From: Agarophyton chilense
Taxonomy: Eukaryota > Rhodophyta > Florideophyceae > Gracilariales > Gracilariaceae
Length of the DNA: 64,000 nucleotides
Assembly (NCBI GenBank): GCA_030374765.1
Contig: JARGXX010000111.1
Coordinates: 992,001 to 1,056,000, forward strand
Direction: 5' to 3'
Shown: in pieces, positions 1-64,000 of the stretch
Numbering within the stretch: position 1 is the stretch's first letter
Layout: each line of letters begins with the position of its first letter
The notes under the pieces: model-generated
What the model was told of the DNA's origin: nothing
The model's input: the letters and a program-made list of their open reading frames with translations, nothing else
Database searches by the model: none
Translations under genes and position numbers: made by a program

Positions 1-1262
1 CGCGTATTAAGAAAGTATTTTTTTTGGTCTACCCAAACGTCCGACATTCGGTCCTTTGTTCGCGCCTGCATCCATTGTCTATCGACAATGGGAGGGGGGA
101 AGGTTCCGCGAACGTTCGGACTTGCTCTCTCTGGAACAACGCCAAAGGCCCTTCTCCAGTTTGACTAAATCGAGATTGGTCCTTCTTCGGGAAATGAGAA
201 ATACGTTTTCATGTTTCGTGATGACCACAGTGAGTGCGGTTGGGTTTTCCCTTCTGATGAAACGCAGGCTGAAAACGCAGCCCTCTCTATCATCTATTGG
301 TGTGCCGCTTTCAGAGTCCCATTGGGGTTGATGTCTGATGGACCTACCCATTTTAGGAATGAGACCCTCCGGCTCGTTGCCCACCCAATGTCTCCTTGTC
401 CCGCATCATTTTACTCTCCCTTATGTTCCTTGGAGTATTGGCGCGGTGGAACGACTGGGAGAGGAATTGACTAAAGTTCTGAGAGCCGTGACCTCGGAGT
501 TAGAGCTGCTCTTTAAGGAATGGGCGGATCTCCTGCACATTGTGCAGAATTCGCTAAACAACGCACCATCGCTCCAAAGGGAAAACATATCTTCTATCAC
601 GAGTTTCTTGGGACGCCAACCATCGCGGCCTATTGCAACCTTTCTCTGTAGTCGGATAAGCAAACCCATCACTATAGATGATTCCAAGATGCAACGCCTC
701 ATCAACATTAAGACACTCAAAAAACCACTGCGGATTTGACGCCTTTCATTCAGGAACACCTTCAAAGAAATCGAGAAAAGCACAGGGACCGCCCCAGAAG
801 CCTGGTAAATTTTGTCAAAGGTGACTACGTTCTGGTGGTACCCGAGGACTTCTTCAAAGGTGAGAACCATGAACTACGCTGACGTGGATCGCGACACATT
901 ATACACGCAGTTAACGACTTTACCTATGAGGTTGAAGATTTAAGAACCGGAATGACGGAAGAGCTTGACGATACAAGGCAAAACTGTTATCGGGACATTT
1001 CCTTGAATAAGGAGGCTATCATGAGCCACGTAATTCATTTTGAAACGGGTATGGTCATGCGGCGCCTGAGGGGTTTTAAAGAAACCGCAGACGGTGTGTA
1101 CGTCATCCTCCACTGGAAAGGATTGGCGATTTCGGAAGATAGTCTTGAGTCTCTAGAAATAACTACGAAGATGTCCCAGAGATGCTTCTCCGTCTCCTGG
1201 CTCGCAAGAACACCCTTTCCGTCTTACCAGATCCTGTTCGAGATGTTCTTTCCGTTTAAGAG
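1..1262 (+). pseudogene. Gyp-6: 3' end of a decayed Ty3/gypsy pol (integrase and chromodomain)
   Basis: Reading-frame fragments on the plus strand follow the order of a gypsy integrase tail. A core segment near 211-370 contains SDGPTHF and NET. It continues to about 740 in another frame with the PW..GAVERLG motif and the run RAVTSELE typical of the integrase end. Next comes a basic linker with KGDYVLV near 820, then a chromodomain-like stretch (WKGL..SEDS) at about 1085-1180. The last part, YEDVPEMLLRLLARKN, appears only after a frame change near 1160 and stops in the TAA-type context near 1250. Several frameshifts and stops are needed, so this is a dead copy, entering from beyond the window's left edge. 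It is the same lineage as Gyp-7. Family assignment is by motif; no reverse transcriptase is visible here. Confidence 0.75.
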
Positions 1263-4200
1263 GGGAGTGTAACTGATCCTTGGTATTCCATTTTCGGTTC
1301 TATCGAAGCATTTGCGCACCTAGTCGATATCCGACCCGTAGGGAATTTCTACGATAGTCTGCAGTATTCGGCGCTCACGAACGCCGGCGGAAACCTACAA
1401 AAGGATGAACCCATACCCTCAATAAACAGCAGAAGAGAAAAACGAAACAGCCTACGTTTGTTACAATTGTGTCTCTTTCTTAGTGTTTCTGACATGAACC
1501 CTCGGGCGAAAACGTATCCATAATTGTGTTTCGTCACATTTCAAAGCGTATGCGTACAGTGTGGATTTGCTATCGATAACACCTGCACTCGCCTTTTTCT
1601 GATTGAGATCAAAAGAAGAGGTGTAGTGTGGGCAAAGCCTCACACGATAGTGATCGATTGTATTGCTAGTCAAAACTGTCTTGTTGGTAATGCCAATGTA
1701 CTAAGGAAAAATGCCTACCACGACTTGAAATGTCCAAGTTTCTGAATCAGGATTGGTATGCAGTCGGCAAGCGACTGTACTCCAGAGGGATTTTCTTACA
1801 CCGGTTCTACGACAAACAGATTATGTTCGGCGGCATTTCTGTAAGGTTTTTTGTTCAGCTTTTAAATTACGTTGATCTGCACTTCTGTTGGAATCAGGCT
1901 GGTTGTGGTGATGGCTGAATCACTGGTCTGAACGGAGGGATCATTAGAGAAGATTTAAGACATAACACATATGAAGTTGGGAGCTATGAAAGATGCCACT
2001 CGGGAAACAGAGAGTTTCAGAAACGGAAGCAATGGCTGTGATATCGAGTCGATGAGACGGCGGCCTATGAGAATGATAGAAATTGGATCGACAATTGATC
2101 CTGATTTGAGTTTCTATCCCGGACGTTTGCACAGTTGTCAATGCAGAGATACGGAAATTGCATTCTGACTACAGATTTGACTGGACCGAGAATGTTCTCA
2201 GTCAGTCAGAGCATCTCCACGAGTTGTAGAACAAATGCCCAAACAACTAAATATGCGTGACAATTTAAACAGGCTGGCCTATCCCTGCCGCAAACGTTTT
2301 AGGCCAGAAGCATAGTGACCCCACCAGTTCAGGCTCATTTTGCTGGCCAATAGCTTGCTCGGTTCGCTATAAACAACCTCATAATAGAGGACTCCTACGA
2401 CGACTTTGACAACATCGTCGAAGACACCCTGTACCCCTGAGATGGGAAAACTGTTGAGTTGCTCGTTCATGGTACATCGCTGCTCCGTCGCGCGCCTAAT
2501 ATATTCCGTTACCATGCCGATGGACACGAACGTCTCGTTCGCGACTGATTCGCACCGAATCTAGTCTACAACAAAGTCATCTTTGACAAAAGATTTTGCA
2601 TCACTCCCCCAAATATTTTGCAGCCTGTGCGTGATGTTTCAAAATTTGAAAAGTACTTTGTCCAAACATCCAGCTGCGCTGACGTGTTTGGGTTTGGAGC
2701 GTTGGCGGCTTATACCGAAGGGGATGGTGCGGTTTTAGCTTGGACGCGGGATAGTGTACTCAGCATCCTGCAGGGGGTGGGGTGAGGTGGTATGTAAGGT
2801 TTTGAAGATGGTGGAGGTGGGGAAGGGGAAGATTTCGAGCGATCATTTATTGCGGTATCTAAGGGGTGTCTACATTTGAGTCGGTAAAAAACCGAGCAGC
2901 TGGTGGTAGAATCTACTGTGTTGGGGTTACGTTCTTTTCGCGGGAATGGTTTGGAGGGCGATGCAATCAGCTGGTAATATGTCGATGAGAGATGGTATAG
3001 GCTCTTATACTAGTAGATTCGTTCAGTTTATTGAGGCTAGCTACAGACTCTAAGAAGGCTGCCGCTGCCGCGTCGACTTCTTATAGGCTTTCAGCTGTAT
3101 TCTAGCTTAGTCACAGAACTGTTTTCACGGTTCTGTTCGGTGTGTCTGTTCCTAAAGTTTTGAGCTCTACAAACCCTTAGAGAGATGTTTTTCTAGTGAT
3201 CACTGTCCGATCCGGGAATAATACATCAAAATATGATATTTGCTACGTTTGAGAGGTTCTAGGAGTACCCTTCAAAATAGGCCACGGTCTATGGCTGGTG
3301 GAAATCAGTTGAATTTGGTCCATAGTTATACTCCGGCCTAAATTATTTGAGTCTAATTAGCATTCGTGTGGTTAGCAGCATGACCAAGTCCCTAAATTTG
3401 TAGGGATTTGATGAGTTGGTCTACTCGTGGAGATGCTCTATGTCCTAGTCACCTCAATTTCGTTCCTAGTAAGTCTGGTACAAATACGGCCCTGGTCAGA
3501 AGACTTGGGCATGTAACTTGTGCTAAAGATATGTTTCACGACCTGCGGGTTTAGGTATATTTTGCACACAAATCATCTGGTACTGAGCCAGAAGTTATTC
3601 CCAGTTATCATCAGAGGTTCCGGAACATTTATCGTCTTCGTGGCAGACTTTGAACACAAAGACTGTAGTGGTTCTGTTCTCATATTGATTGTCGGGGCGA
3701 CAGTTATCTTTTCGGCCACGAAACGGGTTCCGCACAGCTTCCTTTGCTTCTTCAGGCTCATTTCTGGGAGACACTATAACCTCTTCCCCACGACTTACAG
3801 CATAAAAAATAGCCAATGCTCAAGCACAGACATCAGAGGTTGAAGGATCATGTACTGCACAAAACAATTGGCGGGATATGAAACGACTGATTCTATTGTA
3901 AGAGCCCGAATGAAGCGGCGGATGCACTTAACTATTTCGAAGTTCTGTAAAATATCTGAATACTCAAGTCATATCGCAGTTAAGTCATCGCTGAAGCATT
4001 GTATTGACGTATTTCGAATTAATGGTTCGTCATTGTCGTTTGCATATGACCCAAACTTGTTTCGAATGCTTAGCTGACGGAAATCATAAAGCAGCAGAGC
4101 GCTAAATAAAAGGTAACAGGGGGTAGATTCGCTGTGGTCTTGTGATGGTTTTTGCACAGAGAAGATGTTTGACAGTCTGATGCTATTGACCTGACTTATT

Positions 4201-4466
4201 GATCACAAAAGTAGCTAACACAGATACTAGACTGAAATATACATGTATTGAAAATTATGGTATACAATGAGAGCGGAGCCCATTCGTTCATTTATTTATG
4301 TATGAGGTTGTAGACAACTACTCTTTCCTTTAGATAAGACGAGTAATTTTTTTAAGTAGTATGTGTTAAGGTATGACTGGTTCTCCTAATTCCTTTAGTT
4401 TTCCAATCACTAAGGATACTGTGCTATCTTTCGAAACAAAACATGGGTGTCGCTCTCTAACCGGAA
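1263..4466. other. Intergenic stretch with unassigned decayed sequence
   Basis: No ORF here looks like a complete gene. The part directly after Gyp-6 is where its 3' non-coding region and LTR should be, but no second LTR copy is in the window to prove it. A minus-strand reading at 2279-2527 (82 codons) and a Ser/Pro-rich minus-strand reading near 2700-2830 have protein-like composition. They might be remnants of an antisense gene like the one in Gyp-1, but I could not align them convincingly. From about 3.8 kb the sequence becomes AT-rich and featureless. Confidence 0.4.
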
Positions 4467-5579
4467 CTAACCAATGATTTTACATGTCATATTTCGGTTT
4501 AGAAACCAAAGACCATTTTTGATGAACCGCTTGCGCTTCTTTTTTGAACGACACCAGTTGTTGTGCCATATAGATATGGTCTGAGATCTGCACATATTTT
4601 TTAGAGCCCCACTAGGAAGATCATGTATAGATTGGCCGTCATGAAAAGCCCCGCCATTTAAATACAATCGAAATGGTAGGGTAACAATATCTACAGAATT
4701 ATTCCATCTACAAATTCTTCTAAAATCACTAGGCGACCCATCATAGATTCTATGGCTTCCATGTGGACGTTTACATGCTTGAATAATAAAACTTTTCTGA
4801 TCATTGATGTTTTTGTTTTCTTTCCTCGTAGAGCTTTTTACAAGTGTGTCAAAAAAGCGTATCACTTCTTTGGTAGATCTGGCATAGTAAAACCCGGTGT
4901 TCAAATTTAACGACCCTCGTTCTCGTCGGGAGTCACTTTGGATCACAATCTGGCCATGACTAATAGCGTAACTTTCCAAATGTTTTAAAACGTCTCTACA
5001 CCATACAATGTCTACATCTGTAAAAATGACGTTATAGCCTGCTCTCAGAATCTCCAGAGAAACTTTAAGTTTGAGTTTTGATACAAAATTAAAAGACTCG
5101 CTTCCAAACGTGGAGGCATCAAGGTCTTGATAGATGTTATGTCTATAGAACGAAGATAAATATGGGATGTTGTATCGAATAAGATCTTTCATTCCCTTTT
5201 CATCAAGGGCAGCCACTACCAGTTCTGATCTAGTTGCAGACTTAATGCTGCATCTAAGGTTTTGAACAAAGCCTAAATAATTTCCTGTTGAGGCTGTGAG
5301 TACAACTGTGGACATGTTTGATAATTTTGACACTTGAGAATACTTTTGAAGCACTTTCATGTCTCTGTAGCTAATTCCCGAATGCTTAGAAAAACCATTA
5401 CCCTCTCTCATTCTTTTCATGAAGGTTTTAAAGTTACTCTCATTTCTGGTATTCGAAAGGCAAAAGAAGAAAAAAACTTTGTACGCACAAAGAAGCAGAA
5501 CAAATTCTAATACGAAAAAATATTTTTGAGGATTTATTCCATTCCTCACTAAAGAGAGAAAACTTCTTGGTTGAGCCAT
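4467..5579 (-). CDS. GT77-like nucleotide-diphospho-sugar transferase, type II membrane protein
   Basis: The product has 370 residues and starts at an ATG; it is single-exon. Residues 19-41 are a hydrophobic, Phe/Leu-rich signal anchor after a short basic N-terminus, as in Golgi glycosyltransferases. The catalytic GT-A domain starts near residue 90 (VVLTAS). The metal- and nucleotide-binding DVD is at 188-190 within FTDVDIVW, followed by LNTGFYYAR at 225-233, NDQ at 259-261, and the C-terminal HNNW (339-342) and GLW (356-358) that mark the family. Known relatives transfer xylose, galactose or arabinose to cell-wall polymers or glycoproteins; the acceptor cannot be read from sequence. All key motifs are present, so it is probably functional. 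It stands alone, with AT-rich spacers on both sides. Confidence in the fold is high and in the exact substrate none. Confidence 0.88.
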   Translation of the reverse strand: MAQPRSFLSLVRNGINPQKYFFVLEFVLLLCAYKVFFFFCLSNTRNESNFKTFMKRMREGNGFSKHSGISYRDMKVLQKYSQVSKLSNMSTVVLTASTGNYLGFVQNLRCSIKSATRSELVVAALDEKGMKDLIRYNIPYLSSFYRHNIYQDLDASTFGSESFNFVSKLKLKVSLEILRAGYNVIFTDVDIVWCRDVLKHLESYAISHGQIVIQSDSRRERGSLNLNTGFYYARSTKEVIRFFDTLVKSSTRKENKNINDQKSFIIQACKRPHGSHRIYDGSPSDFRRICRWNNSVDIVTLPFRLYLNGGAFHDGQSIHDLPSGALKNMCRSQTISIWHNNWCRSKKKRKRFIKNGLWFLNRNMTCKIIG

Positions 5580-7025
5580 GTGCAGTAAATTGTCTTTGAT
5601 AGGTAAAAGACAAAACTCGCACTCTAAAGCGTTTTAGAAAACCGAACAAAATATACCTAATTATTTAGTTCTAAGATCTATAGACCTTTTCAAAAAACAA
5701 TATCAGAATCTTTAACAATTTTGTTGAGTGCCCTCTCAACGAAAAAAGAAATAAGAGAGAATAACAAACTAAATTTGTAAAAATATTTGAAATCATTTAG
5801 TATGTTAAATTATTCTGCTACTTTAAAATAACTGAACTTGAAGACAGCAAACATACCATCTGTTTCTTCTACTCATATGGAGTATGTTTATTATTTTGCT
5901 TCCCATGAAGTTTGTTCTATATAAGAAACATAGAAGGCCAGATTTATGTTCTAATATAGTATAATGTAACATTAATAGATTATTATTACATAGGGAGTAC
6001 ATACTACAAATTTATGATATAAGCGAATGAAGCGCTTGTTTTTTCTGAACGCATACTGGGCCAACGATTTTGAACTCCTAAAAAATGGAAATATCTCTCA
6101 AAATCTGCTCTTCCTAATGGGGGATATGGGAAGTTTTAAAAGATTACATCTATGTTTATCCGCTTAGATTATGCAAAGTGCGATAGGTGAACAGATTTCT
6201 CTCTCGCATGACATGGAGAAAAGCGGTTATAATTTCAACAGTAAATAGCTCCACACAACTGTCAAATCCAGAACCATAAGAAATATTACATACCTCACCC
6301 TACATTCAATTTTTTTGCGACATGTAACAGAGCATCTTTTGCGGCTTTAAAGGGTCCAGCACATACTATTTTCTTCATAACCTTCAGATTGTACCATTTA
6401 TTCCCAATTGGCGTAACTAATACTATATATTAGTAGTATCAAATACATATATCTTGAAAATCCACATGCCAGAGACGGTTATGTAGCTATTTCTTCTTTA
6501 TAGATAAAGGCTCCTAATATATTTTTAAAATCAAACTTGACACAAAAACAGAGCAGTATGTAGCGAAGTGAACCGTTTTGTATCTAAAAATTTGATACGA
6601 AACCTGAACTGCATCAGTATCTTAAACTTGTGTATATTCTTTCATTAAATGTAAACATAAATGGCTAGTAAAAATTGATAAAAATAAACTACTAGCCAAT
6701 TGCGAGAAGACTTTGAGCAGAAACTTTTCGTTGCCTTACTTTCTCTGTTAACCACAACATGTTTACTTGTCTGTTTCATAAGTCATACTACTACTAAAAA
6801 ACTCCTGAATGAAACTTTGTCTCACCAATGGAACAGTTTGATATATTTCTGTCAGATTAAGCGTCTTCCGGATGATTCAAAGAAGCTGTGTGTAATCTTC
6901 GCCATAAAAATAACTGGTTTGCCTTACCCGTCTTATATCCCGCTTTACTAGGAATGTGTTTCCCACAGAAGAGCCTTTCGGTACAACTCGGTGGTAGCTG
7001 TATAGAACCGAGATGATGACAGGAG
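5580..7025. other. AT-rich spacer upstream of the GT77-like gene
   Basis: This stretch is strongly AT-rich with many stops in all frames. It holds the presumptive promoter of the minus-strand glycosyltransferase gene. A short plus-strand reading at 6700-6951 has no protein-like features. I see no repeat, tRNA or transposon end here. Confidence 0.5.
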
Positions 7026-7730
7026 ATATCAATAAAGGTGAAACCAGAATTAAAAAAAATCTTCGTGAAGGTAATTCCCTACGACTTAGGCATTTCTATC
7101 GCTTGCGCGTTGTTATTAGTCTTTCTCTTCTTTGAGCGTCATTTTCCAATGGAATGGCCATGCAATCAAGGTGTACACTTAAAGCCCAGCACCTCTTGTT
7201 AGTTTAAATATTTCTTATCTGGATTATTTTTATTACTATAACGTGTTTACTGTAGTATTCTAAACAATAAAGTGGCCCATAAATTTCGCTTTATCGCTCG
7301 GTAAATCTTCTACAATCCGGTTCTTGTGGCATTAAGTCTTTTTCTCTTTCATTTGCTACAACTCTCTTTTGAGATTGAGCCGTGTTACCCACGGTACACG
7401 TATCCCCCCCACTTCTTTAAAAGAAAATCTACCGCCGTTGACGTCTGTTATTTATTACCTTTTGTAATATTCTCTCAGTACTGGGTTACCTCTTCTTTTT
7501 TCATTTAGCTTTCGTGCCCTACTCTACGCTTGCCCAACTGGTAGATCCTTTTTTATTTTTTTAGTCTCCTGGCTGACTACTAGCTTGTCCCGCTTGCCAT
7601 ATCGATTTGCTTTATGCTTACAGCCCGACTTTCTCGAGCATTCTCTGAAAGCTTTTGTTGCTGTGATACCCCCCAGAAGAGAAAACACAGAACTTCATCG
7701 TTCCCCTTGGTCTCCGGACCTTGCAAAACA
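7026..7730 (+). repeat. Gyp-5 5' LTR (same family as the Gyp-4 LTR)
   Basis: The segment is homologous by eye to 40732-41450. Shared blocks include TCGTGAAGGT near the start, ATCGCTTGCGCGT / ACCGCTTGCGCGT about 30 bases further in, a GGTTCTTGT.GG block before a CTACRACTCTCTT block, and near the end AAGAGAAA..AC followed by TCCG.ACCTTGC. The gag relic of Gyp-5 begins about 400 bp downstream, which makes this the 5' LTR. A TGG-starting stretch at about 7731 could be the primer-binding site. The 5' edge is placed by analogy with the Gyp-4 LTR start (ATATGAAGTGAAAC) and is approximate. Divergence between the two LTRs is large, so both are old. Confidence 0.6.
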
Positions 7731-8127
7731 AAGTGGTTTTTCGACTTCCGAAAAGGTCAACCCGTCTTCAATTTTTGGTCTACAAGTTGGTTTCCACATT
7801 CTTGTTTCAGTTCTCTATTGAGATCAATTCTCGATTTCGTGGTTTGATAACCCTTGGTGAAAGTTTTTGGTTTACACAGGCACAGCTGCAATTGTTCTTA
7901 TATGTCAAGATTCCCATCGGGTGCCTTCCCAGCCCAGACGCAGAAGAATTCCGTCCCCGAAGTGACCATCGCCTTAGGTGACGGTTCTCCGAAGAGGCTC
8001 GTCACTGGTCTTTTTCCTAAGGTTAACGTTAAATTTTAAGGTAAGGGCGAGGGTTTTTCGAAAGATCAATCAACCACCAAGGGCCTCAAATGATGATTCT
8101 ATTGCTTAAAACGAACAGAATATTGCC

Positions 8128-10010
8128 GTGGACACGCCAATACCCACACTATCTACTATACAAAAGGATGAAGAACACCATATTGATAATGATACAGACC
8201 TGCAAAAGAAGCTCACTGAGATGCACGAATCTCATAATACTTTCGTTAAGGAGTTGAAAGTACTGAGGGCCAGGTTTGAAACCTCTTCTATAAAGAATCA
8301 ATATAAAGATCTCTGTATTTTACAGGCAAATGACAAAAAACAGTTTGAATGTTTCGGAGGCCTTGCCATTTATGAGATGAACGATGGAACCCGATTCAAT
8401 TGTGTCATTTACCATTTGTAGATATAAAAGTAAATCATTTTTATTGATGATAGAGTCTCTAACGAGCTGATTTACGTCTCGAAAAACGCCATAAAGCACA
8501 ACAGGAAGGATGACTACGGCCGGAGGCGTAACAAGCAATTAAATTACGAATCCGATTCCTCGGACTCCTCCTGCTGTTCACGAAATTTTTATTATTTGAA
8601 TGAGTCTACTTCATTGGATTTCTTATCTGATGAAGGTCATCAAAGGTATTCGCCTCGTTCTAAACGGTTGTTTACCACCCAAGATGTAGTTCCTACCCGT
8701 ACTATAAGAATGAAGCACACTGGTGTGGAGGAACTGAAATGCACCGACTACGTGTACAGTAAATTTTATATTACCGATTTTATCGGCTGGGGACTCCTCA
8801 TTAAATCGTACACCCTAAAGCACGTGTAAATTTAAGGAATTCATAAATTATTTGAAGCCTTCCCACCGTAGCCATTTCTTTTCTGGAGACGACTTCACTT
8901 ACTGTTGAATCTCCTTGTACTCTTTATTGGAGAAGCAGACATTCTTCTTATGAATGAGGGCAATGTTTATATTGGGCTACCGAACTTTGTACGTGGCCTT
9001 GACAAATATCAGTATACCTCCAGAAGCGGTTTATTTAGAGCCTTAAAAGAAAAGTTAAGTGCATACCCGAACCAATTCTATACCTTTTGATATCCTATAC
9101 CACAACATAAAAGATTCAGGCGGTTATTCTTGGTCTTCGTGACTCTCACTAAAAGCCTGGAGAAACAGAAACAGTTTTTGGTACGTCTGAATGACGCTGT
9201 TTACAGTTGAGGTAATGTTTTCCCCGCTTAAGAACTTACCACCGTGTACATCGATGAGTTATATCCCAAAATTCGTACCTCTGTTGCATGATATCGAAAC
9301 GATTTAAAGAGAACTAAGAAATCGAAGTTATTACAAACCGCGCAAGTGCAAGGACATACCTTCCAAGCTCTTTTCTCTGGTCAGAAATCAGGTTACACGA
9401 AAGCATTGATGACGCGGGCGAATTCGCCATATTTATAGCTGGTCGCTTCTGGGCCCTCCAAGGAGATTACGCCAACGTCAAATTAGCTGAAAGGTATATT
9501 CTATCTGTTTCAAGAAAGTACTTCCTTCTTTCTCGGATGTCTCGAATAACCGATTGGAAACACCCTCTGCTTTACACAGCTCTACCCGGATCACAAGAGC
9601 GTTGTATTTCTTGTGCAAACTTGAGTACTAAAAAGAGCCGTTCAGGCTGAATGGATACATAGAATGTGGTAAAGTTCACGGATGATGTTTACGGTTTGTG
9701 GTTCCAACGCTATGGACTCAAATGTAATATATGTTACGAACAGGGTCATATTTCAATAGACAGTATTCTAAAATTGAGATAATTTGCCCAAGTGATATGT
9801 AATCATGAGATCTTGGCCCCCCACGGAAAGAAAAGCGTCCCAATGCCTTCTTTTCTCGGTGCAAAAATTGACTATCCATTGTAAATTCCGGATACAAACC
9901 AGCAGAATGCGTTTCCGAGCTTGTATATCTAACAACCAACTCTCGTTCTACTCATAAGAAAAACGCCCCTACCATCCCTATATCGGTTGTTCAGGGATCT
10001 GAGACCTCGC
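8128..10010 (+). pseudogene. Gyp-5 gag relic (capsid/nucleocapsid)
   Basis: The plus strand keeps pieces of the same gag as Gyp-1 in the same order. There is a coiled N-terminal segment at 8128-8421. The EADILLMNEG..Y.GLP.F.RG segment at about 8930-9000 matches EADILGMNEGQAYVALP in Gyp-1. A further block near 9130-9270 matches the RLNKAF..GNVYPAGE region. At about 9715-9780 a zinc knuckle CNICYEQGH.. has lost its last cysteine. Numerous stops and frameshifts show it is dead. No protease, reverse transcriptase or 3' LTR follows, so the element is truncated near 10.1 kb. Confidence 0.75.
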
Positions 10011-10349
10011 TAAAAGCGAGACAAGCCCAGTAAAACTGATAACGGAAGTCTCCTTTCTGACAAAGACGTTCTGGACAATAAGGCTGTTGATATATCAGAG
10101 GTGATCTACGAGCCATACTCGAACTATAGATTTTCGAAGAGTATAGTTCTTAAACAGTATGTTGGACTTTTTGTTGTTTTATAGTGCACTCTGGGCTCTA
10201 CAGTTTAGACATGTTTGAATCTGCATCGAAAGGGACTTGTAGCAATTGCGCCGCGATGTCATCGTATATGACACATTGACAAGAGCTAGTGCAGATACAA
10301 GGAAAAGGTGACAACCGAATACTATACAGAGTGCAAAACGGAGCACGGA

Positions 10350-10800
10350 AGAGCGAGGGGCACGAAAGAGAGGGGACTGCCTATCGAGGGAAGGCAACTA
10401 CAGAAACGAGCACGGCGAAGTAGTCCACGGACGGGCAGCAAAACGATTGAGGTTTAGTGCAAGAGTACGAGAGCAGAATGCTCACTGATGAAGGAACGTC
10501 CGGAAGAGGAGGGGCCTCACAACGAGAATGTGGACACGGAGGGCAGCAGGACAGATAGAGATAAGAACGTGTAGGCGGCGTTAGCATTAGAACAATGCAA
10601 CAGGACTGGAGGCGGCATGGGCATTAGAAAAATGCAACAGGACTGTAGGGACAGGCGTAATAGAGAGGACAGACCAGGAGTATAAAAGGAGAGAAAAAAC
10701 CAGGGACGAAAGAAAAACCGCGGAGAGAAAAAAAAAGCTGAGAGGAGAATAAAGCGACCTGAAGACGGTGATCTTTTGGCTTGTGCCGAAACTCTTTGAC
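10350..10800. other. Purine-rich tract
   Basis: Over about 450 bases the plus strand is strongly biased to G and A, with runs such as GAGAGAAAAAAC and GAAAGAAAAACC. The opposite-strand readings at 10517-10903 are therefore Ser/Phe/Leu-rich and not protein-like. A TATAAAAGG motif lies near 10680. Nothing else is seen between the end of Gyp-5 and the mariner end. Confidence 0.4.
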
Positions 10801-10809
10801 GTAATAGAT

Positions 10810-10905
10810 ACATCATGGCGCTGAAATCGAATGATCTCACAACAGTACATGAACTGCTCTTTTTGGCGCAGTTTTTGTCAAGGGTTATATTTTTGAAAGG
10901 CACTG
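10810..10905 (-). mobile_element. Lone Tc1/mariner end (terminal inverted repeat plus flank)
   Basis: Read on the minus strand from 10905, this stretch begins CAGTGCCTTTCAAAAATATA and runs into AAAACTGCGCCAAAAAG. It matches base for base, with few changes, the left terminal repeat of the mariner element at 56905. A flanking TA dinucleotide (10906-10907) fits the mariner target site. Similarity continues weakly into a TCATGTACTG stretch and is then lost, so only one end survives or this is a short non-autonomous derivative. Confidence 0.65.
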
Positions 10906-10907
10906 TA

Positions 10908-13380
10908 CCATCAAAAGTTGGGTGGATTTAACAACCGGGCCTAAAACATATGGAAAGAAATATTCTGATATCATAATCTTTGTGAGCCGTATATCTCTCT
11001 TGTTTTAAGCGCCATCTTATATTTAAAATAAAAAAAAACTGGCCTGGATGGGAATGTCCGTTCGTAAGGTTTATGTGGAGTTACAGCAAGCAACAGTATA
11101 AAATAATCGTAGAGTCGTCTGTGAAAGTGAGCTGTAACAAACAAAAAATAATATTTCAGGATAATGAGATTATATCTTGTGCCAGCGAACCAAATCGTCA
11201 ATTGGTAGCGCCAAAATACACTCAAAAATGTTCACGGTAGATTTCATGAGCACATGTTCTGTAACAACGTTAAGATTTGTGGTCCAAACGTACGAACGTT
11301 TCATAAGAACAATATCACATGGCTTAATATTTCTTTAAATTATGCTCCAACAGGTGTCTTGTAATATACAAAACAATTAATTATTTTGGTTTTTATTATG
11401 ATAATCGAAAAAGTACTGTATTTTCCTCTTCTAAATGGAAAGCTTTTTTATTGTCGTTGAAATCGAAAACACAGTCTTATGACTTTCTGAAATCGACGAA
11501 ATATCAGCATACAAAACGCCTTTGTGCTAAAAGAGAATTGATACTATATTTGAGTTCGCCGATATCCAAGTCAAGTATATAAAGTTCCAGCTCGGGTGTC
11601 ATTTTGCAGATACGGTTTCTGAAACTTAGAAAACAACCATCAAAAAAGAGTAATCGAGTTCAGAAACCATTTTTGTTCTTCTAGACAAGTATAAGTGGGT
11701 GTTTTGCAGATGAGAAAACCTGACGATGTCTCATTCCTACACAAAACCAAAGCACCTCTGAACATAGGCATAGTACATGTTATTGTTTGCTTGTTAGAGT
11801 AGAAAACCTGTTTTATATGAAAAAAATGAATATCTGGAAAAATGCTTCATTTGATTAAACAAGAGGTAGGCTTTCTTAATATTTTCTCTTATTATTTTAC
11901 AGAAAGAAAACACAGCCGCGGCGCGCAATGCCGTTGATGGCTACTGGTTCTGGCTTATTTGTACTCATTTTAAGGGTTTTAGATGTGTGAAAGATCTCTA
12001 CCGGATGTACCTTAGGAGGAGTGTGTGCCCAGCCTGTAGACCAAGGAGCGCACGCGGATGCGGCAGCGGCGGCGGGAGTAAACGCGCTGCGGCAGCGGGC
12101 GGGCTGACGAAGGTTGGAACGTGTATTTGAGCGGTGGTGAACGCAAAAACCTTTTATTTACATTGGCTAGAATTCACTGTAAAGAATAAAATATATTTTT
12201 TGTACTCTATTTGGAAGGAGGCAGGAAAAAACAGTGTAGAAATATTTAATGTCTCTAGTTTTTATAGGTATTTTGAGAATAAACTCTTTTGCGTTGATTA
12301 GCGCTGTTTATGGACGAATAAAATGACTTTTTTGTGTTTTGTATTAAAAATTGTCTTACAATAAATATCTTGGATATTTTTGTGGTGTTTTCGCTCGGTA
12401 GAGTTGCATCACAAATACAAAATAATGAACGATGTGAGTGAATTTGAAAAAAGATCTAGTATGGAAAATGTTTTTCTCTTCTGAAATCTTCTTATTATGG
12501 TTTTTTTGAGAGTTGAAAACAGTACAGGCACTTTTTTTTATCTTCAGGTTTTATTTTTCACTTTTGTGACCAAATTTTTAAGGAAGTGAACAACTCTTTG
12601 ACCAAATCTTTTACGGAAGTGAACAACTCTTTGAATCATGGCGTTGGAAGCTTTTTGTGTTTGAAAAAAATGAGACACGAGTAGAGTCTGCATATTCTAC
12701 AACAATCTGTTCAGATCATGATTTAGAGTTCTACAATGTTGGGTAGGGAGACTGTTCGCAAAACTGCGTTTATGAGTTTTGCTATTTTCTTTGAAACGTT
12801 TTGTGTGCTATTGCATGTTTTTCGAATTAGGATAGATCGTTTGATTCTTCCTGGACCATTATTGAGATGAGTAATCAAAAGTAAAGTTCATATATCTGAT
12901 CACGATAAGAGGTGGGCAGTCAACCCTCTGCGGTCTACTCTCAACAAAATATACGATAATATATTAATCTTGTAAATTGTCCATATAGACGGGAGTCATA
13001 TTTGTTGAATGGCTTTTGCGAAAGAAACCATTTCAGAACTCACTACAAAACAGGCAAAAGACTGATTACTTTTTTCAAGATAGTTAACTTCCATCTACAC
13101 CTTTCATCATAAAATATATAAACCTAAATCAAAAAGTTTCACACACCTTCTCTTGCAATCGAATAAAGCAGTCCAAAGACAGAATAATATCAACGAATCA
13201 GCACCTGAAAAGTATCATCATCATTACTTTAAACTTTGGGCATAGTGTGAAATTAAATTAAAGCGTATCTGAGAAGTCAATGTTTTAAGAAGCTCGATCC
13301 CATTGTCTATATAATTATTTATTATAAAAACCTTGCTCACTCTTGTAAAGTTTATCATGACACGGTTATTTTGATATGTG
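10908..13380. other. Long AT-rich spacer with candidate transcription signals
   Basis: No protein-like ORF is present. A TATA-like element lies at 11576-11584 (TATATAAAG). A strong pyrimidine tract ending in TTTTACAG sits at about 11882-11901, in front of a GC-rich block (about 11910-12110) that would look like an exon, but no open frame supports one. Another TATA-like element (ATATATAAACC, 13114-13124) lies about 260 bases before the glycosyltransferase start and is a candidate core promoter for it. The remainder is AT-rich without recognisable content apart from the tandem repeat listed separately. Confidence 0.45.
12569..12633. repeat. Two-unit tandem repeat, 32/33 bp
   Basis: The unit ACCAAAT..TTTA..GGAAGTGAAC followed by AACTCTTTG occurs twice head to tail (12569-12600 and 12601-12633) with only a few differences. 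It lies in AT-rich non-coding DNA upstream of the glycosyltransferase gene and could duplicate a regulatory site. Confidence 0.8.
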
Positions 13381-14634
13381 ATGAGTCCAGTTCTGTTGCT
13401 TCGAATGCTTTATGTTTCCATGCCTTCGAAAGTATTTAGACGATTTTTGTTATGCTTGACGGCATTTGGGATATTTTTACTTGGACAAACTCTAGTAAGA
13501 GATCGTTCAAATGTTCATTCTAGAGTTTATATGCAACGTAAGACAGAAAAGTTTTTACAAAAACATTTTAATTTGAGTTCGCAAGTTCTATGTAAAGGTA
13601 ATATCAGAGGAGCTATTCACATTACTTATAAGGTGCAAAACCTTTTAAAGTCAGAGTATTTGTATCAAAATGACCATATTCAAATTAGGGAGTTGAGAAA
13701 ATACCAGAATATATATTCAGGATACAATGGAATGTGTCACGTGAAAGTCTTTAGCTCTGCAGCAAAATATAAATATTTTTGGAAGCCTTTCATACTTACG
13801 GCTCTGTTTGAGGTCTTCAAGACAGACCTTGTGTACCAGGACTTGGATGTTTTTGTTTATAAAAACTATCTTAAAAGCTATTCGCCTCGATCTCAACGTA
13901 TTTACCTTCAGTATGATCTTTCCACGCAAAGTATAAATGCTGGTGTAATCTGGCTCCCATACAATTCAGCAGTGCTACGTATTGTTAGAGAATGGAGCAC
14001 TAGACTGAAAAGAAAAAATATACTAGATGATCAAATGGTACTGAACAAATTGGTTGATAAATCCCCTCATTTTTCAGTATTAAAACACGGAGTTGGGGCT
14101 GATCACTATCTGGGCTCCACTAAAAGTAAAAGAGCTGGGCCGCTACTCTCAAGTCAGGTTTATACGTTTACCGTATTTTACAGGGGATTTTCTGTTATCT
14201 ATTGTTTATTTCTTTTATTTGTAATGCAAAATAAGAAGAGAAATCCCATATTCAGCCAAGGACATGAACTACTAGTCTTTGCTGTTCCATTTGTCTTCGT
14301 TTTTATTGAGTTCTTCTCATACATTCTTTTTTATAGTTTTGAAGGTCAAATAATTTGTGGACCACCAAATTACGTGCGCTTCTCTAGTATTATTCCTATA
14401 TCTGATGGCTGTAGAATGTGGAAGTATAGTGGGAAGCTAATGTTCTACGATGGGTTGTGTCTGAAACACACAATTATTAGTACTCTTGGCTGGAGTGACG
14501 AGAAAGTAACAGGGATTTTTTATTTTCTGAGAAGAAATTTTTTTATGCACACAGTTGTAGCTACTACAATCATTTTAAAAATACAAGAAAACTTTTCATT
14601 GGTCACCAAAAACCGATACTATGAATTGCGTTAA
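13381..14634 (+). CDS. Putative GT-A glycosyltransferase with membrane anchor (possible retained intron)
   Basis: I start at the ATG at 13381, giving 417 residues. Residues about 20-38 form a hydrophobic anchor after a basic stretch. The catalytic pattern is visible: KPFILTALFEVFKTDLVYQDLDVF with the DxD at 154-156, then NAGVIWLP (186-193), EW (204-205) and DDQMVLN (216-222). This is the usual order of a nucleotide-diphospho-sugar transferase. The region from about 257 to 322 is odd: it is very hydrophobic, with two membrane-like stretches, and interrupts the catalytic domain before a C-terminal CLKHTIISTLGWSDEK segment. A GT-AG pair at 14158-14310 would remove 153 bases and keep the frame, so an unspliced intron is possible; a degenerating gene is the alternative. 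Family is probably related to GT77 or GT34; acceptor unknown. Confidence 0.7.
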   Translation: MSPVLLLRMLYVSMPSKVFRRFLLCLTAFGIFLLGQTLVRDRSNVHSRVYMQRKTEKFLQKHFNLSSQVLCKGNIRGAIHITYKVQNLLKSEYLYQNDHIQIRELRKYQNIYSGYNGMCHVKVFSSAAKYKYFWKPFILTALFEVFKTDLVYQDLDVFVYKNYLKSYSPRSQRIYLQYDLSTQSINAGVIWLPYNSAVLRIVREWSTRLKRKNILDDQMVLNKLVDKSPHFSVLKHGVGADHYLGSTKSKRAGPLLSSQVYTFTVFYRGFSVIYCLFLLFVMQNKKRNPIFSQGHELLVFAVPFVFVFIEFFSYILFYSFEGQIICGPPNYVRFSSIIPISDGCRMWKYSGKLMFYDGLCLKHTIISTLGWSDEKVTGIFYFLRRNFFMHTVVATTIILKIQENFSLVTKNRYYELR

Positions 14635-17600
14635 AGAAACTCGCAGAAAAGCTTCAGATTGAAAACCCGAAGTGGGTCACAATTTAATATATTTACGTAT
14701 GCATGGTTAACTTGTCTTTCTGCAAATTAAGTATATCTTTCGAATACAAAGACAATGTTCTTGGTATACACCGACCAAGATGATTACACGGCGACCCGAT
14801 CTGCTGTCGGAATCTCGCCAGCCATACCCTCGTACTTTGCACTCCTAGCTAGTGGTCTTTCAGAGTTTCTCGTGTCTCGAAAACTGACGTATAGATAGGA
14901 ACAATTTTATCATGTCCGTGTGGGCCCTGCGATAAAATATTTGTAACAATTTGGTTCGATCGAATTTCAAGCGTTCACTCGACGTACGAACTGAAAATTG
15001 GGAGAAGGCGGCGATAGCGACTAAACTTTGAGCAGGTTCTCTCTCGCCCTATATTCCGACTCAGAACATTTCGAATCCGCTTATGTTGTGTAGCCCAGAA
15101 CGGCCCTATAGAAGGATTGTATCGAAGATTAGGCCTAAAGAAACTCACAGCTTTGACAGCCCAGACCCGTGATGGACTGATGTAAAATCACTTTCTTCTT
15201 GATGCGTTGGGTGATCTGCATCAGTGCATGGAACTCAAGTGCAATAAATTCAAGATGAACTGATGGAACGACGTGTACGTCGGTTCCCTAAACATAATCA
15301 AGCAAAAGGCAGTGTGCAAGTAGTGCCATCAGGTCATGTTGAGGCTTTTTTTGAAGAGGCCTGCAGAAAGGTGGGAATAGCAGACTCAGATGACCATCAT
15401 TGAATGCTTGCTGTGTGTGGGGACAATTTCGTAGATGCCGGTCAAGAGAAAATTTGGTGAGCAAGTTTTCTATGTTGTCTTATATGAACGACCGATGAAA
15501 CCCCGAGCTTTGAAAATGGCGATGCGGCCTTCCGGCTCTTGGGTTCAAAAGCAAAAGAGACATATTTCTTGGGGCGGGTTCGTGAATGTAACATCCATAG
15601 TACAGTAGAACCCAGCGCCAACTCACATGAGTGGGCAAACTTTGCGTCTTAGACATTCATCGTCCGGTCCTGATGTGCATACATGTTCGAAGCATTTCAC
15701 GCCAAACGTGAATATCGAAACCAAAACATCGTCTTTTGCGATCAGACTCGAGTTTACGAGCAAATTTTGACACAGTTCATATCGGTTGAAGTTTGGATGT
15801 GCCGGATAAAAGTGGGCGAATTGGACTGTGGACTCTTCGAAAAGGAAAAGTGCGCCCACAGGGTGCATACTGTATACCCCCTTTCGATGGACTTTATTGC
15901 CGTTATTGTGCTGTTGGCGTGTGGAAAAGATCTCCCGCAGAGAAATACGAACTGCGCGCACGCTCACGACAACAATGAATCAGAGCCTAAGGAAGTATAT
16001 GTATATTGTTGAAGATATATATTGCCAGACATCTTGCTTTTATTGTTCTACAATCTATTGTGCGAGCCCAATATGAACCGCTTGTTGCGCCACAACCTGC
16101 AAGGGAACATTGCGGATAAGCTTTCTATGAACAAGCAGTGATGCGTGAGACAGCGCGTGCAATATGATAAGACCAAGGGCTCCATTCCTGTTCCAATGGA
16201 CAACAGATTGAGTTCTCTTGATCTATATGAGAACGGGAATTATTTAAAATGCTAAGCGGTTTTCAAGAAGCACTGTACTTCCCATGTGGTATGGGCGGTC
16301 TCGGCAACAAAATGCGGTGCCTACATATAGCCAATTCTGGTGTTGAGAAAACAGGAGAACAATATCAGCTGCGGGTCGAACTCATGAGGACCTGTTGCGG
16401 TTGTCGTTTTCTAAAAGATTATAAATTGAGCAAGAATTGGTTAAAATGAACGTAAAGAGTTCAACCTGATGCAGCAGTGAGGTATATGAGAAAACGATTA
16501 AGTTCAAGAAGGGTAAACATAGATTTGTATATATCTCGGAGGACCGATGCAGGATGGCATTCGTTTGCATTGGGAATTGGCCATTGAATCATTAGCCGAT
16601 GTGGACCCTAAAGCGGTCTTTCGACATATAGTTCACAAGCGGCTGGAAAGCGAGATGGTGTAACCTAACTCAAGTATCTTTTGCATAAACCATCGTGAGT
16701 CACATTGCTCGACAATCTTTTCATTGCGGATAGTATTTCTTCCGTACTTTACACCTTTCGGCATGGAGCAGCGGTAGAACCTTAGGCTGGGAATATTAAA
16801 GGGTAACGTGAAGATGCAAGCTCTTCGATTGGTTTTCGACAGTTGTTCGATCAGCCACGCCGGATGCAGGCGAACACTCTTCAAAACAATCATATATTTT
16901 TTCATACTCCACGCCTTTATTCAATGTTTCTTTGCAGACATAAGCTTTCGAGAATGCAAGCTTTTTATAACTGAAACAAGACATCGTTATATCTTAACCT
17001 TGAAGTGCATGCTTTGAATGAACAAATTGGTATTCGTTGCTGCTTCATCGGATTAAAGAAATCCAGCGCAGTTATCGAAATGAAGTGGAAATAGCTTTTT
17101 GCAAAGAAGGCCGCGCTGTTGTCGCCATGCCCAGCGAGGAAAATTCAAAATGTGTGCAGTTTTCGACGACACGACAAGCGCACCGACATTCGATAATAGG
17201 CCTCCTCGCCTTATGACACTCCGATTGATTAGGCTCTCTCATCAAGCATCTCGGCCCTGCACGCCATCGCACCTCCTGCACACCACCTTTCCGATTGCGC
17301 TTTTTAGCCACGCAGCCTTTTCGTTTGCTTTTCCCGTTTTCCTCCGCTCCTTTACTAGGCTCCGAATCAGATGTTTAAGTCGTCAGCGTCACTAAAGAAG
17401 AAACATCAAACACCGACTCTTCATCTTCTCGCAAACCTCTCAGCCACCCCCACGCCAGGCACATTCTTCGTGTCGTTACTCAACGTCAGAAGCTTTTTCC
17501 GCCGTTTTCAGTATCGTAAGGTATTTTTGAAGTGCTATACTGTTTAAATCATCAAAGCGCAGATCCAGCATTTTTTTGGAAGTTCAAAAAGGCTGACGTA

Positions 17601-18200
17601 GGCATCATAACGCGTTAAGACATGCAAAATACAAAAAACCCAACGTCTGTTGCCATGCGTGCGATATCAAGTTTCTCGAAGCTCACGATCTCCGAAGCAA
17701 TTATAAAAGTCGTCTTTATCGAGCCGGTTCAAGACAAAAAAACAATATTATTTTCTAAAACGGTTGCGATAAATACATCCAGTCATTGTATTGTGTTAAA
17801 GTTCTTTACACACTTCACAGTATTTCATTCCATCATTATATTCTTTTCTCTGCTTTTCACACATACATTGATCATTTTATAATTGGTACTCTATAACCGC
17901 TTACAATTCTTTTTTTCTGTCTTCTTTCTATGACTTCTTTTCTTTGCCATATTGTAATCTGGTACTCTTAAAAATACATATTTTATATGTGCCTTCTTGG
18001 ATTTTAACAACCCGCGCTGTGTCTCCTTCCTACTTTCACAGATATGACGTTTAAATAATACTCTCGACGAGACCAGAGCTTCTCTGATGGTTCTGGGTTA
18101 AGTGTTCTTGACAGTTCCTGTGTCATTTTTCGAAATTCTATTTTTTATTACGATAGAATGTTGTTACTCATAGAAAAGATAATGAAAACCGTGCGCGTGA
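14635..18200. other. Intergenic region without a supported gene
   Basis: Short overlapping readings occur on both strands at 15.6-16.6 kb and 17.0-17.4 kb, but none is long, conserved in motif, or free of competing frames. A 66-codon reading at 16249-16449 contains GGLGNKMR, which faintly recalls the GLGNR motif of fucosyltransferases, but nothing around it fits. The stretch 17.6-18.1 kb is AT-rich and pyrimidine-biased. Decayed transposon sequence is the likeliest content. Confidence 0.35.
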
Positions 18201-18209
18201 TTCTATAGG

Positions 18210-18540
18210 ATTTTAAGAGGCGAAGCTTTCGAATTCTACTATGATACGTTCGATTCGGAGGGCGATCTGACTGGAAAATCTGATTATTACGGCATTACGA
18301 AGGAGGCATTCTTAGACCGATCTGGAACAGCAAAAAACCCAAAAAACACATACGAAAGGAAACCAGCGTCCATCTACAGTATAATAAAATATTAAGATCC
18401 AATACGGATATAGCAGATTCATTCTAGAGGGCTAGCTTCATTGATAAAGCGGGGTTTGGCTTGCTTCTAAATTTATTCATGCAGTATGCAGATGTCGTAC
18501 AATCACCTCTGGGGTATGCTACTGTCGCGTCTCGGGAGCG
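18210..18540 (+). pseudogene. Fragment of another retrotransposon gag
   Basis: The frame starting near 18214 reads FEFYYDTFDSEGDLT followed by KEAFLDR, resembling the capsid segment of retrotransposon gags in which an aromatic-rich FYYDTF stretch precedes a short acidic loop. A second piece near 18445-18500 reads AGFGLLLNLFMQYADV. Stops and a frame change separate them. It is cut at its right side by the Gyp-1 sequence. The assignment rests on motif resemblance only. Confidence 0.4.
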
Positions 18541-18781
18541 TGGTGACGCTCAACCTTAGAAGGTAGACGTAGTAAACCTTGATGGTAACAGGGCACCGTG
18601 AAAACCCGCAGGGGCAAACAGAGGGGCAACTAGCCTATACCGTGTAGGTGAACGATGGTAGGCGTCGACGCGCGGGAAATTCTGTGTGGTAGTTGAGAAA
18701 CAATAAACCAAAAGGTATAGTCGTGGGGCCAGCAATGCACGGTCTCTGACCTAGTGCCCCAAGGGTCGGCGACATCCGGGC

Positions 18782-20044
18782 CTCAAACCCTTGAAGCCCA
18801 CCAACCCTCTGTACAGGACACTCCTGTCCTACCGGTATTACCGGCTAGAAGATTCATCTTTAGGTCGGACACCGCGTGACACGGGTAAAGTGAAAGACTG
18901 CATCAAGCGGATGCAGCTTTCACTTCGTAACCAGTCATTTACTGGGGATGATCCAATTCTGGTCTTGGATTTCCTACACCGCTTTGTAGCGGAAGCCGAT
19001 ATACTCGGAATGAACGAAGGACAAGCCTACGTGGCGCTACCCTACTTTCTACGGGGTGTCGCTGAAGATCAGTTTTTGTCGGTTCGGGGCTCGTCGCGAG
19101 CCTCCGAAGGAGGTGTGACCTGCTGGCCCGAGGCCGTGCAGTACCTCCTGCGTTCCTACGCAACCAACACCGCGATACAAGCGGCGATACTCGCTTTGCG
19201 AGACACTCGACAACGCTCCGGCGAGCTCGAGACCGACTACTCGGTACGCCTGAATAAGGCTTTCCACCGTTGTGGTAATGTATACCCCGCTGGGGAACGC
19301 TGTACGATGTTCCTTGATGGCTTGGATCCAGCCATCAAGACTCTTGTCGCCCGTTACAGGGAACAAGAGCCGAAGGTGACCTACCTTGAACTCGTACAGT
19401 TTGCCCGCGCAGAGGGAGATGCACTACGTGCACGCAATCCGGAAACCCGGTCGAAGGCCGCTAAAGCATTGCTGCTTGAGTCAGACTCTTCTTCACCGTC
19501 ATTTGCGATGGATGGCATCCCCAAACAGGGTTATGACAATATGAATGTCATCCATCACGATGGTTTATCTATTCCGACAACGGAATTACCGTCTACGACG
19601 GATGGCTCGGTTGACTCAACCGCAAGGGACACGGAGAACGGGCAGGTCTTTTATCTTAATGACCGCCGCACTCCGGCCCCCCGTATGCCGTACTCGAACG
19701 GAATGACACGAAGTCAGCGCCCTGGATGGGTTGGAAACCGGGAACCCGGAAGATACACCGATGCTCGGAATGCCGTACCGCGAAACGCGGGAGTGACGTT
19801 GGTGTGCCACTTGTGCTACGAGCGCGGGCACACCTCCCCGCAATGCCTTTTATCGCTACGCGATATGACGCGAGTGGTGGATAATTACGAAGCCCTCTCC
19901 CGGCAGGAGAAGGGCTCCGTGCCACTCACGTCATATCTCCGCGGGAAGACGGACTTCCCCAACGCATTGGCTCACACTCCGAATTCTCGGTATAAACCGG
20001 CTCAGCCGGCACGCGCCACACCAGCGCCAAACCACGCTGGTTGA
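18782..20044 (+). pseudogene. Gyp-1 gag (capsid plus CCHC zinc knuckle), 5' truncated
   Basis: The frame is open from after a stop at 18752 to a TGA at 20042. It begins without an ATG, at a point that matches the middle of the Gyp-3 gag (LKPL), so about the first 250-300 residues are missing. The capsid-like part includes the EADILGMNEGQAYVALPYF and FLDGLDPAIKTLVARYREQ segments shared with Gyp-3 and Gyp-5. A zinc knuckle CHLCYERGHTSPQC (CX2CX4HX4C) lies at about 19806-19847 and would bind the element's RNA. Compared with Gyp-2 the TGA at 20042 is premature (GGA there); the natural stop is a TAG near 20147. Pol lies in the -1 frame across the overlap, implying programmed frameshifting. Confidence 0.88.
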
Positions 20045-23000
20045 TCTCAACCCGCTCCTGCGGTAGCTACCGTGCAATGGAGTCATGCACTCGTTGCCGA
20101 GGAAGTCGGGCCTTCGCCCGACCAGGACCCTGTACAGGGAAAAGAATAGAGGGAGTCTCCCCTTCGGGAGAGGCGTCCTCAGAGTTGAGGCTGACGACGC
20201 CCGAGGCGCCGATGCCTCGCTCCCCGGTGAAAATCCTGACAAGGAAGGACACCGCAGACGCGGACTCTAAACACCTCGGTTTGTTGCGTCGACGGTGGAT
20301 ACGGATTAGAAATAACGGGATCCCGGATAGAGTCTTGGTAATGGTCAAGCGTAACTACAAGGTTTACGCTGACCTTGGTCTGCACACGCAGTTTATGGTG
20401 AGACATCTCACTGTCCTGGATACAGGTTCTGGGCCGAAATTTATTGTGGAATCGGTTTTACCCCCGCCATTGCGGTCACTCATCCGTTCTGAAACGGTAC
20501 CCGACGTGTCGGACGCCAATAACAACCCGTTGAAAACGGCTGGTGTGATCGACCTGGTCGTCAGGCTAGGGCGGATGGTGGTTAAACTAACTTTTATTGT
20601 GTGCCGCTCGCTGGCCGCGCCAGTTATACTGGGATGTGACTACTGCGACAGGTTTGTCGACGCCATCCGCCCACGCCTTAAGCAGGTGGAACTTGAGGAC
20701 GGATCGACCGTCCCCATTGTTCGTCAACCGCTGAAGCGGGCATCGAGAAAACACGTTCCTCTACCTGCTGCGCAGAAACCCACACCGGCGAACAGGGATT
20801 CTACGAAGCTACGCGTTGCCTAGTCAGTAACCATACCCCCGGAGAGCCAGGTTATGGTTTCAGTCAATTCCCGTCAACACGGTCTTCGGGTTGTTCAGCC
20901 CTTGCCCTCGTTGTACGAGAAATTTCAGTTAACCGTTGCGAACGGAATCGTGCAAGTCACGCCGAATTCCCCTTTCAGGGTGTTGGTTGCCAACCTGGGG
21001 AAGGCACCCCAGACGCTGGCAAAGAACCAAGTCATTGGGTCTGGGACGCCGCACCCGCTCGCGATGCTCCCTACAAAGGTGACGGCTGCCGGAGTACTCG
21101 GGATAACCCCTTCCACCGAAGATGGTCTCCCGGTATCCGGTGCAGAAACCTCCGGGAAGGCACAGCAGTTGGCGCTCGATAAAACCGTCAAGACGGATGC
21201 ATTTCCGACCTCGTCGGTTCCCACACCTGACACTAGGGCACAGCCTACGAGCTACGATAAGATAGACCCGATCAAGGCCCTCGAGGACCTGGACCTGAGT
21301 CATGTACCGGTCTCACACCGGGACCGCTTACGCGGAATGCTACACGAGTTTACCGCAATGTGGGACGGCTCACTGGGTGAGATCAATACAACCGAACATC
21401 GGATAGACTTGCTACCGGACGCACGTCCGGTTGCACAACCCCCTTACAGGGCGGGACCGAAAGCTCGGGAGGAGGAAGAATTTCAGGTGGACAAGATGCT
21501 CCGTGCTGGAGTCACCGAGCCCGCCCAATCTCCTTGGGCTTCACCGGTGGTGCTGGCCTTCAAGGCTGACGGCACTTGGCGGTTTTGCGTTGACTACCGC
21601 CCCCTCAATGCCGTCACCGTGAGGGACACCTACCCGATTCCGCGCATGGACGAGTGTATAGACTCGCTCGGGGACGCTACCGTGTCTACGGCTCTGGATG
21701 CTAACTGGGGCTACTGGCAAGTCCCAGTCCGGGAAGAGGACCGAGACAAAACCGCGTTTGTTTGCCACTCGGGTTCCTACCGCTTCAAGCGGATGCCGTT
21801 TGGTTTAACCAATGCACCGGCCACCTTTCAAAGGGCAATAGACATACTGATGTCGCGTTTCCAGTGGCGCACGTGCCTTGTCTACTTGGACGACATCATT
21901 GTCTTTTCCAGAAACCTGGACGATCACCTGACCCACGTGCGGGACGTGATGACCGTACTGCGAGACGCAGGAATAACCCTCAAGTTGAGGAAGTGCGAGT
22001 TCTTCACCGACACGGTGAAGTATCTCGGGCACGTCATCCGTCCAGGACGGTTAATGATCGAACAAGTTCGTATCAAGTCCCTCTGCGAGGCGAAGGAGCC
22101 CCGTACTCAAACGGAGCTCCGCTCCTTTTTAGGTCTGGTCAACGTCTATCGACGGTTTATACCGAGTTTCTAGGATATCGCCGCTCCGCTAAGCGCGCTA
22201 CTGCGGAAGGGCCAGCCACCGAAGCTGGCGCCATTCACCACCGATCAGTCGGAATCTTTTCCCTCCTTGATTAAGGCAGTTACGACAGCTCCCATCCTAT
22301 CCTTGCCCAAACTTGGGCTTCCCTACTCCATCGACACCGACGCCAGCAACCACCAGGTGGGCTGCGCACTGTTCCAAACCACCCCCGAGGGGGAACGCAA
22401 ACCAATTGGCTATTGGTCCCGCACGCTGAACGTCCACGAGCGCAACTACTCGGTCTCCGAGAAGGAGTGCCTCGCAGTGGTCTGGGCGCTATCCACTCTG
22501 CGCCCATACGTCATGGGCGTTCATTTCACCGTATACACGGACCATGCCTCGTTGAGGTGGCTGCTGAACATCGCAGATCCTTCTGGCCGCTTAATGCGGT
22601 GGCGCCTCCGCTTAGCGGAATTCGACTTCGAAGTCGTCTACAAAAAGGGTGTCCAGAACACCCAAGCAGACGCCCTCTCTCGATTACCTACGACAGGTGA
22701 AGCACTTGCCGACCCGGAGGTCGACGAGATCCCGTGCTTTACCTTGGAAGGGGAAACACCGACGGAGTCGGATTGGCCCGAAACCGGGAAAAACACCATG
22801 GAAATGGATGAGCTACTCGCAGCGCGCGAGAATGAAACACCCGTACCCGTGGCATCATGGCTTAGAAGCCCCGCCGTGGTACCGCACCCCTCACGGGGTC
22901 TCTCCAATATACCGACTTTATCGGAACCACCGGCAATGCCGGAAACACCTGGCCCTCGCGGCCAGCTACCTTTACGGGCGCCGCGCAGCGGTATTTATAC

Positions 23001-23100
23001 CCGCCATGCGGTTAGCCCACTATCACCCGTCGCACCGTCTAAGGAGGGGGGGGGGGACCCGCTCAATCGCGGAAGCATCGCCGTCGCAACGGAAGTTTAA
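20041..23100 (+). pseudogene. Gyp-1 pol: aspartic protease, reverse transcriptase, RNase H
   Basis: One frame runs through all three domains, broken by TAG at 20821 and TAG at 22171. The protease has DTG at 20419-20427 in TVLDTGSGPKF and the later VILGCD turn. The reverse transcriptase has SPWASPVV, the first aspartate in STALDANWGYWQ, FGLTNAPATFQR, and the catalytic YLDD at 21882-21893. RNase H has DTDAS near 22330, EKECLAVVWAL, YTDHASLRWL and the final QADALSRL near 22670-22690, so all its acidic residues are present. After this the frame continues about 135 residues without any integrase motif to a stop at 23098; an 11-G run at 23046-23056 shifts the true frame by +1 compared with Gyp-2. 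Without the stops the catalytic cores would be complete. Confidence 0.9.
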
Positions 23101-24145
23101 CCGGATACCCCGGGCAAGGCCGCCGAGCGGGCAACCGGCATCGTCGCCGGACGTTACTCCGCTCCCGCGGGACGCGGCGGTCAATCCGACCGCCACGCAA
23201 CCCCGCAAGGGGAACCGAGGCGCTCGAAGACCCGAAGCCGGGAAGCGAGACCCTACGGACGCCCCGCATCGCGTGGAAGCAACTAAGGGCTCCCCGCACA
23301 TTCGCGGTCGCACACCGAGCGTTTCGGTCGATACCAGTACTCCGGCGGGCGCTGCGCAAGCAGGTCTAGCGAGCCACTCCGTTGAGAACGGTACGAACCC
23401 CATGGGGGAAAAGGGGCGCGACGACAAGTCGAAAACCGCCTCCCTTGCCGAACAATCGGAGCCAACCGTCCGCGACGGCCCGACCACCCGTCCTCAAGGT
23501 CACGTGACCCGGGCGGGAGATCGGACAAATGGGCACCCGGCATCCCGGTCATTGGCTGACAGCCACCCCGCGGATGCGGATCGCCGGGACGGTGAACCAC
23601 TCACCGCCCACGGCGCACCGCACAGCGGAAACTGCCCACCAATGGGAACGCCGCATGCCGCAAATCAAGCGAAGGCCTCCGGCGAACCGGCACCAAGACG
23701 GAAGGACCCCCGCAAACTCGCGGTAAGGGCGGACTTCAGGGAAGCCCCTACCGCCCAGCGGAAACACAACCCGGCCGCGCCGGCAACTTCCGCGAAGCGG
23801 TACGGCAGCCCCGGCAACCCGGCAACAACTGCAGAGCGGAATGACAAACCGAGTGACCCGGAACAGGCGACGACGAGCCCAGCACCACGCGGCGCTGAGG
23901 CTCGGGCCACCACCACCCGGCAAGGCCGGCAAGTTTACGTGCAGTAGTACGTCCTCGACCGAATCGTCGGACATAGCTACGATGAGCACGGGGTGCTCCA
24001 GTACCGGGCCCGCTGGTACGGATACGGGCCGGAGTGGGACACCCCGGAGCCCATGGAGCACCTCCCGCGCTCCGCGGTAATGCGATACCACCGCCTTGCG
24101 GGGACCGCACTACCAGCCACGCTGGTAGACGCCCAAGAGGGATAA
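23041..24145 (+). pseudogene. Gyp-1 pol C-terminal arm: Arg/Pro-rich linker and chromodomain
   Basis: Downstream of the G-run the coding frame moves by one. About 300 residues follow that are very rich in Arg, Pro, Ala, Gly and Thr and look disordered. There is then a TAG at 23945 (GAG in Gyp-2) and a chromodomain at about 23948-24100 with YVLDRIVGHS, RWYGYGPEWDT and HLPRS, ending at TAA 24143-24145. Chromodomains at the pol end of gypsy elements steer integration to modified histones. The chromodomain normally follows integrase, which is absent here. The Arg-rich arm is about 95% identical in Gyp-2 by eye. Confidence 0.85.
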
Positions 24146-24460
24146 ACCGTGAACACGGAATGGAATGCCATCTCCGTCCATGCCCCAACGCGGGGAAGGA
24201 AGCAACCGCTCACGCTATCCCAACGTCGTTGGTGGTCGTGCCAGTTACCTGGTCCGCGCGCGAAGCGCCCACCGTTAAACACGGAACTCCCAGCTAGGCT
24301 GGTTCCCTGCAACGCCGGAACCCCAGTTGAAGGCCGGTACCCCGGAAAGAAAGAAGTGGACTTGGGAAAGGGCGTCGGAAAGGCGACCCTCTTCTTTTAT
24401 TTCTCACTACTGGCAAGGGCGCCCTAGTGGCGCCGCCCTACATTCTACCGGAAGCTCCGG

Positions 24461-26236
24461 TCATTCCTCCGCACGAGGTGGACCCTCTCCCAGGCGGTTG
24501 GCTAAGGCATCCCGCATGGCGGCCTCATCACCCGAGATCTCGGAAGGGCGAAGCCCCACCTCCCGAAGGAAGCGCGCGATGACCTCGCCCCACTCCGCGC
24601 CAGCGACGGTTGTGGGCGGGCCCGCCACCGATGGAGTCGGATAGGAATCCGTTCGCACGGCATCAGCAGCCCCGGATGGAGCCGCACCACCGTATTCAAC
24701 GGACTCCTCACCGGCCTCGCCGGACCCGTCATCCTCCATCGCAGCGTAACCCGGATCTTCCGGTTCGTTGTCGACCATCGGGTCACCATCCGCATAGTCG
24801 CGGTAATAGTAGCTCGAGTCGACATACACTCGCGGGTGGTCGGCCGGGACTTCACGCGGCGCATGCCGGTTGGCTTCCGCTTCCTCGCGGCTGATCTCGT
24901 GGTACTCCCAGGGGTCGAAGTAGATGAAATCCCCCGCTAGCGCGGTATTCCTCCCGAGTCCGGGGCCAGACCCGCGACGCGGTTGAATGCGTTGGGAGTT
25001 CTCCAGCGGGACCTCATCCCACTGGACCCCCTCCACAAAGTCGAGGAGGCCCAGCATCTCTTCTTCGTTCGCCTCGCCCCCGAGGGGGATGCGCATGTCC
25101 AAACGACGGATCGCAGCCCGCACACGCCGTGGCACGTACCACAATCGGTATTGGTCGTTCGCCTCAGCGAGGATAAAAGCCGCAGTGCGGACGGCCCATT
25201 CGCTTACCACGACGGACCACCACCCCGACTGGGGATCGTTCGAGAACGACGACCCTACATAGGTAAATACTGGGGGCAGCTCAACGAAGCAACCCCAGCA
25301 CGCCTCCAAGGAGGACCACCAGTCTGGGAGACTGACGTACCGACCACGTCGGTGAGCAGGCGCGATGCGCTCAATCTCCGTGTTCTGGTACGGTACGAAA
25401 TACCCGGTCCGGGCCCGCCAACGCCGCTCATCGCGGATGAAGTTCTGAAGGAAGTTCGAGCGCGACTGCCGCGGTTGATAGCGGAACTCTGCCCGAAGAA
25501 TCGGTCGTACCCAGAAAAGGGCTTCTTGCCGAGCGATCGGTGTGCCCCTCCAAGCGAGGGTTTCCAATCCGTTAAGACGGTCACAGTACGACATTTCCCC
25601 GCGAGTGCGGTAAAGGTGGACGTCGAATTCGACCTCTGGCGGAATCGGGAACTCGAAAGGCGCCCGATGGTGCCTGAGATAAGCGATCCGCAGAAGCGCG
25701 GCTTGAGCCTCCGCAGAGGATTCACCGCGTCGGCGGAGTATGTTGTGTACCGGGATGGCGATACGATTACGCCAATCCCAGGACAGGGTCACCACGCCGG
25801 GCAGGTCGCCCGGGAGCATCTCCGAGTTATCGGTGTAGGATTGAATCAAATCCTCGTCGCGGACAGCCAATGGGTGAAACCAAGGCGCATACCGCAACCT
25901 CGCGGAGCCATGCCGAGTTCTCGGATTCGCACCCACAAGGGCGTCGTAGGTCGTCCACTGCGGTGGGTCCGCCTGTCCACGAAAGCGGGCGCCAATACGG
26001 CGGTCTTCGTACGCGAGGTTGGTAACATCCCCAGGGTGGGGCGCGGACTGGAAGCTGGTGGAACCGCCGAGGGCGGGAGTCACGGATGTGTTATGACGGT
26101 CGGGGTTGGACATGGTGCGTGTTGGGGTGCTGTGGTTGGAATCGGATGCGAAGAGCTGGCGCGGGATCCTTGGTGAAGGTGTGTTGGTTTCCGGAGACCC
26201 GGTGTCGGACGCGCTCTTATCATGACGAGCTTCCAT
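24461..26236 (-). CDS. Antisense accessory protein of Gyp-1 (aORF, 591 aa)
   Basis: An ATG-initiated, uninterrupted 591-codon frame lies on the strand opposite to pol, tail to tail with it (about 315 bp between the ends). Its ATG is only about 50 bp from the 3' LTR edge, so an antisense promoter in the LTR is the obvious way to express it. I recognise no family. The N-terminal about 90 residues are Ser/Thr/Pro-rich. A Trp- and Tyr-rich globular core covers about 95-420, with blocks such as LRYAPWFHPLAVRDED, SWDWRNRIAIPVH, GLETLAWRG, YFVPYQNTEIERI and WWSVVVSEWAVRTA. The C-terminal about 150 residues are acidic. There is no signal peptide, membrane segment or zinc finger. The same protein occurs intact in Gyp-2 and as relics in Gyp-3 and Gyp-4, which argues for a real gene. 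A capsid-like or accessory role is possible, but function is unknown. Confidence 0.8.
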   Translation of the reverse strand: MEARHDKSASDTGSPETNTPSPRIPRQLFASDSNHSTPTRTMSNPDRHNTSVTPALGGSTSFQSAPHPGDVTNLAYEDRRIGARFRGQADPPQWTTYDALVGANPRTRHGSARLRYAPWFHPLAVRDEDLIQSYTDNSEMLPGDLPGVVTLSWDWRNRIAIPVHNILRRRGESSAEAQAALLRIAYLRHHRAPFEFPIPPEVEFDVHLYRTRGEMSYCDRLNGLETLAWRGTPIARQEALFWVRPILRAEFRYQPRQSRSNFLQNFIRDERRWRARTGYFVPYQNTEIERIAPAHRRGRYVSLPDWWSSLEACWGCFVELPPVFTYVGSSFSNDPQSGWWSVVVSEWAVRTAAFILAEANDQYRLWYVPRRVRAAIRRLDMRIPLGGEANEEEMLGLLDFVEGVQWDEVPLENSQRIQPRRGSGPGLGRNTALAGDFIYFDPWEYHEISREEAEANRHAPREVPADHPRVYVDSSYYYRDYADGDPMVDNEPEDPGYAAMEDDGSGEAGEESVEYGGAAPSGAADAVRTDSYPTPSVAGPPTTVAGAEWGEVIARFLREVGLRPSEISGDEAAMRDALANRLGEGPPRAEE

Positions 26237-26271
26237 GCCGACTTCCTCTTCGAGGTGTTCGCCCTGTCTTA

Positions 26272-26284
26272 AGGGGGGAGGATA
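26272..26284 (+). promoter_or_regulatory. Gyp-1 polypurine tract
   Basis: AAGGGGGGAGGA directly precedes the LTR, which starts near 26285 with TGAAGAGC. It is the expected primer for plus-strand DNA synthesis. The same arrangement (G-rich tract, then ATATGAAG) occurs at the Gyp-2 and Gyp-4 LTR edges. Confidence 0.75.
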
Positions 26285-27146
26285 TGAAGAGCAACGTCTT
26301 CCAGGGAGGTTTTTGGGGACTTAAGTTTTTTCCGGAGCCTCCGGCGTGCAACCTCGTTATGAGTAGGAGTAATCCGTTTTCACGGCGATGGCCGGAACGC
26401 TGGTGATGCACCGGCGGGACCGGGTGCCATACACGTGGCCGCAGCACCCGCGCGACACGTGGCCGCCAGATTGGCCCCTTTGTTAGACGGACATTTAGCT
26501 ATTTAGGATAGACTTTATTTATTGTATTCTACGGTGACTACAGTACTTAGGCCGCCGGCCTCGCGGCCGCCGGTCCAGTAAAGTCTCCCCAACAAGGGTG
26601 ATCTTGGTCTTCGAGATCTTGGCTCTGGGTCGAACCGCCTGCGCGGATATACAACTCCTTACGGAGGGATTTCCCGTGGTGCACGGCTTCCCAACCCCCT
26701 TGGACGTTCAAGCAGCCTTCGTGTGTTGGGTATCTATTCCCACTTCGTGGTTCCGCCCGTGTATACGGTTTGCTACACCCGGCAGTGCCGGCTATTCCCG
26801 AGTCCCCTCTTGCGACTCGTGGTCAACCTCGCCCTCTTGCCTCCGTTCCCATTTTCCTTCCCTTTTCCTCCCCCTCTTTGGGCAATTCCCGCTCTTGCGG
26901 CTCGCACTGACACCTGTCGTGCTAGCCACTCTCGTGGGTTTTGCCTCCTCAGAGGATACGCAAGCACCGCTTCGGCGGATATTCTCGGCTTCTTTCAGCC
27001 TCCCTGCGCCCGTCGCGACGGTTCGGCTCCGTCTTACACCCGGCATTGCGCACCGATCCCTGGGAGGGCTCTACCGCGCCGGTTACCTCGTGAGAGGAAG
27101 ATCCGGACGTCTTCGTAGGTTTTCCCCCTTGGGGGCATGTCCTACA
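26285..27146 (+). repeat. Gyp-1 3' LTR (862 bp)
   Basis: The boundaries were set by comparison with the Gyp-2 LTR on the other strand (58165-59028). The two agree nearly throughout and diverge immediately after TGTCCTACA at 27146. It begins TGAAGAG and ends CCTACA, consistent with TG..CA ends. An AT-rich block near 26500-26545 (TTTATTTATTG) is the likely core promoter or polyadenylation zone. ORFs on both strands inside it are not conserved as proteins. Confidence 0.85.
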
Positions 27147-27515
27147 AATCCCTCGCATCCATCACCTACAAGGTCAGTGTAGTATATCGACAACCTCAAA
27201 GGTCAAGCCTTCTGCCACTATACGACATGTGATGCAGGTTGTGGAATTCCGTTAGCAACGATGCGCAAGTATAAACTCGAAATTATTGAAAGCGACTACT
27301 TCGGATTCAAAACATTAAGAATCGAAGGAATTTTAAGGATGCGCGCACATTCGCGCAAGTGCATAAAAACAGGGAAAATATAGTATTGTCTGCTCATTGC
27401 GCTCGTGTCGAGGTCAGGAGAAGAGGCAAAGGCAGGGGCTTTACTTGTAGGCTTTGAATTATTGCGTTGGTATGTTTGTTGTGCGGTTTCTAAAGTTGTC
27501 ATAACCTAAAAAATT
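27147..27515. other. Unassigned strip between Gyp-1 and Gyp-3
   Basis: This roughly 370-bp strip is what remains between two inserted retrotransposons. It has no convincing ORF. One plus-strand frame near 27160-27200 reads YKVSVVYRQ, reminiscent of the end of an RNase H domain, so it may belong to an older element such as Gyp-4 into which both inserted. Confidence 0.3.
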
Positions 27516-27998
27516 GTAAGAGAGCCTCAACTTATAAGTTCTAAATAGCTCACGTCTATGTGAAGGAGCAACGATAACAGTTGAGTCCTGTAAGTAGACA
27601 AGGCCTAAGCTTTCTGATAGACGCCACGTGAACTGGCCCACCTCTGCTGAACATGTCTACATAATTATTTTATTTAGTGTGATAGAATAGCTATACAGTG
27701 ACAGGGATATCCCAGCGTCTCGCCATCCATATTTACTTGGCTCGAGTGACGCCTCGCCCTTAAAATCAGGTAGGCACTGGTGGGGTACTAAATTACCCCC
27801 TTTGGTACATTAATACTACCAATTGGTCTTCAAGCCATCGTTTCCGTAGCTCCAACTTTTAGGACTACGCAGTAAACGCCTGCCCACTACTACAGTACTC
27901 TGGGAGTGCCGCCGTCAAGGATATGAACCTTAGGACCCGCTCTACCACGCTATCCCAGGTTGTGACCAATACCCTGAGCTACCAGTCGTTGCGTTCCA
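27516..27998 (+). repeat. Gyp-3 5' LTR (homologous part)
   Basis: From about 27550 to 27998 this matches 36083-36542. Shared blocks include GAAGGAGC.A.GATAAC, CCTGTAAG, TTATTT.AGTG.GATAG, ACCCCCTTTGGTA, and the long identical stretch TCTTCAAGCCATCGTTTCCG. The start is uncertain because similarity fades upstream of 27550. A TGGTCTCCCGAA stretch starting at about 28003 is a plausible primer-binding site. Confidence 0.75.
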
Positions 27999-28125
27999 TT
28001 TTGGTCTCCCGAATTAGAATTCCCGAGGAGTAATTGAGATGACCACTGAAAAGAAAAAATTATACGGATTTTAGCCTTTCGTTTAATTCCCCAACGTACC
28101 GGAAGTATAGAATCAACCGTCATCA

Positions 28126-30250
28126 TGGATGCAGGAACCACACCCAACCAACCACACCATAAGACCTTTACGGCAGGACAAGTTGCGATTACAACCCCGA
28201 CGATGTCGCCTGACCCGCAGGTTGATACTGCTAGCAAACGCAGAAGCACGAGAAGCTAGCAGCAAGAAGTAATGACTCCCCTGGACCACCCTGAAAGGAC
28301 TCCCCGAGAACCCACGGTGGCAGTGCATTTATGAAAACGCCTAACCAGGGCCACCTCTAGGCAAGGTACACCACAAGGAGAACCCAGTAAGACCGAAAGA
28401 ATTAGAGAGAACATCCCCGCAGGCCTTGCTGATCTTCTCTGGCCCCGTTTCCGTGAGCTGTGCTCAGCCCATGTAGATTCCATTGTGAACATGTGACTCG
28501 CTACAGCGATCGCTGATCATACGGATTACGTCATTACGCGAATAGTATGTAAGGTAATAGAGTCCAATTTATTCATAGACTTCCTTCTACAGGCCGTGCA
28601 AGGAGCACTCATCATCAAGTCAGGCAATGCGGTATCTAGGACCACTTCACAAGTCAACCATCCGGTTTCCATATGAGGACCCCCTACCGAACCCCCAGGC
28701 GTGGCGGTATTAAGCACCCCTCGTCGGGAACAGCATTAGGAAAATCGAATGGAATGACAATCTTGGAGCAGAAGAGAGGCTACGCGTCTAGAAGAGAAAC
28801 AAATTGCTCGACCCAAACGACAATATGAGGTACAGCGACCTCAGGGTTCCATCGGATCTGAGAGAGAGATCGATCCGTTAGGACCCCATCCTGCTGGAAA
28901 GAAACCAAGTAACCGCAGGAGAAAGAAGAACAGAAAGAGCAAAAGAAGAGACCGTTCGGACACGAGTGATTCCGATTGGGACTCAACCAAAACGACCGAC
29001 TCGGAAGTGGATGAGGCTGCCATTCGAGGCCTCAAACCACTGACAACAACCAACGAACTTTTCTCTAAGCTTCTAGACTACCGGAATTACCGTTTGGCCG
29101 ACAGGTCTCCGAAACATTCTGGTTCGGTGGCTCGAAGAGTCGCCAAATGGGCCAAACCGATGCAACAAACAATTACTGACAAGTTCTCGGGTTTCGATCC
29201 CATTGCTGTCCTTAGGTTTCTGATTTTGTTCCTTACGGCCTGTGATCAAAACGATGTCCTCGAGGGCGCCGCTCTGTACCTTTTCCAATTCTTCCTTACA
29301 GGACAGGCACATGACCGAGTGGTTTCGAAGATATCTGGCAGAATGAGATCGTGGATGCTCAAGACTGTGAGCTCCTCAGGTCATACCCTCAGGTTGTTCA
29401 TTACCTCCTGGGAACCTAAGCCACGGATGACGTTATAATGGATGCCAACCAGGAAGTTATATCATCTAGGCAGAGCTCTAACATGACCGAGACGGCTTTC
29501 GCAGACGACATAAGGAATAAGGCTTGCCGATGTGGAAACGTATTCTCCGAAGAATAGCTCAAAAATCATTTTATCACTGGATTACTACCTGCAATTCGAA
29601 CACATGTCCTTAATTACCACACGGACACCCCGCAATACTTCTTCCGACGGCTCGTCACCTATGCCAAAGGTAATGGCAAAACCTACAGGACTTCCAGGCG
29701 CAATGATGATACATCCAGAGGACACGCAACTCCATTGTGTAAACCAAACCAAGCCCATTTGGTCAGCTCCACGGAATCGGACATGGATTCATCACTTTAT
29801 TATGCCGACTCGGGAGATATCCTCGCGGTTAATTTCAGCCCCCTTCCATCTAGGCCCCCATCATATACCTCCCGGGGAACTGAAGCGACCACTGGACCAC
29901 CCACATCCAAGTATTCCCCCTTTTCATCCCGCAAGCACGTTTCTTTGTTCGCTCAGCAAGGGTTTGCTTTCCTTGCCTTTCCATGGTCTAACCCTGTGAG
30001 TACACGATATTTCTGCCTGAAGACGCATGCGAAGATCTCCTAGACTTAAGGGAAGAGAATTACAAGGTGCGGAGATCCGAAGGAATGTTTAACAGGGCAC
30101 AGCAACGAGCCATAGGAAAACCTGGAAGCTTCCGCTATGCCACCTCTCCGGACCCTTCTATGAAAGCCCCACAAGTCCTCACAGCTTTAAACCCACCGGA
30201 AGACCGCGAAGAAGAACCCCATCCTTAGGAAGAAACGGAAACCCCATCGG
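28126..30250 (+). pseudogene. Gyp-3 gag relic
   Basis: An ATG at 28126 opens a Thr/Pro-rich N-terminal segment (MDAGTTPNQPHHKTF). A 143-codon piece at 29007-29438 contains LKPLTTTNELFSKLLDYRNYRL and FDPIAVLRFLILFL. These match LKPL..TN.LYRTLLSYRYYRL and DDPILVLDFLHRF in Gyp-1. A later frame near 29560-29690 (FITGLLPAIRTHVLNY) matches FLDGLDPAIKTLVARY. Stops and frame changes separate the pieces. No zinc knuckle was found. Confidence 0.75.
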
Positions 30251-30439
30251 GAAATGCTTAGAGGGTCGACGCCAGACAAATCTTCCCTCCTTAATTCCAT
30301 GCCTCAACCATTTGGACGGACAGGATTCAAGGAGATCCTCACCTTCAAATACAAACCACAGCCGTTGGACAACTCAGAATGGACCAGAATTGGAAGACAG
30401 TGACGACCCCGTCTGTTTCCTCAGGAAGGAGAATTATAA

Positions 30440-30840
30440 GTTCGGGTAACCATGAAACTACGTTCCAACAGCTCCCAAGTGGCCACAGCAGTATTTGACA
30501 CAGGCGCTGGTCCGAATTTGGTCGATTCTAAGTTGCTCCCACTGGGCTGGCAAGATTTCGTTCAGGCAAGAAAAACCCCCAGGATTACCGATGCATAACG
30601 TAGACCAATGGATACTAAAAGGATAGTACCACTTTATATGCAAATAGGACCATTTAAAGTCCGCACGTGGTTCCTTGTATGTCTTCACTTGGTCTCTGAC
30701 GGAATCCGAGGGACGTCCTTCATCGATCGATACATTAAAGTCATTTATCCAGGCCTTCGGAAAGTTGCGTTCTATCGTGCGCATTCCATCTACATAATTG
30801 GTTCCGCCCCAGGACCAGAAGCTATCCTCTAACCAGAAAT
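30440..30840 (+). pseudogene. Gyp-3 aspartic protease relic
   Basis: The frame from 30443 contains AVFDTGAGPNLVDSKLLP, the retropepsin active site, then stops at about 30600. It resumes as VPLYMQIGPFKVRTWFLV and GTSFIDRYIKVIYP, which fit the flap and C-terminal turn of a gypsy protease. The catalytic aspartate is kept but the frame is broken. Confidence 0.75.
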
Positions 30841-31199
30841 TATCTCCGAAGATACTAAGTCCAAGAAGGTTCGCTTATCGAAAGCCATAACGATACCCCC
30901 GATGACCTACATCACCATATCGGCCCATTCCCTGTCTTCAGATCTCGTGGCGATACATGACCACCCGAAAACGGTTCTAAAGCACCTCACTTTAATGGTC
31001 AATGGAGTAATGGACATCCGCCCCAACCGGTCCTTCATGGGCACTGTAAACAACTTCCGAGATAGCCCCGTATGGTTATCTAAAATTACAGTGATTGGCC
31101 TCACTGTACCTGCCCCTGCGGCCATGACGGAGGCCCGATTGGATAAATTTTTAATTTTTAACTAAAACTCCCGACGAGGACGTCGACTCTTGGGAGGGG

Positions 31200-31790
31200 A
31201 CAGTCGCTATCGGCGCAGAACTCAAATCCTATAGGCCCCAAGTAATTCATCTCCTCCGGGACTACCAGACCATGTGGTCAGGTTGATTGGGCAAACTCAG
31301 AGCCACTAAATACCGCATTGACCTTCAGAATGATGCTAGACCACAGTTCCAGCAACCATACCGTACAGGCCTGAAGGGTAGGGAAATTGTCGCCGACCAT
31401 ATGGAAAAAATGCGCAAACCTCACGTCACAGAGCCGGCGCCGCCTGACCAATCCGAATGGGCAAGTCCCCTTGTTCTCTCGGCTAAGAAGAATGGCTCCG
31501 TCAGGTTTTATGTCGACTATAGGAAGCTGAACGCAGTAACCAAGAGGGACTCATACCCGATACCCCGTATGAATGACTGTCTAGATTCCTTAGTTGAAGC
31601 TGTCGTATTTACCACACTGGATGCTAACTCCAGATAATGGCAAATCCCTTTGACCGAAAATGCGAGAGCGCTGACAACCTTCACCATCCATGAACGTCTG
31701 TTCAGATTTATTCGTATGCCCAGTGGTTTAAAGAATGCGCCGGCAACCTTCCAACGGGTAATGGACATCATACTGGTCAGAGTCCTATGG
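31200..31790 (+). pseudogene. Gyp-3 reverse transcriptase, truncated before the YxDD motif
   Basis: Frame 31287-31637 starts in the pre-RT linker (TKYRIDLQNDARP..QQPYRTG). It continues through EWASPLVLSAKKNGSVRFYVDYRKLNAV and the first catalytic aspartate in TTLDANSR, then a TAA. After that stop it goes on through RMPSGLKNAPATFQRVMDIIL. The sequence then breaks off exactly where the YLDD catalytic motif should follow, at the start of the palindrome. Thumb and RNase H are absent. It is closest to the Gyp-1 reverse transcriptase in the window. Confidence 0.85.
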
Positions 31791-31847
31791 AATCGGTCGT
31801 AGTCGAATAAGTATCCAGGCTGGATGCTTATTCGACTACGACCGATT
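31791..31847. repeat. 27-bp inverted duplication (fold-back) at a deletion junction
   Basis: The left arm 31791-31817 and right arm 31821-31847 are reverse complements with one mismatch and only three bases (GGC) between them. The left arm starts AATCGGTCGTAGTCGAATAA. The right arm belongs in frame to the integrase N-terminus that follows, so the left arm is the extra copy. The junction replaces the end of reverse transcriptase and all of RNase H. Confidence 0.95.
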
Positions 31848-33043
31848 TGGACTATTGTTTCGCAGCTCTCCATTGGATGGGGCACTCCAACGGACAGTAC
31901 CAAGGTCACTGAGGGCGCGATTCCTATACCTCGCCCATTTCCCTCGCTTGGCCGGTCACCCTGGACGCCGACGTATGTACCAGACCCTAAGGAAGTTCTT
32001 CTAGTTGCCACTAATGGCACAAGACCAATGGCAAACCGCATGGAACTGCACTTCTGGCGCACAAATCCGAGGGTCTCGCGCCAGTCATCAGGCCAAATTG
32101 AAACTTTTCCCCGTCCCAGGCCCGATGGAATTCGTCGCCATGGATATACTTGGACCTTTGCCCAGGTCGTCTCATGGGAAACGGTTGGTCTTGGTAATAA
32201 ACGATAGGTTTACCAAATTTATCGAGCCCTGTCTCTAGGAAAGACAACGGCCACGGATGTCGCCACGATCTTCTTGTCCCACTGATTATATCCGTATGGT
32301 ATGCCACTGTACCTCCTTAAGGATAATAGCAGCCAGTTTGTACCCAAATTATTATCACACGTTTGCGGTACCTTATCTATCAAACATGTAACAACAACAG
32401 CATACCACCCGCAAACCAATGGCCAAGCCGATCGCTACAACCATACCCTTCTGGACCGAATGGCACACTACGTATCGGAGCACCAGTTGGACTGTGGCGG
32501 CTACGTTGAGCCACTGGTTTATGCCCACAACACGCAAGTGCACGCGTCCACGGGGACAACACCTTTTTAACGCTGACGAGATCGCCACCACCGATAGCTG
32601 TTGATCTTCAGAAGTTTACAATACCCCAGGACATAATCGAAGGAATGACTCCTACCCAGGGAAAGCGCTACTTTCGCCGACACATCGACCGCATTATACA
32701 ATCGGCTAGAGCTATACTAACGAAATCTTTACGGCGATACAAGGTCAATTTCGACAAAACCGTCTGGAACACACCTACCTTTGGGAATGGTGAATTGGTT
32801 TACTTGAACCGGTCACCGATGGACAGTGATGAACTCGAGGAAACTACGCAGAAGCTCTTATCCCGCTCTACGGGACTATACAAAGTCTTTAAGGCCAATC
32901 AACACAACACTACGTTCCTAATTGACGACGTACAGGACACCGTATCTATTGATCGGGTGACACGAGCCCCCAGCTCTCCCGGATCACTAAAGTCCCAGCC
33001 CCTTGGCCCAACGAAATCACTAGAACCTGAGGTCGACGCCTAA
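31825..33043 (+). pseudogene. Gyp-3 integrase relic with GPY/F-like tail
   Basis: The N-terminal zinc-binding segment reads FLYLAHFPRLAGHPG followed by RRRMYQTLRKFF near 31910-31990. The core starts EFVAMDILGPLPRSSHGKR (first catalytic Asp near 32140). It continues after frame changes with LKDNSSQF near 32315 (second Asp) and YHPQTNGQADRYNHTLLDR near 32400-32460, where the usual catalytic Glu is Asp. The tail at 32645-33043 has KLLSRSTGLYKVFKANQHNTTF and NTVSIDRVT-like TVSIDRVTRAP, as in the DNA-binding C-terminal module. Stops at several points show the gene is dead. This is the integrase that Gyp-1 and Gyp-2 lack. Confidence 0.85.
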
Positions 33044-33199
33044 GTCCACACACTCCCTAAGGCCGTTTCCGCGGACCCGAATAGCCCCATGGACTCGATG
33101 GTAAATGTCAATGACGATGACCCACCTCTTTCAACCGACTCCGATGGATTCGACCCTCTGCACCGCACTGTCCTTCCGAAGAACGAACACCAACCATAA

Positions 33200-33341
33200 T
33201 ACATGCTTGAGTGCGTCATCTCCGCCAGTCGGGGAGAAGATGGAAATATGCGCTATCGCGTCTGTTGGTTCGGCTACACCCCTGAGGAAGACACTTGGCA
33301 AGGTTCTCAAACCGTTCCGGCTAATTTTGTCGCCCCCTAAT
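33200..33341 (+). pseudogene. Gyp-3 chromodomain
   Basis: A frame of about 46 codons reads YMLECVIS, then MRYRVCWFGYTPEEDTWQGS and VPANFVAP before TAA. This is a chromodomain with the aromatic W-x-G-Y and acidic D-T-W positions, corresponding to RWYGYGPEWDT in Gyp-1. It terminates pol. The antisense relic starts a few hundred bases downstream. Confidence 0.8.
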
Positions 33342-33599
33342 GGCGTCAAATCTGCAGCACGGAGCAGCCTTCAGGAGGGGGCAAACATTAGCCCATATAA
33401 TACTAAAACGCCTCCCAAAACGCCTCTCGACACGACAGTTTGCCGTAGCGCCCCTATCAGGGAACAAAGTCAGTCCTAAGGTGACACCTGAGAGAGACCT
33501 GAGACGCTCTCAAGGTTCGGAGGCCGTACCAGGACACGCACGTTTGAGGAATACAGGAGAAACTTTGGAAAAGCACAAGCCTTACTTTATTTGACTGAC

Positions 33600-35870
33600 T
33601 AGCAGAAGCCTAAAATTCCTCTCCATGACCTCAAGGTTGGTGAAAGCGCTCTGAACACCAAAAAGACTAACTGGGGCGGCAGAGGAGTAACCCCGTCGTC
33701 CTCATTGGAATCTGCTGGAGCGAAACCGGGACTACGGTCATCCGAGGAGCGTACTGTACCAATAGGACCGGTCCCAGCGAGCCGAACAAGCTTCTTCGGC
33801 GGAGATTTACCTGAAGAACTATTCTCACCCTCGGAAGCCTCCCGGTCGCTCAAATTTAGACCATACTGGGTATCCAAGTCGGCAGTAACCCATTGGGACA
33901 TTATTTGTGCATTCTGAGGCAGGAGATTGACCATAGAGGTCTTTAGAGTCTGATCATGTTGTACAACCGTGGCGTAGCGCACCAAGCGACGCGCCTAGGA
34001 GCAGGCTTCCCTCAGAACTGTCGCAATGTCCATCGAGGCAGTAATACAACGGTATTGCAGACATGACAGAGGTCCGCGGCTGTAGCCGTGACCGAAGCGA
34101 GAAAATGCGGCACTGGAGAGGACGAAGCCGTGTCGACGCCCAAAGTGGATGTCCGAGCCATTTAATCATCTACAGGACTAGTGGCTTCGACAGTAACCTT
34201 TCCAGGAGGGATGTCAACTTGGGCGACGGGCGGCTCATATAAGATTTAATCCTGAGGAGCAGCGCCTGGAGGAGCTGGAGGACGGGAGGCGGTTGGCAAC
34301 ATATCATCGGACTTGACCGGAGTATTGACACCCTCCACGGGTAGGATGAAGGGATATTCATCGAAGTACTCTCCATCGCACATACCAGCAGGAACCAACG
34401 GCGTGGCTTCCAAATCAGACTCCAAGCACAGAGAATCAAAAACAATGATCTTAGGGTAATCGTCGGGCACATGAGGCCTCAGAATGTCCGATGGTTGATT
34501 CCTCAAAAGCTTGGCGGGATAAGGACGAGCGTCGTCCCGACCGTGCGGATGTAGAGGAATCGGCGTGAACGAGTCGGTATCGTGGTCATGCCAAATGAAC
34601 CCGGGAGTCCTGCTTCACTGCACCTGTAGAATATGATCCAAAAGGGTCCTGGTCTCCTCGACGGGGAACTGGGTCCCAAGCACGATATTCTGGATGCCCA
34701 TGTTCCTTAAGAAACGGTTCACGATGTCCGGAAGCGGGATTTGACGACCTCTAGAACTGCGTATGTTCTCGCCGTGCCATACCCTTCAATCATCAGAATG
34801 GATATTACCATGGACTCCATTATTAGCGGTATCCAGGAAAGCCATAAGGGACATCACGCCGAACTCAACGACGAGTACCTGCCAAGACAACCAAGACCTT
34901 CGGTCATCGTCATAGCCCATAAGTTGGGACGAATGACACGCCACTATGGACGGCGGGGGATCCAAAAGAAGCGGCGAGATACGCTAGTAGGGAGCCAATT
35001 GGTTCTCATCTACGCGTGGAAGCGATAGGTATAGCAGAGGACGCCTGTCTGCGCTCATGTCGAGAAACTTCACTTGGTGTCAACAGAAGAAGAACTCCAG
35101 GGATTGACGTAAACGATTATCAAGCTTATGCATCTCATTCCAATGGATCCTATTGTGCTTCCGGAACAGGAAGTCGTACGGCAGTTTGAAGCACAAGAGC
35201 GCTAAGAGGTTGTGACGCGCCAAAGAAATTCTCAAGTGAGGCGAAATGAAGTCCTCGTATAGGTCCGAAAAAAGTTTGTTCACCATGAACTGCTACTCGG
35301 CTTCCTCTTCAAAATTACATACAACATGTCCGCTTGGATGAGGGTACGATAGCTCGTCACCGAACGCAAATTCACAGGACCATGCAATCAACGGTTACAC
35401 CACGAGACGTTGCGCTCTTTCTTACTGCCTCTCCGGAAATCGGGGATCTTTGCGACCCTCCGAGCATCGAAGTACACGTAGGAAAACCTCTGGTCTCTTT
35501 TCACAGAGGTCGGCAGAAAAGAATGACGCACAGCTCGCGGGTTTCGTCCGACGGTATGGTCATAACGGTCGCCGGGGCGCTCAAACGTTACTTGGTCCCC
35601 CGAGGAGCTCTCTGCTTGGCTTTTCGAAGCCATTGCACCGCTGCCCCGAGGTTGGTCCGTCGGCAAATGAATAGGGGAACCGACGGGAGAGACAAAGTCC
35701 GGAGAGAGAGTGGCGTATCAAACGGGCTTATAAGGCAAGTTCGGCATCGCGCGCGACCAATGGAGAATACCACGACGGGAAGAAAGGGAGATTGAACTGA
35801 ATCGAGCTGGCTGACAGACCTGAACACGGATGTGCGAAGCGCGCACCGTGGTTCACGGTGGACGACACGC
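33600..35870 (-). pseudogene. Gyp-3 antisense ORF relic (homologue of the Gyp-1 aORF)
   Basis: Read on the minus strand, fragments align in order with the 591-residue protein of Gyp-1. At 35286-35085 VNKLF..LRISLARHN followed by NEMHKLDNRLRQSLE matches VHNIL..LRIAYLRHH and GEMSYCDRLNGLE. Near 34840 SILMIEGYGTARTYAVLE matches SVVVSEWAVRTAAFILAE. At about 34735-34610 IVNRFLRNMG..LG..FPVEETRTLLDHILQVQ matches VRAAIRRLDM..LGGEANEEEMLGLLDFVEGVQ. An acidic, Pro-rich C-terminus follows at 34506-34246. Several frame changes and stops separate the pieces. Position and orientation (between chromodomain and 3' LTR, opposite to pol) are the same as in Gyp-1. Confidence 0.75.
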
Positions 35871-36542
35871 ATAGAGTCACCAAAGGAAAAGCATGGAATA
35901 GAGAAAGCGGCGATGACCCTCTTGGGACGCGTACAGTACCCTAGGCAAGTTAATGGCTAATCTGGCGCCAAAGGTTACCTCATACGCACTCATACTGCCC
36001 AAAGACGGTGGCTATGCGACGTTACGACGCGCCCAATGGTAGTGAGAGCAACTAAGCACTCAAGTCCCCCGAATTGGTCATGGGACGTCGATATGTCTGC
36101 GAAGGAGCGATGATAACGGTCGAGCCCTGTAAGCTGCCGAGCCCTGAAAGATCTTGCAGATGACACGTGGACGGGTCGACCTCAGGTCGACTCAGGTAGA
36201 TTCTTAATTTATTTTACTTAGTGTAATAGATTAGCATTACAGTTCCAGGGAGATATCAGCGCCTCGTCAGTACTATTTACTTAGCTCGAGTGACGCTTCT
36301 CTCTTAGAGTAAGGTAGGCACCATTAGCATACTAAATAACCCCCTTTGGTATATTTGTTCCGCCCTTTGGTCTTCAAGCCATCGTTTCCGTAGCTCCAAC
36401 CTCTAGGACTACGCAGTAAATTCCCGCCCACTGCACTTGTACTATAGGAGTGCCGTCGTCAAGGATACGGATTTTAGGATCCGCCCTACCACGCTACCTC
36501 TGATTGAGACCGGTACGCTGACCTACCCTTCATTGCATTACA
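35794..36542 (+). repeat. Gyp-3 3' LTR
   Basis: The part from 36083 to 36542 matches the 5' LTR. The start near 35794 is inferred from a polypurine tract GGGAAGAAAGGGAGA at 35778-35792, followed by TTGAACTGAA, in analogy to Gyp-1. The end is placed where similarity to the 5' LTR stops (CATTGCATTACA). Confidence 0.65.
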
Positions 36543-36544
36543 AC

Positions 36545-37130
36545 TTTGCCAAGGAAATTTTATTGGTCATCCATGGCTGTCGCTTGCTACGCAACAGTGC
36601 GTTTTTGCACCAAAGGTACTAGAAATTGAGTGAAACTATGCGGACAATCAGCGAAGTTAAAACGTTTCCCTGCAAAAGATCCTTTCGAGATTGTCAAAAC
36701 CGAAATTCCCTGCCCACTACTCACCACCAGACGTGGAAACAAATCGACACTCGATATAACGAATCGTTTGTCAAAGATGGTTCGGACAATATTTTTAAAA
36801 AAGATATCCGATTTCACGATTGCAGCAGCTTTTGTATCCCAGTGGGTATTCATCTACAGCCCACTGGTTCGTTTTCTGTCGAATAAAGCGAAAAAAGTGG
36901 CTTCGCGATTCTTCGAAAACGTCTGCCAAATACTCGATTTAACGATTTTCTTCACATTGACCTACCATTCCCAATGTTATAGAACAGCCGAGCGGTTAAA
37001 CCGAAACCTACTGGCATCCCTCCGTTCTTACGTTACCGATTTGCCCAAACGTCGGGATCTGTGTACTGACGCGTTAACGTTTTCGTAGAATACGTAAGTA
37101 CACCGTAAAACGTGTTTGACTACATTCGAA
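36545..37130 (+). pseudogene. Gyp-4 integrase relic
   Basis: After a short N-terminal trace (HPWLSLATQQ near 36570) the frame 36630-37088 reads as an integrase core: PLLTTRRGNKS, DITNRLSKM, FVSQWVFIYSPLVRFLS, RFFENVCQILD, TYHSQCYRTAERLNRNLLASLRSYV, and ALTFS. The first and second catalytic aspartates of the family are replaced (TEIPCPL, LSNKA), while the Glu in AERLN is kept. The following kilobase (37.13-38.4 kb) holds frame-shifted remains of the pol C-terminus that I cannot resolve into domains. Confidence 0.75.
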
Positions 37131-38849
37131 TTTGTCTTGGGCCGCCATCCACCCCCCCACCACGTTGAATCCCCCAACTACGCTGGAGGAATATTTTTCC
37201 GTCAAGGATTACTGCCACAAGTGGAAGGAATGGCTGACTAAGTTGATTCCAGCTACTTGTGGTTCAATGACAGGTGTTAAAGCCGCCTAAAAGCGTAATG
37301 TTTGAAGCTTTCATACGCGGTACAGCGCCACCGAATAAATCAGGTGACTACGTCTTCATCCGGTAGGAGTATTCGAATCCCGGAAAAGAGAAGCGCCAAA
37401 AACTATTTCTTGTCGCGAAAGGACCCTATCAAGTTCTCTCATTCACATGAAATGCCATCGTGGTTGAAACTGATGACGTTCAAGAGCGTATCTCCCGTGA
37501 CCGCGTTGTTGCAACCCCACCACTTCCGTCAGAAGTGCGCTCTGGTGGTACAAACCCCACTTCAGTGAAAATTGTCCCGCGTTAAATCTCAATAACTGGA
37601 CCGACTTCCGTGGTCACTAGACCTTCTGTCTTACCACATACTACTCGTGGGCTCTCCGATTTGGCGCTCTTGTCGGAAACTACCCAGAAGGATCCCTTCC
37701 TCTTTCCCCCGAGTGGTGTCTACCGTCGGTAGTTGGAAGTTCTTACCGCTCCCCCCCGCCGCCCTATATGATGAAGGGAAGGAGGATATTAATGTGGACG
37801 CCGATGACATCGCCGATGACAAGCCGGTCACGGACAACTCACACGCCAAAACCGGAATACACTCGTCGCCATTTGAAATGGAAAACTAAAAACGAGTACG
37901 CTGCAGCGCCAATGACCCCCATGAAAATAAAATCCACTCACATTTCCGACACTTGGGCGAAAGCAACACCGAGATTTCGGAAGGAAACCTCGGAAATGGT
38001 ACTGTAACGCCGAAGAATTCTAATTAAGCGACAAGGCTGCCACGTAAGCCCTCACCTGAGAAAGATTAAGCCACGACGTGAAGCTCTCTCAACAATCAAT
38101 CGGAACGCGCACGCGACAGAACCGCTCCACTTCCGGAGATAGACCAATCAGCCCCCAAGGCGGTGAACCCTCCAGTGCCTGTCCCAAACTGAAATTACTG
38201 CCCTAATCGTCAACTTCCTCACCAACTGAACGGAGAGAAGCCCGTAAACTTGTAAAGTTCAACCCAGAAACCTATTTAGAAAAGACATCTGCGTCACAAA
38301 AACGTCCAAACAGGAAATAATACGAGCAGTAATTTGTTCTAAACCATATTTTGGAACACTCATACCATTCGGATGTATTCTTACAATACCTTGTCCCTTG
38401 ATACGGCTGTGCTCCCTAGACCAACTCAGGTGAACTGATTGAGCATCTTCCAGGTTCAAAAGTGGTGGTTGTCATATCACCGTCAAACGCGGATAGGTAC
38501 CCCTGCGACCACCACTAACGCCAAGGTGGGATAGTTGAGCCACTGAGGTGGAAGAGTAGGAAGAGAAAAATGAAGAAATAATATAGAAGTATCTTTTAAT
38601 GGTTGTAATAAAAAGCAAGAAGACTGCTCAAGCAACTCGACATTTACTCAAGTATATCGGTATCGTACCGAGAAGTCGGAAACTACTGTAAATCGCAAAG
38701 ATACATGCAACTTTAGAGATTATGAACCTCTTATGGATTGGGTTGGCTGCTACACGAGTGGTTGCCACGAAGGCGGGAAATCAAAGCCGTGCACATCTGG
38801 GCAACGTCACCACTTGTAGCGCTATTCTCCAACCCTACCTTGATATCGA

Positions 38850-40360
38850 ACTAGGAGATCACGCTCGCCTGACCCGCGGAGGCGGAACTTGTACCGTTTA
38901 GAACGATTGCACCCCTTCCCGAGGCATCCACTGGGGAAGAAAGAAGTTCACTACCACCTATTCCGGCAGTAGCAGACCTCACAAGGTTACCCACGTCCCT
39001 GTATGGCCTTAAATGGTTTCCTGTGTTTAATTGCTCATCCATAACTTGGGAATCAATCGCTTCAGCGAACGCCACCCCATTTTTGGTTCAGCGTCGAACA
39101 TTGGGTTCACACTGTCTTAGACGTTAAATTATTTCTACGCGTGCAAAGACCCGGTCGGGTATCCCTCGCGGATACAACGTTGAGCAAAGCAAAGTTCGTT
39201 AGCTTCCTCCGAGGAGATTTTATGTCCCTCCCAAGGGTGAAGTATATAAAGACACCCACCAGCGCAGTTCTACGCCCTACTGACAGGTTCCGCGCCCGAC
39301 TACTGGTGCAAGGTCCACTATACAAAAAGAGAGAGTGACGCCTAATCAACATGGCCCATAAAAACGAGATGTGTCGCCACCTCTTCGGCGCTGGTTTTTA
39401 TCACCCAGCGAGATGCGCAATTACAAGGCATGAATGCGGGTGCGAGCGCGTAGTGGTATAAACCACAGTCGGTAATGGTCTTAAACCTCAATGGAAATAA
39501 AAAACCGCCGTGCCGATAGCCGACTAAGTGACGACAACAGGCTGACAGTCAGTTTAAGAATTTTTGAGGAGATATAACTCGTAATAAGTGATAACCAGAG
39601 GTAACCTAATGTATCAACCTTGAAAATCTTCGAGAGACGAAGACCAAGATGAAATGGGAACATACCGAACGTGTCGGTTGGCCGGGAGAATGCGTTAGAT
39701 CTCCCCTTTTTGGTACGGAACCATGTTCCTGGATCAGGATCGCTCTCTCCGTTCTAAGTGGTTCATTTGCAAGAAGTCCGCCCGCCCCAGCTACAGCTAT
39801 CGCATAAAGCGGAACGCAATCCAAATGATCGCCAGGTCCCAGAAAAAGGCCCCCTGGAATGCAAGGGGAAGGCCTCTTCAGCGGAATGTTTCCAAACCCA
39901 CTAGGCGATTAAGATAACCAATTTCCACTTGGGTGCGGTACAGCTAGACATCAGAGCCCAGCCTATCTAGTATGTGATATTAGAACGGAGCCTGGCTAAG
40001 CCATTGATGACCAAGAAGTACAAAAGCAGCATGAGTGGAAACTAACGATTCGTTCCCGCAGAGACTTATTGCATGAACAGGAACTGTTACGGGGTTCCGC
40101 TAATCCCATGAAGCGGAGGCAAGGAACGCAACTTCTCCCAGGAGCATTCGCTTTCCATCGCTGTACATCGCCGAGTAGGTGTCGTTGAACACCGCAGTCG
40201 AGTGTAACCACGGCGCCAGCCGGAGGATATGAGCGTCCAAAGTAAGTTCAGGATCACCGAGCCGGTCATACGAGGGCCACACAACAGGTGGATATTCCGG
40301 CATAGAAGCCAATCCCGCGTTTGCAACTGGCGCAGCCGTAGCTGCCGTTGTCACGCCGTT
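38850..40360 (-). pseudogene. Gyp-4 antisense ORF relic (homologue of the Gyp-1 aORF)
   Basis: The minus-strand frame from 40354 reads YPPVVWPSYDRLG, LRLAPWLHSTAVFNDTYS and LASASWD, matching DPPQWTTYDALVG, LRYAPWFHPLAVRDEDLI and VTLSWDW of Gyp-1. Past a stop it continues RNPVTVPVHAI (RNRIAIPVHNI). Near 39920-39860 LYRTQVEIGYLNRLVGLETF matches LYRTRGEMSYCDRLNGLETL. Near 39700-39600 VPYQKGEI.RILPANRHVRY and SSWSSSLEDF match VPYQNTEIERIAPAHRRGRY and DWWSSLEACW. At least five stops or shifts break it. The C-terminal part is placed only by position. The alignment is long and collinear, so homology is beyond reasonable doubt. Confidence 0.85.
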
Positions 40361-40718
40361 CTACAGAAAGAGCACAGAACAAAAGCCCCTAAAACAAAAA
40401 CCGGAGAAATTAATTTGCGGGTTGTTGTTAGTATGATCAGGTCTGTTGTTGTGGTCGTTCATGGGATGAGATGTAGACCGACGTTTCGAAAAGTAGAACC
40501 TTTGACCAATTGGAGAAGCCGAACAATCAGAGATGTTGATCGCAAAGGAGCGTACGTCGAGGGCATCAAAGATTGGGAGCGCTTACTACCGAAAGACTTG
40601 AGTTTGTCTATTGCGCGTTTGTTACTCCGCCTAGGAAGCATGGAAGGCGATCGGGAGTTTTCTATTTGCACCATCTTTCCTGCTTTGTCCACCATTGTGG
40701 ATTTTGTACACGTAGCTG

Positions 40719-40731
40719 AGGAGGGGGATAT
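40719..40731 (+). promoter_or_regulatory. Gyp-4 polypurine tract
   Basis: GAGGAGGGGGATA precedes TGAAGTGAAAC, matching the layout GGGGGGAGGATA / TGAAGAGCAAC of Gyp-1. It marks the 3' LTR start. Confidence 0.65.
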
Positions 40732-41450
40732 GAAGTGAAACATTCGTGAAGGTTGCTTTCTACGAATTGAGCATTTTTACCGCTTGCGCGTATTCTGAGA
40801 CTTGAGATTACCATTACCCGAAGAACTGGTCGTGCCAACGAGGTGTAAACGTGGGAACTCAGCACTGCTGGCTAGTTATATATTTTAATGTCTGCAAAAG
40901 TTTAAGGTAGAAAGAACAATGTAGTAGTCAACACTATATAATGACTCAGCGACCTCACCCTGCCGCAGAGTATATCTTTTCAAACCGGGTTCTTGTAGGT
41001 CTTAGTCTTTTCCAGTTACGTGTGCTACGACTCTCTTCAGAAGTTGTTATGTGTTCTCCATGATGGATCTACCCATCCTGCGTCTTCAAGAAAAGTATCA
41101 CTGCAATTAGCGTTGTTTCATACTACTTACATATTTTCGCCCCTGTATAGAGTTGATCGGTTTCGTTTATTTGGGCTCCCGGGCTCTACGCCCTGTTCGC
41201 CTTACTGCGTGACCCATTTTTTTCTTTTTCCTACTCTCGTGGCTTAGTATCTCTCTACTAAAACCATTGGAGTGATCCCTTCTATCCGACTCTTTCCACT
41301 TGTTGTGCCTCTTTTTCTAGGGGTTACACACGATTTCGTCGTGTACTTTCGGAGAGGCTCAATTGCTGTGCTATTACCGCTAAAGAGAAATTACTGAACG
41401 TCTTCGTATTGTTTGGACTCCGAACCTTGCCCCAAAGAAAAAACAGAAGC
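40732..41450 (+). repeat. Gyp-4 3' LTR
   Basis: This is homologous to the Gyp-5 5' LTR (7026-7730). Examples are TTCGTGAAGGTT near the start, CCGCTTGCGCGTATT, GGGTTCTTGTAGG, GCTACGACTCTCTT, and near the end GAAATTACTGAAC then GGACTCCGAACCTTGC. Both copies are diverged. The right edge is approximate. Confidence 0.6.
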
Positions 41451-43186
41451 AATGTGTGGTTGAATTTGAAGTATGCAAGTTAACTCAAGGATTTCTGGAT
41501 GTTGAGGAACATCGATCATTGCCACATCGATTAAACAATATTAATCGCAAAGTGGAGAGACAATGTCGATATGTTTTTTCGGATGATGCACGAGCTGAAA
41601 TGCTTTTCGATCAAAGAGACCATATAAATGTGACGCAGTGGGAGATGGGAGGTTTGAAAGAGAAGAAAAAAGTTCTGGAGGTTTGGTCTTTTTCAATATG
41701 AGAATGTGCCAAATTATGGATCCAGTGACAGCTTTAGACAGACCTACAGGTGTTCGAGGTTAAAGTAGAAAAAAAGGTCTGATATACGTTGAACTCAAGG
41801 ACTTATATGGCTGAGCCATGAGGCGACAAGGTTGATCGAATAGAAAGGCGTTGAGCTGGAACTATGAAAATCGAAGCCCGAATCGTAATTTTTAATGAAC
41901 AAAGCGCGACTTACGCCGCCATTGGACGCAACTTTGCAGCTGATTGCAACAGCCTTCATAGAGAGACAAATATAAAAAAAGACAAGATGTGGAGAAAATC
42001 AGGAGTCCTCAAGGGTTGATTGCGTCGATCAAAATGGTCTTCGGGAGTATTTATTGATTAAGCCACCTTCTTTGCTTTAGATCATCTGGCGATCACATCC
42101 ACGCAAGTGGTATTTCCAGCGATGGGACGTGCACACTCTCACACTTTTCTTGCGTGTCGTTTCGTTTGAATTCATTGTCAAAAGTTCAAGATTGTTACGA
42201 GTCGTTAATATCAATATGACCACATTGACGTAACTCTAAGCCGTTGAAGTATAAATAACATTCTTCTTTCCATGGAGAGCTAGTTGTTCGAAGAGAAGGC
42301 TTTAAGATCTCAAGTGTATTTTATAGGGAATACGAGCAACACAGAAGGCAAAATTTAAGCTACATATGGTTTTGAAGTCGTCCTATCGAATTTTGTTTTC
42401 ATATTTTTAAATTATGAGCTCTTACAGAGGTGATTAAATTATCAAGTTTAAAAATTCTTTCTGTTCAGAAAATATAGAATAATATATCTTCCGAAACTAA
42501 CTTAATTAATGTTGTTTGATATGGAGGGTTAGGCGCGACGGTGTCCGATACAGACGTTTGGCTTCTACACTGCTAAATTGGAAAATTTGGAGGTGCAGCA
42601 TTGTTTTTTAGAGATTAGATGGCTAGAGACTAAGTATATTGGACTATTACTTAAGCTAACAGAGCAACGGATGACAGTAAATTAGCGGTAGCTTCAACGC
42701 AACAACTTCTGCTTTTACGATAAGAATTAAAACTAATCATATTTAAAACAGCTAAAAAAATACGGTGCATTTTTACTGGTCTTCTATAGCTAGAGCATAT
42801 CGTTTTAAAATAATCGTGATAATATGAGGTTGATGAAAGTAAAAAGTTTCTAGCAATTCGATTTATTATTTGTGCAGTTTTTTGGAATGTTTTGAGTCAA
42901 AATTTTTATTCATGTTTTTTTGCTGATATGTACAGAACTTGGCGGAATTGGAAAGCTGTCAATATTTTTCTCGATGTAGAATGCTATGTTTGCTGTTTAG
43001 ATTTCATTTGGCGCCAAGTAAAACTCCTGAGCAGGTATAAAAGTGGCATAAAGTAGTCTGTCTTTCTGTTTCGAGCAAGACTACCAGTGTCCTATAATAG
43101 AAAAATCTTCTATATAATTGCAATTCAGGTTCAGGTAACCATACCAGGCACAGAGTATCTATTTCTTGCACCTAAATTTTAGATAT

Positions 43187-43237
43187 AGCTCTATTTCCAG
43201 CTCTACAATGCAGAAAAATAGAGCTGGAAATAGAGCT
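43187..43237. repeat. Perfect 19-bp hairpin with 13-base loop
   Basis: The left arm 43187-43205 (AGCTCTATTTCCAGCTCTA) and right arm 43219-43237 are exact reverse complements, separated by 13 bases. It lies about 150 bp downstream of a TATA-like element in non-coding AT-rich DNA. No target-site or transposon signature flanks it. Confidence 0.95.
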
Positions 43238-43944
43238 GAACGTGCCAAAACATAACTGGCATTATCAGGCACTGTAGCCAATCAGACTTGAGCGTTATAT
43301 CTCAGGCTTTTTGTGGAGATGGTAAGTCTGGTCGGGGTATGTGCTCTACGCCGTCTGATTGGGGACCCTAAAGTTTGACAGTACGTATGAAGAAGGGGGA
43401 TTTGATAATTAGCACTCGACTGATATTATTGCAAGACAAATATTCCAACAACGGTGTCTCTATTTCTTTAATTCAGCGCTAAGTTTTGCCACACTCGTAG
43501 ACTTGCTCTTAGGTTGCGATCTAGTAATCCGGCTATTATGTGGAAAAAAGAGTGGATTTTAGGTCGCATCTTAAAACTTTTAGGTTTCGGAAACTTGATT
43601 GAGATGCGTTTCGCAGTTGGAACTCAAGTATATACATATTTAGGATTTTGATAGAGATGCTCTTGTAAGAGGGATTGTCTATGCCGTGAGAAGCCGTTAA
43701 ATATAAATGTATTCGTTTCACTTTTTCCGTTTTTTCCTGTGTGTGCTTTATGTATGAATTATATCGAAAACCGAGACAAGATGATGGAGCACGGGACAGC
43801 ACCAAATGTGTCCCGAGCCGTAGGCGAGAGGGTCGATTCTGCTGTCGAGTGACCCGTGATCACATGTGGGTTTCAATTTAACTTGGATATCGCAGTGTTG
43901 TGTGTATAGCTTATTTGTACTTTACCATGTAAATAAAAGCCCGA

Positions 43945-43999
43945 TTTGATATCACAATCGTCTTGATTTCAAATCACTCTTAAAGAGTGTGATATCAAA
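43945..43999. repeat. 12-bp inverted repeat with inner stem
   Basis: TTTGATATCACA (43945-43956) and its reverse complement (43988-43999) enclose a smaller stem, ATCACTCT / AGAGTG.GAT. The nested structure could be a transcript 3' end or a small transposon remnant; there is nothing else to decide. Confidence 0.7.
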
Positions 44000-45129
44000 G
44001 GACTGATCAGATATGCAAAAGAATGAAAAGTTGAAAAATGTTGAGCAAATTTGACCAATATTTGAATGGGTTACATGGCCCCAGTCAATCTTTTTCGAAC
44101 GCAGATTCTGTGGCGTACACGTGCTCGTATCGTGACACTTGTTTTGTAAGCTGCTGTGCCATTCAAGCTGTCCAAAAGTACGATTCTTCTTTGCAAGGAA
44201 TCTTCCTTTAAAATAGGTGCAGTTTTTTAAATTTCGGAAAGCTCCGGTGTTTGTTGTACTAGGGTTCCTTCAACTCTGAAGTGTGTCCCGGCTCCTGAAA
44301 GAGTTAACGGGACCCGGGCTCCCTGAGAGGGTAAAAGAAGCCCGGGCTATTGTAATCGTACCCGACAGGTGCAGTGCCGTATGCCTTTTTGGCGTCGTGC
44401 AGTGTCTCTCTTCCTCATTGAAAAGCATTTTCGAGGAAAGGGTATCCATTGTGTGTGAAAAATTAGATCGCAAATGCATACTTTTAGTCGCTGAGATGCT
44501 TTTGCTGTTTTTCGGAGCGTCGGTGAAGGTGGTGAGTTGTGGGAGAAAAATACGAGGTTTGTCGACAATATTCTTGAGAGAGCGTACTTGAGATGGAACG
44601 GGTTTGTAGCCGGTTTTGTGTCTACGATCATTTGGATTTACAAGCCGAAACACTAATTTCGCAGCAAAATATTCTTTATGGACATTATAAGGCCCCTTAG
44701 AATGAGTACCGAACGTATATCACTTCATAGCTATTGTACACGACAATACTTTTCAAACCCTGAAGTCCTCTGGGACATTTCGAAAGGTGTAGCCCACTTC
44801 ATATTTCATCTGCCTGCATATTGCCGTTACATTTTCTTTATTCTTGCTACTGACGAGACAATCGCCGTTTTTCGCTCTTGTTAAAACTTCGTAGAGCAAT
44901 CGTTGGTGACACACCAACGGAAACAATTTCTTTTTAAAACTTCTTTGCTCAACAGACTGAAACAGTGATCAAAGACTGGAAACGATGATCGCACTGGACA
45001 TTACTGTCAGCGATGCCAAGGTTCAGGGGTTGTCTTAAATACGTCACTGACGAGAGTAAAGAAATAAAAAACCTTAAAGCCCAGAGCTAAGAACTTGTTC
45101 TGAATAGTATAAATATAAATATTCACATC

Positions 45130-46539
45130 ATGGCAACAAGCATTCGTAACAAACGTTATTCTATTCGGGTGTTTTTTGGGCTTCTTTTGCTGCAACTCTG
45201 TGTCTTTATGGACATATCATCAATTTATCACACCAAGCACAAACCAATGATCTATTGGAGTCTGAAACGATCTCAAGGTTTTCAAAACCACATTCTTCCC
45301 TTCGAATCCGTCACCCTCAGCGACATTGCCCTTCGTTTTCCTGGCCGTCCTGCCTTTGTTCGAGATTTGAAGAGGTTTTTGGGGATTGTGGTCGAAGAGT
45401 ATGGAGAGTGGCACAGAGAACAGCGGTTTCTGAGTGAGACAAACGCGTCTCATGTGCAGACACTACCATTGCTGATCTTCCGCGGGGACTCAAATCGTGG
45501 CCTTGGTGATCGCTTCCGTGGTCTGCTTCGCGCCTATCTTCTGGCAGTTGTAACAGAGCGCTTCTTTTTAATCGACCTGCCGGAAATGGGTTCAATGTCG
45601 AAAATGTTAGGGAATCCTTTAAAGAACAATTTCATTTATGATCCCGCGGTCTTCTCAAATGAAAAAAGTGAAGAAACTATTCGTGGTGGTAAGGAATTAC
45701 ACTGCAACCTTCGCAAGTACCTGAACTCTTCTCGCGTCATCATTGCGACAGGCCAACGAGGTCCGCAATTGAGATGCTTTCTTTCCATCACAACCCGATA
45801 TCCACAACTGCCTTTCGCACTGAAAATAAAGAAGGCGGACCTGGAATCATTCGAAGTTGGGGAAAGCGTAGTGGCTCCTTTCTTACTGCAGTTGCTTTTC
45901 GAGACCGCTCCATCATTGCGAAGAAGCCTAAAAGAAAAAGATCCTTTCCGAGGCGAGGCATACCTAGCCTCGCACGCCAGGTTTGGACACGGTGTCAGCG
46001 AAGGGGAACATAAACGCTTTAATGTGGAGAAGGAGGGATTAGATTTGCGCAGTTTGTCGATTTGTTTTGGTCGTGTTGTGGGCATGGCCGCTAAGCATTC
46101 CGCGATGAATAGAATTTTTCTTGCAACAGATACGGCAAACGCCACAAAGTGGATCAAAGAGGGAGTGCGTGTAGAACTGCCAAATGCAATCGTGGGAACC
46201 CTTAAAGGTCAAGTAGCTCATGTGAACAGTCTGCGAACCGAGGGCGGAGAAGACAGGATGTATGAAGTGTTTGAAAGAGCTTTTGTGGATCTGGGGCTCA
46301 TGGCAAGAGGAAAAGGGTTGGTTGCCCTGAACTCAGGGTTTTCTCGGCTGGCAGCGTGGATGGGTGCACATGATGATCGAAACACAATCATGTTTGACAC
46401 CAAGTTTTGCGGAGTGCTCCGGTATGGTGCAGGGATGGGTGGCGAAAACGGCGAATGCTGTAAAACAGTGCGCATGCGAACCCTCGTCGAAAAAAAAACC
46501 ATAGGTCGATGGAAATATGCGTGCAACTTGACCAAATGA
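45130..46539 (+). CDS. Fucosyltransferase-like type II membrane glycosyltransferase
   Basis: A single 469-residue frame starts with ATG at 45130. Residues 13-27 form a hydrophobic anchor after a basic start. The catalytic pattern is that of the GT-B fucosyltransferase superfamily (GT23/GT37/GT65-type): FRGDSNRGLGDRFRGLLRAY at 117-136 corresponds to the GLGNR phosphate-binding loop, with Asp for the usual Asn. It is followed by the strand FFLIDLP, then SHARFGHG (281-288), IFLATDT (329-335) and NSGFSRLAAWMG (401-412), the last matching the S-x-FS-x-xA motif. It would transfer fucose or a related deoxysugar from GDP-sugar in the Golgi; the acceptor is unknown. No frameshift or stop is seen. Together with the two other glycosyltransferases it points to wall or matrix polysaccharide synthesis. 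Confidence 0.78.
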   Translation: MATSIRNKRYSIRVFFGLLLLQLCVFMDISSIYHTKHKPMIYWSLKRSQGFQNHILPFESVTLSDIALRFPGRPAFVRDLKRFLGIVVEEYGEWHREQRFLSETNASHVQTLPLLIFRGDSNRGLGDRFRGLLRAYLLAVVTERFFLIDLPEMGSMSKMLGNPLKNNFIYDPAVFSNEKSEETIRGGKELHCNLRKYLNSSRVIIATGQRGPQLRCFLSITTRYPQLPFALKIKKADLESFEVGESVVAPFLLQLLFETAPSLRRSLKEKDPFRGEAYLASHARFGHGVSEGEHKRFNVEKEGLDLRSLSICFGRVVGMAAKHSAMNRIFLATDTANATKWIKEGVRVELPNAIVGTLKGQVAHVNSLRTEGGEDRMYEVFERAFVDLGLMARGKGLVALNSGFSRLAAWMGAHDDRNTIMFDTKFCGVLRYGAGMGGENGECCKTVRMRTLVEKKTIGRWKYACNLTK

Positions 46540-46929
46540 GCGCTTGCTCTAGCTGTCATGGGAAACTTGGAGCACAAACGTTTCGCACGTGGCTCGTAGA
46601 TAAGCAGATCTGGGGACATGGACGCGGTTTAATGCTTCGTATTGAGCCTCAGGTTGAGGCAATACCTTCATTTCAGCATGGGCCAGAGTTCGTGTGCTTG
46701 ATTGCGATGCAGGCTCTCCTAGACTTGTGGGCTTGAATTCCAATGCAGCGTAGCAACTGTCACTTACAGAGCAGGCGGTCTACGCTGAACCTTCACAGCG
46801 AACACTTATCAAAGAAAAAAAAGATGGCGCTACAGAGAGTTGAATCGAACTTGAACGGAATGGTACGAAAGTTGAGTGGTGAAGAGACGAAATATTTGAT
46901 GAGAACTGAACTGCTTTGAACCATTCACT

Positions 46930-47650
46930 GGTTGCGGCGACTGGGATTGCGGGACGAAAAAATATCGCGAGTTTATCGATCACCACTTGGTGTATTCACA
47001 GGACAACGTCCGACAAGACCTTTAATGACAGCCTTGTCAATGGAGAAAGACCGTAAGGCTACTTCGGTAGACATCGTAGAGATGAAAGACATTATGAATA
47101 TCAATAGTACACAGAAGGCGCTTTCTGAAATGCACCGAGATGTTGCATGCAGAACTGCTGCTACAAGCGGTAGCCCTACATAATGCCCGCACTAATGTGC
47201 AGGCTACAAATTCCAGAGTAGGAGACTTCGTTCTGGTGAGCACGCGGTAAGCAGAGCCACAAGCTTGCATCTATCTAGAAAGGTCCAAGAAGTGTCAAAG
47301 TAGTAAGGTCATCGCCCATTTTTCAGGTACAGAACATTGTCGAAAGGTCATTAGAAGTGGCTCTTGCACGTCGGATGATGGTTTTTCAGGTTTCGATGGA
47401 AGAGAAACCAGTTGAAGAGGCATTGCTTTTCGGCGGCTAAAAACTCCGAGACACAGTACCAGACCGTAGTAGCACTGAGAACAATTCGAGAAGAGGACGT
47501 TGAAATCAAGGTTGAATTCCTGTGCAATGGATTGTCGGAATAGATCGACCAAACTGGGGAGCCGTTACAGACGCTGCATGGAAACGTCCCGGGTATCTGC
47601 ATGACTACTTGATGACTGCAGATGGCCGCAATCTCAAGCGCAAAATCCAA
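46930..47650 (+). pseudogene. Gyp-7: 3' end of a Ty3/gypsy pol (integrase tail and chromodomain)
   Basis: On the plus strand the frame near 46960 reads VYRSPLGVFTGQRPTRPL, the usual end of an integrase core. It continues through ALSEMHRDVACRTA, and after a frame change ARTNVQATNSRVGDFVLVSTR at about 47180-47248. Near 47455-47590 a frame reads VVALRTIREEDVEIKVEFL, NGLSE and EPLQTLHGNVPG, a chromodomain-like end with the same layout as Gyp-6. Everything is broken by stops. It belongs to the Gyp-6 lineage and shows no antisense gene. Confidence 0.65.
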
Positions 47651-47659
47651 CGTTTGTGC

Positions 47660-48895
47660 GGATTGCAATAAACATTTGTTACACAAACTTCTGGGGCATT
47701 GTTGTGCCTAGACCTTTGCTTAATCGGTTTAGAGGAACGATCGCCCGAAGTCAGCTGTCGATAAAAACTAGAATGTCGGCGGTTGACGGTGGAAATAGTT
47801 AAATGCCCCTTTAGAGAAACTGAGCAAAGCGACCAGAACAGTTGCGACTAAGCTGCATAAGAAGCCGACATCCGCTTCGCCGCATCAGAAAGTAAAGGCA
47901 TCGGACATCGCAGAAAAAGGGACTATGCGATATTGCCCTGTTCTTTGCCCCGACTGCTCAGGGGCAATCAGCCAAGTACTGCACAACAGCCAGCAGAGAA
48001 AATACAGATCGTCAGCAGCGAAGTGACAGGTGTTTTCGTCTCCGTCCACGTGCAATGAAGGTGCATCGTTTCGCAAATGATGCGCGTCATGCGTTAGAGT
48101 GTTTGATTCAGGAGAAAGAAATGGGCGGAGGGTTGTCCTCGCAGATGCGTCATGAGATAATACTGTCGCCCCAGATGATTGGTGCAACGGATTAGTTTAA
48201 CTACAAGCTTCTGTCTCCTCTTGGTTACCTCTATAGTTTCTCCATGGACTTCAAGCTAGTCTACTGTCACCCAAAGAGTGACCACTACATCTAGAACTGC
48301 ACCACGAGAGCTATATAAATAAAGATGTAGGTAGGCCGCTGCAGCTATCTCTTCTCAATGAGGACAGACGCCAGAGCGACCACACCACACCTGCCTTTCA
48401 ATCATTCCAGTATACACATCTATTCTGTATTACAATTAATTTTGGACTTTTTACGTAGAACGCGGGAACCTCGCCGCAATGAAGAAAATGCTATGAAACT
48501 GAGTTCTGTTTGAGCCTCAAAACTTTTGAACATGTTGGGGCGGAACGAAGAAGCAAAATTTGGTTTTATGAGGCATTGTGAAAACTATGCGAAACTGTTG
48601 GGGATGATGTTCTCGAAACATTTAAAGATTGAGGTAACAGTCATTCAAATTTATTTTCAATTCGCATACGGCTTTCTGCAAACGAAGATTTCTTTCCACG
48701 ATGAAAAGCATACCCATCGGCAGCAGACTCTTTTGCATTCCGAAAGAATTTGGGAAAACGTAGGAACGTGTGTGCTTTTTGCTGGGCAAGGATTGAGTAG
48801 ACCTTCTCTGTTTTCAGATTCCCGAATTCATGGGTTCCGAATTCATGGAATGGCCGTGAAACTGAAATGAAGTATGGATATTTTTTTATTGTACT
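47660..48895. other. Region after Gyp-7, possible LTR
   Basis: No supported gene. A clear TATA-like element (TATATAAATAAAG, 48312-48324) followed by a C/T-rich stretch resembles an LTR promoter, and the position downstream of Gyp-7 would suit its 3' LTR, but there is no second copy in the window. A 113-codon reading at 48532-48870 has no recognisable features. A short direct repeat, CCGAATTCATGG twice, lies near 48823-48850. Confidence 0.35.
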
Positions 48896-49570
48896 CTACC
48901 TCTCTGTTCCAAAGAAAAAGCAGAAAAGGAATTGTTTTGACATCAATTGAGCTCGTTCAGTGGACCCCATCGCGCTGTGTTCTGAGCGGAACATTCTTTG
49001 GGAGAGTGAACGTTGTATTGCTCTCCATGCGCGCTTTATCAATTCTCTAAACTTCCTTGCCAATGCTTTTCCTCTGTTCCAGAGAGTGCAGAGAAAGCTC
49101 TCTGTACTTGCAACCACCTCAGGCCGCAGCGTTTTGCAAAGCGCCGACTGAATTTTTGGCCCAGAGCCATATTTGAGCTTCGATGGGCATGATGCAACAT
49201 TGCCGCGTGGCATATCGTACCCACTGTACGCCAAGTGGGCCTGTCCACCACACGACAAATAATGCCGAAGCTCCCATTCAAAGCTCCTGCTCTCTTTCAT
49301 CTCCACAGCGTACCGATCGGATCCAATAGGCACACCCGCATCTTTGGCAGCTTTGGCTTCATCAAAGACGCGCAGGCTTTCCGAGCTCGGTTGGAATTCG
49401 TACCGTACCCGCTTTCCACGCATTAGAAACTGAGGCGTATCGTGTGAGCAGAACCCAAAATGATCGGTATTGAGTCCTCTATGATTTGCAGAGTATAAGG
49501 CAACCGGTACTTCTCCGGTACCCGTTTCCTCTCGCTCCAATTCGCTAAAAATGTTTGCAAACCGGCTCAT
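48896..49570 (-). CDS. Hypothetical protein, 224 aa
   Basis: I start at the ATG at 49570 (MSRFANIFSELE); the frame is open further upstream but without an ATG. The first 130 residues look like a real soluble protein with balanced composition, including the TDHFGFCSHDTPQFL and SCGGQAHLAYSGYDMPRGN segments. The rest is basic (KALARKFRELIKRAWRAIQRSL) and could form an amphipathic helix. I recognise no family. There is no signal peptide or membrane helix. GC content is higher than in the flanks. It could also be the remnant of a longer gene whose frame changes after about residue 130. Confidence 0.45.
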   Translation of the reverse strand: MSRFANIFSELEREETGTGEVPVALYSANHRGLNTDHFGFCSHDTPQFLMRGKRVRYEFQPSSESLRVFDEAKAAKDAGVPIGSDRYAVEMKESRSFEWELRHYLSCGGQAHLAYSGYDMPRGNVASCPSKLKYGSGPKIQSALCKTLRPEVVASTESFLCTLWNRGKALARKFRELIKRAWRAIQRSLSQRMFRSEHSAMGSTERAQLMSKQFLFCFFFGTER

Positions 49571-49659
49571 ATTTGTGAAATGTGTGGATATGATTGTGGT
49601 GAGACTTGAGCAAGGTGAGATGAGGAGAATTGGCTGCGAGATGAAGGCCAAAGAACATG

Positions 49660-50714
49660 ATTGAAAAAGTCTGATCTGGTCGGCTTAAGTACCCCACGAA
49701 TGTTGGTCCCGCAAGAACAACAGAGGGTGTGGGGAGAGGTAAGGAATCTGAACATGGGATTCTTACGTGACTGCAGCTGCGTGGGGGAAACAGGCCTGTA
49801 TTGAAGAAAAGCGTGACACTGCTCTAGGCATAGCATTGTGGTCTAAATGCGGCATGTGCCGATTAATACACAAATATAAACCAAATTAAGGTGTGAACGC
49901 TTCTAATGAAATCGCGCACGAAAATGCAACATCTGCCACGAAATGAGAATTGAAACGAATATAGAAGAAGCAGCTAAGTTCGTTTTCTCTCCTCACTCTC
50001 CGCAATTCGGGTTTCTTTGTCAGTTGCTGGGCTCTGCAAGGGAAGTAATGCAGAGATTCAAAAAGACTGCTGGTTCTGTCAAGAGCCGGTGCCGTGTCGT
50101 CAGATTTCCACCAGCACCATGCGACGTGCCTTGTTCAGTGTAATGTCTGGGAATGTGAACTTTTTCTTAATTTGTTGGATTTATTGTTGGATTAACTGAC
50201 AAATTTCGCCCAAAATGCACAGGTGGGAACGGGTCCTCAAGAGCTTGCTATGAGTGAATCTTCTTGGACATGTACCCCTCTAATTGCACACTCTACTACA
50301 GATACAGGCGCTCCTGGGGGAGAAAGAGCGCAGGAGAGGGATGGTGTCGGCAGCGGCTGGGGCGGAGTACGTTGCGGCACAGTTGTGTATTGCTTTGGAG
50401 CAGGTGAGGGGAGGCGACTGATGGCATATCATAGTGCCCCAAGAAATGGGTCGTTTTTCTATGATGAAAGCTTTTAAGGATAAAAACTTTTAAAGCTAAA
50501 GAACGCTGCTTGACAAGCCTTTTTTCTGAAAGGCCGTCGTAACCCGAAAACACCGCAAATATTCAAATTAGAGATTTGAACAGCAGACACCCTCACTATT
50601 GGCCCCTATAGAAAGGCGACCTGGCATCCCAGACAGCTCAACAATGCATAAAACGTTGGTCACAAGCGCCGTGTCAACCCTTCAAAACTATTTTAAAGTT
50701 AAAGGGAACCTTGA
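49660..50714. other. Spacer without a supported gene
   Basis: This holds the upstream region of the minus-strand hypothetical gene and short readings only (49943-50143, 50223-50477) that lack protein-like features. Nothing else is seen. Confidence 0.4.
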
Positions 50715-52632
50715 TTATCCGTTGCTCGTTATCTGCGTCTTTACACTAGGAGCATCACGACAGTTTTTCCTCCGTCTGATAAGGTACCCAGTGACTCCGA
50801 AAGTGCCCAGCTCATTGAAACCCACAATTTGAATCAGTTTTTGTTTTCCTTTGAGAGGGAAGAAGAAGATGCACCTTTCTGTATTACTGAACAGGAAAGT
50901 AGTAATCTTAACAGCGAAATTTCGTTGACTGCATCTTTTAATGAAGTTTTAGAGGTTTCTTTGTCGGATGAGAATATACATCAACTTCATTTCAAAAACG
51001 CTTTGATTTCCACCCAGAATGGTACCATTTGCGGCTCTTCGAACGCTTTAGATGTCCGACAAATTGCTGTACAAGATATGTGTTTGTCACCGTTCTCCGA
51101 AAATGATGTCATTTTAATGGAAGATAGTGTTGATTCCGCCTTTGGTGGGGTTGATACCCCCAACGGCTCTCAAAATCAGCAAAGCAAATCTCGACTTGGA
51201 ATGGAGGGCGTTCCTGTATGGAAATATGCCTCACCATTCAGGGAAGTTACGATCGATATAGACAGAATCAATGAGTTTCTTGGGAAGCGGTATTTGTCGG
51301 AAACCAATTCCATTCTAAGTTCAGTGGCGAATGAAATTCCAGGGAAAGCTGTAGTGAGGGGCACTACAACGGAATCAAATCTGAGCAGGTTGAACGTTCT
51401 AGATATTTTCTTCCCCAAACATGTTCTGCTTAAAAATGTTTCTAACACCAACCGTGTGCTGAAACTGAAAATGGTAATGCAGACCACGCCTTTCGAAATC
51501 AAGGTTTTTATTGTATTGCATGTCCTGGCAGTCTATTATTTCTCAAGAGTTTCAACAATTACGGAAAAGCGTAATAGAGGTTTCTTTTTACAGATGGAGA
51601 TATCTAGTGAGGGCTAATGCGATGAATACTGAATTTAAAGATGAGGTGGCTTCTGTAAATTGGCTCTATCTATACGTTTCCGGTGTAACTATATTAAGCT
51701 TCGATGATGACCGCCAACGATTGCGGTCCCGAGCAGTTTCTTAGCTAACTACAACGTCGCACGGTAACATCTTCCAAAAATCCCTTGGACCTGTGAATAA
51801 TGCTTCGCGCTGAACCCCATTTTCTTTACAATCCATTACTTAAGACCGAAAAAAAGGTCATTGGCGTGTGGGAGCGTTTGGTAAGACTGATTTATGGCGT
51901 TTCAACTGCAGGTCTTGTCAGAACAATGACTGACGCAATGTTCACTTCAGACCGAGGCTATAATTTTAAAGGGAGCATTGATTACCTAACTGATCGAGTA
52001 AGGGCAACCGAAATTGGGACTCACAAGAGAAGTTTATATTATCCTTTCGTCTTTGGTGATTGAGCAATTCGAAAGAAACGTAAGGGCCCCGTGGTAAGAA
52101 AAATCAGTGCAGGGCAGTGTTAAAGTGCTTGAAGGAAGTCTAGTACAACATCGAGAAGGTTTGTTGAAGCTGTAGTGTACCGGGAGGGCGTTCGTGGTCG
52201 AATTGCTGCGATGTATCACAATAACAATCGTGTATTTTCTGCCACACAGTTCACGCTAATCGCAAAAGCAGGGCACAAGCACGGAACTACTGAAGAGAAG
52301 AAAAACTGTTTCACCTAGTTGAAGATAGTGAAGCAGCCCAGAGAAGCGCAGAAAGCGAGACAGTTGAAGACTATATATTCATTGGCAGAATTAAAGTCCA
52401 AAAGGCTCTACCAAAGGTTGATAGAAGCACTTTTTTGCATTCCGAAGATCCGGGTTCGTTTTTCAGGCGAGCTTTTGAGTTCACATCGCGTACGCACACT
52501 TTTTTGCGTGCTATTGCAAAAGATTACGGGGACAGTCTAAAATCTTTTGCATGTCTTATCAGCGGCGAAAAAATTGACCAATGCAGCCAGTTACATTACG
52601 CCGCGGAGAACCCAAGACGAAGCAAAGTCTAG
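50715..52632 (+). pseudogene. piggyBac-like DDE transposase relic
   Basis: Pieces in three frames follow the order of a large DDE transposase. An acidic N-terminus is at 50750-51190. Then comes LDIFFPKHVLLKNVSNTNRV and FEIKVFIVLHVLAVYYF (about 51395-51540), the usual entry to the piggyBac core (FF..L..iV..TN and Ei..Fi..). YRWRYLVRANAMN follows in the next frame. At 51885-52063 RLIYGVSTAGLVRTMTDAMF and SDRGYNFKGSIDYL plus IGTHKRS match the late catalytic region. VYREGVRGRIAAMYHNNNRV is near 52170 and FRRAFEFTSRTHTFLRAI near 52460. Frameshifts and stops are frequent, so it is inactive. Terminal repeats were not found. The family call is by motif memory and should be checked. Confidence 0.5.
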
Positions 52633-53031
52633 TGGCGAGGATCATCAAACTGAGCCATTTTTTTGAGTATGACTTTAAGCTGCAGTCCTAGCACCGATTT
52701 AAACGAACTCTCCATTTCATTTCTGATGTCACCAACCCCAAAAACTCTACAGCAAAAGACAAGGCGTGGTATTCTATAGATATTAAAAGCTGTCGGCCAC
52801 CGGCAGCCACAATATCTTCTCAAAAGCCAATTGATCTTCAAGGTAACGAAGGTTTGGCAGGTGTGGAAAGCGACATAGTGCAATCATCAATTGCTATTTT
52901 TCAAAAACTGGCACCAGCCGACAACCAAGAAAGAAAGAACAAAAAACTCCTACAACGTCCCTATAAAGCGTCGCTGACCTCTAGGGTACTGAACCCCTTG
53001 AGAGTACAGCGGGTATAAAAGAAAGAAGCAT

Positions 53032-53355
53032 GAACGAGTCACAGAGTTTGAAATCCTTGCCAGCTGTGATGAGAACACGCTCACACCAGCCTTCTTCGAG
53101 AAATATTCTGTTGCCAGAGGTTCAGATATTGTATCTCAACACAAAGTTGAGTATATTGGCGATAACCAGAATTCTAACAAGCAGTTTGACGATGTGGTTC
53201 TATCGACAGAGTATAGAACCCAGTGTTTACATCATGCAGCTTGTCTGGACCTTGATTATGTCCAGTTTGTGCAGGAAAAAGGATCTAAATGCGGTATAGG
53301 AGATATTCTTTACGTCATCACTGTGCACTTCCATCCAAACATGAAGAAGGTGTAG
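53032..53355 (+). pseudogene. 108-codon fragment, possible second transposon protein (exonuclease-like)
   Basis: This frame, without an ATG of its own, reads smoothly for 107 residues to TAG. It includes SCDENTLTPAFFEKYSVARG, VSQHKVEYIG, LSTEYRTQCLHHAACLDLDY and ILYVITVHFHP. The STEYRTQCLHHAA pattern loosely resembles the Y..Q..H helix of YqaJ-type exonucleases that some eukaryotic transposons carry as a second gene, and it lies just downstream of the transposase relic. The link is weak. An old host-gene exon is the alternative. Confidence 0.3.
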
Positions 53356-53359
53356 AGTT

Positions 53360-53800
53360 GCTTCCTTGTCACAGTTCGAGTGAAAACCTTTGAATGGATT
53401 GATAAGGACTCTTCTAACATATCCAAAGAGTATGATAGTTTATTACAAACGTCACATGCGCCTGAACGACATTCGTGCGCCAAGTGTGGAAATCGACGTC
53501 CGATAATTAAAGGCACCGCATAAAAGGCTCTATTGTAATTCCTTCCCTATTCTAACAAAAATTAAAATAATTACTAAAGCTGATCCAGCTTTTCATCGAT
53601 GTGTACAATACTTTGGAACTCTTGTACGTGTTTCGCACCTCCGCTTGGTGCTCCTACCACGCCACGGCGGTCTTGTCCACCAACGTGTTTCGATCTGTTC
53701 CACCAACTTCAGAGTCACCCAGTCTTTACCATGCTACACATCTCCTTACTCAAAGTGCTCTTTGGCCTCAAACTGCGAGTTTGTTCATCGTGAACTAAAA
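53360..53800. other. Spacer
   Basis: Short Ser/Cys/Phe-rich readings in three overlapping frames only; no gene, repeat or transposon end recognised. Confidence 0.35.
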
Positions 53801-53802
53801 GG

Positions 53803-56800
53803 TTGGGGCTGCTACGAAATTGCGCCGAGCAACGACGCCTGAAACGGCGGGTGGTCACGGCGCAAGATCATGACTCGCAACTGTGCAAAGTTGCATCCGG
53901 TGCGCCTCAGTGCGGCGGTGTAGAGGAAGCGCGAAGAGAAAAAAAGTCCAGACGACAGAGGGATAGACTGATCGCAACTAGAACCGGAATGCAAACCACT
54001 GAAGAGTTCTGTTCCTGCAGATGTAGAATGGGTTCGGGTTCCGACCAAAGCTTCTCCAAACTTGCACGGCCGTTCCATTTGGTCGCCACGAAGTAACCTT
54101 TGCCTTCCGTGAGGATTTCAGTGCCCCTTCAGAAGTCGACACAGGCCTCTGTGGTTTGGATATTCGCAGCGCCTTCGCCCGTCCCGCTGTCAGGAGAAAG
54201 GGAGAAAGGGGGGCCAGATCGAAACCGTCAGGTAACTTATCCTTGCCTATATATGGAGGGAGGCGCGTGCGAAGTGCTTTCCAGTTCCTTATCTGCAGCA
54301 CCCGAGCCACGCGGCGATCGTCCTTCACACAACAGCGTTTTCGAGATGTCGAAGTTATCGAGCGCAGTCTATGGTCACCAGTTCAGGGCGCCCCGCGCGA
54401 GCGGGGTTAGGCAGACCATAGGCACGATGCCGGCCCCTTTCCGTTCCGTGCCCTTACCTATACAGGAGTTAGACCGCCGTCCTCGGAGATCGCAGATTGT
54501 TCCCAGGAGGGAAGAACCTTTTCCGTGTTAGTGGGCAAATAAGCCAAGCACGGAGACCATTATCTAGACGCGCAGCGGTTCGCTCGCCTTTTAGCGAGAA
54601 AGTCGCTTGCCGAGATTGTTAGCCGCAATTCGAAGCAGACAAGCGCGGCTGTCTGGTAGGAGCAGTGAAATCATTTCCGGGGCATCCCTGAGACCGAGCA
54701 GAACAAGACGCAAAGGAAGTGCGATATGGCCTTCGTGCTGTTCGCTGATGAACAAAAGTACCAGGTACGGCTACAGAACCTTTCGGAGAAGGCGTACACC
54801 GATTAGCATTTACCGGGGAAGGGTAACAATCTGCACGGTTCGGAGATGTTGGCACCGTCATGCGGAAAGATAAATTAGCTTACTCGAAAGTGGTTGGGCG
54901 ACGACTTCGCGATCAAAGCGCGGATATGCGCGTTGATGGGGTGCTTTTGCGTGTGGCACAACGTCAATTTCTTCCACTTGACCAAGAAGTACCGCGCGGG
55001 TGTATGAATACCTGTTTCGCCTTCCTGAAAGAGCGTGGCGTGACGAGGGATCTGGTTCTCTTCACGTCTCCGATTTTTGCTTTCCGTACCAACGAGCTAC
55101 CGGCGATGGATCTATTCGGATAGAAGGTGACAAAGATCTCGTATGCCGAGTGGGCTCTTTTTTTCTTCATGGGATTCCTCCAAGCAGCTCATAAGGCGGT
55201 GGTCTTTTTTACCTGTTTAGCTGACGAGTGTATCTTTCGGGCTGCGGACGGAGATGAATGGCAATACAATACCGTACCAGCTGGTGTGCCTTTTTGCCGA
55301 AATGGAGTTGCAGAACATCCTAAGCGGTACTTCATTACCTCCCGACAAAGCGGAGAAGATGTTACAGTTCACGTTTGAGACGGATTGGGGCAAGTCGCCG
55401 GGGTTCTTATGGAATAATTACTACGAAGACTTCTTTTCGCCGATGCCACCTTCCTCGATAGCAGCAAAACTGGTCGGTCGCCCTCTGCGATTAAAGGTGG
55501 AGTTCCCGCGGTGGCCGTCTGAAACGAGACTGGAATTCTTCCCGATGAATTTTACGAAACAAGACTTCGAACCTGTCCCCATACAGACGACTGTGGCCGC
55601 CGCGGTACCTACATCCAGGTCTGTTTCCATACCCTTGAAGGCGATAAAAACTGTTGAGGCCAAGACCAAAAATGAAGACAACCGAGGTTGATGAGGAGAT
55701 GAGTGCTTTGAAGGGGGCATATATGCCGTTCGGTGAAGCTCACCCTGCCACGTTGGCGCATGGGCCTGCGCATATCTGTAGGTGACTGCGCTGTGCGGTC
55801 TTTTTGTAGAGAACGATTTGATGCGCATGCGTCAAGACCACTAAGGTTTTCTGACCCTGGTGAACGAGAAAACCGTGCGGGCCCTTGGTGATCTTGGGGT
55901 TGTCGTTACTGATTCTCTGCGGGGGGGGGGGGGGGGGGGGCGTTGTCAGCGAGTAATAAGCTTACCGAGTCTGAGCGGGTGGAGTGGGACGCCACCCGTA
56001 AGAAGGGGGCAAACACTGCGAAGGTGTTACAAGAGTTCCGCCGCGCCACCGCATGGTTTTTTCGCAAACACCAACCGGGCCATCCCGGTAAGGTCGGAAG
56101 CAGCGCCCGGGGTGGGGGAGTCCTCTACTGCCGGGTAGCACAAAAGAGGCTCGGAACCTTCTGGTGGTTTAGCCGGCAGCGGCAGCGGGAACCCGTCTAC
56201 TGTATCGTGCGTGGTCGAGGGGGTGACGGGGTGCACTTCCAAAGGGATGGAGGGGACTACTTCGACGACGGTGGCCAAACATGCGTCGGCTTCCGCAGAA
56301 GTCTTCCAATTTGGAGGTGGAGTGGTTCGGTACGGGAGAGGAACGTTCTCGATCGCATTCGGGCGAGGCCGAAGTCACGCGATGTACCGCGGGGGAGGGC
56401 GTGGCACTTCGAAGTCTCTCCCGTTCTAGTCGAAGAAGGCTCTCAAGTCGGGGAAGCGACTGGGCGTCTAGTGCTACCCAATGCTCGCCGTTCGGAGTTA
56501 GTTGAGAATGAAGAGGAAAAGAATTCGAGGTTCCCCTCTATGTTCTCTTTGCGTTTTCGGGAGCAGTGGGAACCTTCCAGAAGTTGGTTCTCCGACGTGC
56601 ATGGGCCAATCCGAGCAATTTGCACGTGCTTCGTGGTCGGAGAACGGTGCAGACAGTAGATGTGCGGGCCTGGTCACGTGGCTATTTACCGAGCGGTACG
56701 TCGGTTCCCCAGTATGAGTCGCCACTCGTTCTCCGCATCTCCGAATGGTGGTGTTTATCTATTCCGCCCAACTTTTCTTGAGGTTACGGCGTCTCTAATA

Positions 56801-56845
56801 GCGGTGAATAAAGAGCTGGATAAACTGCAGCGGGGGTTCGTGTAG
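53803..56845 (+). pseudogene. GC-rich decayed coding block of unknown origin
   Basis: For 3 kb the composition is clearly richer in GC than both sides. All readings with protein-like character are on the plus strand, but they jump frame. Examples are the LPERAWRDEGSGSLHVSDFCF and RIEGDKDLVCRVGSFF frame at 55003-55194. QNILSGTSLPPDKAEKMLQF and DWGKSPGFLWNNYYEDFF are at 55254-55691. SASNKLTESERVEWDATRKK, ANTAKVLQEFRRATAWFF and ARPKSRDVPRGRAWHFEVSP are at 55943-56510. A TASLIAVNKELDKLQRGFV end lies near 56790-56845. I recognise no family. It may be a mobile element or an endogenous large-element gene. It stops just before the mariner element. Confidence 0.4.
55921..55940 (+). repeat. Homopolymer of 20 G
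   Basis: Twenty consecutive G bases lie inside the GC-rich decayed block. It is long enough for a stable quadruplex and is prone to slippage and to assembly error. Confidence 0.95.
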
Positions 56846-56904
56846 TATTCAACACATTCGGATAGCCGATGCATCCTTTTTTCCTGAGTACGATGATGCT
56901 CATA

Positions 56905-58161
56905 CAGTGCGTTTCAAAAAGATATCCCTTTGCAAAAACTGCGCCAAAAAGGAATTTCACGTACTGCAGAGCACATTTCACAGCAAATAAAAACCATTTA
57001 GTCAATAACACTGTTTCAAATGTATATCCTTCATACAATCATTTGCTCAATTATGGCTCGTGGCGTGCCTCTCACACGTTCTGAACAGCTGCGAATCATG
57101 GAATTAGTAGCTCAAAGTAAGATTCCAGCCGATATAGCGCGAAAACTCAAGCATAGCTCAAAACCAACCAGAAACTTCATAAAAAACCTCGCTACATACG
57201 GTACAAAGCGTGAAAATAGCCGTTCTACATCGATTTTCACGACCAATAAGCGTGCAACTAAGCAAAAACTATCTCGAAAAAAATTCATTTTGCGTAAAAT
57301 TTTTTGAACATTTAAATTAGCCTCTATCAAGATATACTATATGGTGTTTAGTTAACCGTCAAAATTTGTTCAAGTACACAAAAATGAAGAATTTTTTAAA
57401 GATAATCACAAGAAAAAGCGTGTAGAATGATGTTCTCAAAAAACTAATTGGAAAGCAAAATGGAAACCTTGATGGTCTAGATTGGTCTATATTTTATTGG
57501 CATCATCTACGAAATGGAAAGAAAGAATTTTTGATTCGGAATTCAGGAGGCGCATAAGTAATGGTCTGGGCTGGAATTTCTACGAAAATAGCAACAGATA
57601 TGGCTTTTTTGAAACTAATATGAACTCTGAGAAGTATATTGAGGTTCTAGAAAACTATGTACTACCTTTTGCTAACTGTATGCAGGAAAAAGAAATCATT
57701 TTCCAGCAAGATAATTCACCTGTGCATAAGTCTAGTTCTATGAAACAGTGGTTCAATAGTCTAAATATGTCGATTATGGAAGGGTCTGCGCGCTCTCCTG
57801 ATCTCAATTCTATCGTAAACATTTGGGAATTGTTGAAACGAATGGTTTATGAGCAAGAAAGGCATTTTGATACAGTTTTTGATTAAAAAAATTGTATCAA
57901 AGATTGCTGGGCAATTATTGACTGTAATGCTATCAATGCTTTCATAGAATCAATTCCAACGCGTTTTATAAGTGTTGCATAGGCTCAAGAAGAAAAATAA
58001 ACTACTGAACTCGCGTTAGAATTAAACAATTCATTAGAGATTATGTTTTTGAAACAGTATTTCTACTTTCAAGTTTTTTCACACTGATCTTGTTAGGTTT
58101 ACTGTAGCCAAAACGTCTATTTTTGGAAAATTTGCGCAAGGGTTATGATTTTGAAATAGAC
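56905..58161 (+). mobile_element. Tc1/mariner element, about 1.26 kb
   Basis: The left end CAGTGCGTTTCAAAAAGATA (after a TA at 56903-56904) and the right end, read on the minus strand from 58161 as GTCTATTTCAAAATCATAAC, are diverged inverted repeats of about 45 bp. Both continue through CCCTT.GC to a CCAAAAA block. Length and the internal transposase relic fit the Tc1/mariner superfamily. The right end directly abuts the LTR of Gyp-2. Confidence 0.75.
57053..57886 (+). pseudogene. Tc1/mariner transposase relic
   Basis: The ATG at 57053 opens an 84-codon N-terminal piece with the paired helix-turn-helix start (LTRSEQLRIMELVAQSKIPA, DIARKLKHSSKPTRNF). After frame changes a WYH-type stretch (FYWHHLRNGKKEF, VMVWAGIST) lies at 57490-57585. 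The catalytic half at 57600-57886 has NSEKYIEVLENYVLPFA, IIFQQDNSPVHKS (second Asp) and SPDLNSIVNIWELL. In the last motif the family's catalytic Glu (xENLW) is Val. With frameshifts and this loss the protein is inactive. Confidence 0.85.
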
Positions 58162-58164
58162 TTT

Positions 58165-59028
58165 TGTAGGACAATGCCCCCAAGGGGGAAAACCTACGAA
58201 GACGTCCGGATCTTCCTCTCACGAGGTAACCGGCGCGGTAGAGCCCTCCCAGGGATCGGCGCGCAATGCCGGGTGTAAGCCGGCGCCGAACCGTCGCGAC
58301 GGGCGCAGGGAGGCTGAAAGAAGCCGAGAATATCCGCCAAAGCGGTGCTTGCGTATCCTCTGAGGAGGCAAAACCCACGAGAGTGGCGAGCACGACAGGT
58401 GTCAGTGCGAGCCGCAAGAGCGGGAATTGCCCAATGAAGGGGAGGAAACGGGAAGGAAAATGGGAACGGAGGCAAGAGGGCGAGGTTGACCACGAGTCGC
58501 AAGAGGGGTCTCGGGAATAGCCGGAACTGCCGGGTGTAGCAAACCGTATACACGGGCGGAACCACGAAAGTGGGAATAGATACCCAACACACGAAGGCTG
58601 CTTGAACGTCCAAGGGGGTTGGGAAGCCGTGCACCACGGGAAATCCCTCCGTAAGGAGTTGTATATCCGCGCAGGCGGTTCGACCCAGAGCCAAGATCTG
58701 GAAGACCAAGATCACACTTGTTGGGGAGACTTTACTGGACCGGCGGCCGCGAGGCCGGCGGCCTAAGTACTGTAGTCACCGTAGAATACAATAAATAAAG
58801 TCTATCCTAAATAGCTAAATGTCCGTCTAACAAAGGGGCCAATCTGGCGGCCACGTGTCGCGCGGGTGCTGCGGCCACGTGTATGGCACCCGGTCCCGCC
58901 GGTGCATCACCGGCGTTCCGGCCATCGCCGTGAAAACGGATTACTCCTACTCATAACGAGGTTGCACGCCGGAGGCTCCGGAAAAAACTTAAGTCCCGAA
59001 AAACCTCCCTGGAGGACGTTGCTCTTCA
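58165..59028 (-). repeat. Gyp-2 3' LTR (864 bp)
   Basis: Nearly identical to 26285-27146 in reverse orientation; it runs from TGAAGAGCAAC (59028) to CCTACA (58165). The polypurine tract is the C-run at 59031-59040 on the plus strand. Confidence 0.88.
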
Positions 59029-59075
59029 TATCCCCCCCCTTAAGACAGGGCGAACACCTCGAAGAGGAAGTCGGC

Positions 59076-60851
59076 ATGGCAGCTCGTCATGATAAGAGCG
59101 CGTCCGACACCGGGTCTCCGGAAACCAACACACCTTCACCAAGGATCCCGCGCCAGCTCTTCGCATCCGATTCCAACCACAGCACACCAACACGCACCAT
59201 GTCCAACCCCGACCGTCATAACACATCCGTGACTCCCGCCCTCGGCGGTTCCACCGGCTTCCGGTCCGCGCCCCACCCTGGGGATGTTACCAACCTCGCG
59301 TACGAAGACCGCCGTATTGGCGCCCGCTTTCGTGGACAGGCGGACCCACCGCAGTGGCCGACCTACGACGCCCTTGTGGGTGCAAATCCGAGAACTCGGC
59401 ATGGCTCCGCGATGTTGCGGTATGCGCCTTGGTTTCACCCATTGGCTGTCCGCGACGAGGATTTGATCCAATCCTACACCGATAATTCGGAGATGCTCCC
59501 GGGCGACCTGCCCGGCGTAGTGACCATGTCCTGGGATTGGCGTAATCGCATCGCCATCCCGGTACACCACATACTCCGCCGACGCGGTGAATCCTCTGCG
59601 GAGGCTCAGGCCGCGCTTGTGCGGATCGCTTATCTCAGGCACCATCGGGCGCCTTTCGAGTTCCCGATACCGCCAAAGGTCGAATTCGACGTCCACCTTT
59701 ACCGCACTCGCGGGGAAATGTCGTACTGTGACCGTCTTAACGGATTGGAAACCCTCGCTTGGAGGGGCACACCGATCGCTCGGCAAGAAGCCCTTTGCTG
59801 GGCACGACCGATTCTTCGGGCAGAGTTCCGCTACCAACCGCGGCAGTCGCGCTCGAACTTCCTTCAGAACTTCATCCGCGATGAGCGGCGTTGGCGGGCC
59901 CGGACCGGGTATTTCGTACCGTACCAGAACACGGAGATTGAGCGCATCGCGCCTGCTCACCGACGTGGTCGGTACGTCAGTCTCCCAGACTGGTGGTCCT
60001 CCTTGGAGGCGTGCTGGGGTTGCTTCATTGAGCTGCCCCCAGTATTCACCTATGTAGGGTCGTCGTTCTTGAACGATCCCCAGTCGGGGTGGTGGTCCGT
60101 CGTGGTAAGCAAATGGGCCGTCCGCACTGCGGCTTTTATCCTCGCTGAGGCGTACGACCAATGCCGATTGTGGTACGTGCCACCGCGTGTGCGGGCTGCG
60201 ATCCGCCGTTTGGACATGCGCATCCCCCTCGGGGGCGAGGCGAACGAAGAAGAGATGCTGGGCCTCCTCGACTTTGTGGAGGGGGTCCAGTGGGATGAGG
60301 TCCCGCTGGAGAACTCCCAACGCATTCAACCGCGTCGCAGGTCTGGCCCCGGATTCGGGAGGAATACCGCGCTAGCGGGGGATTTCATCTACTTCGACCC
60401 CTGGGATTACCACGAGATCAGCCGCGAGGAAGCAAAAGCCAAGCGGCATGCGCCGCGTGAAGTCCCGGCTGACCACCCGCGAGGGTATGTCGACTCGAGC
60501 GACTATTACCGCGACTATGCGGATGGTGACCCGATGGTCGACAACGAACCGGAGGATCCGGGTTACGCTCCGATGGAGGGTGACGAGTCCGGCGAGGCCG
60601 GTGAGGAGTGCGTTGAATACGGTGGTGCGGCTCCATCCGGGGCTGCTGATGCCGTGCGAACGGATTCCTATCCGACTCCATCGGTGGCGGGCCCGCCCGC
60701 CACCGTCGCTGGCGCGGAGCGGGGCGAGGTCATCGCGCGCTTCCTTCGGGAGGTGGGGCTTCGCCCTTCCGAGATCTCGGGTGATGTGGCCGCCATGCGG
60801 GATGCCTTAGCCAACCGCCTGGGCGGGGGTCCACCTCGTGCGGAGGAATGA
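59076..60851 (+). CDS. Antisense accessory protein of Gyp-2 (aORF, 591 aa)
   Basis: This is the counterpart of 24461-26236. From the ATG at 59076 it has exactly 591 codons, without an indel relative to Gyp-1 and with roughly 30 amino-acid differences counted by eye. The frame is open further upstream into the LTR, but the conserved ATG is the likely start. Blocks listed for Gyp-1 (LRYAPWFHPLAVRDED, SWDWRNRIAIPVH, WWSSLEACWG, EEMLGLLDFVEGVQ) are all retained, as are the Ser/Thr/Pro-rich N-terminus and acidic C-terminus. It lies tail to tail with the pol-derived frame (stops 333 bp apart), with its start about 48 bp from the LTR. No domain is recognised. It is probably expressed from an antisense promoter in the LTR; this is inference. 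Confidence 0.8.
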   Translation: MAARHDKSASDTGSPETNTPSPRIPRQLFASDSNHSTPTRTMSNPDRHNTSVTPALGGSTGFRSAPHPGDVTNLAYEDRRIGARFRGQADPPQWPTYDALVGANPRTRHGSAMLRYAPWFHPLAVRDEDLIQSYTDNSEMLPGDLPGVVTMSWDWRNRIAIPVHHILRRRGESSAEAQAALVRIAYLRHHRAPFEFPIPPKVEFDVHLYRTRGEMSYCDRLNGLETLAWRGTPIARQEALCWARPILRAEFRYQPRQSRSNFLQNFIRDERRWRARTGYFVPYQNTEIERIAPAHRRGRYVSLPDWWSSLEACWGCFIELPPVFTYVGSSFLNDPQSGWWSVVVSKWAVRTAAFILAEAYDQCRLWYVPPRVRAAIRRLDMRIPLGGEANEEEMLGLLDFVEGVQWDEVPLENSQRIQPRRRSGPGFGRNTALAGDFIYFDPWDYHEISREEAKAKRHAPREVPADHPRGYVDSSDYYRDYADGDPMVDNEPEDPGYAPMEGDESGEAGEECVEYGGAAPSGAADAVRTDSYPTPSVAGPPATVAGAERGEVIARFLREVGLRPSEISGDVAAMRDALANRLGGGPPRAEE

Positions 60852-61184
60852 CCGGAGCTTCTGGTAGAATGTAGGGCGGCGCCACTAGGGCGCCCTTGCC
60901 AGTAATGAGAAATAAAAAGAAGAGGGTCGCCTTTCCGACGCCCTTTCCCAAGTCCGCTTCTTTCTTTCCGGGGTACCGGCCTTCTACTGGGGTTCCGGCG
61001 TTGCAGGGAACCAGCCTAGCTGGGAGTTCTGTGTTTAACGGTGGGCGCTTCGCGCGCGGACCAGGTAACTGGCACGACCACCAACGACGTTGGGATAGCG
61101 TGAGCGGTTGCTTCCTTCCCCGCGTTGGGGCATGGACGGAGATGGCGCGTGGCGCCATCAGCCATTCCATTCCGTGTTCACGGT

Positions 61185-63821
61185 TTATCCCTTTTGGGCG
61201 TTTACCAGCGTGGCTGGGAGTGCGGTCCCCGCAAGGCGGTGGTATCGCATTACCGTGGAGCGCGGGAGGTGCTCGATGGGCTCCGGGGTGTCCCACTCCG
61301 GCCCGTATCCGTACCAGCGGGTCCGGTACTGGGGCAGCCCGTGCTCATCGTAGCTATGTCCGACGATTCGGTCCAGGACGTACTCCTGCACGTACACTTG
61401 CCGGCCTTGCCGGGTGGTGGTGACCCGAGCCTCAGCGCCGCGTGGTGCTGGGCTCGTCGTTGCCTGTTCCGGGTCACCCGGTTTGTCATTCCGCTCTGCA
61501 GTTGTTGCCGGGTTGCCGGGGCTGCCGTACCGCTTCGCGGAAGTTGCCGGCGCGGCCGGGTTGTGTTTCCGCTCGGCGGTAGGGGCTTCCCTGAAGTCCG
61601 CTCTTACCGCGAGTTTGCGGGGGTCCTTCCGTCTTGGTGACGGTTCGCCGGAGGCCTCCGCTTGATTTGCGGCATGCGGCGTTCCCATTGGTGGGCAGTT
61701 TTCGCCGTGCGGTGCGCCGTGGGCGGTGAGTGGTTCACCGTCCCGGCGATCCGCCTCCGCGGGGTGGCTGTCAGCCAATGACCGGGATGCCGGGTGCCCA
61801 TTCGTCCGATCTCCCGCCCGGGTCACGTGACCTTGAGGACGGGTGGTCGGGCCGTCGCGGACAGTTGGCTCCGATTGTTCGGCAAGGGAGGCGGTTTTCG
61901 ACTTGCCGTTGCGCCCCTTTTCCCCCACGGGGTTCGTACCGTTCTCAACGGAGCGGCTCGCTAGACCTGCTTGCGCAGCGCCCGCCGGAGTACCGGTATC
62001 GACCGAAACGCTCGGTGTGCGACCGCGAATGTGCGGGGAGCCCTCAGTTGCTTCCACGCGATGCGGAGCGTCCGTAGGGTCTCGCTTCCCGGCTTCGGGT
62101 CTTCGAGCGCCTTGGTCCCCCTTGCAGGGTTGCGTGGCGGTCAGGTTGACCGCCGCGTCCCGCGGGAGCGGATTGGCGTCCGGCGGCGATGCCGGTTGCC
62201 CGCTCGGGGGCCTTGCCCGGGGTGTCCGGTTAAACTTCCGTTGCGACGGCGATGCTTCCGCGATTGAGCGGGTCCCCTCCCCCTCCTTAGACGAAGCGGC
62301 ATAGAGAGTGGTAGAAACGCCCAACTGGCGGGGATAGACACCGCGCAGTGGCGTGAGAGAAGAAAGGCCATTCAGGCCAGCGTCCGATTGAATCGGTATA
62401 TCAGAGAGTCCCACGATTGGGTTGTAGAGCGGGAATCGCTTATTGGCGGGTAAAGCAACCATCTGGATGGGATAGATTAGCCCTACCGTAGAAACGGGAA
62501 CTTCCGCAATATGCGAGGGATTCTGGGAACCATCCTCGTTGCGAGGGGCTGAAGCATCCAGAGTTCTGTTAAATGGCCCTCCTCTGCGCCTTGGGCGTAT
62601 GCAGGCCATCGAACGCTGAACAGCGGAAGGCATTACTGAAAGCCACGAGTTCCAGCAACTCTCATGATCCGAACAATTCGGTAGCCCATCCAGCAATGGC
62701 TGCGCTTTGAAATTCACCAACTCAGGTGGTATCTTTCCGACGTCAGTCGTGCAGAACCGACGGTAGTCGATGACAACAATCCAAGAACCATTGGATATCT
62801 TATCCAGTACTGCTGGTGGCGACACACACGGCAGTGTGGATAAGTTCAGCGTAGACTGGGGACCTCCGACGAGATTATCCCCCTCCTCAGAGTGACCCAT
62901 TCCGGTTGAACCGGTACGATCCCCTTGAAGGGTAAAGATAGACATGGGGTGAGGAGCAACTCTTCCAATGACTTGGTTCCTAACCAGATACTGGTGTTTC
63001 TCTCCAAAGTTGGAAACACATACATAAAACGACTTGTCGGGCTCAATGTGAACCATTCCATCCGCGAAAGCAAGTTGATGCCTGTTCGACAGTGATGTTA
63101 TCGGTCGAACGATTCGAGTACCGTGCTGACGAGAAGTGACACGCACCCAAGAGTGGGACTTTGGCGGAATGAAAATCGACTCGTCGACACAAAGCTTTGT
63201 AGACTCGCGAAAAGCGGCGGGGAACTCCTGTGCAGCAGGAAGAGGAACATGCTTCTTCGATGCACGCTTCGGCGGACGGCGGACGATGGGAACAGAGGAT
63301 CCATCGTCCAATTCCACACGCTTTAAGCGGGGTACAATGGCTTCGACGAAACGGTCGCAAAAATCACAACCCAAGATGAGAGGGGCGGGGAGTGACCGAC
63401 AGACAATAAAGTGCAGCTTCACGACGCAGGGTCCTAATCGTACCACCAAATCGATCACTCCAACCGTTTCTAACGGGTTGTTACCAGCGTCAGCGGCGTC
63501 TAATGATACGCCACGGCGGATTTGCGACTGCAAAGCAGGTGGTAGGATAGATTCCACGACGAAGTTCGGTTCTGTACCTGTATCCAACACAGTGAGAAAA
63601 CGCACCATGAACTTGGTAGTAAGGCCTAGGTCAGCGTAAACTTTAAAGTTTCGCTTCGCCATGACCATGACTCTTTCAGGGAACCGGTTGTGATGTACCC
63701 GTTTCCACGGTCGACGTAAAACACCAAAGTGTTCAGAGTCCACGTCTGAGACGGCCTGTTTCCTTGAGAGGTTTTTGACCGGGGAGCGAGGCGGGAACGC
63801 CTCGGGCGTCGTCAGCCTCAA
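61185..63821 (-). CDS. Gyp-2 pol-derived frame: protease, linker, Arg/Pro-rich arm, chromodomain (no RT, RNase H or integrase)
   Basis: One uninterrupted frame of 878 codons lies in the -1 frame relative to gag and has no ATG at its start, so it would be made by frameshifting from gag. It begins before the protease (VLDTGTEPNFVVES at about residues 83-97, then LILGCDFCDRF near 175). A pre-RT segment related to Gyp-1 follows (RQHGTRIV, RNQVIGRVAPHP) to about residue 300. There is then a unique stretch of roughly 200 residues without known motifs, an Arg/Pro/Ala-rich arm, and the chromodomain at about 815-865 (EYVLDRIVGHS, RWYGYGPEWDT). An intact frame after loss of about 700 residues of enzymes is remarkable. 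The product might package and process but could not reverse-transcribe. Confidence 0.78.
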   Translation of the reverse strand: MRLTTPEAFPPRSPVKNLSRKQAVSDVDSEHFGVLRRPWKRVHHNRFPERVMVMAKRNFKVYADLGLTTKFMVRFLTVLDTGTEPNFVVESILPPALQSQIRRGVSLDAADAGNNPLETVGVIDLVVRLGPCVVKLHFIVCRSLPAPLILGCDFCDRFVEAIVPRLKRVELDDGSSVPIVRRPPKRASKKHVPLPAAQEFPAAFRESTKLCVDESIFIPPKSHSWVRVTSRQHGTRIVRPITSLSNRHQLAFADGMVHIEPDKSFYVCVSNFGEKHQYLVRNQVIGRVAPHPMSIFTLQGDRTGSTGMGHSEEGDNLVGGPQSTLNLSTLPCVSPPAVLDKISNGSWIVVIDYRRFCTTDVGKIPPELVNFKAQPLLDGLPNCSDHESCWNSWLSVMPSAVQRSMACIRPRRRGGPFNRTLDASAPRNEDGSQNPSHIAEVPVSTVGLIYPIQMVALPANKRFPLYNPIVGLSDIPIQSDAGLNGLSSLTPLRGVYPRQLGVSTTLYAASSKEGEGTRSIAEASPSQRKFNRTPRARPPSGQPASPPDANPLPRDAAVNLTATQPCKGDQGARRPEAGKRDPTDAPHRVEATEGSPHIRGRTPSVSVDTGTPAGAAQAGLASRSVENGTNPVGEKGRNGKSKTASLAEQSEPTVRDGPTTRPQGHVTRAGDRTNGHPASRSLADSHPAEADRRDGEPLTAHGAPHGENCPPMGTPHAANQAEASGEPSPRRKDPRKLAVRADFREAPTAERKHNPAAPATSAKRYGSPGNPATTAERNDKPGDPEQATTSPAPRGAEARVTTTRQGRQVYVQEYVLDRIVGHSYDEHGLPQYRTRWYGYGPEWDTPEPIEHLPRSTVMRYHRLAGTALPATLVNAQKG

Positions 63822-63854
63822 CTCTGAGCACGCCTCTCCCGAAGGGGAGACTCC

Positions 63855-64000
63855 CTCTATTCTTTTCCCTGTACAGGGTCCTGGTTGGGCGAAGGCCCGA
63901 CTTCCTCGTCAACGAGTGCATGATTCCGTTGCACGGTAGCTACCGCAGGAGCGGGTTGAGATCCACCAGCGTGGTTTGGCGCTGGTGCGGCGCGTGCCAG
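63855..64000 (-). CDS. Gyp-2 gag C-terminus (partial)
   Basis: The last codons of gag on the minus strand read APAPNHAGGSQPAPAVATVQ and end in a TAG near 63858, after DPVQGKE. Gyp-1 has a TGA at the position of the second Gly of this stretch (20042), so Gyp-2 shows the natural gag end and the size of the gag-pol overlap. The remainder of gag is outside the window. Confidence 0.7.

Follow-up and report, generated by a model that had tools for sequence, protein, structure and literature searches.

An antisense third gene between pol and the 3' LTR of red-algal Ty3/gypsy retrotransposons

Antisense third genes of LTR retrotransposons have been known in plants since the 1990s, and their function is unsettled (PMC7264820). 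Among these genes, those of Grande (gene23), RIRE2 and Retand are described as lying between pol and the 3' LTR (PMC7264820, PMC11963269). A survey of Retand, a lineage of non-chromovirus elements in flowering plants, found TRP28 (PF04195) encoded by 97% of the clusters (all of the 63 except two), although ten of the 63 are without gag or pol domains (PMC11963269), so that retention in non-autonomous elements is already known there. Nuclear localisation and a promoter of its own have been proposed for Grande gene23, DNA binding has been predicted for TRP28, and the plant antisense genes have been likened to HTLV (PMC7264820, PMC11963269). The antisense gene of HTLV has its promoter inside the 3' LTR, and the likeness to the present elements is one of logic only (PMC7264820). 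In PvRetro13 of Phaseolus, the antisense ORF2 has the same position and orientation as the gene described below; it has an SMC domain (PMC7264820), whereas the red-algal protein has neither an SMC nor any other Pfam domain. Outside flowering plants, the gypsy element Boty of Botrytis cinerea carries an antisense additional gene, brtn (PMC7264820, PMC8365987). Boty is fungal, in contrast to the red-algal element, and brtn is likened here by its description, not by sequence. Searches of the open-access literature (subscription papers and Repbase being outside this scope) turned up no red-algal LTR element described as carrying an antisense gene. The antisense architecture is already known from flowering plants and one fungus; what appears to be new here is the protein and the red-algal host.

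The window, i.e. the whole stretch of DNA analysed, is 64,000 nucleotides long, and the genome searched comprises 79.8 Mb in 135 contigs. The host was taken to be a red alga, and not a land plant, since contig C39, which holds 14 of 15 phycobilisome matches, has some of them doubled about 185.7 kb apart, like a plastid genome read more than once. The G+C content of the window (47.8%) would fit gracilarioids; that of the Gracilariopsis lemaneiformis genome is 48.13% (PMC5970526). The window also contains two genes that look like host genes and match the nucleotide-diphospho-sugar transferase domain PF03407, one at 4467-5579 (minus strand) and one at 13381-14634 (plus strand), the second with a match barely over the cut-off.

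Two family A elements, Gyp-1 and Gyp-2, carry the antisense gene in the window. In each it has 591 codons from ATG to stop (Gyp-1, 24461-26236, minus strand; Gyp-2, 59076-60851, plus strand), and the two proteins are 95% identical. Pol ends near 24142 in Gyp-1 and near 61185 in Gyp-2, about 0.3 kb from the antisense gene and tail to tail with it. On the other side, the ATG is 43 bp from the 3' LTR of Gyp-1 (26280-27146, plus strand; 96.5% identical to the LTR of the complete copy L038), which is the presumed site of an antisense promoter, and 40-47 bp from the 3' LTR of Gyp-2 as placed by BLAST (58165-59035, minus strand). The first-pass annotation, which had described an ATG-initiated frame of this length opposite to pol, tail to tail with it and about 50 bp from the LTR, was therefore accurate for both elements, the distance being about 45 bp. 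Like the Retand gene, the red-algal antisense gene lies between pol and the 3' LTR, occurs in most copies and extends across families. The red-algal elements nevertheless do not appear to be a member of Retand, because the protein is not TRP28 by Pfam (none of seven members matched PF04195 at E <= 5, in a search run without a positive control), because pol ends in a chromodomain-like stretch and because the host is a red alga and not a flowering plant.

Both elements are incomplete. Missing from Gyp-1 are its 5' LTR, the beginning of gag and the integrase. It retains the C-terminal part of gag (18756-19582, plus strand), a weak zinc-knuckle-like ORF between gag and pol (19685-20146, plus strand; zf-CCHC_2 at E 0.15 only) and a pol (20212-24142, plus strand) with a protease region, reverse transcriptase (RT), RNase H, a low-complexity stretch and a chromodomain-like end, interrupted by a frame break near 23050. 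Gyp-2 runs past the edge of the window, its 5' LTR lying beyond the end, and its pol remnant (61185-63668, minus strand) is without RT and RNase H and has little of the integrase left, the protease part being fused in frame to the low-complexity stretch and the chromodomain-like end. This protease part (62850-63791) is 59.6% identical to L038 and the C-terminal part of pol about 83%; the Gyp-2 pol is perhaps a mosaic.

Complete copies found elsewhere in the genome run from an LTR of about 866 bp through gag (515 aa), the zinc-knuckle-like ORF, pol and the antisense gene to the second LTR. L038, which has no integrase, is about 10.1 kb long, and C16, which has one, 11.4 kb. In eight sets of copies the LTR pairs are 97.1-99.2% identical. 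The LTR termini are TG..CA, except in C98, which has TT for TG at one LTR start, and 5-bp target duplications match by eye in seven of the eight sets, the exception being a palindromic copy on C117. A candidate tRNA primer binding site and a G-rich tract were found, also by eye, at the expected positions. Pol matches RVT_1 and RT_RNaseH in Pfam, and its nearest solved relative is the Ty3 RT/RNase H. The integrase follows RNase H in C16 (family A) and precedes the chromodomain-like end in family C. The protease region has no Pfam match and was assigned by position and by a D-T-G motif. The Chromo match scores 24.2 bits in family C and 19.4-21.1 bits in family A, all below the Pfam cut-off of 25.1, and is parted from the integrase by a long low-complexity stretch. 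In their sequence features the elements with the antisense gene are Ty3/gypsy LTR retrotransposons, the class first assigned to them, with a chromodomain-like pol end; the LTRs, the target duplications, the order RT, RNase H, integrase and an RT nearest to Ty3 all point the same way.

Several copies are arranged in arrays. L048-L050 (C68:3137001-3167000) form a head-to-tail array with common LTRs, the three copies being 9,197 bp apart, and L035-L037 (C77:293001-316000) form another, with two copies 9,249 bp apart. On small contigs the integrase matches are evenly spaced (C5, five matches, one every 9,734 bp; C49, four matches, one every 6,523 bp). L046 and L047 (C117:1231001-1243360) make up the palindrome, whose two 5.9-kb element arms are 99.6% identical and about 0.5 kb apart and which has no matching target duplication.

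In family A, the antisense gene is free of stops in 46 of the 74 best copies, taken from 1879 candidates of a protein search and 92-100% identical, and a 200-aa piece of it is found at 90-100% identity in at least 150 places of the genome. The codon-aligned frame on the other strand has three stops in Gyp-1 and three in Gyp-2. When a relic piece from the window (40103-40288) was used as a genome query, it found itself and at least 149 other places at 40-60% identity. The five fetched loci among these represent two further families, B (L051, L052 and L054) and C (L053 and L055), with antisense proteins 46-49% identical to that of family A; the core and a C-terminal segment are conserved. Because 46 of the 74 best copies are open and three families conserve about 590 codons, the frame is not a chance one, in agreement with the first-pass annotation, and by these measures it is a real gene.

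The relic itself is a broken antisense gene of a further family (38734-40360, minus strand), identified by profile search and by the relic query. It stands after an integrase remnant (36543-37489, plus strand; 54-58% identical to family C) and a chromodomain remnant directly before its tail (38309-38467, plus strand), the same order as in the elements. Two such relics, in two further families, had been reported for the window. Only this one was recovered: when the window was scanned with a profile and matches were accepted up to E 1, the only other match (62268-62450, E 0.3) was at chance level. The window also holds a second broken gypsy element (28758-33479), in which gag, RT and integrase are present and the chromodomain is matched weakly, but in which no antisense gene was detectable.

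That the gene is a trait of the lineage was borne out by its presence in three families and beside most of the family A RT and integrase copies listed. Among the matches listed, the gene accompanies 113 of 131 A-type RT copies, with the side and the strand as expected; the 131 are the 150 listed minus 19 under 93% identity, and none of these 19 has an A-type antisense gene. The corresponding figure for A-type integrase is 85 of 95 among the matches listed, the distances being mostly fixed for RT and integrase alike, and, conversely, 113 of the 150 antisense-gene places listed have an A-type RT. In family C, 53 of 70 antisense genes have a C-type integrase nearby, usually at a distance of 3.2 or 3.9 kb depending on the strand. 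For the B-like genes (the 150 relic-query matches minus those judged by hand to be family C, i.e. 100), an integrase was paired in four, from lists that were not made for family B. A related integrase/RT group (C71:1466547, C68:2779100 and seven other places), with 75-78% identity in the integrase and 89-91% in the RT piece, has no A-type antisense gene beside any of its nine RT copies.

The start of the protein is uncertain. The first-pass annotation had it begin at the ATG of the 591-codon frame, and codon 1 is indeed ATG in all 27 family A copies used, copies that were selected partly by matching there. However, the ATG that the three families have in common corresponds to codon 42 of family A: the first ATG of the frames fetched from families B and C falls at this codon or a few residues away from it in the alignment, and the codon is itself ATG in 25 of the 27 copies. 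L051 (family B) has no ATG near this codon. The antisense protein may thus be one of 550 aa starting at codon 42, in which case the distance to the LTR would be about 165 bp and not about 45 bp.

Selection on the frame can be seen both between and within families. Between families, synonymous sites are saturated (pS 0.68-0.74) and pN is 0.34-0.38 over the whole antisense gene; in the pairs A-C and B-C, pN is 0.28 in the core and 0.54-0.59 at the N-terminus. Within family A, the pooled dN/dS in the antisense frame is 0.49 (27 of the 30 fetched copies, three with another matched length having been dropped), in contrast to 0.61-1.25 in the five other frames of the same stretch. The changes were also compared with a placement null, in which each change is moved to a different site that agrees with it in base and CpG context; four native copies served as the map, and 23 of the 30 copies were used, four near-identical array copies also being dropped. 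Against this null, 164-165 synonymous changes were observed where 128-130 were expected (P < 0.0005, w 0.69-0.71), and stops were weakly fewer (9-10 observed, 15-16 expected, P 0.04-0.11). The dN/dS of 1 that had been named beforehand as the value speaking against a gene was thus not found, either in the pooled ratio of 27 copies or in a w of about 0.70 against the null. By region, only the core is significant alone (w 0.67, P 0.001), and there is little sign of constraint on codons 42-90 (w 0.86, P 0.33). The changes shared by nine integrase-less copies show no synonymous excess (8 of 25 synonymous, w 1.07).

In the same six copies, dN/dS is 0.49 for gag and 0.50 for the antisense gene; for RT-RNase H it is 0.41 in five copies, three of which are among these six. 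Judged in this way, the constraint on the antisense gene is about the same as on gag. Between families, the antisense proteins share only the 46-49% identity given above versus 73-75% for the integrase, and a 160-aa piece of RT is 86-88% identical (family C copies being assigned by position). At the sequence level, the antisense protein is diverging fast relative to RT and integrase.

A considerable part of family A has no integrase, and the antisense gene is kept there. Of the 74 best copies, 20 have an RT but no listed integrase, at a distance shortened by about 1284 bp. The deletion junction and a short filler are common to eight loci at five places (identical anchor), the exact anchor being absent from L035 and L036. 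An amplified subfamily of family A has the integrase deleted in frame (window 20212-24142; L038:3120-7052). From the pattern of the junctions, the integrase-less copies are a deletion lineage, and the lack of integrase is not in the nature of the family. Counted from the RT side, so that copies were not chosen for the antisense gene, the gene is present in 37 of 45 RT copies without a listed integrase and in 76 of 86 with one (Fisher P 0.42), a count that is blind to pol-deleted, gene-less copies in which the RT is gone. Among the 37, 27 are at the shortened distance, two at the full distance, where the integrase may merely be unlisted, and eight at other distances. Because 27 of the 37 are at the shortened distance, and in view of the shared junction, this retention comes largely from one deletion lineage and does not represent many independent events. 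Gag and the antisense gene are both kept in Gyp-2, in which the antisense gene is open despite the loss of RT, and in C98, in which RNase H, the end of RT and the integrase were not found. Elements that borrow pol functions thus do not seem to shed the antisense gene readily, and its retention in integrase-less copies fits a product that would act on its own copy.

Some other interpretations of the missing integrase were tried and given up. The L038 pol, without integrase and yet with 5-bp duplications kept, raised the idea that the antisense protein is a replacement integrase; this was ruled out by the integrase of family C and of C16 and by the 95 A-type places listed. Removal of the integrase stretch as an intron is not supported either, since there are filler letters at the junction. 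Finally, a first cross-check with Pfam rve and H2C2 placed none of the 74 family A genes beside an integrase, and for only two of the 150 relic-query matches did it find one where side and strand were as expected. This check misled because it used the best 150 matches per Pfam family and 113 of the 150 H2C2 matches, those left out being mostly on small contigs.

The antisense protein had been said to resemble nothing known, and the searches agree. None of seven members matches any Pfam family at E <= 5 (without a positive control), nor NCBIfam or PHROGs at E <= 0.1; one member was compared with PADLOC and gave no match; among PDB sequences nothing was better than E 0.3; and IMG/VR and GTDB genomes hold no relative. 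Comparison with the proteins of the element itself gave no similarity to family A gag (hhalign probability 0.1%) and a meaningless match to pol (1.4%). A neutral core holds 16 of the 17 tryptophans and an invariant CxxC (C313, C316), and residues 471-545 form an acidic stretch with a pI of 4.1. The highest 19-residue mean hydropathy is 1.17, so that a membrane span is not likely and the protein is probably soluble. Plant ENV-like ORFs are in sense orientation and have a transmembrane span; the present gene is antisense, with the hydropathy maximum just given. A single-sequence structure model was unusable (mean pLDDT 34).

We propose as the likeliest reading, with about even confidence for and against, that the antisense product is an accessory regulator of the element, expressed from an antisense promoter in the 3' LTR. 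Similar proposals have been published for gene23 of Grande and for the TRP28 proteins of Retand. The promoter would fire from within the 3' LTR into the element and give rise to a separate antisense mRNA. This would encode a soluble protein in which a poorly conserved N-terminus is followed by a Trp-rich core (about 380 residues), the acidic stretch and a conserved C-terminal segment. The protein would regulate the element at the level of its transcription, its chromatin state or the fate of its RNA, and would preferentially serve the copy or family from which it comes. Against this reading, no TATAWA hexamer is present on either strand of the one LTR examined, and no domain supporting DNA binding was found in the seven members by Pfam.

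The protein could instead be a structural or particle factor that works with gag in the cytoplasm, in assembly, RNA packaging or nuclear entry, and happens to be expressed from the other strand. The equal constraint on the two genes in the same six copies and their joint presence in the pol-deleted Gyp-2 and C98 are consistent with this. As a rule, however, one and the same genomic RNA serves for all structural proteins, whereas an antisense transcript would give independent expression, and, with no similarity to family A gag in addition, we regard such a role as unlikely. We are similarly sceptical of a counter-defence factor against host silencing, perhaps a captured host gene. Anti-silencing proteins are known in some plant DNA transposons, and both the fast divergence relative to RT and integrase and the presence of the gene in most copies without a listed integrase would suit such a factor; but neither Pfam nor the PDB offered a domain or a solved relative, and counter-defence is in any case a special case of the regulator reading.

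It is very improbable that the antisense RNA itself is the functional product, a brake on the element, and that the frame is open only incidentally. The two transcripts, sense and antisense, would overlap across the whole gene, and other elements are known to have antisense RNAs that code for no protein (PMC7264820); such a role is contradicted by the conservation of amino acids in three families at saturated synonymous sites and by the excess of synonymous changes over the placement null. That the frame arose by chance or from composition alone, for which one might cite the long stop-free frame on the opposite strand of L038 (1072-2307, 411 codons from stop to stop, the longest there over the antisense gene), can be practically dismissed in view of the open copies, the conservation between families with its pS and pN, the higher dN/dS of the five other frames and the synonymous excess.

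Beyond the regulator reading, it is conceivable, if somewhat doubtful, that a protein family unrelated to known ones was recruited independently in this red-algal lineage as an LTR-driven antisense third gene that acts preferentially on its own copy and is kept after the loss of integrase or even RT, which would then be borrowed from other copies. If the red-algal protein is indeed unrelated, what recurs would be the architecture and not one protein. The many related copies with and without integrase make it possible to test whether the protein is needed in cis and whether it governs the LTR. If the independent recruitment is true, antisense 3' genes would be a convergent solution in retroelements of plants, fungi and red algae and in HTLV-like viruses.
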